NCBI GenBank assembly: GCA_016748015.1
Contig: JAAOMT010000502.1
Span: 376,519-440,518 of the forward strand
From: Geosiphon pyriformis
Lineage: Eukaryota > Glomeromycota > Glomeromycetes > Archaeosporales > Geosiphonaceae
DNA length: 64,000 nucleotides
Reading direction: 5' to 3'
A program made the translations under genes and the position numbers. How positions within the stretch are numbered: the stretch's first letter is position 1; each line of letters opens with the position of its first letter. Positions 1-64,000 of the stretch are shown here, piece by piece. The notes under the pieces were generated by a model, which did not search any database, was not told where the DNA came from, and saw only the letters and a list, made by a program, of their open reading frames with translations.

Positions 1-768
1 AAGACAAATAGGACTTTTTTTTAGATCGTCTTCTAAACTCCCAAATACAAAAAGCGCATGACAATTTAATACAATGTAACTTTTTTTACATCAATGGAAG
101 TCTGAAAAGATTTATCTGTATGAAATCAAAAACTTGTATAACACTAAAACACAGGTTTCTTGTTTTCCATCTTATTTCTCCTAAATCCCTATACCATGAG
201 GAGCACTTGAATTTAAAGTTTATTATAGGTATGAATCTCCTTTAGGCATGAATCTCCTTTTAGCAAGATTTTAAACTAGAAAAATCCCCAAAAAGACGCT
301 AAATTTTCTTATTGATCTAAACTTTTTTGCAAAATGAGACGAAAAATTATGCACAGTGACGATTGGGAATTTTAATGATAGGATGAACAATACATCATTT
401 GATTGACAAGCCTTTACTTTAATATCCACGTTACGATGACAACAATAAACTGACCACGCTAGATCAAGTCAGATTTATAGGAGCAACATCAATTTCTTTA
501 GCGAACGCCTTGTGAGCATTATCATTATGATGATAATTTTTTTTGAATGAGGTACAATTGACGTATAGAGGAATTTGAACCCTTGAAGAAAAACATTACA
601 TTTATTTTTCATCATGAAAAAAAAAAACTTATAAAACCCCTCATTTAAATATTTCTCCAAACATGAACATACACAGCATTCAGGTTACTTTAATATTTGG
701 CATTTTTCCCCAGACTATATTTAAAGAAAGTTAAAAAAAAAATCTATTTTCAAAAAAAATTTTTATAA
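1..768. other. Intergenic, upstream of BTB-TLDc gene
   Basis: AT-rich with no convincing coding sequence on either strand. A short near-perfect tandem duplication (units of about 17 bases around ATGAATCTCCTTT) lies near 227-262. It may include the 5' UTR and promoter of the gene starting at 769, but no clear TATA box stands out. Confidence 0.5.
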
Positions 769-2300
769 ATGTCAATTTCAATTTTAAAACGATTTTCCAG
801 TGATATTAGCCTTATTCTAAAATTCAAAAAAGATTTTGATGTAATCATACAAGTGGGTGAATCACCAGATGAGGTTCGTACTTTTCATGCGCATTCATTT
901 ATCCTGCGCGCTAGATCTGCCTATTTCAATGTTGCCTTGTCGACTTGTTGGGCGGATAAGAAAGGCGATGTGTATTTTTTCAAGAAACCAAATATTTCTG
1001 CACGTGTCTTTGAGCTATTGTTAGGGTGATTATTTTTATATTTGTAAACAAAATCTTTTCTTCATTTCTTCAACATGTTTTAATCTTCAGTTTAACGGCT
1101 TTATCAATTAGATATATTTATACGGGAACAATTAAATTTACTAAACTCAAAGCCAAAGACCTCCTTGGTCTCTTAATCGCAGCTGACGAATTAATATTGG
1201 AAGAATTAATAGATAAAATTCAAAACTACCTTATAAATAACAAACCAACGCTAATTGATGAATACTTGATCGAAATCTTGAACAAAGTTATTTCACGTCC
1301 GACCTGCCAAAAATTACTGGATCACTGTCACGATGAGATAATTTGTCGCAATCCAAACACGCTATTTAAATCGAATTGTTTCTCAAAATTAGAGGAATGT
1401 ACCTTACAAACGATTCTTGAATTCGACGATTTGCCAATGAAAGAAATTGAGATCTGGGATCAGCTCTTAAATTGGGCCAAATTGCAAAATTCAAGTACGG
1501 ATAAGAAACCCGTAGAAGAGTTCACAACAATGGATTTTATTTCGGTTCAAAAGACACTTGAAAATCTTATACCATTTATAAGATTTTTTCAAATTAGCTT
1601 TGACGATTTCAACGAGAAAATTCTTCCATTTAATAAGTGCCTGTCACAGAAATTATTTTATGAAATTTTGAGTTTTCATATCGAAGGAAAGCCACCAAGC
1701 TCTTTCAAGATTCAACCTTCAAGGATTCCGGCAATCAAAATTAACTCAAAATTGCTCAAACCCAAACACGCAGCTTTACTGGCAACTTGGATGAAAATTG
1801 ATTCTCCAACTCGTGAAACGAACCAATTTGAAGTACCATATTCATTTCGTCTTTTGTATCGAGCAAGTGAAGACGAAGTCTCACCTAAAGCTTTTCATGA
1901 ACGATGTGACAAATCAGGACCAACAATCGTTGTCCTAAAGATAAAAAATAGCGAGCAATTAATTGGTGGATTTAATCCGATTGTAAATGGATGGAGGCGA
2001 AGATGGTTTTCTTCTATTCGTGGCATGGAGACTGGATTCCTTTTTTCTTTACATCAAACAAAGATTTTAGAAAACACAAGAATTAGTAAAGTTCGAGAAA
2101 ATTTCGTACATCAAGGGATTCATGATCATTTCAACGATGGAATTTGTTTCGGCTGTGGTCCCGATTTGTGGATTAATTTAAGGGATGAGAGAAGGGTCGC
2201 ACAAACGATCCAATCCACCTATGAATTTCCAGTGAGAGAGAGACGAGGGTTCTTTTATTGGGATGATTTGGAGGTCTTTGAGATTATGAAAAAACGTTAG
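769..2300 (+). CDS. BTB-BACK-TLDc domain protein
   Basis: Two exons, 769-1025 and 1112-2300, give 481 residues. The 86-base GT-AG intron joins LLLG to YIYTGTIKF, restoring the canonical end of a BTB fold (VFELLLGYIYTG), which is strong support for the splice. Domain order: BTB/POZ about residues 10-115 (FHAHSFILRARSAYF), BACK about 125-235, and TLDc about 295-478, ending in the typical GPDLWINL and FYWDDLEVFEI stretches. BTB domains dimerise and can bind cullin-3; TLDc domains are linked to oxidative-stress responses and V-ATPase binding. These are family properties and the cellular role of this copy is unknown. BTB-TLDc genes form a large family in Rhizophagus. The 3' part of this gene is copied at 62537-62834. 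A Tc1-type element sits about 1 kb downstream. Confidence 0.93.
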
Positions 2301-3497
2301 CATTAGAAAAATATTTAAGACCTTCATATAAATATATATCATCTATTGATAAATCATCATTTTAGTTATATGTAAATTAGTAGATATCTTAACATTTTAT
2401 AGTTAAATTTATACGCAACGGAGATTCAATTTTTAAATATTAGTTTTCATTTTTAAATTCAAATTGGAAACTTGACATTATAAAATATTTAATTTTTTAG
2501 AAAAAAGTGTAAATCATTAAATTTTTTGGCTTGAAATAAAAAAAATTAATATAGTGTTTGTGTGAATTTTTAATTTTATCAATTCATAATACGAAAAAAT
2601 TAGATTGGTTGGATTTTTTTAGATTCAGCATATTCTTGGAAGAAAATAAAAGACCTAAATTAAAATTTCAAAAATACTTTCATAAAAAAGACTTTTTATA
2701 AAGCAAGATTTTAAAAGTAGTTGATTGAACATAGATTGAAATTGGGTTATTTTTCTTGATCATTGCAAACAAATCAAAAAATATAATATTTTTTGACATT
2801 TTTAAATAAAATAAAAAGTTTTTTTTTTAAAAATTATATCAATTTTTTAATTTCATTTGAAAAATGCAGATAAATTTTTTCAAAACTCTTGTTCAAAAAA
2901 TTATTATAAACAGCCTTCACCTAACATTAATTTAAAAGCTTTACTGTTTAAAGCTTTTTCATATCAGCTTTTTATTTGCCAAGCATGATTATGAACTTAT
3001 CTAATTTAATCTCAAATACAATCTAACGAGAATCAAAGATAAGTTTTTTGAAAGCTTGAAAGACTTTGTTTGAAGTTCCAAAATGATTTTTATTTGCCAA
3101 TATATAATAGAAAATAGGTAACCCTTAAAAAATTTTATAAAATAATAATAAGTTTAAAAAATAAGAAACCTTTGATTTTTAAAAAAATATATTTTAAAAA
3201 ATAAAAATTTATAATTTATTAACGTTTATACTTATTATTTATTAATATTAAAAATCATTTCTTCATTTTCTTTTAATATATATTTTTATTATTATTACAG
3301 TCCTCCCGAAAAGTAATGGAGGGGTATTTTTTTTATACATAATAATTTCTGTTTAAATTTTAATATTTAATAGATATATAAGTAAAGAATATATATGCAA
3401 AAAATTAATATTTAGTATGTCCTCCTTTTACACTAATACAATCTTGAATTCGATTTTGCATACTAGTAATACAGTTAAGAATGGCCTCATTAGACAG
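2007..3497 (+). repeat. Segmental direct repeat, copy A
   Basis: This stretch is repeated in the same orientation at 62537-64000. It covers the last third of the TLDc coding sequence, about 1 kb of AT-rich 3' flank and the left end of the Tc1/mariner element. The copies are highly similar, with scattered substitutions and small indels: copy B lacks about 20 bases near 2440 and has an extra T-rich insertion just inside the transposon end. Copy B runs off the window, so the true length exceeds 1.46 kb. Confidence 0.95.
2301..3297. other. AT-rich 3' flank of BTB-TLDc gene
   Basis: No gene seen. Long A/T runs. The block is shared with 62835-63789 as part of the segmental repeat. It ends at the TA dinucleotide (3296-3297) into which the Tc1/mariner element inserted. 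Confidence 0.6.
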
Positions 3498-4516
3498 ATT
3501 ATTCCATTCTTCTTCTACTATTGTAATAAAAATCGCTTGAGAGATATTTTTTTGTGTGCTATTATTGCTTTGACTTTTTTCTCAACATTTCGTTTAAGAA
3601 TAGCCCAAATATTCTCAATTGGATTGAGATCTGGACTATATGATGGCCAAAACAAAACGCGATTTGGCAGTTGCATCTCAAGATCTGCGCGAACATCTTT
3701 TGAAGTATGCTTTGGATCGTTATCATGCTGGAAAATTCAACGTTGTCGTCCATATATGCTAGTTGCATTGTAATATAAATTCCCATTGAGAATTTTACGA
3801 TAAAGATGTCGGTCCATATTTTCTGTAAAGATGCACATTCCAACTTTTCCATATGCACAAATTGCTCCCCACATATGAAGTTTAAATGGATGTTTTAACA
3901 TTGGTGCAATAGGTTTACCCGAATGAGACCAAGCCAAGCAAGTATTTCGAAAAATTTGTAAAGTTGTTTCATCTGAAAATACTACTTTGCGCCAATTATA
4001 ATTAGAATGTTCTTGAGCCTATACTAATCGGTTTTGTTTGGGAGTAGAGGTACACGTCTTGGTAAAACAGCTGTATAAACAAGCCTAGAAAGTTCACTTA
4101 TTTCAATCTCAGGATATGTTTTTGCAAGTTGTGCCTTGATTTCAATTGCTGTAGTAAAGTGATTTAGATTTACGATTTTTCCAATCTGGCGATGCATTTT
4201 TGGTAAAGTTTTTCGTGGACGACCTGAACGATGAATTGCTCGAATTTGACCATTTTTACGAAGTTGTCCTATATATCGTTCACAAGAGCGAAGAGGAACA
4301 TTAGTTTTTCGAGATATTTCGGTTGGACTTCGATAACCTTGTTGCCAAAATCTCTTAACGACTTCACTATTGAATTTTACAGGATTATATTTCATTACAA
4401 GAAATAAATCACGTAATAGATCAAAATAATTTTGTTTAAATAATAAAAATAGTTAGCATGGAATGTATGCGCGTCCAAATTATTACCCAAAAAAATTACC
4501 CCGCCCGGGTGTACTG
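3298..4516 (-). mobile_element. Tc1/mariner-type DNA transposon
   Basis: About 1.22 kb element flanked by TA on both sides (3296-3297 and 4517-4518), as expected for Tc1/mariner target duplication. The ends form imperfect terminal inverted repeats: the left starts CAGTCCTCCCG and has GGGGTATTTTTT further in; the reverse complement of the right starts CAGTACACCCG and has GGGGTAATTTTTT further in. It carries one transposase gene on the minus strand, now disabled. The element lies between the BTB-TLDc gene and the HMG-box gene; its right end is only about 250 bases from the HMG start codon. A second copy of its left end is at 63790-64000. Confidence 0.92.
3405..4395 (-). pseudogene. Broken Tc1/mariner transposase
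   Basis: Starts at the ATG at 4395 with a helix-turn-helix N-terminus (SPTEISRKTNV, then GRPRKT) and ends with GGHTKY and TAA at 3405. Catalytic-type DDE landmarks remain readable: FSDETT, DNDPKHTS and SPDLNPIENIW. The reading is broken by a frameshift/deletion around 4024-4100 and by two in-frame stops that appear to replace Trp: TAG before AQEHSNYNW and TGA after YGRQR. Both can arise from TGG by one G-to-A change. The product would be non-functional, so any mobility would have to be supplied in trans. Confidence 0.9.
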
Positions 4517-4666
4517 TAAATCAGTAACTAGAACAATAAAATATTCATGTTGATCATTTGTACTCCTGTTAACTTTCACATGATGTAATGCAGTATGCTA
4601 CTTAAAAAACCCAATCAACGTTTAGCCTCAAAAATGCATGTCGATTTTGGGTATTAAGAGAGGTAT

Positions 4667-4674
4667 TATAAATA
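4667..4674 (+). promoter_or_regulatory. Candidate TATA box of HMG-box gene
   Basis: TATAAATA lies about 93 bases upstream of the ATG at 4767 and about 150 bases downstream of the Tc1 element. Spacing fits a core promoter with a short 5' UTR. No transcript evidence. Confidence 0.45.
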
Positions 4675-4766
4675 GAGAAACCTTGAACACGTAAATTTTG
4701 CTCATTAGATCGCTTGAATCGAAATAATTATATTTACTAAAAGAACCTTTGAATAATAATAAAAAT

Positions 4767-5456
4767 ATGTTACCTCAAAATGATTCTCTTCAAGCCACTT
4801 CAGACACAATAAATGGGCTAATACAAATTCCATTTAAACCAACCTATCCACCTCTTCTTACTATCAATGACCTAATTCCACGAGTTACACGCAAGGGAAG
4901 AACCCCAACTAAGCCCCCAAATGCTTTTATCATTTATCGAAAAAACTACACGTCTGAGATTAAAGACAAAAAGATTTCAATTGACATGTCACAAGTTTCA
5001 TCAATTGTTGGTCAATTATGGAAGGAAGAAGCAGAATCCGTTAAGGATACATACAAAAAACTCGCTAGAGATGCAAAAGATATTTTTAATAAAAGATTTA
5101 ATTCAAACTATACTTCACTTGAAAACCCTCCTTTTGAACCTTTTAATCAGTTGGATACTCAAAATTCTGAAGACATTATGAACCCACTTCTTGACGAAAT
5201 GATTGTGACAGATCATACACCAGGAATCTTTACGCTAAATAATCAACCACTTTTACCATTGAACCAAAATCAATTCTTCACATCTATTCCTAATTCGAAT
5301 TTAACAGCTCAGAGGATTAACAGTCAAGGCCAAACAGAAAATCTTAGTGGAATTAACTCACTTTTATCTTTCATCATGCAATTGAAAGAAGAAAATGAAA
5401 AACTCAAGAAAGAGAATGAAACATTAAAGGAACTTCTTCAAACTAGGTTGGGATAG
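4767..5456 (+). CDS. MATA-type HMG-box transcription factor
   Basis: Single-exon gene of 229 residues. I place the start at the ATG at 4767 (MLPQND); the frame is open a little further upstream but without another ATG. The HMG box spans about residues 38-110, with the signature TPTKPPNAFIIYRK, the middle helix SSIVGQLWKEE, and the third helix YKKLARDAKDIFNKRF. This layout matches the MATA_HMG subgroup that binds DNA in fungal mating-type and sexual-development regulators. The C-terminus (about 198-228) is a Leu-rich coiled coil, LKEENEKLKKENETLKEL, suggesting dimerisation. MATA_HMG genes are strongly expanded in Rhizophagus, so membership does not prove a mating role. A Tc1 remnant lies in its upstream region. 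Confidence 0.92.
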   Translation: MLPQNDSLQATSDTINGLIQIPFKPTYPPLLTINDLIPRVTRKGRTPTKPPNAFIIYRKNYTSEIKDKKISIDMSQVSSIVGQLWKEEAESVKDTYKKLARDAKDIFNKRFNSNYTSLENPPFEPFNQLDTQNSEDIMNPLLDEMIVTDHTPGIFTLNNQPLLPLNQNQFFTSIPNSNLTAQRINSQGQTENLSGINSLLSFIMQLKEENEKLKKENETLKELLQTRLG

Positions 5457-6794
5457 CTATTAAACACCTCGTTTTTTGAATAAGCATAGGGCATAAAGGT
5501 TTTACTATTTAAGCATATCAAGGATTTTGTTTTCATCTTTCATACAATAGTTTTTTAAGAATCTTGGATTTTTTTAAATATCTTATGGTGTTTTCTTTAA
5601 AAGAAATTCACTTTCAATATTCTATAATTTAGAAGGAGACTATTTTCCGCAGTGTAATTTAGTGTTAAAAAAGGAAAAGATCATATAAGTTATATTTTCA
5701 AATAATTATGTTTGAGAAAATTCATTTTCATCATTTTAAAATTCTCATTCAATTAAAGGGAGACTGTGATATCACACAAAAAATTGGATAATAATTTTCA
5801 TTGAAAGCAGGTTTTTCATATTTTTAAAAGACAATAAATTTTGAAGTTTGAAAAGCTAAGCAATAATTAATTTAAATTAAATTTAATTTCATTCAAAAAA
5901 ACTGCTCAAAAAGAAACTGAAGAACACGAAAAAAAGGACATATTTACAAAAACTCTACACCTCTCTAATCCCAGTTTTCACACGACAAAGAAAGTAATTA
6001 AATAAATAAGCAACCTTAGCCATACAATCACTTAAAATTAAAGACTTTAATATTGTTATTTTTTCAATCTAAGATACTATTAAAATATATTGGACTATGT
6101 TTTGAAGTAAATTGATTTTTTCATCTTTATTTTACTAAAATGTTAATATGAAATTAGATTTATTTGTTGACATATTTTGAAATCATAAAAAGCAATCAAT
6201 AATTTTAAATCAGCAAAAATATTATTCGAATTTTTATATAAATAGAAACAAATAATTTGAATTAATTAGCCGAATTTAAATTTGCTGTATTTTTTGTATA
6301 GAAAATAATAATATGCTTAATTATTTTAATTTCAATAATAGTATTTTGATTTGAATTTAAGTGTTCATTCTGATTTATAATAAAATCGGAAAATTAATAT
6401 ACATTTAAATTAATTTCATTATTTTCATTTTATGATTGAAATTTTGAATCTTCAATTGTTTTTTTGATCAATTTTAAAAGCATTTTTTTATTATAAAATA
6501 TTAAAAATAATATTTTAGGTTTGAACCAAAATTTTTAAATTGATAAAATTTAAATGATTAATTTTCTAAAACCTTACTTTAATTAGTTTGAAACTCTTAA
6601 AGAATTAATTAATTTTTTAATTTTCAGTCCATAGAGTATACCCATTTTATCTCCCATTTCGGGCAATTTTACATTTCCAACGCTCCGAGGCTCTTTATGC
6701 TACTACAAGTCATAGATTTTATACTCTTGGCCTTCGCAATCAGACATTTTTTCACGTGATTTTCTCACCTTACAATTTGTTATGTATAACAACA

Positions 6795-6828
<34 letters not shown>

Positions 6829-8227
6829 GTTGTTGTTATTTGTGCTTAATATTTTGAAATAGTCTAAACTAAAAATTAAAAAGGATTAAAAATAATACCA
6901 ATTTCTTATGTAGATATTAAAAATCTAAATATTGCTAATTTACTATAAAAAAGTTAAATTTTACTGGGTTTAAAAAACCAAATGATAATTGATTAAAGGT
7001 AGTAACGAACCAGCCCAATAGGGTGGGAAGGTCGGCTGTTTGCCTTATTAATCTACACAATTTATATTTGTGGATCTTCTGGATCAATTTCTAGAATTTC
7101 ATTTACTTTTAGGATTGCCGTCACAATCGGAATCTTTTTAACATGTAAATGTATTTGAAACAAGATCTATTGATACATAACCCATTTACTTATTAGATCT
7201 TGAATACGATGCATGACCTCACTTTAATTTTTAGTGAAAAGTATCTGCCGATCTTTCATTACTATTGGTTGGCTTGCTCTACTCGACAAAGTACACGATA
7301 TCAACTGTATCTTTTTCGACCAATTTTCTTCTTTATAAAAAAAGATATCATATAGGATTTGCCTCCACCTATCCCTAATATGACCGCAGCATCCGTATTG
7401 ATCATAAAATTAATTTTTATTAACTTTAAAATTCTATGTAAAAAGTTAAAAAGTTCGCATCAGGATTTTTAAATAAAGTGGTCAAATGGAAGAGATTTAC
7501 AATTTTGAAGCTTATTCATAATGTAACCATGTGTCACCACCACTATTTTATTAGATCGAATTACAGTGCATCACATATTAAATGAAGATCGACTAGTTTT
7601 AGGCATTTGTATAATGTCAATTTTACACATTTGGTTTCATTATGTGAGGGGGTTCTTAAACATTTGAAACTCATACCGTTTCCTTTTTATCGAGAAAGAT
7701 ACCTAACAAGCCAAATAATCAACAATGAACTTGTGTCAATTAGCCGTAATTCCTAACAAAAGATTTAGAGCTTCAAATTTAAAGCTGTCCTTGAAAGAAT
7801 GAGAACCCAGTCTTTTTTACATAACAATAAATGATATCAACATTCACTAGAAAAGTTAAGTTGAACAAGGATAATGAGCTTCTTTCCCATTTGGGCTAGA
7901 GCAAAGTTTAATGAGACTTCAGTCTAGCAGGTGATATCAAAATATTTACTTCTTTTATACGAATTGTATGAATTTAGGGTTACACTCAGTTCTTTAAAGG
8001 AAATTTAACTTAAACCTTAAAAAATTGCGTAACCTCCTACTAGATTATCAACTGGATCGAAAGTACGATGAACAGTATTTAATAATTGGGTTGCTATTCC
8101 TTTTTTTCTTACCTTACTTTAGCAGCCTTTGCATTTTCGTGATATATACTTTTCGTTCTTCCAGCTCCCCAAAAAAATACTTATTTTCTTTTTAAACTGA
8201 GAAAAAACTAATAGTCACACGTTTATC
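5457..8227. other. Intergenic, AT-rich
   Basis: No supported gene. From about 6640 to 8200 composition is less extreme than the surrounding DNA and short open stretches occur, possibly decayed coding sequence, but nothing recognisable. Contains the microsatellite at 6790-6837. Confidence 0.45.
6790..6837. repeat. ATT microsatellite with inverted AAC/GTT flanks
   Basis: A run of about ten TTA/ATT units is preceded by AACAACAAT and followed by ATTGTTGTTGTT, so the flanks are reverse complements and the tract can fold into a hairpin. Probably length-variable between strains. Confidence 0.8.
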
Positions 8228-8779
8228 ATGACTCTCGATACGTTGTTGAGTTACTCTGGTGGGGTATTTGGTCTGATTATCGTGGGTATTTTAATATTTT
8301 AAGTGGATTGCTATATGTATCTGTTTCTCGTTAATATGGAGTTTTAGAGAGTTTTCTCGACCTTTATAGAGACATTGCATATTATAAACTTTTATCGTTC
8401 TAACAAAACGAGACGAAATTTTATTAATTAAATACACCTTAAATTTATTTTTTCAATAGCTTGTTCTCGACATTGTAGCTATTCTTGAAGTGCTTCAAAG
8501 TAATCGTACCCCTGGGGGTAAAGTCGGTTGGTCTTTATTAATCTTCGTATTCCCAGTGGTGGGTCTTATCGCTTATTTGTAAGTATTGTAAATTAGATAT
8601 CTAATTGAATTGTAGAGAGACTAGGGGAAAATCTAAAATTGCTATTGAATAAAGATGAAAAAGAAAAAGATAACGAAACTTTGAATGAAATACTAAAAAG
8701 ATATTATTCTTTTAAATATATTTTTCATAGCTTCCTCTCCGGTCGCACCAGTCACGGACGTTATGAACTTGTGCCATAA
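8228..8779 (+). CDS. Small PLDc_N-type two-helix membrane protein
   Basis: Three short exons, 8228-8281, 8460-8578 and 8731-8779, encode 73 residues. Donors are GTGGGT and GTAAGT; acceptors are AATAG and CATAG, and phase is kept throughout. The protein reads MTLDTLLSYSGGVFGL, then ILVLDIVAILEVLQSNR, then GWSLLIFVFPVVGLIAYFFLSGR: two hydrophobic helices with the P-[VL]-[VL]-G-L-I-x-Y-[FY] ending of the PLDc_N domain. That domain is the N-terminal anchor of bacterial cardiolipin synthases but also occurs alone in small membrane proteins. There is no phospholipase HKD motif, so no enzymatic role should be assumed. Small size and three exons make it easy to miss. Confidence 0.82.
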
Positions 8780-9348
8780 AATATGAACGTTAGTTTGTGG
8801 GTAGATGAAAGTTAGTAATTGGATTTCTTTGAGAAATGTTGAAAATATAAAAAAGTATCTTATAATCAAATCTGATTTGTATTATTCATTTTGGCTAATG
8901 TAAATTTGCGTCATCTGTCAAGGTTTCGTAGTTGATATTCAAATAATGTTGGCTTATTACGAAATAAATATCCTTTATTGATAACCCAAATAAACCTTTT
9001 TAATTGGCGCATTTTAAATTTGATGTGATTCACTATTACTTGAACTTGTGATTTAAAAAAAAGAAATGCTCAAAGGTTTATTCAGTTCAATTTTTTATCA
9101 AGGGTTGTGCATCTATTATCCCTAAAACAGTTATTTTCTTTGGTATGTCTCATTTTTTTTTCCTGACGCCATAACCTTGCCTTATTAATTGCATCACAAC
9201 AAAAATCATATTACAACAAATTCTTTTAATTGGCCTTTTGTATAGCTTGCCTTAATTTACGTAAACTTCTCAGAAAGATTTATTACATGATTTACTTTAA
9301 ACATGTTTCAATAAATTCTCGCGTCCTAAGCTTTGCTCAAACTAAATA
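8780..9348. other. Intergenic
   Basis: About 570 bases between two genes on the same strand. It should contain the 3' UTR of the PLDc_N gene and the promoter of the next. No other feature seen. Confidence 0.4.
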
Positions 9349-10014
9349 ATGCCATTTATGATGCGACGATTTTTTAGAATTAATAACTCTTTATCAAATT
9401 CGTCGCCACCATACCTACCTAGTTACTCTGCAAAAAAGATTTGGCAAATTAAAGCAGTATCCGCTTTGGTAACAAAGATACGTGGTAGTACTGAAAGTTC
9501 AAGCATGTTGAAATATAGAATGTTGATGTTGCTTATTGAGAAACCATCAAATGTATGTTTTGAATTTTTCTTAATTCATGCGTAATATTTGCCTTTTTTG
9601 AACTTTGAAATAATATATTTCTTTTTAAATTATTTTTGAAAGATTTTGGCAATAGATCCAGGTAAATTTGTCTGTCGAACTGTTAAATATAAATCCTTCC
9701 TATACTAAGAAGCCTAGTATGATTTCACATTTAATTCGAGAGAATTTTCAGCAACCGTGACATTTCTGAGCGGTGTAATTTATTTTATCGTGATTAAAAG
9801 AACCAAAATCGATAAAAATTCCAACCAAAACGGAACGAAATCTCTTACTGGTCAAAATTACCGTTCCGAAGTGCCTCTCATTAAACGCGTCAGAGTGAAA
9901 AAATCTAGGCTTCGGTCATCTACAGCTAGATCAACTTTAAAATTTATTGCGGCAATCACTGCGCTTGTATTTGTCGTTGATTTTTTATTTATTAGGAAGA
10001 AATCTCAAGTTTAG
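9349..10014 (+). CDS. Predicted membrane protein, unrecognised
   Basis: Model of three exons: 9349-9552, a 19-base exon 9643-9661, and 9752-10014, giving 161 residues. Splice sites are AAT/GTATGT, AAAG/ATT, CCAG/GTAAAT and TTTTCAG/CA, and the junctions read EKPSN-ILAIDP-ATVTFLSGV in one frame. The N-terminus is basic and Ser-rich (MRRFFRINNSLSNSS), compatible with a mitochondrial presequence. Two hydrophobic segments follow, FLSGVIYFIVI and LKFIAAITALVFVVDFLFI, separated by a strongly basic loop (RVRVKKSRLRSS). I do not recognise the family. The frame stays open past the TAG at 10012 and a TAA at 10018 into a well-formed 79-residue reading (10021-10260), so this may be a truncated or read-through version of a longer gene. 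Confidence 0.55.
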
Positions 10015-10020
10015 AATTAA

Positions 10021-10260
10021 CCTTTAAAGAGAAAAGAGCCATACACTGGATTTATTAATGAAGTAGCAAATCATATAGTTTCGATGGGAGCTGACGATCG
10101 GTTAAATCTTCGAGATTTGAAATATAGTATGAATAAATACATTCTATTTGAGCCAAACCCGTCTCAATGTGAATCTCTGAATTGGGTTGAAACTCTGCGT
10201 AATAGAATGTACTTTATTAGTGACAAAAGAGGTCGAGAGGTCGCAAGGATACAGAATTAA
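10021..10260 (+). pseudogene. In-frame extension beyond two stops
   Basis: In the same frame as the gene ending at 10014, separated from it only by TAG, AAT and TAA. The 79 residues are not low-complexity and look protein-like (FINEVANHIVSMGADDRLNL, then SLNWVETLRNRMYFISDKRG), with balanced composition unlike the surrounding AT-rich DNA. Either the upstream gene has acquired two stops, or an intron or recoding joins the parts; a normal intron is unlikely because only about 20 bases separate them. Function unknown. Confidence 0.5.
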
Positions 10261-11926
10261 TCATAACGTCAAGATTGAAGCCAAAGGGTTTAGTGAATAT
10301 GGAAACTAAAAGAAAGTGATGGCTAAATCACTTCATTTAAATGTCGAAACTTTCTTTTTAATTGAAATTTTTGAGCTCGAATCTTTTTAAAAAAAGTTCT
10401 TGGTTTGCACACCTTAAATTTCAGTTTTTTGAATTTGAATTTAAAGATTTTTGAAATTTGTAAACATTAGTGATTAAAAACCTCGGGAAATTTGTCCTTT
10501 AGAATGGCTGACTTCCTTTTTACCCAAAATAAATTTCCAAATAGCAAGGATATCATTCAACTATTTTTTAATCAATATATATACAGGGGTTCTAAAAATA
10601 TTTCTCACTTTTTCTAAGGCAATTATTTCAAGACCTGGCTTATTATAACCCACCTCTGGTCACCGCCTGAAAAGTTCGGTTGGAATAACCAAGTTTCTTG
10701 GCATATTTTATGCCTCTATATTAAGTGTCGATTGATATAAAAAATTTGGTATAAAAGCCAGGTAAAAGCTGTGTAAATATGGAAGATTAAAGAAAATAAA
10801 ACTTTGCACGTAAAAAACTTTTCAATGTTGTTTTCATTGCTAAACTCTATTTATTGAAACTGTTGGTGAGGCATTTACAAATCTTGTAATAGGAATGTTT
10901 CAAGAACAAGCCTCCTCTTTTCCATTCTTATAAATGACAAAATTTTGAACTCTCGACAAAATAGGACCTTGGAACAAAAAACTGTATGATTTCAAATATA
11001 TCGATTAAAATTACGCTTTTCATTTGAGAATTAATAAAATTTAAATATATTTAATATAAAAAAATGAAGGGACTCTTGAAAATGAAGGTTTTAAATCTTT
11101 TGAAACAATCGCTTTTTATAAAATCTAATTAACTATTAAGGTAAATTATTTGCAAAGACTTACTAAAACCAGGAAAAAACTATACTTAATGATTTATATA
11201 TTTTCAAAGTCTTGGACATTGAAAAAATATTACTTAGAATACATTTAGTTATATATCGAATAAAAAAAATGAATAAAAGAAAATTTTTTAAATTTTTCAA
11301 ATTCTTTGAAAGAAATATAAAATATTTCCTTAAAAATAATGGAATAGCAAAATAATGAGCTTTAAAAAAATAAATGTTTTTGATAACTCAATCATTTTAT
11401 TAAATATTTATTGCATATAACTATTACACTAAAAATGCTGCACTATTTTCATTTGTGTGTTTTATTGTTTGTTTTCTTGAAATTTTCCAAGTCGCGACAT
11501 ATTGTGAAAAGAATAAAAATTGGTTGTGTATAAAGCTTTTTAGAATTACATACATTCTTGTATAACAAAACTTGATATTCGTTTTTTTTGCTTGGAGATT
11601 AACAAATCTTGAAGGTTTAGTTACTATTCTTGTGTTCATTTTTTGTATTACATCATAGATTAATAATTTAATGTTTATAAGTTTAAAATATTTATTTTAT
11701 AGAGATTATAACTTTGGCTAAAATTATTAAATGTTTTTATTAGTTATAATTTTTTATATTATTAATGAACAATTTAAGTTATTTCTAAAATGTATAAATT
11801 AAAAATAATATTTAATAGTATTATAATTAAATTTTGTAAATATTATGAATTGGGGGTTTTCAATTTCTGATTAATGAAATTAATTTTTATATTTTAAAAA
11901 ATACAAGTTATTATATGTCAATCACA
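10261..11926. other. Intergenic
   Basis: No gene supported. A weak inverted repeat, ACCTGGCTTATTATAACC at 10633 against the reverse complement of GGTATAAAAGCCAGGT ending 10763, could be the ends of a MITE of about 130 bases, but no target duplication was found. The rest is AT-rich. Confidence 0.35.
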
Positions 11927-12010
11927 GCTGACGTGTCCGAGTGGTCTAAGGAGCCAGACTTAAGATCTGGTATGCGTAAGCATGCGTGGGTTCAAACCCC
12001 ACCGTCAGCA
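11927..12010 (+). tRNA. tRNA-Leu (anticodon UAA)
   Basis: An 84-base cloverleaf. The acceptor stem GCTGACG pairs with CGTCAGC (12003-12009) and is followed by discriminator A. The anticodon stem CCAGA (11954-11958) pairs with TCTGG (11966-11970) around loop CTTAAGA, giving TAA at 11961-11963. A long variable arm (TGCG...CGCA type, around 11972-11986) marks a class II tRNA such as Leu. The T arm is GTGGG-TTCAAAC-CCCAC. The discriminator A also fits leucine. No intron in the anticodon loop and no CCA encoded, as normal for nuclear tRNA genes. The B box (GGTTCAAACCC) is intact. It decodes UUA, a codon expected to be frequent in this AT-rich genome. Confidence 0.97.
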
Positions 12011-12769
12011 ATTTCATTTCGTAAGTATATTTCTTAAATGGGAACCTATATCATTTTTTGATTTGTAAAATGCCTAATATAGTCATATCTCTATATATTA
12101 GAACACGGTATCCAAGAACATTAGCTTTAAACTTATGCTTATTAGAAATGTCAGAACCAACGATTATAAATATCCCTCTATATGAGAACATTGCACATGA
12201 TTTAATCACTTGAAAAAGTATTGACCAATACCCATTTTTTGCAGCATATAAATCCGTGACGAGTTTTTAACAAATTTCCAGTTGACTGTAACGAATTTCG
12301 GACTTTCTGAATCGTTGTGATATACGAAGCTACAAAAATGTACCTAAATTAGACAAATCCACAATGTCAAAATTTTGCATGGAAACGGGATATGGAGAAA
12401 AAAGAGGACATCAGCATGTAGCATGTTCAAATTGGTAAGTCCTGATTGACTTTTCGTTATGTGCCGATATCGAATATATACATATAAATATAGGTTTTTT
12501 CTTTGTAGATATTCTGTATTGTATCAAAATTTCAGAATTATAATCACATTATATTGTTTGAATCCAGACGATAGCATATCAAGTGTTGCCTTACATAATT
12601 AATACTGATCAGGCTAGACATTTAATGGCCTGTTGGGAAGCAGTTTTCGTTTGACCAATTTCCTTTACAAAACAAAGTACCCCGCTATAAATGATACGCT
12701 GTGTAAAGGAAATATATATGCACTCAAAAAATGTGATATCTTTCAACAAGGATATGCACATTTTTTAAT
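12011..12769. other. Unassigned region after tRNA
   Basis: No complete gene. A short open stretch from the ATG at about 12364 reads GYGEKRGHQHVACSNW and then meets a stop. It may be the decayed N-terminus of the transposase remnant that follows, but I could not join them. Confidence 0.3.
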
Positions 12770-13320
12770 ACAAAATACCGCGACTTAGTATCGACCATTC
12801 AACAATATCAAGAAAAAGATGGTTGGCTTAAAATATCTCCGAATGATGTGGCAAATGGAGCTATTCTTAAAGAAAAAGGTAAACGGTTTGCAAATCTTTT
12901 TGGATTGCCTGAAAAGAGTTAAAGTCTAGCAATAGTCGGGTTGTTAAATTTAAAGCTCGAAATGAAATTTGTTTAAACAAACTACACGGAGGCCGCTAGT
13001 GCACCAATCAAAAACTAAGATGAAATTTGCAAGGTGTTTTGTCATGCTATGTTAAAGAAGATATCTTCAATGCTGAATAGTTTCCAACCAAAACATTGGC
13101 TAAAAAAAGTTGTGGCATGTTGTTTTGCCTGGATTGCTATTTTATTTTATTTTTAATATATTTTTTAGATTAGGACAAGTTTTGTCTTGCTGTCCTTTAG
13201 CAAATGTTAATTGTAAAGAACAACCAAAACCACTTGTAATTGGACACGCAAAAACCTCTTGTTGCTTCAAAGGCATAAATATCAGTTTATTTACAAATGG
13301 AATTTGAAAACTTGGATATG
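12770..13320 (+). pseudogene. CENP-B/pogo-like transposase remnant
   Basis: Three out-of-phase pieces match successive parts of a Tc5/pogo-type (CENP-B HTH plus DDE_1) transposase. First, GAILKEKGKRFANLFGLPEK (about 12850-12920) resembles the CENP-B HTH that ends in a K-x-F-x-N-G-W motif. Second, SNSRVVKFKARNEI (about 12930-12975) matches that end. Third, FFRLGQVLSCCP followed by KPLVIGHAKTSCCFKGINIS (13140-13290) matches the DDE_1 core just after the first catalytic Asp. Stops and frameshifts separate the pieces, and the catalytic core is incomplete. No terminal repeats were identified, so element limits are unknown. Confidence 0.75.
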
Positions 13321-15322
13321 AAGAAATATTTGAGAATCTTTGGTTTGAAATATCTTAATGAGGGTTTTGCATTCAACAATTTTATATTTTATTTTTAGTT
13401 GACGATTGTCTTCTCCATACTTAATTATTAATACTTTGTCTAATAATACTTCTGAAGAAAAAGTTATTGAAATTGAATTAACAAGTCCAATAAAAGATCT
13501 TCAACATAAAAAAAATTATACAAAACAAAAATCATTTTTATTGACCTATATCATAATTCATTTTCTTTTACTAATTATAATTAGCTATGTAATATATGAA
13601 TGTTGAAATCATTAAAAATTTGAATCAATATTATTATTGTTATTTATTAAATTAATTCTACAATAAATTATACAAACTACTGTTAAAAATTACTAAAAAA
13701 AATTTTCAATATTGATGCAAAAATTTCATTTATTTAAATTGAAACTAATAAAATAAAAGTTATAAATTTGAAAAACCAAATTAATACAACAAAAATACAA
13801 CAAAGTTTTTTAAATAAATTGAAACTCATATTAAAACAATTAATAATTTAATTTTTATTAAAATATATTAAATGATAAAAAATTATTATTGTATAATTAA
13901 AACTAATAATAAGCTTAAATTTTAAAAAAAATTCAAATTCTGAAGAAAATAAAAAGCTTTTAAAAAAACAATTTCAAATATGACAAATAAGTATTACATA
14001 AATTATAATTAATCGTATTTAAAAAGTGCATTTCAATAGATTGTAACTAATATAAATTGTTACATACTTGTAAATTCAAATTATATAATTACCACATAAT
14101 TATAACTTTAAATTATATAATATTAATTTCTTATATTTATATTAATTTACTAAAATAATTTTTTTATCTTTATTTTTATTATTATATTTGCAAATGGTTT
14201 AAATTTAATTTAGTGGTTTTATATATTGTGTTTTGAAAACGTTATTTATAAATTAATATATTTTATATTAAAGTAAAATAATTTTTTTTTTAAAATTATA
14301 AATTGTTATTGTTTAAAGTTTTTTTATATTTATAGTATAATTAAAAATTAAAAATTAAAAACAATAATACAAATAATTTTACAATAGTATATTTATAAAT
14401 TTTTAATAATACTTTTTAATTTTGAAAAAGTAAAAAATGTTCATTTTTATTTTTTATATTCAAATCATTTTTTGTCTTTTTACGAAATCAACCATTTTAT
14501 TAGATATAAAGTAAAAATTTTAACTGTTTGCATTTCTTCCAAATAAATAAATAAAACTAAACAATTAAATATATTCTTTTTGAGATTACTATCTTAAAAA
14601 AGCTATATATCAGTTTTATATTTTGCAAATATTAATATAAAAAGAATTTAACATAATTTTAATTTGAGTTCAGAATTATTGTTCATTATGTTTTATTTAA
14701 ATTATAAAAATATTGAAGCTAAATTAGTCAATGATTACTTATTATTAATTTTTTACCTTAAAACTCTTTATATGTCAACTAAAAATTCATTTTTTATAAA
14801 TATAAGAAACTCCAAATTTATTTATTTTTTTTGGATAAATGTTTTCAATTTTATAGCTCATTATTGCAATTTAGAAAGCTGAACAAAACATATAAAAGTT
14901 TTTCAGTGAAATTATATAATTTAATAATTATGTTTTGCAAAAAATATGTAGTGAATTAAATAATTAATTGGACGCATTTAATCGAGAAATATTCTAAAAT
15001 AATTTATTTAAATCAAACAACTTTCCATGTTTATTCCTCAAAAGTCATAAATCTCAAGTGGATTTATAATGATTAAAGTAATAACAACAAAACTTTTTTC
15101 AATACCAATTTTAACAACATAACTTTAAACTCATGCCAATTTATTCATCAAAGAACAATTCAAAATTTTTAAAATATGATGGATAAACATATCCTTCTTT
15201 TACAAGTTCAACTTCTTTTAGTTTTTTAGAGACTTTTCAAGATTTTTTACCGTTTTCAAAAAACAAGAAATTTAAAAGCTTGAGCTCAAAATTTTTTAAT
15301 AATGATGGCTTGAGCTCTTTGT
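13321..15322. other. AT-rich intergenic
   Basis: Mostly A/T homopolymer-rich DNA with no supported gene. Around 13406-13606 a 66-codon open stretch lacks an ATG start and ends in a hydrophobic segment (SFLLTYIIIHFLLLIIISYV). It is protein-like enough to mention but too short to call. Confidence 0.4.
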
Positions 15323-16081
15323 TTACAAGTGATCAGTAACAATTTTTGTTCTTACAAAACCTTCTTTTGTTAATTCTTCTCCAACTCTAAACCTTTCCAA
15401 CACACCACAGGCAACTTGTAGATTTTCATATAAGATCACAAACAAATTCCCAACGTCCAACTTATGTTCCCAATTTCGCTCTATCTTACGATTCTTCGTT
15501 CTCACTACATTAATCCCATATTGTGAATTATCTCCCGCCATGAATATCATATCGTTCGTTAGATCAACTACTATTTCACTCCAATGATCGCAACTATTCT
15601 TTCGACTCCTTACTAACAAGTATTTATGTCTATCATTAGGGGCTAATCGAAGTCTTTTTAAGTGTCCCATGATAAATATATGGTCTTCGACTGAATCAAC
15701 TTGAGTCTGTGTTTGCAAAAGATTTGAACCTTTAATATTGGCTTTAGTTTGTGGCTTTAATATGTTATGATATAAACGAATCGACCCGGTAACTGAATAG
15801 GAAGTTGAAAAATTTACATTCGCCAAGTGAGTATAGGTCAATTTCTGATTTGTTTCTGAATCTGAAGTTTCCGATGAATTGATGATTTGACTTGATGATA
15901 TATCCAATGAATTACCGATTATATATAGAATGGTGGTGAAACTCAAGATTATTGTAAATATAAATGGGAGAAGTTTGTGACTTAAAGAGGTTTTTAAAAA
16001 TTTATCAACTTCACCATTTAAGTGAATGTTAATTTTGAGGTTACTTTGATGACGACTTTTTGACCTTATCGCGGATTTCAT
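15323..16081 (-). CDS. Type II single-pass membrane protein, orphan
   Basis: Intronless gene of 252 residues with ATG at 16081 and stop at 15323. The N-terminus is basic (MKSAIRSKSRHQSNLK), followed by one strong transmembrane segment at about residues 38-58 (LLPFIFTIILSFTTILYIIG), then a Ser/Thr-rich stalk and a folded-looking C-terminal region (about 85-252) with NWEHKLDVGNLFVILYENLQ and VACGVLERFRVGEELTKEGF. The positive-inside rule suggests an N-in, C-out topology. I do not recognise the family. Clean codon structure over 252 codons in a very AT-rich region argues that it is real. Both neighbours are non-coding. Confidence 0.75.
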   Translation of the reverse strand: MKSAIRSKSRHQSNLKINIHLNGEVDKFLKTSLSHKLLPFIFTIILSFTTILYIIGNSLDISSSQIINSSETSDSETNQKLTYTHLANVNFSTSYSVTGSIRLYHNILKPQTKANIKGSNLLQTQTQVDSVEDHIFIMGHLKRLRLAPNDRHKYLLVRSRKNSCDHWSEIVVDLTNDMIFMAGDNSQYGINVVRTKNRKIERNWEHKLDVGNLFVILYENLQVACGVLERFRVGEELTKEGFVRTKIVTDHL

Positions 16082-18119
16082 GATTTTTTGTAAAAAAAGT
16101 GCCCTTTATTCTGAGAAAAAGTTCTAGATAATTTGAAATTGAATTTTTTTAAGTGGATTTGCTGGGAATAAACAAATACGAAAGTATGACATTTTTATAG
16201 ATTCCGGTTTAGATACTCGGTCAAAACATAAAAACATATTCTCACCAATTGTTTTTGCAGAATCTGGCTATACCAATACTTATAAAAGAGAATAAATGAA
16301 AGGATAAATTTTTATCCTTTTGCGATTAACGACGACTATGGATATTCAACGAAATAATTCTCTATGAACAACCTGTTTTGGAGTAGTACAGCAAATACAA
16401 AATAGAGATCTTGTATAATGTCCATTTTAATTCTCGTTAAACTGGAGATACGTAATTGACAAAATTCTTATTAACTTGTAATAAAATATTTGTCTCAGAT
16501 ATTGTTTCTTAGAAAGTCTTTGAAACAGTAAAAAAAGAGAAACTTGCAAATTTCCTTAATCGAGAAAGATCATTTTAAAGCTGTACTTTCTTGCTGACTT
16601 GGAATCCATTGTAAATAGGAGTCAATGAGCCTATAAAATTTCAGGTGCATGAAGAAATGCCAAGAAAAAAATACAAAATACAAATATTTATAAACCGAAC
16701 AAATTTCCGACCTAATCCTGAATCTTGAAATCCCAATCTTATTTATGATTTATTTTTGTAAAGAAATAGGTTGTACACAATTCATGATCATTAAAAATAA
16801 TGAAAAAAGTTTTATGATAATTGTTAAATATATTTATAAATATGATTTTGGAATTTAATGATAATAAAATTTTAATAAAATGCACCTTTGAAAAACTTGA
16901 ACTGAAAAACCTTGATTTATTTTATATTGTAAAAATGGCTATAAACTAAATTACCGTTAATGTTTGAAATAAAAGCTCTCTTGAAAATGCTTACATTGAG
17001 AAATTATATATTGTAAAAACTTGATTTTTTAATAATCTCATGCTTTTGACAATTTTAAATTTTGAAAAAATCAAGATTTTAAATATACATAAAATTTAAG
17101 TTTTCAAAAAATAAATCTACTCTTAATATTTCTATAAGTATTAGTTTTTAAAGTAATAAATAAATTATAATTATAAGCATAACAGATTTAATTTAGCACA
17201 ATATATATAATAAATATAATTTGAGTTAAATACTACTGAATTTTTTTCGTTGTTTTAAAAAGTGGAATTGAGCGAATAATATTTACAAAATAATTCTAAA
17301 TTAAATTTTTAAAAGTCGAAATTTTTAAAAAAAAATTGTTATACAATTGTAGCATTATTATCATCTTTAATTTAGGGTTGTGAATTTAACACAATCGATA
17401 AATATAAAATTGCCTATCCAATTAGTGGATTAATTTAATTATTTAAATTATCAAAAAAATTATCTATTTGGAATGCCACAAAGACAAGTAAGAAAAGTTC
17501 GTGCCACACGCACAAGAAATATAAAAGGGTTCTCCTGATACACGGATTGCACGCGACCAGACACTCTAGTCAATTCCGACAGCACAAGATCAACACACAA
17601 AAAACTTGCTCCTGTGGCACGTCATTATATGTACACGTACATTCTAAATGTAGAGAACGTGAGTTTAAAAATAAATAGAGTTTTTGGTTTATGCAAACCA
17701 AGTTCAAAATAAAAAGTAAACCAGTTGGGTTGGTGTTGGAAATAAACTATTTCTAATAACATTAATTAAATGAATTTTTGGGCTTAATGTATATTAACAA
17801 AACTTTTCAATTATATGATAAATAATCATAATTGTGGATTTTAATGCAAAATAGTTCCAAAATTTTTTTTCATTTCTTTGGTCTAATCCTAAAAACACAT
17901 TTATGCAATTTGAAACCTTATATTTTTACATTTATAAATTAAGCTTTAAAAAGCTAAAATAAATTAATTAGATAATATTATTTATAATAATTTTGTAGAT
18001 TATTCATTAATCTTAAACAAATAATTTCTTAAATTTATTTTTTACACATATTGAATATTTTATAATCATATTTTTAATATTTCAAAATTTATAAAATTAA
18101 TTTGTTCTTATTTTTGTGA
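16082..18119. other. Intergenic with a small GC-richer island
   Basis: No supported gene. At 17475-17700 composition rises and an ATG-started reading MPQRQVRKVRATRTRNIKG meets a TGA, then continues in frame for about 55 codons (KKLAPVARHYMYTYILNVEN). The +1 frame over the same stretch reads CSCGTSLYVHVHSKCREREF, a Cys/His-spaced string. This could be a decayed exon or a fragment of a mobile element; I cannot decide. Confidence 0.35.
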
Positions 18120-18745
18120 ATTGATTATTATCTAGAACCGCTTCTTTGAGTATTAATGATGTGCCTATTTCTGCTGCGAAGCCTGAAGAGTTACATTATT
18201 ATTTTGGTATATTTTTGTCTATGGAAGACTTATCTAATTCCTGTTTGACAAAGGCATATTTTGATATCATGTTTTTTACGAATTTAGTTTTGAGAAAGGC
18301 AGTCTCTAATAAACAATTTCTTTATTTGGTTTCAGCTGTTTTACAATCTATTGTTAATTATAAGACCCAGCTTATTTTTATTTCTAAAAATGTTTGTAAT
18401 AAGTGAATTTTACTAGTGAGAAAAAGTTTGAAAGTTAAGAATAATTTATTTAGAGATTTTCTTAGTAATTCTTTGTATTATCTTTTGTTGTACAGTCTGA
18501 AGCCTTTTAAGCAGGTTTAAACCAAAAAAAATGGCTTTGGTGCTAATATTTTCAAATGCTAAAGGCATTCTTGACTGTTTGTTTGTTTACAGATTAATAA
18601 ATTTGCAGATCTCTATTGCCATTTCCTATAAAATTAAAAGTTAATTCTGTTAATAATTTTTTGGGTAATATAATAATTTTTTTGAAATACAATATTTCTC
18701 TTAACTATAATTTGTTTACTGCTTTTTATTTTAAGAATAAGATTT
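18120..18745 (+). mobile_element. LINE remnant (3' part of reverse-transcriptase ORF)
   Basis: Plus-strand fragment of the same LINE family as the element at 41150-47930. It reads FGIFLSMEDLSNSCLTKAYF, then NLVLRKAVSNKQFLYLVSAV, SKNVCNK, a TGA, VRKSLKVKNNLFRDFL, and after a short break FPIKLKVNSVNNFLGNI. These align with the segment of the long LINE at 43480-42900 on the other strand (HRYLDIFLLTDGLSKPSLAK, FVYLVFSVLQ, SKNVCLK, VNPSNNFLAG). The TGA falls at the same place where the long copy has TAG, a site that in relatives is probably Trp. No ends or tail visible; old and inactive. Confidence 0.85.
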
Positions 18746-21700
18746 TGGTATTTTATAATAATTAAATTACTTAAAAATTTGAAATTGTGTTTATTAACCA
18801 AATATTAAATAGTTATAAAGTCTGTTTTAATTGAAATAAACTTATCATTAAAAAAAATTGAATCTTAAAAATTTTGTTTCTTATTAAACATAATTTAATT
18901 ATATTATTTTTGTTGTTATATTTGAGTATTTATGATATTAATATTTTATTGTAATTAAAACTAGTTTAAAAAAAACTGGTCTTAAAAAATATTTGGTATT
19001 TTCAAATAATTTTATTAAGTAGTTAACTTTTTTTAATATAATTAATAAAGATTATAATATATTTTTTAGATATAAATTTGAATATAAAAGTTAGAATACA
19101 TAATTTTTTATTCTTAATATTGGCTGAATTATAAACAATAATATTAATACTTAAATATATTTTAACTTTAAGTAATATAATTATTTGCAAGCATTCTTAA
19201 ATGTTTGTGTATTTGAAATTCAATTACTTTTTTCTAATTTTTACAATTATTATTAAATTTAAAAATAATATATTAATATTAAGAAAATATTTTTTATAAT
19301 AAGCAGTAAAATAATTTTTAGTAATGCTTAATATTTTATTAAAAAAGCTGTTTAAAATTTATTAAATTTTCTGATTAAAAAACCAATTACATATTAATAT
19401 ATCTTTAATAAAAAATATTAATTGGCTTAAATTAGTTTTAATTTAGTATTTTAATAATTATTTTAAGACCAAATTCTTAAATCATAAAATAACTGGTTTT
19501 TAAACTTATTTTATGAAAATATTACATAGAAAATTGTTTGTTATTTTGTAAAAAAAATTGTATAATTTAAAGTATTTTGTAATAAATATAATATAAAAAA
19601 GTTTTTAATTATGTATTTTTGTGTATTTTAAAATATATTAACAAATAAAAAGCTTAAATTAATGTTGTTTTTGTAAATTACTCATTTTTTAAATCTTATA
19701 TAATACTTTAAATACTAGTTTTTTTATATAATTATGATTAAAAGTTTTGTTTTTAAGAAATAGTATAAGAAGTTTTGTAATATTTGAAAATTTTAATAAA
19801 ACTAGTTTGGCTATTGTTAATTTTGTATATAATTTAACAATATATTATAAAAAGAATATTTGGTTATTTAATTCTAAATTAAGAGTAAAATATAAGAAAA
19901 AAAATTTAAAAATAATAATATGTTTATTGTATTAGATATTTATAATTGTGTTATTTTGTTTTAAAAATTTAATTTGTAAAAAAAAATTATATATAATTTG
20001 CTTGTTAACTTTAGTTTTATAATTAGTTTTAGACGTTTTTTTTTAAAATATATAATATTGTTATAAATTTAAGTATCAAATAAATAGATAACAAGTAAAA
20101 AAACCATTAAAAATAACAAAAATATTCAAAAAAAAATTTAATTAAAAGGACAAATTGAATTTTTAAAAATTTAATATAAATAATTAGTCTTAAAATTATA
20201 GTTATTTAATTTTTTTTGAAAAATTTGAAAATAGAAAAATAGTTTATAATTGTTAATAAGATAATATTATTGTTATAATTTTATGTCTTATTTAGTAATT
20301 TTTAGAATTAATAACAGATATTATTGTACTGTTCAATTATTTTTTATTTAATAAATAATAAAAGCAAACAAATAATTTCTTAAACTAATTTCAATAATAT
20401 AATTCAAGAAAAAAAAAATAAGATGTATAAATGTTAATAAGTAATCTTTTATTCACAAATGTTTAAATATTTAAAGATAAGAAATATAAAAAAAGAATAA
20501 ATAATATAAAAAAAAGTATTGAATATGTGTTTATTGTATTTAATACTTAGATCTTATGTTTTTTTACAGCTAGAAAATTTATTGCTTATTTAATTACATT
20601 AAATAAATCAATAGTCAGATTAATAACCAAATTATTCATTAGATCAATAATCACTATCTAAAAATAGGGTGGCTAATTATATGACATTAAGTAGCTAATA
20701 CATGTAATATTAATAAAAACTATGGTTTTCAAACATAATAATATGTTAGTATGTGACTGGTCACGTGTAAAAAAGACTTGAGTCATACTTATTTTGGAGC
20801 TTTTCCAGACTGTATTGTGATTGTGCTGCATTCGTTAATAAATTTTCATTGTAATTATTTTTTAGAAGATAAGCATAAAAATCAAAAAAAATCAATTTTT
20901 CGGTTTAATAAAACATAATTTAAATCAATTTTTTTAAAATATTTTTAATTTGTTAAATTAAAATTTTAAGGATCAAAGTATTAATTATTATGATGATTTT
21001 TAATTTACTAATAACTTAATTGAAATATTTATTTTAATTAAATTATTTTTTGGTTAGATAATTTCCATCTTAATTATTTTTATAAATGAATAATTATAAT
21101 AATTATTGCAATATTGCAAACAAAACTGTGTTCATTTTTTTATTACAGAGTTTTTAATTATACATATTTTAAATTAATATAATATATATTTTAGTATTTT
21201 TTTAATTGTGATTTTTTAATAAATTATAAATAATTAACCTTTTAAGTAAAAAGTTTCATTTAATGTGTTAATCATGATTTTTTCGTAAAAACGTTTAAAA
21301 TTTATATTTTAATTTATGCCAAGAATTTTATTTATTTTATTTCAATTTTCTAGCTAATTGAATTTCAACAACATTATTTTTCAAGTGTTATTAGCAAGTC
21401 ATTATTTAAAAATTCATATAAAAATTTATAAATACAAAAATGGTATATTTTGTATTATTGCTACAAAAGTTTATAAATTAGTTTAAAATTTTATTTTAAA
21501 AATATTGTAATTAATATTAATCACAATTTTCATTAATTTTTTAAATATTAAACTCATTTTATTTAAAAAATTTAAGAGTTAAAACTATTGAATAACTTTT
21601 TATTACATTTATCTTGTTTTAAGCGATTAATATTTTAACAATTTAAATTATTTGTTTTAAATTATTGTTTTATTATAATAAATAAAATTTTTCTATATTG

Positions 21701-23071
21701 TTCAAAATTAAATTTATAGTATTCTTACATAAACTAGTTCATTAATAATTATTATATAACAAAATAAATATTTTTTAATTATCATTCAAAAGTATAATTA
21801 TAAATATAAAAGTAAACATTAAATAAATTGTAATTAATTGTAATTATGTGGTAATTAGGCATTATTTTGGTGGCAACTTTTTTATAATTTTATTTTTAAT
21901 ATTTGTATAAAAATAATATTCGATAAATAAAATTATATAAAATTTTTAATTGTTATTAAACATAAGATTTTAATATGTTACAATCAATTTAATATTTAAT
22001 TTTTGCATAATTAAAATATTAAATAATTTGATATTTAATTTTGGCTGTAATTTTAAATTATATAAATATAATTAATCACAATTTATATAATATTTATTTG
22101 TTAAAATCTACAATTTTATTATTTATATTGTTAAAAATTTGGTTTATTGTCAATTTTTGAGTTCTAAAATTGTTTAAATAAAAATATAAAAGCAAAATAT
22201 TAACCAAAAGTGTTTTTATAGTAAAATTTTAATTTTCACGTTTTTTTAAAATTAAATTTTGTTTGTAATCAATAGTTAAATTAATAATTAAATTAACATT
22301 ATTTTTAAAATAATTTATTAGACTAACTCATGTGTTAAATTCACAAACTAAAAATTAATTATTAAATTTTCTTTTTTTGTTACAGAATGTTCAAAATAAA
22401 AAATTTCAGTCAAAAAGCCAATTTCAATAAATTGAAATATCTATAGCTTATTGTTGTTACTGCAACAATTGTGATATTTATAAAACATTTGAATTAAAAA
22501 TTGTTTATATGAAAATAGTATTAATTTACAGCATATTTAAATGTTGCTCAATCATGGATGTTGATATTCTCTCATCCATTCCTTTCGATCAAAATTATAT
22601 CCACTCAAAATTTATTTACACTGAACTGTGTTTATCCCGTGATGGTGATTATGGCAGCAACCTCGATAGAGTGAGGAAATTTCCGGTAAGTTGACCAAAG
22701 ATTGCGCAATCGTAAATAATAAATCGGTTGTTTGTTTGTATAAAAAGATAATCTAAATAGTATAAAATTGTCGTATATTAAATTAATCTAAACTTGCATA
22801 TTTTGTTTGATGTATCTATAGAAAATCTTTCACGCATAGGTTTTTTTGTCATTGATAATAGAAATGGACAAGCGTAATGCTGCATTGTTCGCAATAGAAA
22901 CGAAGTATATTTAATGCAATAAATTTTGATTTTTTAAAAAAAATAGTAAAAACTATTAGTCAGTAATGACCAAAATAATTTGTTTTTTTTAAAGAATAAG
23001 AATATACCTGATTTTAAAAGTTGAAAACTTTAGAAAAGATGTAATTAAAGTGAGGAATGAATGGACAAAAT
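18746..23071. other. Long AT-rich gene-poor block
   Basis: About 4.3 kb with extreme A+T content and no supported gene. A possible first exon with GTAAGT donor lies at 22509-22685, listed separately. A slightly less AT-rich stretch around 20740-20840 (GACTGGTCACGTG) has no identifiable function. Confidence 0.5.
22509..22685 (+). other. Possible isolated coding exon
   Basis: ATG-started reading of 59 codons, with a second ATG at 22554, ending at a good donor (CCG/GTAAGT). The part from the second ATG, MDVDILSSIPFDQNYIHSKF then CLSRDGDYGSNLDRVRKFP, has balanced composition against a very AT-rich background. I could not find a following exon on the plus strand before the F-box gene, so this may be a relic. 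Family not recognised. Confidence 0.3.
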
Positions 23072-24770
23072 TTAATCAGCCAAAACAATTCGAATGCCAT
23101 GTTTGGTTAATAAGGTAGATAACTCCCGATCTTGTTGCAGATAAATTTGCTCCTGAAAAAAGATGGATTTTGAAAAGCATTAATATCGCGGATCAATGAA
23201 CAATAAGTAAAAAAAAAATCAAAATCTTATGAGAATTCACCTCCACTGTCATTCTCACCACCCCATTCACTGGAGCTCCATACTTCTCAAGATAAAATCT
23301 CAATAACGCCACCTCACCGTATCGGATATTTTGCATGATCAACATTCGGTAGGTTTTCTTTTGACGGATGTCAGCAAGATGCCAATCATGATTACGTCGG
23401 CTATGGCCATTATGAGATTGGGAAGAGCTGACTACACGTCCACTACTATTTCTCAAGGCAAATTTTGCATTCATCCTTGCGGCATATTTTTCCAAGAATT
23501 GGATCTTTGAATTTGGAGAAGGTCCGGTCTCTGAGCCAGTATAAGAGGTAGTGGCGCATTTATAACAAAAAAAATTTTGATTAAGTTGCATTCCGGCAGT
23601 AGTGCATATGCCGTGATCTTCGGAACAGCAAGATGGTGAAGATGATGCTTGTTCATTGTTTGAATGGTTGTGCATCACTGGTGGAAGATAATTAGGCTGT
23701 TTATCGAGTGAATAAAGAACAGACCAATACATCGGCCAATTAGGATCTTGATGTCGTGTTTTAATTATACTGGGCTTAGTGGTTTGACGTTTGGGTTCAG
23801 AATTAATTCCTTCAAATATCTCCGAATCACTTGCAACAGCGGTCTGAGTATCAGGAGCATCTATGAAAAATTCATCAAATATTCGTTCAAGAAGTCGCGG
23901 AGCACGGTATTGTAAATGAGCTGTATATGCGAAGAGCACCAGCGAGCCGGTGCGGACTGATAGCCCGTAAACGTTTTTGAGATAATGAATAAGCTCTTGT
24001 TGAAAATGCAAACTCAATGATTTGCATGTCCTTGATAAAGAAGAATATTCCGTAAGATTCAAATTACAAGCAACACGAGTAATCAGCTCGCTCGGTAGTG
24101 ACAAAAAATTGACGCTCGAATTTGAGGAATGATAATACATTGGTATCGAGTCAGATGATGTGGTGAGCGATGGGCTTTTCGTTGATGAAGAAGAAAAAGA
24201 ATTGCTAGCTCGTAGGCTTGAAGCAATTCCATTGTCTGGCTTCGCATCTCGCTGCATCTGAGAAAGCAAAGCTGCAGTTGTTGGCGGCAACGGTAATGGA
24301 GGTGTAACATTAGCAGCATCTCTTCGTTCAACTCGGGAGGCTGGTCGTATTTGAGGAAATATTAGCGGACCATAATCTGGCGAAATTGGAGAAGGGGAAG
24401 GGAAGTCGAAAAAATCTTCGTCACTACCTTCCATGTTCGCTTCAATTTCTGAATCTGTCACTTCAGTGTCTTCTGGTTCACTGTCACTTCCATTATGTTG
24501 ATTGCTCTCACTTACTTCACCATAATCAGGAGGCGTAGTAGCAGCGCTAGACGTAGGACTGCCTGCAAATCTTAATAGGTCAGGGTCAAAACTTGGCCAC
24601 TGTGAATTTGGTTGTGAGAAGGGTTCAGCTTGAGATGTAAAAGCACTTCGTGTAGATTGAGTAGTCCGCGAGACTTCTTGACCGTTGTTATTCTGTGTAG
24701 ATTGAGCTACTTGTGCTGGTGACCCTTGGCGAGGTCGCAAGCGAATTCTCAAGGCAGATCTAACTCTCAT
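23072..24770 (-). CDS. F-box protein with long disordered N-terminus
   Basis: Two exons on the minus strand, 24770-23241 and 23152-23072, encode 536 residues. The intron (GTGAAT...TTTTTTCAG) joins RMTVE to EQIYLQQDRELSTLL and ends with HGIRIVLAD; without splicing the protein would end in a hydrophobic read-through tail. Residues 1-220 are low-complexity, rich in Ser/Pro/Asp/Glu (SDSEPEDTEVTDSEIEANME). An F-box follows at about 222-262 (NFLSLPSELITRVACNLNLT, then SSLSRTCKSL). The C-terminal half has scattered Cys (SPSCCSEDHGIC, FCYKC) but no known substrate-binding repeat. F-box proteins link substrates to SCF (Skp1-cullin-F-box) ubiquitin ligases; the substrate here is unknown. It is divergently oriented to the methyltransferase gene, sharing a 429-base promoter interval. 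Confidence 0.85.
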
Positions 24771-25199
24771 TTGTCAAATTTCAAAGAGAAATTCTTTGTT
24801 TTAGACTCCTAAATTTTTCTTCAGCTAAAATTAAATTAATAATGAAAAGATTTTCATAAAATTAGTGACTTTTGTAGTATATCAGAATAGGTATATGGAT
24901 ATTGATTGTGTTTCAATATAAAAAAAAGTGCAGCGTTGAAAAATCAGGGTGGTTTTTACCAGCAGAGAAGTTATTTCAATGTCTAAAACGTTTTGAAGTT
25001 TGCGATATTTTCAAGTATTATGATCGAACATCGTAAAAGATGACAAAACGTTGTATAAGGAAATTTGTGTAGTGTGAAACAGTGTACTATTAGAGTATTT
25101 AATGTTTATAAGCCTAACAATCCCACTAATCATCGGCATATTATCAACTATTATTTTGACAATAGGTGGAACTAAATTCATAAAAATAATTGTTTAACC
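24771..25199. promoter_or_regulatory. Divergent promoter interval
   Basis: 429 bases between the start codons of the F-box gene (-) and the MTQ2-like gene (+). It must carry both promoters. No TATA box or clear repeated motif stands out. Confidence 0.5.
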
Positions 25200-26421
25200 A
25201 TGCTACCCACTCCTAACCTTGATCACCTTTCAGCGACCGATTATGAACATGTTTATGAACCGGCAGGTTTGCAAATTTATTAAATTCCAGATTTTCCGGG
25301 GAAGTTCCCGTAAATAATAATTTGTCAGTTCTTTAGAAGATACATTCTTGCTTCTGGATGCACTTGAAAAAGATGCCATACTATTAAAAGACCAAATAAA
25401 ACCTTGTATTTGCCTAGAGATCGGGTATTTGTGTTTAAGATCGATAATCGATCGATTTTTTACTGCGCATTAAATAATAATTTTAGTCCTCATCTGATTG
25501 AAATACAGATCAGGATCTGGTTGCGTTTCTACTTTCCTTGGGAGATTGTTAGGTGATGGCCAAGCGTGTATGTATTCAAGAAACTGAATAAATAACATTA
25601 GATAAGAGTATTTTTTTGTGCTTTGCTTTACTGATCTGATTTAAAAATTATAAAACAGAAATCTAATTATTCTCGTTCTCATTTACTGATAAAGTGATAA
25701 TTTGTACAGATATTAATCCTTATGCCTCGGAGATTACGCTGAAAACTGGGTTTAAAAACACGGTATTTCTCTTCTTCCATTATGAAAAAATGACTCGATT
25801 CCTTTGCGTTTTAATATAATGAAAATTAATCGTTCCAAAAATGTCGATTATGAATGGTTTGTAGGTTCATCTTGATGCTATTACGACGAATTTGGTATCA
25901 GGTCTTCTACCTCGCCTTCATCATCAAATTGACGTTTTGTGTTTTAACCCACCTTATGTTGTTACAAACTCAAAAGATCTTTCTTCAAGAAGCATTATTG
26001 ATAGGGCTTGGGCTGGTGGTGTGGATGGAAGAGAAATAATTAATCAGATTATACCATTAGTTGATGTGAGTGAGGAAAAATAAACAACTTAAAAACAGAA
26101 ACTGATAACCTGAAAGTTTTTCCTAAATTTTCTTCTCGATATTAACATAAAGCTTCAATAATATTTCAACTTGCAGGACTTATTGTCCCCGAATGGTATA
26201 TTCTACTTGCTTGTCATTAGTGAAAACAAGCCACAGGATATCCGAAAAATAATGCTGGAAAAATACAATCTTCAATCCGAGGTTTGTAAAAGAAAAACCT
26301 CAATCCAACATTAAAAAGTCAAAAATTATATATTTGCACTTGCATTTTATAGGTTCTTCTATCTCGACTATCTGGCAGAGAAAAACAAATGATATTGAAG
26401 TTTCACAAGAATAAGGTATAG
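25200..26421 (+). CDS. MTQ2: eRF1 glutamine N5-methyltransferase (MTQ2/HEMK2-like)
   Basis: Seven exons: 25200-25266, 25337-25424, 25509-25567, 25710-25762, 25865-26065, 26177-26281 and 26353-26421. Total 642 bases, 213 residues, matching the usual length of human HEMK2 and yeast Mtq2. Motifs in order: VYEPAEDTFLLLDALE (N-terminal signature), CLEIGSGSGCVSTFLG (SAM-binding motif I, about 49-64), a motif II region before NPYASEITLKTGF, the catalytic NPPY at 117-120, WAGGVDGREI and the C-terminal LLSRLSGREKQMILKF. The family methylates the Gln of the GGQ loop of release factor eRF1, working with Trm112, in translation termination. All junctions keep phase. At the exon 3/4 junction my splice gives YINP where relatives have DINP, so that donor is the least certain. 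Confidence 0.9.
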
Positions 26422-26612
26422 GGCAAATAAAATACTATACCTGAAAAATACAAGAGAATTCTTGAAGAAAGCCGAGGAAAGATAAATTCAAGGATGTAAG
26501 TAAAAAATACAATATAATAGGAAGCAAACGAAAGCACATTTGCAAACCATAGAAATCTGATTTGATTTCATAATTATATCCAGTGACCCTGATATTTTTA
26601 AGAGTTGAATCA

Positions 26613-28677
26613 TCATTCGTATCGTACCCCCATACTTTCCTTTGGCGTATAACCCATTTTTCGCAATCTCTCTGCTTGAATACGTTCTGTAGTTACACGT
26701 TTCAACTCTAACACCTGATCTTTGGTCAGCAATGGTGCGGTAGCAATGGGAATACGGACTTGTTGGCGATGCTGTTTACTATAAATCGGGATGTCAATCT
26801 TAATATAGCATACCCATAAAAAATATTTTGAGATCAAAATTTCATTAAATGTTTACCGAAGTTCTTCCTCGTCCTTTTTGAAGTCGACAATACCACCTTC
26901 CTCCTCAACATAGCGAGCAGACTGACGTTTTGCGCGCTGTTCTTCATCCCATTTCTCCAAATTGTAATATCTATGAGGAAAGCATCAGGTGTCGATTGAC
27001 TCGGGTCAAAACATTTATTGATTGTCCCAAAACTTTTCAGAAAAGTTACATACTTTTTATGAGGTAGAGTGGCGGTATTGTAATCTGCTCAAGGAAAATA
27101 AGGTTTACTATTCTACCATTTAAAAACAAAAGCGTCTGGTCCTTTTGCAGACCTACCTTCGACAAACTGGCGGAAATGTTCCTTCATCAAGGGAAGACTG
27201 ACTGCTTCAGGGTTGAGTTTTTTCTCTTCCAACAACCAGAGGTTAAGTTCCTAACATAGTGGAAAAAGACCAGTCAAGGTATTCCCTATAGAAAAATAGC
27301 AGATCATGACAATACTTTCAAAACACCTACTTCTTCCTTTAACTTCATACTTGACAATATTGAAGAATATTTAATAATAAGTATAAATATATAGGTGGGA
27401 TCAACATGAAAAATTTGATACGTACTCTGTGTCAGCGATCACCCCATATTTTCCCCATTGGTTAGTAACAGCCTTTAATTTATTTTCTTTTTTTTTTTTA
27501 TTCTGTGTTGGGTTGTAAAAATGGTTATTTGAGATTGAATCAAAAAATTATTGAAAAGAAATCCTGGAGGTCACCTTTTTATCGCTTTTTCTCTTGTCTT
27601 TCTTCTTGAGTTTCTCCTCTCTTTTTTTGTGATTGCTTAATTTTTGATGACTTTCGTAAGAGGAAGAAACTGAAGACTCTGAATTACTTAGTTCAGAGTC
27701 TTCAGAATCTGTATATATTGAACTTGAACGTTTTCGTTTGAGCTTACGATATTTTTGACCTCGTTCCAAAGATACTGAAAGGGAACGTCGATGTCGACTC
27801 GATCTGAAAATAGCAAAGAAAAATGGTTAGATCAAGAAAATGTAGCTGAAAAATCCAAGTTTTTGGAATACTTTTCTTATCTTTAGGAAAAAAAATATTC
27901 AATGAAGTTATACCATTTTAATGAACTAATTCTCTATGTTATTGATTAAAATAAAATGACTGCTCAAACTCAAAAGAAAATGAACTTCAAATAATTACGC
28001 GAGCTTCTCAAAACGAGAACAAATGCGCAAGATCACACTCACCTCTCTTTCTGTTTATAATATTCTTTTGATGTTCGGTTTCGCGAAAAATTTTGTTGTC
28101 GAGGTGATAATCTCGAATCAGACTGACGGCTTTCTCGTGAACTATGTTGTGATTCTTGTTCTATAGACCTAGATCTATTTCTACCCTTTGATTTTCTATT
28201 TGGACTTCCTCTTGACCTATTTCTTCTCCGACCTAGTGTTGGAGAATGGGATCGACCAAGAGGCGGTGAGCCATGCGCCTCGATTCCTTCAATTGGTCGG
28301 GGAACCTTGCTCTGACTGCCTCTTTTATTGTCTCTAGAATGAGTGCGCTGCACATGAGGACGAGAACGAGGTTCTCGTTCAGAAGCAAAGCCACGGAGAC
28401 GCTCGAAGGATCTCGATCTGCCTCGAATGAGTTGGGAGTTTGAAGATTTATCTCTTGAAGAGCTTCCACTTCTGGGAGAAGGCGATGTAGATTTTGATTG
28501 ACGCCTAGGACTTGAACCTGAGCCTTTTAAACTGAACTCTCTTTTAGGTTCTAATCTCCCCTCATTTTTACGGCCGATAGAAACAGGCAAAAAAGGAGAG
28601 GTGGACTTTAAAAAAGGAGAATTATCCCTCTCATAACTTCTTGATCGTGTTGGTGAAGACGACCGTGAGCGCGGCAT
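26613..28677 (-). CDS. RS-rich nuclear protein with conserved C-terminal domain
   Basis: Eight minus-strand exons: 28677-28043, 27803-27575, 27472-27426, 27349-27331 (19 bases), 27250-27157, 27084-27054, 26970-26857 and 26778-26613, giving 444 residues with phase kept at every junction. Residues 1-290 are an Arg/Ser-rich disordered region (MPRSRSSSPTRSRSYERDNS) followed by a Lys-rich block (KKREEKLKKKDKRKSDKK). The C-terminal part is globular-looking: WGKYGVIADTDMKLKEEELN, then FVEDYNTATLPHKKYYNLEK, then LRKMGYTPKESMGVRYE. I recognise the WGKYGVI...EDYNTATxPxKKYYN pattern as a conserved eukaryotic family but cannot name it with certainty. RS content suggests nuclear speckles or pre-mRNA processing; this is inference. 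Confidence 0.85.
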
Positions 28678-31600
28678 GAGCTTTTTGAAATATAATCACG
28701 ACTTTCAAAACCCAAAACTTATTTTCTGTCTCACCTCAATGTGGGACAAAAATGCCAAATTTCATGGAATTTAGTTTTTACAGATTAGGATAAATAGCTT
28801 AGTTCTGGCTGTGCATATTTAACAATTGTATTTAATTATTATTAATTAGTTATATTAAATTATTTGGAGACTATTATTCGTAATTGTAAAATATTTGTTT
28901 TGCATTTTGGGAAATTATGCTTTTACCTGGAATGTATCGAATTAATATTGAAAAGAAAACTTAATTTATAAATTGATTGTTGCTAAATAAAATAAATTTA
29001 AAATTAAATATTCATTAATTAAGATATATGAAAAATATCTTGAAGTTGAATTTTTTTATAAAATAGTCTTAAAATAGTTATATTGAACATTGAAAAATTT
29101 AAAATTATTTTTTAATTACCTATAAATAGAGATTTTTTTTATAACCCAAAAAATCTCGGATTTTTAAATAATAGTACACATATAATAAAATAAAAATAAT
29201 CTTTGATATTTATCAATATTAATGAGTTTTATATAGTTTGTTTACAACCACAAAAAAATCAAAAAACATAGCATCATATATTTTTATAAAACTTTAATAA
29301 TAAATTAAGTTTTAAACTCATTTGTTTTTTTAAACAAATTCTTGATTATTAATATTAATTGTTTTTAATTCCATGTAAAATTCAAATTCAAAGTAATAAA
29401 TATTTTAAAACTTGAAATTTAATTTACAAAATAATATTTAATATTAAAATAGTAATAAAATAGAGCTTTAATTAATAAAAAGCAAAAATATTTAATAATT
29501 AATATTTTAAAAATTGAATTATTTTCAAGCAATTTTTTGTAAAAATTAAAAGACCAAAATTATATTTTTATCATTTTAAGCCTATAAAATTATTTAAATA
29601 TTTTGATAATTTTTAACTTAAAAACATTCAATAAATAAATTATTGAAATTATAAATATTGGAATTTTAACAATATACCATTTTTTTTTTCAGTAAAAATA
29701 ATGAATAACTTGCATGAATTCCATTTAAAGAATGAAACTCTTTTTAGCCAAATGTTTTTTAAATTCTTCAAAACCGAATCAACTTTGATTTTGCAGCTTT
29801 AGTATTTTCCATTCAACTAATTTTGTTTTTCAATCATAGACGCTGCAAGTAAAAAGACTCTCAAGTTAAAAATGGGTTGTCTAAATTTTTACTCATTACA
29901 ATATTATAGCATTGGAGTATTAAACTTTTACCCAACTTTATTTTTTGACAGCATAAAATATTTTTTTGGATTTTTAAATATACTAAAATTGTTAATAGAG
30001 TTTTTTGCAATCGAATTTCTCAATAAAGCTTTGAGATAATAAGAGAAATAGAATATCGGCTATATTACAACTATTTCAAATTATAAACCTCAAAGTTTTT
30101 AAGAATAGATATGTATTTTTCAGACATCTTTTTATAATGAAATGACTTTAAAAGCTTTGAAATTTTTTCGAGTCATTAAAAGTTGAATGTCACCTATAAT
30201 TCACAGGACATGAAGTTAAAATTTCTTTTTTAAGAGCTTTTGAAAATTTTCTGTAGCATTATTCAAATTAATTTTGATTGAGTCTTTTAAAATTTATTAT
30301 TAAAAATTATCATATTATACTTTTTTTGAGAAATGAATTTTGCTTTTCGCTGAATTTGAAACTTTTTAACATTATTATTTTTACTGAAGAAATTAAACAC
30401 AAAATTCATCCTATAAATTCTCACTTATGAATTAATGTGATCATAGTTATAATGAAATGATTTCCTCATATCAAATTGTTTTTTATCCTTAAAATATTGA
30501 GAAACTTTATAAATTAATTAATTATATGGTTGTAAAAAAAAACAATTGATAAATCTTTATATAAAAAAGCTTGATTTTTCGAAAATATCAAAAATTATTC
30601 AAATATTAAAATGAGAAGGAATATGTTTTAAAAATAGAATTTTGAAAATTTTGTCATATGTATATTTTTTATAATTACAGGACATTGTTTCCAAAGGAAG
30701 AATATTTTTTATTAGTCAAAATCAAAAAAATTATGTGTTGAATAGGCATGAAATTATTCTTATAAATCAAATTAAAAATTTTCTCAAAATTCGAAGCAGA
30801 ATTTACGACCAAAAATTGAATTTGATGTCATGAAGTTTTTTTTTCAAAAATTCGAATCAATCGTTTTCCTAACTGTTTTAACCTGACGAATAAAATTCAA
30901 TCGCTCACCTGATAAGCCTTATGTATCAAGAATATTTTTTTCCTTGAAGAATGAGAATATCAGGGAAAGAATTCAATTTTACAAAAATACCAATAGGATT
31001 TTTCACAAGATTCAATCGATAAAGGAATCCACAATATTTAAATCACCCATAATTTTTTTGTGTTTTGCAATCATTAGAATATTGTGTAAATTCTTTCACA
31101 ACATATCTAGGTCCTATTCCTCTTAATTTTTTCACTTGGCAGCAAAAATGGAGTTTCAAAAAAAAAATTGTTGTAATTCTTTTAATTGAAAAATCAAACA
31201 AATGTTTTTGATGGCGAATGTCTTTGAAAAATCTTTTGCAAGTTGAATTGATAAAATTAGAGAATCAAAGTTCCAAGTTGAACTGAATGAGCTTGACTAA
31301 CTCGAGAGGAAAAAATTGACAGCCATCACCAGAATTTATTCACTTAAAACCTTTACTCGAAGACCCTTTAATAATATATATATTATATCGCATCATTTTA
31401 GTTTCTTAAATTTTTGAGCATCCATTTTCTCATATAAAGCAGCTTCAAACTTCAACCTTAATCAATGTTCGAAAAATTCACTCCTTTTATTCTGTGCTCT
31501 TTTTTGCAACGAGAGTGAGCCATTGTAAATTTTCCCGGCATTATCCGTTAAGAAAGGAACCAGCAATAACTAAATTATAAGGAAAATAAAATGGTTTGCC

Positions 31601-32076
31601 GAAAATGTGTAAGGAACGTTGATCTGTTCTTAAAAAGGTCTTTTTAAATTTATTTTTGGTCGATTCATATCCTAATTCTTTTTCTTTAAAATTTGAGGTA
31701 AACATTTTGTACAAAATTAAAGCTCTCCTTTAGCAAAGGATAATTGAAACCGTTTTCTTACGGAATTGCACTTGTTTATAAAACAAACAAATTTCATCGT
31801 TGGCAAATTTCTCGATTGAGTTATTGTTAAGCCTGCAGTGACAGCATAGATAGCTGTTCTGTACAAAATTAGAAGTAACGCATGATAATCTACACAAATG
31901 AATTATGTGGTAAATAATAATACAATTCGAAGAAATACCATTTTAAACCTAAATTTCAATTTAAATAGCTGCAGATATTAATAAAGACTGTTTCAATTTT
32001 TTCACGCTGATCAGACCAACCTTGAAATTTATTTTAAAATCATTAATCACTCAAAGAAAATTCAATTGAGGAATAT
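28678..32076. other. AT-rich intergenic, 3.4 kb
   Basis: No gene supported on either strand; open stretches are short and lack ATG starts. The part nearest 32076 should contain the promoter of the histidine kinase gene. Confidence 0.5.
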
Positions 32077-35000
32077 ATGTCACTCCTCAAAAGTCAAGCA
32101 AATAAGGAAATCTTGAATTTTCACAAAGATGAACCATCAGTTGCTGAGCTTATATATTCTTTGGACTGGTCAGCAACACAATTTGGTGCTATCGAAACAT
32201 GGCCCAATTCCTTAAAAACACTTCTAGTGCGTATTCCATGTTACCTGAGAGATCAAAGATATTTTAATTTTGACTAAATATTCTTGCCCACATTGTAGAA
32301 TCTATGTCTTAACTCGGCGTTTCCATTCGGAATTTATCTTGGCCCTCAAAAAATAACGATTTATAATCAAAGTACGTTTTGTGAGTCTTCATGAATGGAT
32401 TCAAAGAGGTCAAGGTTATCCACTAAGAGATGAATTTATTTTTTGGTCAACCCTTACAGTGACCTTGCCTTTAATGCAAGAAAAACATCCAAACGGTAAG
32501 GAAAATTCCTCTGCCTATGAATTTTTAAAGGAACATATCTTTATTGTTTCCCAAGCTTTGTTTTATCTTGCTTTTAATGATTTTTATGGTTACATCTCCC
32601 TTCAGCATTAGGTAAACCAGCAAAGGAGGTATGGGCGGAAACGTGGGACGCATTAGAACCGATATTTGATGGGTGGATATATTTTGATATTTTAGAATAA
32701 ATCATAAATTTGAATTCAAATTAATAGCCTATTATGTTTTTTATCAGCGTAATATCGACTAGACAAGGATTATTTGTTGAAAATCTCTCCATTTTTATCT
32801 TACGAGCTGGATACAATGAAGAATGCTACTTTTCTTCTGCTTTTAATCCATTATTCGCTGAGGATAGAACCGTTATCGGTGTATTTACTGCAGCTTATGA
32901 AACAACGCAAAAGGTGGTATCTGCTCGTCGTCTCAAAGTTCTAGGAGAATTAGGAAAGCGAACTCCTGGTACGCAATTGAATGAAAATTAATGATAGTTT
33001 TAATTTAATATTTGGTTTAGCATAATTTAATAATTCATCAAATTTAAATCAAAAGCTGCGAAATCTGTTGAAAGCGCCTGTCATTTGGTCACAAATGTTC
33101 TTCGAAATCACAATGCCGACCTTACATTTGGTTTGATATATCTTATTGAGAAAAATCAAAATGATAAAGTTTGTATAGCTCGTTTAGCTGCCACAACCTT
33201 TGATGAAAACTTGCTCATCAAACCTGGTGGAGATGGAATCGATGAACTAGTATTTGTAACAGGACAATCTTCAAGAACTCTACCTGATTTTCTCCCAGAT
33301 ACACCTAATTTCCTTGATGTCATGCAAGATTCTAATAAATCCAAAACTGATGATAACGGCAATCCAGAATCATCAACAGTAGTGAAAGAAGATAATAAAT
33401 TAATACCCAATCTTTCTTCCTCTTCTTCCTCGTCTAATTTCACCGCATGGCCTCTTCAAGAAGTAATCAGAAATAATAAGGATGTTGTTTTTACATTGGC
33501 TGATGAATCTCGTGCAATACTTTTTCCTGTATCAACACCCTTTGCTGGAAAAAGCCTTTTGACAGCCGTCCTAATATGTGGCATTAACAAACATCGCGCT
33601 CTTGACAAAGAATATTTGGACTTTTGCCAGGTCTGAAACTAAAATATTTTTCCACATCCAGAAATCAGTCGGCATTTTAAAATCAGTATTTTTGTTTTTC
33701 CCTAGCTAATGGTTGGTCATGTCAGTTCTAGCTTGAAAAATGGAAGATCACGTGAAGAAGAAAGAAAGCAAGCAGAATTTTTGGCTGATCTAGATTTTCA
33801 AAAAATCAAATTTTTTCAAAATATTAGCCATGAATTAACAAGTATATATATAATATTCGAAATATTTTAGCTTTTCATATTTTAATTGATTTTGCCTGCT
33901 CTTCATTGTTAGCCCCACTCACATTGATGTTGGGCCCCCTCGGAGATGCCATCACCGCATGTAAACCAGATTCTTTGATTCTTTACAATTTAGAAATGAT
34001 ACAACGCAATGCTAGACGGTTGCTCAAATTATCCAACAATTTGTTACAGGTTGGTGGCCCAAAACTCAAAATTTTCAACGAAAATAGCTCTAACTATTGC
34101 AAATTTTCAAGTTCTCACAAATTGAAGCGGGCAATATGACAGCCAATTATCGTCAAACAAATATCGCCGAGATTACGAAGGAGTTGGCCTCCAACTTTGA
34201 GAGCATTGCTAAATCATTTGGATTGACATTTACGATCGACATCCCAACGGCTGAGCATTTAGAAAGTCGATTGGACCGGAAAGTCTATCTTGATTTAGAC
34301 TTTTATGAAAAAATTATATTTAACTTATGTAAGATTCTATTTACATAGTAAATTTGAATAGGATAAACATATCCTAACAGTTTACCTCTTGTAGGTTTCA
34401 ACGCTTTCAAATATACGTGGCATGGAGGAGTCACTATACGCCTTTACCCAGATAAAAAAGAATCTAATGAAGTAGTTATCGTGGAGGTTTCAGATACAGG
34501 TTTCTGTTCTATTATATTCGTGATGCTCGCTTTATTCTAATTACTGCTAATATACCAAATTTTTTGATTCACAAGGCGTTGGAATCGCAAAAGAGCACCT
34601 TGAGAATCTTTTCCGACGTTTTTATCGAGTTGAATCACAAGAGTCACGGAGTAATGAAGGCAGCGGCATTGGGCTTGCTCTTGTAAAAGAATTAATAAAA
34701 AAACATGGAGGAGATATTAAAGTGATTTCACAAGTCGGTATCGGTACTACATTTCAAATTTGGATCCCAACTGGAGATGATCATTTACCTAAAAATAATT
34801 TTGGCAAGAACGATGGCAAGATTCAGAAACCCTTAATTCAGGATAAGCAACTATCTAACAGCCTTGATTTGTATTTAGAGGAAACTAAACAATGGATTAC
34901 GAGGAAACATGTGCCTGATATTTTTTACTCTGAAATTGAAGACCACGACGATGATGCTAAAGCTACGGTGGAACATTTAAGCAACTTATCTATCACCTCA

Positions 35001-38000
35001 TCAAAAACAGGCGCTTTGAAAGAAAACCTAGTTCTTCCCAAGAGGGGAGTATCCAATGATCTAAGAAGACTTTATAGAGTTCTTATCGTTGAAGATAATA
35101 GTGATATGAGGTAACAATTAAACTGTCCTCAAGAATAATTATAAGTTTTCTAAAAATGATTTTTTGACATTTAGAAACTATCTCACTCAAATTCTCAAAA
35201 CGGAGTTTGAGGTTTCCTGTGCATGCGATGGCCGTCATGCGCTGATGCTTATAGCTAATAAAAAATTTCAACCTGATCTTGTGTTAAGCGGTACTGTTTT
35301 TCAATTAAATTCTTGAGGTTCCCACTTTTCCTTGAATTAATCCAAGATTTTTTTAAAATTATAAAACAGATATCATGATGCCTCACATGAATGGTCTTGA
35401 ACTATTGAAAGCTCTACGCTCTGAGCCATATACTCAAAGGATTCCTTTGATTCTTTTATCTGCAAGAGCAGGTGAAGAAGCTAGCGTGGAAGGTGTGAAA
35501 TTAAAAGATTTTTTTCCTTTCTATAAAAAATTCACCTTATCAGCTAATAAAGATTGGGTCATTTTAAGGATTGGAAACAGGCGCCGATGATTATTTGATC
35601 AAGCCCTTCCGTCCTCGTGAACTAATTGCTCGTGTGAGAGCTAACGTCGAACTTTCAAATCTACGTCATGAGCTTGTAGTTCAAGAGCGTCACAAAAACC
35701 AAACACGAGAATTATTATTTTCTATTAGTAGTAAAATTCGCTCTGGATTAAATATTCAAGAAATTTTATCAATGGCGGTGAAAGAAATCCATCGAATTCT
35801 CGCCTGTGATTCAGCACTTATCCTTTTCAGTGATCCGATGAATAAAGGCTCGGCAAAAATCATGGCCAGTTCCGCTTATCACCCAGAAATACAGGCTCTA
35901 GTGGGCACACATGTTCCTTGCAGAGTGATCCATGAAAACCAAAAAATCTGGAATGAAGAAATTGATGGATTTCCAGACTTTAATGAACCCACCTGTTCTG
36001 TTTCTTCGTTTTTGGCGCCTTTTGTAGATATAGCTGATGTAGAAAGGGATGTTCTCGATCTTGAAACCAAAAGCGACAATAATCATTTTTCCAAAATTCT
36101 TGACAAATATGTATCTTCAATGTCAGTCTCTATTCGCCAGGACTCCTCTTCTTGTGGTTGGATATTTGCTCATCGAAACCCCGATGAGACTTGGTCTGGC
36201 GCTGAGAAACTGTTCATGCAACAGGTTTCAAATCAAATCACCCTGGCTGTAACTCACGCTAAGCTTCTTGAAGAAAAACTCAAGCGCGAATCGCAAATGA
36301 AAGCAGTTAAGGCGGCAAATAAGGCCAAAAGTCAAATTCTTGCCAACACCTCTCATGGTATGATAGAACATGATTTCCAACGTCCTTTAAACTAATTAAT
36401 AATGGCAAAAATTTCGACCGGAATTTCTAGAATTACTTACCCCCTTGGGAGCAATCATTGGTGTTTTATCCGGTTTCGATGATACACTTCTTACCTCTGA
36501 ACAAAAGGATATGATTCAAATCATGACTCATGCTTCTGATATAGTTCTTTCAATTATAAATGATATTCTGGACGTGGCGAAGCTTGAAGCACATAAAATT
36601 ACCCTCACCGATCGAACCTTTGATTTATTTGATCTCGTCGAAAAAACAGTCGAAATTTGTGGCGAACGAGCGGGTGCGAAACAAATAGAGTTAGTGTTGC
36701 TTTTTGAGCAGCCGAGTGAATTGCCAAAATATGTGAAATCTGACCCTGAAAGGTAAATCGACAGTTTAATTTATGTTATCCTGAATTCCATATCAAAATT
36801 TTCCGTATCAAAAATCTTTATATTATCTTGGTTTTCTCAGACTAAACCAAATTTTAACAAATTTGTTATCAAATTCGTAAGTATTTGTATTTCATTGATT
36901 TGAAAATTTATATTTTTTTAACTATTAAAGAGAATTCTTTCAGGTTAAAATTTACCGATTCCGGTGAGATTGTACTTAAAATTTCATGGGTATCATCGAG
37001 TGAAGCTCAAGTTCAAGCAACTACAGGTGTTGGGGACTCGAATGTTTTAAAAAATGGAACCCTGAGGTTTGATTTGACCGATACTGGAGCCGGGTAATAT
37101 ACATTTGAAATATAATGTTCAAAGTTGCTTCTGACAAATTCATTTTTAACATATAATGATTTTTTTAGAATTCATCCAAACTTCATGAAAGATATATGGG
37201 AAAGCTTTTCGCAAGGTGATCACTCAATTACTCGATCCCAAGATGGCACTGGCTTAGGCCTATCGATTTGCAAGCATTTAGTAACAATCAATGGAGGCGA
37301 AATAGGAGCTCAAAGTGAACTAGGAATAGGGAGTCATTTTTGGTTCTCCTGGAATGTAGGATTTCTTGCTGTGAACGCCACACCGCTGAGATCATCTTCT
37401 CAAGTAGTCCCTGTTGAAAGAATTCTTGTTATACCTGCCGCAGTGAAATCGAAGAGAATCGTTGTCGTAGATTCAGTTGAAATATCCCGACTCGCTTTAG
37501 TAGCGATGCTTACCTCAAGCGTTCAAAAAGTTAAGGCATTTGATGACTGCCTCAAAGCGGTGACAGAAACCAATGCTTGGCAAAATCAATACCAAAGCTC
37601 ACCATGCGATGTAGTTTTCTTCAATGTTGACAAAAGAAATTCGGAACAAGTATTGGTGGCTGCAAAAAGATTTCAATCCATATGTGGAAAAGATAAATTG
37701 GCTATTGGATTATTTATTTTTTGGTCAGCTGAAGGCCGTGCTCTGGGCAAAGAATTAATTGCAAAGATCGGTGGCCACACTGCAGCTTTTTGTAAACCAG
37801 TCATGCAACGACGATTATTAGATTGTTTGCAAAATATGGAAATCTTTGAATCAGGCAAAATATATGAACCTACACCACAAATTGGATTGTTAAACAATCG
37901 ATTCCAAGACTTGAATGCTGGCCTCCATGATATCCCTGAACCTAATATTGAAACGGTGAAGGAAGTTCCATCAACCCCTTTATCTGCTGAAGAGATACCA

Positions 38001-38738
38001 ACAATATCAAGGCCGATTCCTTCAAGACCATCGAGCAAGAGGTCCGCTTCGGATGAGATCAGAGACCCAAAATTTTTTGGAGTATCCAATAAATCTCGAA
38101 CTCGAACTGTCTCACAATCAAAATGTATTTTATGCGTAGTATGTATGTCTCCTTATTCATGAATTTCTTTTGAGATAAACCTCGAAACTCACCATTTCGA
38201 ATTTCAGGAGGAGAACCCTGCTAATTTGAAGGTTTGTTTGTTTAAAGTTTTTCCCTTGAGTATTCTTCAAAGAATATTGCAACCGACCACTATATTTCTT
38301 TTGCTCTTTAGGCTATCCAAGACCAACTTACCATGCTGGGCTACCAATATTTATCTGCTACTAATAGTCAAGAAGTCATTAATATTATGCGAGAACTCGA
38401 TGAATCTCCCACAATATCGAGTCGACAAAATAAAATATCGTTAATTTTAGTCGACTGTGCAATGGTAACTAACTTACTCTTTGTCTGGTTGATTGCTCTA
38501 ACATTAGATTAAAAAAAAATTCCTTATGTAGCCATTAATGTCGGGGTTTGCCGTGTCCAGAGCTATTCGTGCTATGAGGCCATCTCAACATGAAATTCCT
38601 ATTATTGCCTTAATTTCTTCTGCTGTTGAAGGCATTCAGGATAAATGTCTGGAAAGTGGAATCAATGATTATCTCACAAAGCCGTTAAAGATTTCGCAAC
38701 TCAAGAATAAGCTAATCCAATGGCTTGGGAACAATTGA
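32077..38738 (+). CDS. Double hybrid histidine kinase
   Basis: I assemble 21 exons (4,992 coding bases, 1,663 residues) with phase kept at all 20 junctions. Exon starts: 32077, 32299, 32460, 32606, 32748, 33056, 33706, 33913, 34112, 34395, 34576, 35175, 35370, 35569, 36431, 36841, 36944, 37169, 38208, 38312, 38532. Domains: PAS-like sensor about 20-130 (DWSATQFGAIETWPNSLKTL); GAF-like 133-325; HisKA with SHELTTPLTL (His366); HATPase with NAFKYT and SDTGVGIAKEH, then GSGIGLAL; receiver 1 (LIVEDNSDMR, Asp740, Lys792 in IKPF); second GAF about 830-1000; second HisKA, SHELLTPLGA (His1043); HATPase (NLLSNSLKFT, DGTGLGLS); a degenerate receiver (about 1300-1480); final receiver (LVDCAM, Asp1592; LTKPL, Lys1645). 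Two phosphorelay modules in one chain, acting through an Hpt protein and response regulators in family terms. The signal sensed is unknown. Confidence 0.9.
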
Positions 38739-41149
38739 AAAAAAAACACTCGAAATTTTTACATTTGGCTTGAGGCCTAATATTCCTATAAGCACCATGA
38801 CCCTTTATACTCACCCTTTAACTTTTTAAGAATTTCACAAGTAATCAAGCACAGATAAGTTTGATATACTTTTCCAAATGTTGTTTATGTTATTTAAAGC
38901 ATTTGTTCATCTAAATTTATACCACCCCATTTCTATTTATTTGACCTCATTTATTATGCTTCATGATGTTACGCATTCGCTGTAAAACCCGTTTTTTACG
39001 CTGTACTTTATATGATTTATGAAAATCCAAAATATAACTGACTGGATTTGATACCAGAAAAAAAAGATTTGCCAATCTAATTTAGTTCTACTAAAGAAAA
39101 CCAATGCCTTTTTTTGGCCTCGTGATTTTCATCGATACATGCAGTGTGTGAAAAATATTCAATAGTAAATTTCAAATTTAATGAAATTTTACCAAATCCA
39201 TTCAAAGACCAAATATCAAGGAATAAACTGCAAGAAATTTATTCCAATATTTCTGAGTCTCCGCCTATCTATTTAAAAACCAAATCATTCCACTATTTTT
39301 TATCAAAACTATCTTTAGCGTACATTTTTCCTGAATATTTTTAATAAAAAAGTTCTACATGTAATAAGAACCAATTTTTACAATGTAATCTCATATCATC
39401 AAGGGTTTATGCTGAAAATTGACACCATTCTAATCTTCCAGTCAGTATCAAAAAGAAACTATCTGATTCCAATATGTGAAGTTAATATATAGAATGTCTT
39501 GTATTCATTTATAAAAGATTTAACGAATATCAAAAGCATTGTTAGTTGTATTATATTTCTCAAATTGGGAGTTTTTATTAGAATATGTAACTGGAAAACT
39601 TTTAAAAAGAATCAGAATATTCTGGAAAGCAAATTTTAGTCCATAAATCGTTTCTGAATCTGTTTTTTGTATCAAAAGGCTCACGCAAAATTTTTTTGAA
39701 GGTATTCCACTTGCCTACCTATAATGGTGAAATTATTTAAATTTAAACTGATCCAAAAAAATGGTACATGTTAACACGGCAGTAAAAGAAGATTGTAAAA
39801 ATCCATTATGAGGAGTTTTAAAGTTATGTCTTGAGCAATTTTTGCAGAAAGTCGTGGAAAATTTTTAGTTTAGCAAGTTAAAAAACTGGAACTATTTTTT
39901 TTTGAAAGTTTATATAGGTTCAATGTGTCACTCATTTTCTCTCAGAGCTTTAAAACATAGTCTTATTGCAAAAAATATCCATTTACTTGTTTTTTTCAAG
40001 ACATTTCAATACATTAGGGTTTCTCATTTCTTTGAGGCGAGTCCTAAAAAGAAATGCTTTAAAAGCTGGTTCACTTTTATTTTCAATAATTAATTCATCA
40101 ATTCTACTAAAAAATACTTCGAGGCCAGCAACATTACTTTTTCAAAAAAATTTATAGACCCCATTTTTTGGTTTACTTATAATATTTTATGACGCATATT
40201 TTTTTCCTGCATACCAGCAACGAGTTTATTTGTATTAAGTCCCTAAATAATTTAAAGATTCTTTCGTCAATAACCGAAATATCTCTTGTTTATGAAACGT
40301 CTTTCATTTTTAATATAATAGCTCAGAAGATTTTGGGAATAACTCAACAGTGTGAAAAACTTTTCAGTAAAGGATTGGTTTGATTCATCATAACCATTAA
40401 AATAATTCGAAGAAAAAAAGTTTCCTTACATTATGGTGAAGACCCTTTATGACTTCAGTTCTAAATTTTACAATGTTTTCAAATCGCCAAGATTTGGGAT
40501 TAAAAAAGATGGGAATTGCTTAAAATGAAAAAAAATTTTCATCCCAGCAGAACTTTTATCATGAGCTGTCAGCTGATGTAACAAACATGGATGTACTTAA
40601 TTTCGATCTTTTTGTGTATTTTTTGGATTTGCTTGTTTCAAAAGATTATATCATTACTTGCTGAATAGAAAATGGTTAAAATGTTTGTGAAAGAAATGTA
40701 ACCTCCAATTATAATATAGCCTTAATCAAAATTAAGTACAAAAAAACAGTTTATTTAATGTTGACTTTTTGAGTATTTATTTTTTGGGATTAATAATTAG
40801 TAGCTCTTTATTTGATAGGGTAAAAACTTTAATATTTCAATTTCAATTTTTTTTTTTAAGAATTCCAAATATGAAGTATCAATTGTTTTGTTTAACATTA
40901 AAGACCTATTTTTTTGATTTTAAATTTATTAAAAATTAATATATTGAGATAAAGTTTTTCAAATCTAAATTCAACATGTAAATTAAATAAAATAATAAAG
41001 TAAATTAATTAATTGACAAAAAAATTGCAAATAAATTATTTACAGAGTATTAACTAAAATAATTAATTTAATATTTTAACTAGAAATTTTCAATAATTTA
41101 AATTGACCAAAATTTTAACCAATTATATTTTTTACAAAGCATAATTTTT
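38739..41149. other. Intergenic, no supported gene
   Basis: About 2.4 kb. Several 60-70-codon open stretches lack good starts and do not resemble known proteins. The right end becomes very AT-rich and abuts the A-rich tail of the LINE. Confidence 0.45.
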
Positions 41150-41293
41150 TTATTTTATTTTATTTTGTTTAACGAGTGCAGTCCAACCACTACCTAGTAT
41201 ACAGATGCAAGCTAAGTGAATCTAACTAAATATGGCTCATGTATTTGCTACATGTGACTAGCCACTCAAGCCAATCTAGGCAACACTACACAC

Positions 41294-44200
41294 CTACTTA
41301 AACTTTGATATTATCACAAATACCAAAAAAAAAAGACTAGTCTTGTGCAAACCAAAACTGATGGCAAACACTTCATTAATCCCAAGAAGATGAACAACTC
41401 CACTAGACAAATGTTTAATAGGATCAGCTAAAAAACCAACAGGAATTTCCGAAGTACAAACCAAACCACAATGTTCCATGTTCACTCTAAACTTAGCCCT
41501 GGTCAACCACAAACCACACCAGTGTTTTTCTGTCAGGCATCAAACAAAATCAGCCACCACCAAAACAGCCTGAGTATGATCTTTAAAATACACAGTAGCT
41601 TCATCAATCCATTTTCTTAGTACAAAGCCTTTATATAATTGCATATACACTCCTAAATCATAACAACTAGCAAGCAGAGTACACAACATAGAAAAGGACA
41701 CTGAAGAGCAGCCTATCAGCAATGACTTCCACAAAGTGATTCTGCCCAACAAAATATCAGTACACTTAATTGTCTTACTTCAACAAGTAAACACATAATC
41801 CGACAATTCAACATCACCACACATTAAACAGAGAACTCCAGGATAACATTTATCATACAATCTTTTATGAACAGCAACTGGTAACTTTTTATGGACCACT
41901 TTCATTAAGTAGATACGGAGTACAGCTAAAGCTTGGCTTGTAAAGCCTGACAACATGTGGGAGTCCGAGTGCCAAATTGAAGCCATATACTTCCAATCAA
42001 CTCTTCATCGATTACCACAGAGCCAAGACCAGCCTCCCATTGAGCACGACAGATAAATCTATAAATATTCTGAACAAAATATTGAGCATTGTCTAAGACA
42101 ACCTGACCATGAGTCATGATGTACCTTTTCCAAACACTTATAGGAAGAGACAAATTAGAGTGAGCAGTGTGCCAAGCCAAAGCATTGGCCTTGTCATTGT
42201 GAACATTACTCGAATGGCCCTTTACCTTCACCCATCCAACAGAAAAGTCCTTATCTTTGATCAACTTGTGAATATAATGCCTCTCCACCCAACATTTGTT
42301 CCTGAAATCAGGAGCAATTAAACCCAATTCTGAAGCACAAGCATTAATAGTAGCTTGACTATCGGTGTTAATAATAACTGAGCACGAAAAAGGAACACAT
42401 TCCAGCACCAGAATAACAGCATAAAGTTCAGCCATAGTAGAAGAAAGCAACCTATTGACCTCAATGCCAATACCCACATCAGCATCAGAAAAATAAGCTG
42501 CAGTCCCACCCACAACCTCAGCAGTGCCCAAATGAGACAGAGAACCATCAGTATACACTGTAAAGACATTGGACCAGAACTCATGTAAACACTCCCAAAC
42601 AACCAAATATCTTTTCGAATCAAAAAATTTTGAGCCACTAGAGACTGTGAACAGACCACCAGAGATGAGACGATAACTATCTATGTACGCAGAAACTTTG
42701 GAGTACCACAAGAGTACAGGACCCCTGGAACTTAGTCTCTTCCAGTGGCAAAAAGTCCTCTAACTGAGAACCGATCCATCTTTGCCCAATAACCTGTTAT
42801 CAAAGGCAACACCAAAACACTTTAAAGAGGGGACCACACCAAAATAAAAGGAGCTACTCAAGATTGCCAACACAGGGAAGTGACCAGCACCACAAAAAGC
42901 ACAAGGCAAATTGTTGGCCAGATATATATTATTGTCCAAAAAAATTTTAATCATACCAGCGAGAAAATTATTAGAGGGATTAACCCTCAACTTAACAAAA
43001 TGTCACAAGGGATTTAACGGAGCCCACCTTAATATCTGGAGATCCAAAAAATGGTATTCAAACAAATGCCCCAGAATACCAGGCACATTTGAGAACCAAA
43101 CCAATAAAGCCACCTTTTCTTTAGCCTGAATCTGTTCAAAAGTTTTTACACCATAAAAAGAAAGATGATGTAAAGCTTTACTGGGAAAATCTCGAAACAA
43201 GTTTGCTTTAGATTTAAGACCCTTCCTCAACATAACATCCTATTTCAAGCAGACATTCTTAGAAACAAAGCTGAATTGTGTGCAATAGCTGACAATGGGT
43301 TGCAGAACTGAAAACACTAAGTACACAAATTGTTTATCTATCAAAGCCTTCCTGAGAATCATATTAGAAAAAAACCTGACATCTAACTGAGCTTTGGCTA
43401 AACTGGGCTTAGACAACCCGTCTGTTAACAAGAAAATGTCTAAATATCTATGAGTCTTACCCTGTTTAGCAATAGAGATAGATAGTCTATTAATATGCAG
43501 AAATGCATTTGAAATTCTTTTGTTGATAGAAATCACCACAGTCTTTTTACTGTTAATTGTGATATCATTGACCTTAAAAAATTCGCCCACAATATCCAAG
43601 ATATGTTGTGTCAACACTTAACCATTACCAATTTAGATAGTATTATCTACAAATGCATCTGCCGCAAAAAATGAAAACTGACTACCACTAGACTCAATTC
43701 TGCCAGATTTCGCTACAAAGTTGGTATTGATTCTGTAACCATATAAATGTTCATGATTCTTAACCTCACACAACAAAGGGTCATAAAAAATCTGCCACAA
43801 GAGAGGAGAGAAGACCTCTTTTTGATCCAAACTATCCAACACATTGTATCCATTCAAGAAGCCAAAATCAGTCATCACTCTATTAATCCTGCCTACATGT
43901 AAGTTTTCGAAAAACGACACAAATCTGTCACACATTTTGATCCACTTCAAACTGGCTTCCAACTGTCATCAACCAACAGAATCATAGGTCTTATACATAT
44001 CCTGCAATACCAACCAGACCTCCCTATTTTTTTCCAGAGCATCTTCCATGATTGAACCAACAGCAAAAACTGGAGATTGAGTAGAAGTACTTTTCAGGAC
44101 TGAGAAATTGTCACCTCAGAGAACATCAAATCTGGAACAGACTGAAGAAATATGATCAGACAATAACTTAGATAGTATCTTTCTAGCCATCTCAATTAGC

Positions 44201-45957
44201 ACAATGGGCCTTGTATTTGTAAGAATGCCATCCCATTCATATGGTTTGGAGATCATAGAAACCCAAGCTTTTTTTCAAAGGACCAGAACCTTACTGATAT
44301 TTAGGCAAGAATTCAAAAGACTCAACAAACACTCAAGCATATTATTACCACAATGTTTCTATAGTTTGTTAGAAATGCCAGACAGGCCAGCCACTTTGCC
44401 ATCAGGTAGATTCAAAATCACATTCACCAATTTACTAAAACAAATGTCATTCATAACATCAGAGAAGGCATCATCTCTCACATAATCCAAAGGTGCATAT
44501 TGGTGAGCCTATCTGAAAGGCATTACCAAAGGTGCTACACACTTCCTTGTTCAGTCAACCATAATACTGTTGACCCTGCTTTTCACCTTAGTTGGATCCA
44601 AAACCAGTTCATCGCCTATGACCAAGTGATCTAAAACGACCTTACAAAAAGACTGCTCCAAAATACTCCAAATCATGCCACCTTTGTTAGAACTGAAATT
44701 CTCCATGTGTTTATTGATAGCACTCTGGATTGCTGTATCCCTCACCACTCTGGATTTATAATACTTAGACTTCCTATAACTCTTCCTAACCTGAAACAGA
44801 TGTTTGAAAACCTCCACCAAATCAGCCCCATTTTAAACCAAAAAATCAAACTTGAAAGCCTCTTTATAATTGACCAAAAACCACCTCTTGATTAGACAAT
44901 TATACTTATGTTTATCACCTGTATTTAAACTTTTGATGACCTTAGCCACCAACAATTCAAGTTCAAGGAATCTAGACAAATGTCTGTTTTTTAAACAGTC
45001 AAATTCGCTAAACCAGTGCCTAGAAAATATTGCATCAGCGGCTCTCACCATAACTCCACACAACACATCTCACATCTCATCCAGATCACTGAGAACCTTA
45101 GCACTCAAGAAACCACTTATGACCAAGGACAAAGCAGCTGACACATTATCCTTAAATCATAACCATTTGGAAAGGTCAGCATCCTTAAAGTCAAACTTCC
45201 ATCTGTTTCTGTTGGTCTGTTTACGAATACTGTTTATCTGAGCATCAAGAAGACCCTCCAATCCAACTGAAACTGAAATCATCTTATGATTTATGTTGAA
45301 AAACTCTAAAACTGCGCCAATATCTCATTTCATCAGAGTAGAGACTAAATTTTCACTGACAAAAATATAATCAATAACTTTTTTCACACTTCTGGAGTTG
45401 CTCTATATAGGTGAACTAGCCAAAAAATGTCCTTTGAAAGAGTTAACAAGACCCAGATCTGTGCATTTTCTGAGACTAGTATTTTTCTTGGTGTTTGATT
45501 CATTGAAGTCCCCACCCAAGATAACAAAAGAGCTTGAGTTAATAGCACTAATAATCAAGGAGTTAACCACAAGAGCCTGACCAAAACGTACACCAGCAGA
45601 TGCACCTGCATAGATACCCAAGATAGTAATTGAAAGTTTGTTCTTGAACAAGAGCTGAATCGAAATCAACTGACCAGAGATCTCATCAATTTTTAAAACA
45701 TGCTGAACCACAAAAGAGTTTATAATAACAGCCACACCAGCACCAGAAGAATCTGTATCAAAACCTGACATGAAAATGCAAACACCAAGAAACTTATTCA
45801 TGATCCATGGCTTAATGCCAGATTTTAACTTCATCTCTGTAATGATAGAAATATCACTTTCAGAATTCATGTGCCATCTAACTATATCGTCCTGTTTGGC
45901 AGGAACGTTTATGCCCTTCACATTACATGTCGCAATTCTCCAAACCAAACTGGTCAT
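41294..45957 (-). pseudogene. LINE ORF2: endonuclease, reverse transcriptase, RNase H
   Basis: The ATG at 45957 overlaps the ORF1 stop. Endonuclease: RIATCNVKGINVPAKQDD, IITEMKLK and ILGGDFNESN (about 45950-45420). Reverse transcriptase (about 44600-43250): LPDGKVAGLSGISNKL, LTNTRPIVLIEMARKILSK, and the active-site strand AFVDNTIWIGN, where the expected second Asp of F-x-D-D is Asn. RNase H (about 42550-42150): YTDGSL, MAELYAV, NTDSQATINA and the final HNDKANALA, all catalytic acids present. A Cys motif CLMCGDVELSDYVFTC follows. By hand I count about 16 in-frame stops (mostly TGA and TAG) yet the frame itself is kept from 45957 to about 41990, where one frameshift occurs; the tail continues in the new frame to 41294. 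Confidence 0.92.
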
Positions 45958-47854
45958 TGAGATAAAGAAGATACCACAGAGCCTGAGCCAGCACACAACT
46001 GATCTAACTTCTCTAATACCAAACAAACCAAAGCTTCAAGAGCCATCAACTTCAATTCTAAACAGCCCACTTTTAAAGTCAAAACTTTTGAAGTACTCAA
46101 ACCCAAATTTGAGACACCAGAGGATACCAAAAAGGGAGAAATAACTACAGGCTTAGAATTATTCAGAACCATATCCAAACCAAATCCAATATTTGCCGTA
46201 ACAGGGACAACTAAGGACTGAGAAGAGGAGGCAAGAGCCAAGGGCACCAGGTTTAAATTGTCAAGTTTGTTTACAATACCAGACACCTTATCTGAAAGAA
46301 GTTCCAAAAAATGCTCCAAAGAAGCAAGACAAGTCTTCAAAAATGAATAAACAGGAACCACAGAAGACAAATGACCAACCATACCTGAGGCATCAGAAGA
46401 GGAGCCAAAACCAGAACCAGAACCAGAGTAAAGACTATTAGATAAAGATACCAGAGAGACAACCTGAGCCCATGACTTGCCACCAAATACAGCTGGTCGA
46501 GAAATAGACACACTCTTTTTTGCATACAGCTTGGCCAATTGGAGGCAGTTCTCATCAGAGACAACCCTTTTAAATGACTTGGAAAGTTTGGGAGAAGTTG
46601 AGATTTCAGCATCACACTTTAGAACAGAATGACCATGTTTTCCACACTGTTTACACTGAACCAGGTCCAATCTAGTCCAAGAAAGTTTCACCTCACTAAA
46701 AATAGGCTCCATACAAAATGTAGACTCCAATAGCTCGTTATTCTCAAAACAAACCACAGCACAATGAACTCTATTACAAATGTCTAAGGATCAATTTATG
46801 ACACAAGTTTTCTCACCAGCTCTTGCCAAAAAATCACCAAGATCATGAACCATTGTTTCTACTGGCAAAGTAAACAAAAGCACCTTATACCAATCTCTAG
46901 ATGCCCATGTCTCACAATTCCCCACAGCTTTGGCCATGCACACTGAATTTTTTCCGATAAAGAACGACCACTTAGCTGCCAACTGATCAGTTTGACTTGA
47001 TTCGGCAAACTTCACCACAGCCTTCTGCCATATTCCAATCAGCTGAATTTTAATTGACTTAATTTCTCCAAACATAGATACTGCGGTGACAATCATTTCT
47101 TTAAGTGTGTCCATGGGAATTTTTTTGATTACCACAGCCCAATCTGAATGCATTCCTTGTCTTTTGAAATCAGAGTTTACAATGATGTTGTTATCTTTGG
47201 CCAATGAGGTGGCTTTTTCCATGCTTGCTTCAGAGGTGAAGGTAGATCTGATAATTCTTTCAAATTTTGAGGGGGTAGTGGCTCCCCCAAAACCATTGAT
47301 TTCTGAAAATAATTTTCTTATGATCTGAGTTTTGGCCGTTGCCGATTTTCCTTCCACAGCCAAAAGATTGATGTCCAAAGTGAAAGATTTTTTCACAGCT
47401 ACTTCTACCTGAGTTTTAATGATTTTGGGATCAATCCATGTCTTATCCAAAGAGAAAGACTTATGGAGGAGAAGAAAAACCTTTTCTTTCTCCTCCATGT
47501 TGTAATTAATAGAGCCGAGGGGGGAGCCAATAATCGCACTATTATTGAAACACTTGGCTTGGGGTGTATTCATTTTGGAATTAGATACTCCTTCACCTTC
47601 AGAAGTCTCCTCATCAGTATCCATATTATTAAACTGTCCAACCACTTAACCAGACCCACTACCTTTAAGAGTCACACCATTATTTGAGAGCTTAGCACCA
47701 CCGGAAGGTTTCTTGATCTTGTGACTTGAACTATTACCAACTGAACCAGAAGTTGGAACTCTGGTCGATCTTTTTTTAGCACCAGTACCACTCATGGGAG
47801 CAGCCAGTTCAACAACAAAAGGATTTGGGTCTTGTAAAGTGTTGGAAGACAGTA
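45954..47854 (-). pseudogene. LINE ORF1: zinc-knuckle nucleic-acid-binding protein
   Basis: Readable from about 47854 (LSSNTLQDPNPFVVELAAPM), with an internal ATG near 47796 (MSGTGAKKRSTR), to the TGA at 45954. One frame throughout, broken by TAA at 47646-47648 and TGA at 46791-46793. Contains the knuckle CKQCGKHGHSVLKC (CX2CX4HX4C, near 46640) and a Ser/Leu-rich C-terminus. ORF1 proteins of this type bind the LINE RNA as a chaperone. The stop TGA is embedded in CAATGA, whose ATG is the ORF2 start. Confidence 0.9.
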
Positions 47855-47930
47855 TGAAATAACAGAAAAAAAAACTTCTTTCAAAATATGACTCTTTTTC
47901 AGGAATTTGGAATGAAGGAGAGAAAGAAGA

Positions 47931-48670
47931 TTTCCTAATATAGCATAATTATGTGATATAATCAATGTTTGTCTAATTTTGTGAAAAATAATTTATCTGT
48001 TTTCTTTGGTTTTTTTGATTTTTTTTAAAAAAAAATTAAAAAAAAATTTTATAAAAACATTGAATACAAAAATTTAAATAATTAATATAAAATACTTTTA
48101 CAAAATAACAAATAAAATAAGTTAATTACAAAAAAATTAAGTTGAAAAATAATAAATAGTTATTTATTTCAATAAATTAGTTTTCACCAAAAAATTTCTT
48201 GATAACTTTTTAACAATCTTTAAAACCAAATCAAATTTGGATGACGAAAGCTTTTCCTTTCACAATCCTCACTCTATAAAATTTCTAATATTTCATTAAT
48301 CCCTATATCAACATATCCCAATTTTTTGCAGAAACTTTCCTATTAATAGTTGTTATAATTTGAAAGGGAAATTTGAGAAAGTTTTCGCTAAATTTTTGCA
48401 ACCACAAATGAGGAAAACAACAAGGTCAATATTAATTAGGATGGATTAATAAATCCTGATTTAATTAATAACGATCAACTTTTGAAAGTCCTACACCTAT
48501 GCTTGAAAACTCATCCAACGCCCAAGTTTCCAGTAAATGAAAAACCTCTTTGTCCATTCCTCTATCGGTCATATTTTTCCCCCATCAGCTGGTATGGATG
48601 AGTTTTTCTTTTTTTAAGAAAAAGCAAAAGGGATATTAAAAATTATCTATTTGGTTCATCAAAGGAAGAA
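47931..48670. other. AT-rich spacer beside LINE 5' end
   Basis: No gene. Poly-A/T runs from 48010 to 48200, then ordinary intergenic sequence. Confidence 0.4.
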
Positions 48671-48979
48671 ATGTCACCTGAGCAAAACTGCGAAACGACA
48701 GCGTTACCGTCAACTCATCCTGATAAATCAATCTATTCTGCTCCTCATCTCCTTCAACCAATGCAAACCACATTGAAACACACGAATTTAAATGAAATTT
48801 ACGCAATCAATCTTATGTGGTTAGATACCATCTCAAACAGCTCAGATATTGCTCCAATCTCGATGTCTAATCAAATTCAAAATAAAGGAGTTTCTCAACA
48901 AATTCAACATCTTTTATCGCATTGTCAATCGCAATTCATGTATAATCCACAAGTCTTAAGTTCAAACGAGGGAGAATGA
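48671..48979 (+). CDS. Small hypothetical protein
   Basis: ATG-started reading of 102 codons (MSPEQNCETTALPSTHPDKS to VLSSNEGE, TGA). Gln/Ser/Asn-rich with no transmembrane segment or known motif; the string INLMWLDTISNSSDIAP is the most protein-like part. Composition is less AT-rich than its surroundings. It could be a genuine short gene or the last exon of something decayed. No homologue recognised. Confidence 0.4.
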   Translation: MSPEQNCETTALPSTHPDKSIYSAPHLLQPMQTTLKHTNLNEIYAINLMWLDTISNSSDIAPISMSNQIQNKGVSQQIQHLLSHCQSQFMYNPQVLSSNEGE

Positions 48980-49704
48980 GAGATTCCCGGTGGATTTAAA
49001 GAAGAGAGAAAATTTTCTTCTTTAATTAGGTAGATTCAAAAGCTATTACATACGCTTATATCAATAGTGCTGGGTAAAAATCAGATGTTTAAAATTCATC
49101 GTATTTAACTTTTAATTTATCAAGTGAAAATATATAATAGTTTTAAAGGAAGTTCCAATGAGCGCCTAATAGGTATTTTTTATGTCCATAAGGATAGGTA
49201 GTGTATAACTAATTTATTAAAAAATAAGATTGTCGATGGAATACAAAAATTGAGTTTGAGCTCGGCTCAGAAAACGCTTATAATGGAGGGCTTAAAATAT
49301 TTGTTTCTTCAGAAAGCTTTCATCTCATTTTTTTTGATAATTACCAAATTATTTTTTAATTTCCATATAATGCCTGGAAAAGAGATTTTCCATCCCATTC
49401 TCTCATTATTTGTCCAATGATAATGAGGACACAATCCTCTTACGTTCAGTTCTAGCATATATGGACCAAATAGGCGAGTACTATATATTACTTTTTGTCA
49501 AAAAAACTAAGTCTCAATTTTTGAGAAATTTTAATAGGTGACAAATCATGGAATCTGATTTTTTTATAATCAGAGTCACGAATATTAAAATATCCATATA
49601 CGAAGTTTATTAGTTAGATTAAAGCGAACTTCATTAAACCGAAAAATTGACGATACTTATTTAATATCTTAAAAATTCTCTTTTAACTTATTGATTAAAC
49701 TCAT
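48980..49704. other. Intergenic
   Basis: No gene seen. Ends where similarity to the right arm of the kinase inverted duplication begins. Confidence 0.4.
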
Positions 49705-51498
49705 TCATTGTAACAATAATGAACAATATCTTACATGGTCGAGATTGACTAGGACTTTACGAGGTTAGATTAAGTCAAAGAACAAACAATAAAACATCAA
49801 ACTCAGCTGAATTATTATTTTTAGGTGAGCAAAGAATACTATTTATAATAAATTAATAAAAATATATATATATGTTAATAGATTGAAATAAATTTAATAA
49901 ACTTTATAACTAATATATAATATAAACTTTGTAATATATGTCATGAAAAGATCAACTAACTAATAAAATTAAATTATCAATAGTCGTAGTCGTTGTCTAA
50001 AGTAAAATAAAAAGTATTATTGATCAATTGCTCATACTGTAATTATATTCTCAATTTTTTTCAACTTCTTACTTTCAGGTAAATTGAAAAAGTTTTTTTA
50101 AAAAGTAAAGGAAATTAAATATAATACTGTATAATAATTAAAATCAAAGAATCAATGAACATATAAAAATAGATAAACTAACCTTCAGAAAATTCATTCA
50201 TTTTCAAAGTTAAAAGACGACTTGTATAAAATATTTTTTTGATGAATTGTTGTTGTTGTTGTCGTTGTTGAGTAATTTTTTGTCGCGTTGTTCTTCGACA
50301 TTTCTTTTATATAGTTTTCTGATTCTAAAAACTGGGAACACATAATTTTAGAAACTTCATCATCCTCATACAAACCCATAAGCTCATACATTTCCTCAAT
50401 TTCCTACAACTTATCCTTAACTTCTTCCGCAGTAGGACGATTTTCAGGATTAACATCCCAACACTTTACAATAATTTTAGCAATTGAAGGTGGAATAAGT
50501 GGGGAGATAATTTCAGGTTTAATACCCTTAGAAACAATATTTAATATGAGAGTATTATCATGAGGACGGTCACGCAAAGGAGGCCTTCCGGTTGATAATT
50601 CCCATAATAACATGGCAAAACTATAAATGTCTCCAGCCGTTGTAAACTTTTCTCCTCTTATAACTTCTGGTGGAATGTATGAATCCAGTCCAAATATTCC
50701 TTTTTTCTCCTCTGTTGTTGTTGCTTTATGGACATAATCCGAGGTCTCCAATTTTTACGTCATAAGAGCTTAATTAAAGGATGTTGCCCGAGTGTAGGTC
50801 ATGATGAACCATACCAGAAGAATGAATTGAATTAAGTCCTTCAGCTATATTTAATGCATGTCTCCATTTTCAGCAAACTCCATCACAATTCCATACTCGA
50901 ATATTTAACTATAAATATAATGTAGAAAATTAAATAGATAATGTATAGTAAATAAATAATAGGTAAATATGAATTAAACATAAATATAAATATAAATATA
51001 AATAATCATACTTTGTTTACCTCTTTAAACAGTTCTGAACTGTTCCTTTTTATAATTTTATTGCAATTTCATCAATCTTTTTTATAAAGGTATCAGTTCT
51101 TCCTCTTTTATATTTCATTTCACCATTACTCTTATACTATATGGATTAATTAATCCATCAATTTGGGTTGCTTCATAAATTATACCGAATCCTCCTCTAC
51201 CAATTTCCTTGATATTCGACAAACGCTCCCATGGAATCCATTCATAATAATTAATTCTACCATTACACATGCTACTATTATAATCTTAATTATTAGGTGG
51301 AATATAAATTGGATTCTTAATTATTTCATCGACTACTTTATTGCCACTTGAAAAGTTGTGGTAAAGTTTTTCAAAAAAAATAAACTGGCATGCAGCGCAG
51401 TAATTCACCCAATTTCTTAGAGTAATGTTTTGACACGATTTACATTCGTTGCAATCATGTGTTTCTGGACGAGTTCCTTTAATTTCTTTGTTTTCCAT
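49705..51498 (-). repeat. Left arm of kinase inverted duplication
   Basis: This arm is the reverse complement of 53210-55172, with moderate divergence. Landmarks: ATCTTACATGGTCGAGATTG and GACTAGGACTTTACGAGG near 49728-49765 match, in reverse, CAATCTCGATCATATAAGAT and CCTCATAAATTCCTAGTC near 55115-55160. The kinase exons lie between. The intron repeats also correspond (ATAAATATAAAT runs at 50983-51003 here, TATTTATATTTA runs at 53687-53711 there). Similarity fades beyond the start codons, leaving a 1.7-kb spacer. Confidence 0.88.
49978..51498 (-). pseudogene. Disabled copy of Cys-leader TKL-type protein kinase
   Basis: Starts at 51498 with MENKEIKGTRPETHDCNECK and KNPIYIPPNN, then stops at 51286 before the kinase domain. 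Later parts survive in other frames: GRGGFGIIYEATQIDGLI (about 51200), a catalytic loop reading VHHDLHSGNI where the intact paralogue has VHRDLHSGNI (about 50800), then YIPPEVIRGEKFTTAGDIYS to NRPTAEEVKDKL (50404-50700), a Thr-repeat tail, and LDNDYDY with a stop at about 49978. Several frameshifts and stops, plus the Arg-to-His change in HRD, indicate a pseudogene of the gene at 53210. Confidence 0.88.
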
Positions 51499-51559
51499 GA
51501 TGTGGATAAGGGCGGATAAGTACGAATAAGTACGGATAAAGTGCGAATAGGTTATTATG

Positions 51560-53209
51560 AGAATGTTGAAAAAATGGAGGTTTTCTTTAAAAAGCTTTAT
51601 TATATAGTACGATCAAAGGTAATTTTTAAAGGGGAAGTTCATATTTATATTTTTTCTCTATCTTCCTTAATCTTAAAAATGTCTATTCATTAAACTATTA
51701 TTCGCTGGAAATAGGTTTTATATATAGAGTAGTAGTACACAAAAACGTCAAACAAATTTCACATGGCGTAATTGTATTTTTTGCCTAAACGATTTTTTCA
51801 ATTTCTTTATAGAACAACAATAATAACAATAACAACAACAAGGCATGAGAAATTTAAAATTTAAATGTGATTCTATGCGTAAAATAAGTTAATTTAATTT
51901 ACTTAATTGCTGAAAACCATTTCATAATTTTAGAAATTTTAAATTGATCAGGCGTTATGATTCTATTGATCAAAAAATTTAAACCATTTTAACATATTAA
52001 ATTCAAACCTGTTTTCTATCAAGCAGAAGTTTAGTAATGGATGTGTATTATTGATCAAAAAAAATATTTACTAATCCTGCTATTAATCATTTTAATCATT
52101 ACACTACCATTTGATAAATTAATTTGACGTTTCAGTAAAAAATTTTATATATGTAAGAAGCTCTTGTTTTTACTTTTATCTTAAGAAATATATTGGAACA
52201 TAATCTTAAAAAATTTTGAAGTTTCATAAAAATATTATATTATATATAATTAAACTTTACTCAGAAATTTTTAGATAATATAATTTGTTTTAAAATATAT
52301 TATGATGGTTGAATTTTTTTATTTTAAAAATAAAATAAATTTCAATATTATTTATTACTTTAACCAAAAAATTTAATTAACTTTGAGTATTTTTAAAATT
52401 ACAAATACTTTTGAATTTTATAAATCAAAAAATTTTAAAATTTATTATTAATTTTTTTTTTGAAATGATAAATATAAACAAAATTTTATATTAACAAAAA
52501 TATTATTAAACTGATTTTTTATAATGAAAAATTTCAATTTTTTTCTTGTTTACACGGTGTAATCCAACAACTAACTATTTTCGTACACGTGATCAGCTAC
52601 TTTCGTATAAGAGTGATTACTTTGACTTTTTGTCTTTTCTAACATTAATTAAGGTTTAACTCTAATCATTGTCTTGGATTAAAAATATAAAGAATATCGT
52701 TACTCTATGTAATCTCAGTAGAGATTTAACTGATGTTTTCCTCAATGGAAGATTCGAATGAAATATGATTATAATTAATTTCAATAAGGGAATATTAAAT
52801 TCGAGAGGGGAGGGGCTAAAAGCTAATTAAAGTTAGAGAATTAGATTTTATCAATCTAAGATTTCTAATAATTGAATTATAGTTAGTTAGTCTATATGCA
52901 ATACCAAATGCAATTTACAATTTATGGAAACTCTGAGCAAAAAATATATTTAGGCTGATTCCATACAGATTTCCTTCCTTTAATAGTAATTCTCATGCTA
53001 AGCTTATTTGAAAGTGTTGGGATCTCAATCCTATAATAGTATGATTGATTTGTAGCGAAGACTATGCAAACATAGAGAAAAAAATAACATAAAGAAGAAC
53101 TCGCCTTTAGACAAATTACTTTTTAAACCTACTATCAAATAAACCCTTTAAAGAAACCCTCAAGAATAATAACTTATTCACATTTTATCATTTGTCCTTT
53201 ATTCACACC
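51560..53209. other. Spacer between inverted kinase copies
   Basis: About 1.65 kb between the start codons of the two head-to-head kinase copies. It should contain the promoter of the intact gene at its right end. AT-rich, with no gene and no clear motif. Confidence 0.45.
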
Positions 53210-54918
53210 ATGGAAAATAAAGAAATTAAAACAACTCGTCCATATGCTCATGATTGCAATGAATGTGAAGAATGTCAAGAGAGTATTCTAAATAATCAAG
53301 AGAATTTGTGTAGAGCATGCTGGTTCTTATTTTATGAAAAATTTTATAAGAACTTTTCAAGCGGCAATGAAGAAGTTGATGAAATAATCAAGAATCCAAT
53401 CTATATTCCACCTAATAATGAAGATCGTGAATTTTGGAGTGGTGATTTGAATCACTATCAATGGATTCCATGGGAACTTTTGTCGGATGTCAACGAAATT
53501 GCTAGAGGAGGGTTCGGTATAATTTATAAAGCAACCCTAATAGATGGATTAATTGATCCCACTACTACAAAACATCATGGTTCAATAGAATATCAGAGAG
53601 CTGAATATACCAAAGGGGCGGACGTAGCAATAAAAATTATATCAACGAACAGTTCAGAAGTGTTCAAAGAGGTAAAAAAAACTATTATTATTTATATTTA
53701 TATTTATATTTAATTCATATTTACCTATTAATTATTTAATTCTTTACTGTATATATTATTATCATTTATTTACCTTTTTACACTATGTTGATAGTTAAAT
53801 ATTCAAAGAGCTATGTCTATTAAGCTTCAGTCCTTAAAATGTATCGCTAAAATATGGGGGATTACGCAAAACCCTGAAACACTCGAGTATGGAATTGTGA
53901 TGGAGTTTGCCGAACATGGAGACTTGCGAAAGTATATATCAAAAAATTTTGATTCTGCGAGTTGGTTTGAAAAATTAAGGACCGCGATTGATATCGCTGA
54001 AGGACTTGTTGCAATTCATTCGTCTGGTTTGGTTCATCGTGACCTACACTCGGGCAACATCCTACAAGTAAATGATTCTGGTGTATCAATTGGAGACCTC
54101 GGATTATGTCAACCAATAAACAATGGAGCAACAACAACAGAGAAGAAAGAAATATTTGGAGTGATTCCATACATTCCACCAGAAGTTATAAGAGGAGAAA
54201 AGTTTACTTCGGCTGGTGATATATATAGTTTTGCAATGTTATTATGGGAATTGGCAATAGGAAGGCCTCCTTTTCATGACCGTCCTCATGATAATACTCT
54301 CATATTGAATATTGTTTCTAAGGGTATTAGACCTGAAATTATCTCCCCACTTATTCCACCTTCAATTGCTAAAATTATTGTAAAGTGTTGGGATATTAAT
54401 CCTGAAAATCGTCCTACTGCGGAAGAAGTTAAACTGAAGTTGGAAAAACTTGATTATGCATTTATACGGTTTACAGATGAATCGTCAATGATAGAAGACC
54501 TTATGGATGAAGAGTATATAGATGAGGAGTTTAAATATGAAGAGGCAATAACTGTGAATCGCCAGTTTTTAGAATCAGAAAACTATATAAAAGAAATGTT
54601 GAAGAACGACGCGACAACAAATGTTCATTCAGGAGCATTTTATACAAGTCGTCTTTTAACTTCGCAAACGGATGAATTTTCTGACGGTTAGTTTATCTAT
54701 TTTTATATTTATTGATTTGATGATTTAATTATTATTATACAGTATATTAAAATTTTACATTTAATTTCCTTTACTTTTTAAAAAGACTTTTTCAATTTAC
54801 CTGATGGTAAGAATTTGAACAAAATTGAGAATATGTGTAATTGATCAATAATAACACTTTTTTATTTTACCATCTATTAGATTTAGACATAAGTTTAGAC
54901 GACGACTTCGACTATTGA
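53210..54918 (+). CDS. TKL-type protein kinase with Cys-rich leader
   Basis: Four exons, 53210-53671, 53795-54686, 54786-54806 and 54881-54918, encode 470 residues. I start at the ATG at 53210 (MENKEIK). The leader has Cys16, 19, 22, 34 and 37 (CNECEECQ, CRACW), likely a zinc ribbon, a pattern I associate with the expanded Rhizophagus kinase family. Kinase domain about 95-370: IARGGFGIIYKA glycine loop, Lys in VAIKII, VHRDLHSGNIL (Asp237), DLG in place of DFG (IGDLGLC, Asp255), PPEVIRGEKFTSAGDIYSF and CWDINPENRPTAEEV. The tail is acidic and ends in SLDDDFDY. All residues for catalysis are present. Substrate unknown. The last two exons are tiny and rest on splice consensus and the match to the tail of the left-arm copy. 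Confidence 0.88.
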
Positions 54919-55172
54919 TAATTTAATTTTAATCTTTTCATAACTGACATATATCCTAGGTAAGCTTTATTATATTACAAATTTTTTACGATATTAGTTA
55001 TAAAGTTTATTAAATTTATTTATTATATATATAATTTTATTAATATTAACTTATTATATAATATTATTTTTTATCACCTAAAATAATCAATATTTTATCA
55101 TTTGCTCGTTCAACCTCATAAATTCCTAGTCAATCTCGATCATATAAGATATTGCTCACAATGAAACATACC
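53210..55172 (+). repeat. Right arm of kinase inverted duplication
   Basis: Counterpart of 49705-51498 in opposite orientation. Similarity continues past the kinase stop codon through about 250 bases of 3' flank, so the duplication unit was the whole gene plus downstream DNA, not a processed copy: introns are shared. Confidence 0.88.
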
Positions 55173-55335
55173 GAAGCAATTTCCATTTATGTTTTTTGAA
55201 CGTTCCCATGAAATCCATTCATAATTATTCAGACTAGCATAATAATAATTTTTAGTAGGTATGAGTAATAGATTAGATTGTTAATTATTTTATTAACCAC
55301 TTTATTGTGCATAAACTGATTTTGATCCAACTTTT
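55173..55335 (-). pseudogene. Third kinase fragment (N-terminal exon)
   Basis: Minus strand. The piece TCCCATGAAATCCATTCATAAT with its flanks corresponds to the exon-1 segment encoding NHYQWIPWELL in the intact kinase; here the readable string is NNYEWISWERS. Upstream on the same strand, ATAAAGTGGTTAATAAAATA corresponds to the NEEVDEIIKNPIYIPP segment. Frames are broken. It abuts the outer end of the right arm exactly where the inverted duplication ends. Confidence 0.7.
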
Positions 55336-57708
55336 TAATTCAAACTTTTAAAAAATAAGTATTTCTTTTAAAACACTTAAATAGCTATTAATTATAATAA
55401 TTTCATTTATTATTAAAAAAAATTAATATATGCATAAATAATTTTTTTTTCTCAACTTTAAAAAAAGAAAATTCAGGCTCACTTTCAACATTTAACATAA
55501 ATTATTTCATAATAATGGGTATTGAAATAATGGTGCAAAACAATTTGAGTACTACATGTCGATAAATACAAGAATGTCATAGAAAACTGGACGAAAAGAA
55601 TCAACGAATAAACTTCAATTGATAGAATCAAAGATTAAGTTTAGCATCTGAGCAGGACGAATCGAAAAACCCAACCAAATAAAAAAGAAATATGAAATAA
55701 TTTTGCTGAATTACAAATACAAAAATATGAATAAACGTTATTTTTTGACGAAAATATAATTCGATAAAAAGAAACGAATAAACGAACAGAACAGAATTTT
55801 AAAGTAGAAGAAATGAATCTATTTTAAATTTTAGAATCCGAATTTTTTTAAAAATCAGTTTTCTCACTAAATCAATTTGTGTTATAAACGAATCCATTTT
55901 GACCTACTAACAAAATCTATTCTTTTATTGAGCTTATTTCTAAATTTCTTCACAAGAATTCTCAGTTTCTGAATATTCTTATTTCTTTGCCAAAATTTCC
56001 AACACTTGTTGAAAGAATTCATTGAAGATAATCTACAAAACTAAAGAATTAAAATAAATAACAAAATACCAAAAAAGAAAATTTTAAAGTGTTCAAAAAT
56101 GTCCATTTTTTTTAGCAGAAATATAAGTTTTCTTATAATCATAAAATAACATGTTTCAAAAGTGATTTTTGAATTTAAAAAATTTATCATCCAACAAGGG
56201 TCTAAATTTTTACAAATAATGACTTATTATGACAACATGAATTTTCCTATCAGCGAAAATATTATTTAATGAAAAGGACAAATGTGTTTTCCAGCACAGC
56301 CTTTGTAAATTAAGAGAAAATTTTCATAAACTACTTTGAATTTTTATTCCCGGCAACCGACCATCAGCTTCACAGCTTCAAGACAGGTTTTTAGGAATTC
56401 AAGAAATCTTGATAGTGTGGCTTCCTCTAAATTTGTAGAATTGGCTTGGAATTTTCAGGTTTTATCGAAAAATTAATTTTGAGCTAACGCCAATTTTGAG
56501 ACGTATATCCTATTTACTATATTTCACAGGATTATCAAGTTTTTTAAAAGACTGAAGGTTTCATTTATTTTTTATCCCTTGTTGAAAGTTTAATTTTCAA
56601 TTTTTTTGTCGGGATCAAGGGCCTGATCCATCAAGAAACACTTAACTTTCTTAAGTTTGAGGAAAACTATATCAAAGTGTTATTCAAATCAAAAATCCAG
56701 TAAAGGCATCAAAATCTCGTCCAAATCTAGAAAAGATAACAAATCATTCAATACTCCCATTTACAAAATAAAATTTTCATTTGAAGATTTAATTTTCTGT
56801 TTATAAAACTTTGAAAATTTCCCACTTTCCTGTAAAAGTTAAAAAAATCGAAATGGCTTACCCTTTCATGTAACCATATTTTCATCATTTACGCCTGTGA
56901 AAAACTTGAATTTTATAGGCGTTCCATTTCCTCAAATGAACCCCCCTGAATAAAACTTGTATATACAAACAATGACAAAAGTTTTTCAATGATTATTTTG
57001 AAGGTTAATCCTGAAATTTTCGTCACATGGTGTAAGAGTTGAAGTTTAGACTCATTATTTTAGGAAAAAATTTTTTGTTTCGAGATTTTCACCGGGATCT
57101 CACTTTTTTCAGTGAATATTGTAATTTTCGGTATTATCCATATCATGTATTCTAATTATTTCAAGGATAGCTTTAAATTTGAAAATCTAACTTTTCTTAG
57201 ACAATTACGGCTAATAAACCAAACGTGGATACATAAATTAACATACGTAAAGGTTTTTTTCAAACACACTTATTCACCATGTTTAGTCTGTTGTTTCAAG
57301 AGAAACTCTGCTTAAGAAATATGTTTCAACTGAAACCACTTACATTATGAAAAAAAAGATACGTAAAATTGGCCTTATTTAAATGCGGCAAAGTTTAGAG
57401 ATATTGCCCGGAATTAGGTCTCAAAGAATCGGCAATCTAGTAAAAACTAGTCAATCTTCGTTAATAATCAGTCTTAATATGTGATGCATGGTAATTCGAA
57501 CTTTTCCCGGAACAGATGGCCATAGATGATGAATAATGACTTTTTAATAAAACTGGTAATTCAGGTCAAATTTGTCCCGTAAAAAACGAAACACAATGTT
57601 ACACCAGGTCTAATATATGAATAAGCCTCAAACTCTTTCATTAAAAGAACTCATTATCACTTAGTTAAAGACATCTTATTTAATTTTTAAACTGAGACAA
57701 TAAGAGCG
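55336..57708. other. Intergenic, no supported gene
   Basis: About 2.4 kb with scattered short open stretches and no recognisable protein. The last 100 bases are presumably the promoter of the gene at 57709. Confidence 0.45.
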
Positions 57709-58602
57709 ATGAATCCTATATTATTTTTTCTTGGACTTTTACACTTATTAAAAATTAGTTTTTTGATTCATACCGATGCTGCGGTTATATTAGGAACAGG
57801 TGGAGGAAAATCCTATATGATATCTTTTTTTTGTAAAGAAAATTGGTCGAAAAAAATACAGCTGATATCGTATACTTCGTCGAGTAGAGCAAGCCAACCA
57901 AGAGTTTATAAATCAAATTCTTTTAGTGGTACAGATTCAAAGTTTAGCGTTTATGAAAAATCTTCAGACGCTCTTTACATACCAACTTATTCAACTTCAC
58001 CAAAAAGAAAACGAGATTGTGGATCATGTTCGGGATCCAATGAAATTTGTCAAGTGAATGGGCTATGTACAAAAAGATCATCTTTAACACCACTTGTTTC
58101 AAATACTTGTCAAAACGGCTCCGGGTGTACGGATGGCACCATTTGTGAAAGCTTGACAAATACTTGCCAATCGCCCCAGACTCCCGAAAAAAAGAAACAA
58201 TCAACCAGCGTAATAGTTTGGATTTTTTTAGGATTTTTTGGTCTCACTTTATTGAGTATTTGCGCGTGGCGTATAAGAAGATGTATCCAAAGAGCAAATG
58301 AAATTCAAGAGATTGATCCAGAAAATCCACGAATACAAATTGTAGGTAGACAAAGAGCCCAAACTGGCCAATCATATCAATCGACCTTACCACCCTATTC
58401 GGCCGGGTCGTTACCTGAATATACGGCCGAGAACCCAGATGACCAATCCCGATTGTCAGGAATTGATGAAGATACGGAAGTAGAATCAGAGCCACCAAGT
58501 TATGAGCGAAGCGTCGGGGAGTTATCGAATCTTAGCTGTCAGGAAAATGAATCTAATCGGGATTCAAATAGCCCAATGATTTCTAGAGTTGATACAACTT
58601 GA
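57709..58602 (+). CDS. Single-pass membrane protein with Cys-rich ectodomain and PPxY-like tail
   Basis: Intronless gene of 297 residues, ATG at 57709. Predicted signal peptide at 1-24 (PILFFLGLLHLLKISFLI). The ectodomain has a Cys cluster at about 105-150 (CGSCSGSNEICQVNGLC and CQNGSGCTDGTICESLTNTC) with EGF-like spacing. One transmembrane segment at about 165-185 (VIVWIFLGFFGLTLLSICAW) is followed by basic stop-transfer residues (RIRRCIQR). The cytosolic tail holds proline motifs LPPYSAG, LPEYTAE and EPPSYERS; PPxY-type motifs bind WW domains of Rsp5/Nedd4 ubiquitin ligases. This suggests a surface protein that recruits Rsp5 or is controlled by it. Family name not recognised. Confidence 0.85.
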   Translation: MNPILFFLGLLHLLKISFLIHTDAAVILGTGGGKSYMISFFCKENWSKKIQLISYTSSSRASQPRVYKSNSFSGTDSKFSVYEKSSDALYIPTYSTSPKRKRDCGSCSGSNEICQVNGLCTKRSSLTPLVSNTCQNGSGCTDGTICESLTNTCQSPQTPEKKKQSTSVIVWIFLGFFGLTLLSICAWRIRRCIQRANEIQEIDPENPRIQIVGRQRAQTGQSYQSTLPPYSAGSLPEYTAENPDDQSRLSGIDEDTEVESEPPSYERSVGELSNLSCQENESNRDSNSPMISRVDTT

Positions 58603-59556
58603 TTTTTAAAAAAGACTGAGGGAATTTAATGGAACATTTATTTTCAAAAATTTCTATTATATTTAAATATTATTAGAAGACACTTTTCACACTAAACCTA
58701 GTTATTGAACAATGGTGCCTAGTCTAGTTGGTTAAAAATATTAATGTATTTTTTGTTCAAATGAAATTCCCCATTTTTCTCTTATTATTATAAAAATTTT
58801 AACCATCTGTCGAAGAATCTATGTTAATTTCTGTTTTAATTTGAATCCCATGTAAAAATTTATTTCTTATACTTGGATTTTTTAAAAGTATAATAAAATA
58901 ATACAGTCCGAAAAAGAAATTATCCTACTTGGTAGACAAAATGCACCAAAACAGTAAACAAATAGTAAATAACAGTAAATAACAGTAAATAACAGTGAAA
59001 CAAAGAAAAAAATGGTTAAAGCTCAGAGATTGAATTTTTTCAATAATTATTTATCTTTTACTTTATTATGATATACCATGATTGCGAAGTTAGATTTATA
59101 TTATATTTTTTATTGAATTTTTTTTTTTTTAAGTGTTTTATGGTGCTAGACTTAATTTATTTAAATACAAATTAAAACTCTATGTAATTTCGAGGATAGC
59201 AAAAGGGTTTTTCGTTGTAAAAAGCCTTATTGGTGAATATTTTGAAGCAGAGATTCCATGTACTTTATCTTCGGATCATAATCAACCAAATTGTTTCTGA
59301 AAATTTAAACGTTTTTAGAGGCTTAGAAATCTCGGACAATTAACTGTGTTTTGATCATTTTTCTCATTACCCGAATATTTTAGGTGTAATAAAAAGTTTT
59401 CTAATAAACTTTTTTTTCAATGATAAAGAAACGTGACACAAGAACTTTTAAATGCTAAAGACTAATTAATGAATATAAATACTATATACAGGCGGTTGCC
59501 TTATTTTCTTAGAAACCCAACATGTAGGAATTGTTTATACCTTCTAATTTCCCACA
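58603..59556. other. Convergent 3' intergenic region
   Basis: Lies between two gene 3' ends. Contains a short tandem repeat of AACAGTAAAT-like 10-base units at about 58950-58998. No gene. Confidence 0.5.
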
Positions 59557-60879
59557 TTAATCTTTCCCAAGTCCACAACCCTCTTCTATCTCTTGCTCTT
59601 CCTTCGTCAGACGCGTTAAAGCAGCTTGAGCCAGTATTTCCCGCCTCGATTTTGATTTTGTTAAATCTGAACCACCACCCAGTCTAAAAGCGCCACCTTC
59701 AAATAATTGTTCACCAACCCTCTCATCCTCCAAAGACTCAAAATATTCAATATGACCAATTTTTTGACCTTTGGATTGCGTCCAATCGAGCTCAACTATT
59801 AGTCAAAATATACACCAGTATAACGCAATTGTTAAAATTCATATCAAGAGTTCACAGGTAAGGTAGACAATATACTCACCAACTTCCTTGTTTAATTGTC
59901 GGTTCAATCGATGAAAATCATCACCATGACCAGTAAATACATTATGTGTAAGCTCATGTAACAATACATTTCGAATTGAGGGGTAGTGCCGAAACCCTTC
60001 CATATCATTTGTCCTTAGCCTTAAAGATATCGATTCACCTCCATTTAAATTGTAGCCCAAAATATTTGCCTCAGCAGGTGTTAGTTCCTTTAAAGTCCCT
60101 ACACTGAATTTATGTTTTTCCATGATGGCACGAATACCTCGATCATCACGAAGTTGTTCCAAGATTTTACGAGCTTTTTCTGGTTCTGGAAAGTGTTCTA
60201 TAACTTCGATCCTATGAAACGTGTGTTTTGAGATCGTGCCTTTGGTGGGTTTCTTATTTTTATATAACTAGAGTTAAATAGAAATTTAGTTACTAGGCTC
60301 AATTTTGAAAGGATTACAGAACCCAATCAGCAAACAATGGAAAATTCGTAGCTTACATTCATTGATTTCGGTTTGGTTTTTGAATGATGTACAATTTTGG
60401 CCTCACTATGTTTAATATCGTCTACATCTTTCTGGGAACTTCCAATTAACATTACTTTGGCACCATTACTCAAGACACTTTCATACAATGTAGAATGGTC
60501 CTTTAGAGGCATTCCTATAATTTTTTGAAAAAAATCCAGTTATGTTTCATACTATCAAGCATCTCAGAAGTTAGGCAAAACCAACCTTTGAACATTAGCT
60601 TTTGAAAATCAGCTGGTACACCAGACTCATATTCAAGAAATTTTTTAAGCTGTCGTATTGTGGAATCCACAGGCCATTTATCGATTTCAATCGTTTTGCC
60701 TTTGAAACTAACTTGGAATGTGTCTGGTTTTTACAGTGAATCAAAGTAAGTTAAAAAAAAACTCTGACAAAACCAGCAATAGCTAGGATTCCACAATTCA
60801 ATTTTATATTCATAAGAGACTCACATATTTCTTCTGAATAATTATTTGAGTCCATTTCGTTATTTTGATCTTGGGACAT
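59557..60879 (-). CDS. Ubiquitin-like plus WLM metalloprotease
   Basis: Five minus-strand exons: 60879-60825, 60723-60586, 60514-60357, 60267-59880 and 59795-59557, giving 325 residues with phase kept. Residues about 19-100 form a ubiquitin-like fold (TFQVSFKGKTIEIDKWPVDS, then FQKLMFKGMPLKDHSTLYES). The WLM domain follows, with the zinc site HELTH at 221-225 and a third His at 231 in GHGDDFHRLNRQLN. The C-terminus is acidic/basic mixed (LTKEEQEIEEGCGLGKD). WLM proteases include yeast Wss1, which cleaves SUMO-linked and DNA-crosslinked proteins; UBL-WLM forms exist in fission yeast and plants and are thought to act on ubiquitin/SUMO conjugates. Catalytic residues are intact. Divergent to the lipase pseudogene at 61392. 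Confidence 0.9.
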
Positions 60880-61391
60880 TTTTTGAATAAAACAGTACTT
60901 TTTCGGAGATAGCTCATTTATACAACTGAAAATGTATTTGATCGCACAATATTTATTACACAGCCCTGTTTGATGACAAATTAAAAACTTTATTGATCTT
61001 CAAAATTAAATTACGTCACACTGTGCGGCAATTAGAAATTGTCATAGGTGGTTCTAGTATTCACTAGATATCTTTTGAAAATTTAACGTAGGAAAATCTT
61101 ATATTAATCCTTTCATCGGAATCTTCTAAATTACGAAATTTCCTTTTTTGAAAAAAAAACTCTATTTTAAAGGGGAAATCCACTGTATAAAAAATATCAT
61201 GCAAAGAATTTTTAATAGTCATGATATGAAAAATTTAGACAGATTGTGATAATTATTTTTGAGAAGATATACACACAAACAGTGAATCTTAGATTTCTTG
61301 TGTTTATATAAATAATTAGTCAAGAAGTGAAACCGAAAAAGTCCAAAAAATTTTTCATACAAATCTCATCCAAATGTATTCTGTACTAAAA
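60880..61391. promoter_or_regulatory. Divergent promoter interval with TATA-like box
   Basis: 512 bases between the WLM gene (-) and the broken lipase gene (+). TATATAAATA at 61305-61314 lies about 80 bases before the lipase ATG and is a plausible relic core promoter. Confidence 0.4.
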
Positions 61392-62500
61392 ATGAAACAA
61401 TTAATTTTGAGAATAGTGTTTCTATTAGTGTTAATTCAATTTTTTATTGATGCAAAGAATTTTTAAATTTTCAAATCTAAATCAAGAATCTATCTCTTTA
61501 AAGAATACTCCACATATTTTCAATTTAAATCACGAATTTCCCGTTCCATATTTTCTAGCCATCAGTGCACGTATAGCAAACTATGGTTACTGCCTATCAC
61601 AAAAGAATGCAATCGACAAAGTGGTTGGAAAAGCGGATGTAATAGGTATGTTATTGTATTGTGAAAATCCAAAGCTACAATCTTTGATCTTATTATTTTC
61701 TTAATAAGTGGTTCATTATTATTATTTTTTATTACTTTTTAATTTAAAGCACATTTAGGTTTATTTATATTTTAAAGGAAAGGTAAAATCTAAATTGATT
61801 TCTGATTTCACACACAAATTTTTTTGCTTCCACTTTTTGCAAAATCATATCTTAGGTTTGCTTAAGATACTTACATTCAAGAATAATTTCAGACGTTAAC
61901 AAAAGCAGAATGGATTTCAAGAAAAACAGGACTTGTTCCATTCACTTTTCAAAGCAAAAAACCAGCCCTTCAGTTTTGGTGGATAAAGAATTTGTTTCAA
62001 GATGTTCAAAAAATGTGGCCAGTTCTAGCTAAAGCAATTTTGGATATTCTTGTCAATATTCCTGATGATTATCATATTCGTGATATTTATTTTACTGGCC
62101 ATGCTATGTGTTAAGCTTAAAACCTTGGTATTTTTTAATTTTTAGCATATGCAACCTTGGCAGCGGAACTATGGAAAGTTCACGCCCAAATAAATTTAAT
62201 GGCACAAATATACACTCTCTTCTCACTTCATATAATAACATTTGGTGCCCCGAGAGTTGGAAATCGAAATTTCGCCCGACTTGTAACAAAATTTATCGAA
62301 AAACTAATCGAGTGACCCATGGAAATAACCATGTCTCTCATTTTATTGTCAAAAAATTTGATGGTGGTAAAGAGATCATGGAACATTCAGAAACTGAAAT
62401 ATGGATTAAGCCAGTTGAGCATAATTGTGATTGTGCTCAACTGGCTCAAAAAAAACTAACGATGCTAAAGCAATGGAATATTACTCGTGTCCTGGAGTAA
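61392..62500 (+). pseudogene. Broken class-3 lipase
   Basis: The ATG at 61392 opens a good signal peptide (QLILRIVFLLVLIQFFIDA), but at about 61455 a T run is one base too long and shifts the frame; the lipase frame resumes with KFSNLNQESISLKN and ISARIANYGYCLSQKN. After an intron (about 61639-61892) come TLTKAEWISRKTGLVPF and DYHIRDIYFTGHAM, where the lipase-3 nucleophile motif GHS-x-G should lie: Ser is Ala and the following Gly pair is missing at an abnormal splice site. Next, AYATLAAELW and IITFGAPRVGNRNFARLV are typical, followed by another frameshift before RVTHGNNHVSHFIVKKF. The family consists of secreted triacylglycerol lipases; loss of the nucleophile makes activity impossible. Confidence 0.87.
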
Positions 62501-62536
62501 ACCCAACTCTTAATTTTCATTCCGAGAGTACAGATT

Positions 62537-62837
62537 TTCGTTTTCTTCAATTCGTGGCATGGAGACGGGATTCCTTTTTTCTTTACATCAAACAGAGATT
62601 TTAGAAAACATAAGAATTAGTAAAGTTCGAGAAAATTTCGTACATCAAGGGATTCATGATCATTTCAACGATGGAATTTGTTTCGGCTGTGGTCCCGATT
62701 TGTGGATTAATTTAAGAGATGAGAGAAGGGTCGCACAAAAGATCCAATCCACCTATGAATTTCTAGTGAGAGAGAGACGAGGGTTCTTTTATTGGGATGA
62801 TTTGGAGGTCTTTGAGATTGTGAAAAAACGTTAGCAT
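62537..62837 (+). pseudogene. TLDc 3' gene fragment
   Basis: About 90 codons equal to the last part of the BTB-TLDc gene at 769-2300 (GMETGFLFSLHQTEILENIR to EVFEIVKKR, TAG), open and with only a few substitutions, but without BTB, BACK or the first half of TLDc. No start context of its own. It could only be expressed by fusion to upstream sequence. Confidence 0.9.
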
Positions 62838-63789
62838 TAGAAAAATATTTAAGACCTTCATATAAATATATATCATCTATTGATAAATCATCATTTTAGC
62901 TATATGTAAATTAGTAGATATCTTAACATTTTATAGTTAAATTTATACGCAACGGAGATTCAATTTTTAAATTCAAATTAGAAACTTAACATCATAAAAT
63001 ATTTAATTTTTTAGAAAAAAGTGTAAATCATTAAATTTTTTGGCTTGAAATAAGAAAAATTAATATAGTGTTTGTGAATTTTTAATTTTATCAATTCATA
63101 ATACGAATAAATTAGATTGGTTGGATTTTTTTAGATTCAGCATATTCTTGGAAGAAAATAAAAGACCTAAATTAAAATTTCATAAATACTTTCATAAAAA
63201 GACTTTTTATAAAGCAAGATTTTAAAAGTAGTTGATTGAACATAGATTGAAATTGGGTTATTTTCCTTGATCATTGCAAACAAATCAAAAAATATAATAT
63301 TTTTTGACATTTTTAAATAAAATAAAAAGTTCTTTTATAATTTCATTTGAAAAATGCAAATAAATTTTTTCAAAACTCTTGTTCAAAAAATTATTATAAA
63401 CAGCCTTCCCCTAACATTAATTTAAAAGCTTTACTGTTTAACGCTTTTTCATATCAGCTTTTTATTTGCCAAGCATGATTATGAACTTATCTAATTTAAT
63501 CTCAAATACAATCTAACGAGAATCAAAGATAAGTTTTTTGAAAGCTTGAAAGACCTTTTTTTGAAGTTCCAAAATGATTTTTATTTGCCAATATATAATA
63601 GAAACTAGGTAACCCTTAAAAAATTTTATAAAATAATAATAAGTTTAAAAAATAAGAAACCTTGATTTTTAAAAAAAAATATTTTAAAAAATAAAAATTT
63701 ATAATTTATTAACGTTTATACTTATTATTTATTAATATTAAAAATCATTTCTTCATTTTCTTTTAATATATATTTTTATTATTATTTCA

Positions 63790-64000
63790 GTCCTCCCGAA
63801 AAGTAATGGCGGGGTATTTTTTTATTTTTATTTTTTTTATACATAATAATTTCTGTTTAAATTTTAATATTTAATAGATATATAAGTAAAGAATATATAT
63901 GCAAAAAATTAATATTTAGTATGTCCTCCTTTTACACTAATACAATCTTGAATTCGATTTTGCATGCTAGTAATACAGTTAAGAATGGCCTCATTAGACA
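63790..64000 (-). mobile_element. Second copy of Tc1/mariner left end (truncated by window)
   Basis: Begins CAGTCCTCCCG and continues into the transposase 3' end as at 3298-3497. The flanking target TA has become TT, and an extra T-rich insertion lies at about 63825. Because the flanking DNA is also shared with copy A, this is a duplicate of the same insertion, not a separate transposition. Confidence 0.9.

Follow-up and report, generated by a model that had tools for sequence, protein, structure and literature searches.

Structure and coding content of the LINE copy

The window, a stretch of 64,000 nucleotides from the genome of Geosiphon pyriformis, carries on its minus strand a near full-length LINE (non-LTR retrotransposon), here called W, which is recognised as such by the reverse transcriptase and RNase H encoded in its ORF2 and by an A-rich 3' end.

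41141..47854, minus strand: LINE copy W, near full-length, with ORF1, ORF2 and a 3' region containing an A-rich stretch
45957..47645, minus strand: ORF1 of W, with a weak RRM match below the cut-off and a CCHC-type zinc knuckle recognised by eye
41929..45957, minus strand: ORF2 of W, with reverse transcriptase and RNase H matches over the cut-off and 17 in-frame stops
43966..43971, minus strand: TGA-TGA pair in ORF2, compared codon by codon with 17 other LINE copies

A first-pass annotation had placed the element at 41294-47854. Its 3' end lies further out, between about 41141 and 41023, as indicated by an A-rich stretch at 41170-41141 and by the mutual similarity of the 3' flanks of LINE copies, which extends as far as about 41023. 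ORF2 matched RVT_1 (7.3e-8) and RNase_H (1.4e-9) above the cut-off and Exo_endo_phos (6.6e-4) below it, and ORF1 contains a single internal TGA, at 46793. The window also holds a BACK-TLD gene and a member of a large kinase family, both of which would suit an origin in Glomeromycotina; two rDNA patterns that were looked for were absent.

Origin of the in-frame stops

ORF2 had been described as keeping one frame in spite of about 16 stops, two of them TAA. The single frame, starting at 45957, as well as the nine TGA and five TAG, were recovered, but TAA occurs three times, which brings the total to 17 internal stops, the first at 45405 and the last at 42762. The frame breaks off at about 41993, where W lacks 13 bases that are present in 13 of the 17 other copies and are also absent from L002 and L007, while L012 and L017 bear larger deletions there.

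All 17 stops align with Trp, Gln or Arg codons in the 17 related genomic copies, in agreement with the origin that had been proposed for them. The TGA-TGA pair, reported near 43970, is found at 43971/43968: the first of these positions is TGG in every one of the 17 other copies, and the second is CAG in 10, TGG in 5, CAA in 1 and TAG in 1. The 18 LINE copies taken together have 193 in-frame stops, of which 190 occupy columns where TGG, CAG, CAA or CGA is the commonest sense codon; these represent 68 of the 1319 codon columns, and only 3 stops lie outside them, even though a single substitution would likewise create a stop in 335 other columns. The idea that the element decayed almost only by nonsense changes could not be upheld, since the near-private changes in ORF2 are similarly distributed over the three codon positions (887/750/906), which rules out nonsense-specific mutation. 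The stops are a by-product of C>T/G>A change in ORF2.

Mutation spectrum in three transposon families

Changes were scored in a LINE set of W plus 17 near-full-length places, among at least 48 matches listed (distant or short matches and the second piece of the C83 copy were omitted); in an LTR-type set of 16 copies plus L018, among at least 40 matches listed and picked to span 91-96% identity; and in a Tc1-like set of 10 copies plus the window copy, among at least 47 matches listed. In the ORF2 of the 18 LINE copies, 2122 of 2543 near-private changes were C>T or G>A, and the same two classes accounted for 988 of 1055 changes in the LTR-type retroelement and for 301 of 403 in the Tc1-like transposon, so that this spectrum is common to three unrelated transposon types. 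The frequency of transversions and indels had been put forward as a test of directed mutation; in the LINE they amounted to 137 and to 0-5 events per copy (compared with W), respectively, far below the 2122 C>T/G>A changes. This excess, together with the stops at W, R and Q codons, supports the directed C-to-T change, by methylcytosine deamination or a RIP-like process, that the first-pass annotation had suggested. The scarcity of indels had been regarded as a clue in itself: indels are indeed far rarer, but they look rare because C>T is so strongly inflated.

C>T and G>A were near equal in the LINE, and in the LTR-type copies G>A exceeded C>T by a factor of only 1.3 (0.085 vs 0.065 per site). 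Such a near strand balance, and the fact that a DNA transposon is likewise affected, rule out errors of reverse transcription or editing of cDNA as the source. C>T was proportional to other changes in the LTR-type copies only (Pearson 0.82, Spearman 0.72, partly from the choice of copies), and no such relation was seen in the LINE (Pearson 0.58, Spearman -0.02) or in Tc1 (0.14, 0.13). An old LINE fragment at 18230-18538 differed from W by 64 transitions and 45 transversions in 309 aligned bases, a divergence at which the signature is invisible.

Sequences spared by the process

Four sequences of the window served as controls, the kinase gene being compared with 10 paralogs among at least 80 matches listed.

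2006..3496, plus strand: segmental duplication, arm 1, pairwise comparison
62540..64000, plus strand: segmental duplication, arm 2, pairwise comparison
53111..54700, plus strand: protein kinase gene of a large paralog family, non-transposon control, aligned over 53111-54450
3500..4480, minus strand: Tc1-like DNA transposon copy, exempt, internal control, CpG observed/expected (O/E) 1.14

The two arms of the 1.45-kb duplication, about 98% identical over aligned bases and 94% with gaps, differ at 27 of 1446 aligned bases (14 transitions, 13 transversions) and by 7 gap events, and show no C>T excess. Neither do the 11 kinase paralogs, with a transition:transversion ratio (ts:tv) of 0.80 over 55 pairs. 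The sparing of the duplication may reflect the lack of a sexual cycle since it arose, and the kinase genes are under selection. Among the near-private changes of the exempt Tc1 copy of the window, 2 are C>T/G>A and 17 are of other kinds, and the trio of exempt Tc1 copies to which it belongs gave a ts:tv of 0.70 over 3 pairs. In this ts:tv comparison the gappy LINE copies L012, L015 and L017 were left out, and LINE gap counts exclude columns absent from W, insertions relative to W being uncounted.

CpG depletion follows the same division. CpG O/E was 0.20 in W (41294-47854), whereas the kinase paralogs gave 0.65-0.90, the exempt Tc1 copies 1.14-1.27 and 12 other tested stretches of the window 0.84-1.14. 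The process is thus tied to particular transposon copies, and is neither genome-wide nor set off by every duplication. A mutational bias towards AT throughout the genome, with the transposons merely in neutral decay, would agree with the 29% GC of the window, but it is contradicted by these CpG values and by the ts:tv of 0.7-1.1 that the exempt Tc1 copies and the duplicates other than transposons show. Unless the bias is masked in the kinase genes by selection, we give it almost no credence.

The flanks of 14 LINE copies and W were also surveyed (28 genomic flanks and two from the window). Up to 1.5 kb away, unmasked flanking DNA had a CpG O/E of 0.20-0.35, and the value was below 0.5 in 23 of the 27 scorable flanks, the window's two excluded; these had values of 0.81 (5') and 0.56 (3'). 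Since the same repeats recur in different LINE flanks, which may themselves be old transposons, these low values do not by themselves point to a spread of C>T into flanking DNA.

Sequence context and distribution of the changes

CpG cytosines were mutated 2.3-3.8 times harder than the rest, at rates of 0.253 (LTR-type), 0.379 (LINE) and 0.307 (Tc1) against non-CpG rates of 0.068, 0.128 and 0.132, respectively. Sites scored as non-CpG contributed 61-84% of C>T, a share that is inflated, probably most in the LINE, as the split used the neighbours' commonest base and CpG sites lost in most copies count as non-CpG. The CpG excess is in line with methylcytosine deamination, one of the two processes originally proposed, though not at CpG alone. 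Methylated-CpG decay is known from vertebrate or plant transposons, and the CpG depletion observed here resembles it, as does the conversion of CG to TG/CA more than to TA in LINE and LTR-type copies; the high non-CpG share and a preference for a 5' pyrimidine set it apart. The YpC/RpC ratio was 2.19 in the LTR-type copies, 1.65 in the LINE and 1.96 in Tc1, each above all of 5000 permutations. There was no preference for CpA, which was below CpC in all three families (CA/CC/CT rates of 0.066/0.077/0.063 in LTR-type, 0.133/0.147/0.105 in LINE and 0.133/0.173/0.108 in Tc1).

Clustering was analysed without the three gappy LINE copies, the partial copies L035 and L051 and the three exempt Tc1 copies. 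In LINE and LTR-type copies non-CpG changes were clustered neither on the same strand nor by region; a separate runs analysis gave a weak same-strand excess (its 18 z-scores lie between -3.19 and +0.53 and, combined by hand, amount to about -2.7) that is absent from the clustering test. Opposite-strand changes 1-5 bp apart, CpG included, were depleted in the LTR-type copies (0.75, z -5.3) and the LINE (0.80, z -6.4), which is the pattern to be expected when a change in a CpG removes the symmetric target; the depletion was absent in seven Tc1 copies (1.09).

The YpC context resembles the targets of APOBEC3 and of dipyrimidine damage, and it could have been left by an APOBEC/AID-like deaminase that acts on cytosine in single-stranded DNA, or by damage of the UV type. 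CC>TT doubles exceeded a simple expectation in the LTR-type (13 vs 7.7, 17 vs 13.4) and Tc1 copies (14 vs 6.3, 16 vs 8.9), with LINE doubles at 43 vs 49.2 and 98 vs 93.3. Once copy load was allowed for, adjacent same-strand doubles were at 0.96 (LTR-type), 0.95 (LINE) and 1.13 (Tc1) of expectation, which rules out tandem CC>TT damage. A deaminase or UV origin would moreover leave unexplained the CpG excess, and it is opposed by the lack of same-strand clustering in the two larger families, by the involvement of a DNA transposon and by the other window DNA tested, which is unaffected; we hold it to be highly improbable. A PF14441 profile search gave zero matches anywhere and is therefore no evidence of absence.

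Classical RIP, as in Neurospora crassa and other Ascomycota, is the premeiotic, homology-triggered, RID-dependent C>T change of any long enough duplicate. As here, C:G to T:A change kills repeats while their length and frame are kept, and a RID gene is reported in the clade of arbuscular mycorrhizal fungi (PMC8298701). TpA/ApT was high (0.94, 0.93) in two heavily decayed Tc1 copies; at 0.76 the LINE was not flagged by the usual RIP indices at the thresholds applied. The dominance of C:G to T:A transitions in repeats thus fits the RIP-like process of the first-pass annotation, but RIP in the strict sense fits poorly, given that the tested non-transposon duplicates are spared, that CpA is not preferred and that changes in LINE and LTR-type copies are unclustered; we consider it very unlikely.

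Methyltransferase loci and a possible mechanism

A search for RID/Dim-2-like methyltransferases, which the annotation had recommended, revealed a DIM2-like locus (C355) and in addition a DNMT1-like locus in the genome. The former matched DNMT1-RFD, a replication-foci domain, over the cut-off (4.4e-5), and DUF7893 (3.2e-19); the PDB matches of one exon were solely DIM2 chains (3.6e-8), and the best match of the methyltransferase exon was DIM2 (5.2e-13), with DNMT1 close (1.1e-11). With its replication-foci domain, DIM2-type N-terminal region and C5-methyltransferase, the locus is predicted to be of DIM2 type. Two BAH matches (0.0013 and 8.9e-6) were below the cut-off, and one exon with a weak BAH match had no PDB match. 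The methyltransferase stretches contain in-frame stops, which may denote introns or decay of a gene that would have to be intact to act as outlined below.

The best explanation, to which we assign a probability of roughly 0.6, is cytosine methylation of the transposons at CpG and non-CpG sites followed by poorly repaired deamination. The affected copies would be methylated along their whole length, strongly at CpG, where the DNMT1-like enzyme would probably maintain the methylation, and less strongly at non-CpG sites with a preference for a 5' pyrimidine, probably through the DIM2-like enzyme. Methylcytosines would deaminate singly over long periods, leaving T:G mismatches that would be poorly repaired, and in that case C>T/G>A would accumulate faster than transversions and indels, turning TGG, CAG, CAA and CGA into stops with the frame kept. 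In LTR-type copies non-CpG C>T runs about 70-80 fold above the per-site transversion rate, an excess larger than ordinary methylcytosine deamination gives in animals, so that it calls for either poor repair or an active step.

Alternatively, C might be turned into T during mitosis in heterochromatic repeats through the activity of a DIM2-/RID-type methyltransferase, or of a partner of it, as proposed for Zymoseptoria tritici. The very high C>T:transversion ratio favours an active step, and a DIM2-like locus is at hand. The outcome is also alike overall: in Z. tritici with functional Dim2, PMC8016269 reports that more than 95% of mitotic mutations are C>T, in transposons and without need of sex, more than 95% of them in 5mC regions. 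According to the same source, however, over 98% of those changes are at CpA and CpG is not raised, whereas here CpG is hottest, followed by YpC, and such a mutator seems unlikely. The DIM2 preferences given in PMC8016269, CpT in Neurospora and CpA in Zymoseptoria, are both unlike YpC, which also counts against the methylation reading.

Comparison with other fungi and significance

The decay described here differs in context from the repeat-mutating process known in fungi. A scan of 1,239 fungi reported strong recent RIP signatures in 130 species, from four ascomycete classes, and trace RIP activity in 105 further genomes (PMC12543289). Transposons abound in arbuscular mycorrhizal fungi, and the paper on the genome of Gigaspora margarita, as cited in PMC8647823 and PMC7082362, found no RIP there. 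It is about an even chance that we are dealing with a cytosine mutator directed at transposons outside Dikarya, in an arbuscular mycorrhizal fungus and without sex, with its own CpG and YpC signature, which records non-CpG methylation invisible to CpG-only methylomes and disarms transposons while duplicated genes are exempt and large gene families tolerated. A strong C>T process of this kind would help to explain how transposons are disarmed alongside gene expansion. It would also reconcile the very high total 5mC of Rhizophagus irregularis with its limited CpG capacity: 32.5-49.5% of cytosines are methylated by LC-MS (PMC8298701), against 2,876,042 mCG sites, which make up 13.8% of the cytosine in the genome, and high methylation at 30.8% of CpGs (PMC8647823), so that, if both figures hold, much of this 5mC would be non-CpG. 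Standard RIP indices can miss the process, and scans based on AT-rich k-mers may miss it as well, because its context is not CpA and the GC content of the LINE (38%) is above that of the window (29%).

A LINE copy with stop codons in a preserved frame

The LINE copy in the window, as delimited by its sequence and by comparison with other copies, comprises the following features.

47854 to ~41141, minus strand: near full-length LINE
47645-45957, minus strand: ORF1, with one internal TGA
45957 to ~41993, minus strand: ORF2 frame, with 17 internal stops (9 TGA, 5 TAG and 3 TAA)

The first-pass annotation had described ORF2 as a single frame from 45957 to about 41990; the frame, the nine TGA and the five TAG are borne out, and the estimate of about 16 stops with two TAA is corrected to 17 with three. 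A DNA search of the genome (124.7 Mb, 406 contigs) rendered, among 48 matches listed, 17 further near-full-length copies with 83-87% identity, all of which were retrieved for comparison. The frame is lost at ~41993, where the window copy and two others (L002 and L007) are without 13 bases; of the 17 other copies, 13 have them. In a translation with X at the stops, the Pfam cut-offs are passed by the reverse transcriptase and RNase H matches of ORF2, but not by its endonuclease match.

It had also been proposed that the stops derive from tryptophan, arginine or glutamine codons. At these 17 positions the codon that prevails in the other copies is indeed TGG (12 sites), CAA (3) or CAG (2), and columns of mixed CGG/CAG/TGG or CGA/CAA/TGA suggest that an arginine codon containing a CpG once stood there. 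The 18 copies have between 7 and 17 stops each; of the total of 193, 190 fall in the 68 of 1319 codon columns with TGG, CAG, CAA or CGA as the commonest sense codon. The GC content of the window is 29% by base counts. This composition, a large kinase family and a BACK-TLD gene are compatible with an origin in Glomeromycotina; two SSU rDNA patterns, one of them designed as universal, had no exact match in the genome, and rDNA may be absent from the assembly or withheld in it.

C>T changes in three transposon families

An LTR-type retroelement with reverse transcriptase, RNase H and dUTPase domains was chosen for its stop-free reverse transcriptase region, and a Tc1-like DNA transposon was also analysed.

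L018:244-3204 (contig C238): LTR-type ORF (986 aa) that encodes a dUTPase domain (PF00692, 6e-25) upstream of the reverse transcriptase

The LTR-type element is found in at least 40 places at 91-100% identity; for the analysis the query was joined by 16 copies of 91-96% identity. A change was counted against a base shared by at least 80% of the remaining copies, a polarisation by commonest base that undercounts sites mutated in most copies.

Table. Near-private changes and C>T rates in three transposon families
Family; copies; changes; C>T or G>A; A>G or T>C; transversions; C>T rate at CpG; C>T rate at non-CpG; YpC/RpC at non-CpG sites; maximum YpC/RpC in 5000 site permutations
LINE (ORF2); 18; 2543; 2122; 284; 137; 0.379; 0.128; 1.65; 1.17
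LTR-type; 17; 1055; 988; 36; 31; 0.253; 0.068; 2.19; 1.31
Tc1-like; 11; 403; 301; 34; 68; 0.307; 0.132; 1.96; 1.52

As expected from the directed mutation suggested earlier, transversions in the LINE are far rarer than C>T or G>A changes (137 vs 2122). The LINE changes are distributed over the codon positions as 887/750/906, the rates per site are 0.103 for C>T and 0.096 for G>A (0.065 and 0.085, respectively, in the LTR-type element), and the LINE tree is star-like, with 1.57 of its total length of 1.74 in terminal branches.

CpG cytosines are hit at the highest rate in all three families, and sites scored as non-CpG account for 61% (LTR-type), 84% (LINE) and 67% (Tc1) of C>T, shares that are inflated where old CpGs had already been lost. 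At non-CpG sites a 5' pyrimidine is preferred beyond any permutation (see table), CpC is the highest, CpA intermediate and CpT the lowest in all three families, and a T at the second base 3' of the cytosine is associated with a rate ~1.6-2.0 fold that with A. No raised C>T rate was found in the CHG context in these three families.

Sequences with and without the excess

Over 136 pairs of LTR-type copies the ratio of transitions to transversions is 28.75, and over 105 LINE pairs (15 of 18 copies) it is 16.75; in 11 kinase paralogs, which are under selection, it is 0.80 (55 pairs). Besides the kinases, one duplication and three Tc1 copies served as controls. Over 1446 aligned bases, the segmental duplication in the window (2006-3496 vs 62540-64000) shows 14 transitions and 13 transversions, 27 differences in all, and 7 gap events.

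3500-4480: Tc1 copy exempt from the excess, as are its relatives L042 and L043
18230-18538: LINE-related fragment in CpG-poor sequence, with 65% identity to 43416-43106

The exempt Tc1 trio has a transition to transversion ratio of 0.70 and a CpG O/E of 1.14-1.27, the remaining eight copies ranging from 0.07 to 0.91; the window copy carries 2 C>T/G>A vs 17 other changes, although relatives outside the trio are heavily mutated. CpG O/E is 0.20 in the LINE vs 0.84-1.14 in 12 other stretches of the window. In a 1-kb map all seven LINE bins (41001-47001) lie at 0.06-0.27, and six bins outside the element, starting at 5001, 13001, 18001, 19001, 29001 and 39001, with GC of 0.12-0.28, are also below 0.5. 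Among the sequences tested, the C>T process thus tracks transposons and skips some copies, and is neither genome-wide nor set off by every duplication.

Substitutions per gap event number 120 in the LTR-type element, 15 in the kinases and 7 in the exempt Tc1 copies; the apparent scarcity of indels is thus due to the inflation of C>T. The old LINE fragment at 18230-18538 differs from the window copy by 64 transitions and 45 transversions, and the signature therefore fades at high divergence.

The duplication arms are in direct orientation ~60 kb apart, and a short Tc1 remnant (C114:440522-440686) lies just beyond the second arm, outside the window. Two kinase-region stretches (49720-51664 and 53069-55158) form an inverted pair, ~73-74% identical, and are members of a large family. 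The flanks of most LINE copies sampled (L066-L093) are AT-rich and CpG-depleted, 23 of 27 scorable ones being below 0.5 CpG O/E, in contrast to the window copy, whose flanks stand at 0.81 and 0.56.

Spacing of the mutations

INDEPENDENCE of hits was compared at distances of 1-1500 bp with 40 shuffles in which site and copy totals were held, for 16 of 17 LTR-type, 15 of 18 LINE and 7 of 11 Tc1 copies. Non-CpG pairs on the same or opposite strand showed no clustering over this range in the LTR-type element (0.90-1.11 of expectation) or the LINE (0.93-1.03); the small Tc1 set gave 0.97-1.19 (z -2.4 to 2.4). Depletion was clear only for opposite-strand neighbours at 1-5 bp with CpG included (LTR-type 0.75, z -5.3; LINE 0.80, z -6.4), which fits a symmetric CpG target being lost after the first mutation; the seven Tc1 copies showed no such depletion (1.09). 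With a simpler runs test, some LINE copies showed a weak tendency towards same-strand hits (18 z-scores, -3.19 to 0.53). In the LTR-type and Tc1 copies CC>TT doubles were above the simple product, but after correction for copy load they stood at 0.96 (LTR-type), 0.95 (LINE) and 1.13 (Tc1) of expectation. Near-expected spacing and doubles speak against patchy bursts as well as against a single-strand deaminase that works processively.

Possible mechanism and related systems

Methylcytosine deamination and a RIP-like process had both been put forward at first pass. Classical RIP indices fail to flag the LINE, with TpA/ApT of 0.76 and (CpA+TpG)/(ApC+GpT) of 1.40 (0.83 and 1.31 in the rest of the window), the usual thresholds being 0.89 and 1.03; two heavily decayed Tc1 copies gave 0.94 and 0.93 for the former index and 1.29 and 1.34 for the latter. 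A kingdom-wide scan reports 130 strong recent RIP signatures, all in four ascomycete classes, and trace activity in 105 further genomes (PMC12543289); according to a 2026 review, Basidiomycota too have yielded signatures of the RIP type (PMC13297926). Among known systems, the mitotic mutator of Z. tritici, which depends on Dim2, comes closest; it is described as targeting CpA and not CpG (PMC8016269), whereas CpG is highest in the three transposon families analysed. Among the top-ranked results of searches of open-access literature, none described a comparable C>T spectrum for Glomeromycotina, most subscription papers and preprints falling outside that literature.

We favour methylation followed by deamination. 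Elements would be methylated end to end, at CpG and more weakly at non-CpG cytosines; the methylcytosines would deaminate slowly and independently of each other, and the products would be poorly repaired. In R. irregularis, 32.5-49.5% of cytosines are given as methylated by LC-MS (PMC8298701), whereas 2,876,042 mCG sites are put at 13.8% of genomic cytosine and the highly methylated share of CpGs at 30.8% (PMC8647823). If this fungus may stand as a relative, these figures combined would leave room for non-CpG methylation; the nanopore methylomes consulted are presented with CG calls only (PMC8647823, PMC10234402). Against methylation and deamination count the YpC preference, which differs from both of the DIM2 preferences given in PMC8016269, and the very large C>T excess over transversions.

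A PF00145 profile search of the genome rendered 10 matches. Structures 9BAP, 9BAQ and 9BAZ are of DIM2 (PMC11315935), and the PDB matches of an N-terminal exon on contig C355 are DIM2 chains only (9baq, E 3.6e-8). Its replication-foci domain is over the cut-off and its BAH matches below; the methyltransferase exon, whose match contains in-frame stops, is best matched by DIM2 (5.2e-13), with DNMT1 next (1.1e-11). From their order, these exons probably form one gene.

C318:788280 (L019) and C318:820713 (L022): two similar cytosine methyltransferase loci ~32 kb apart (PF00145 matches)

The C318 stretches contain stops, perhaps introns, and no BAH match was found in the one exon of L019 scanned; both loci are possibly RID/Masc1-like candidates. 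C327 matches DIM2 and DNMT1 about equally, the C96 locus is DNMT1-like, and C307 and C346 are presumably DNMT2-like by their motifs.
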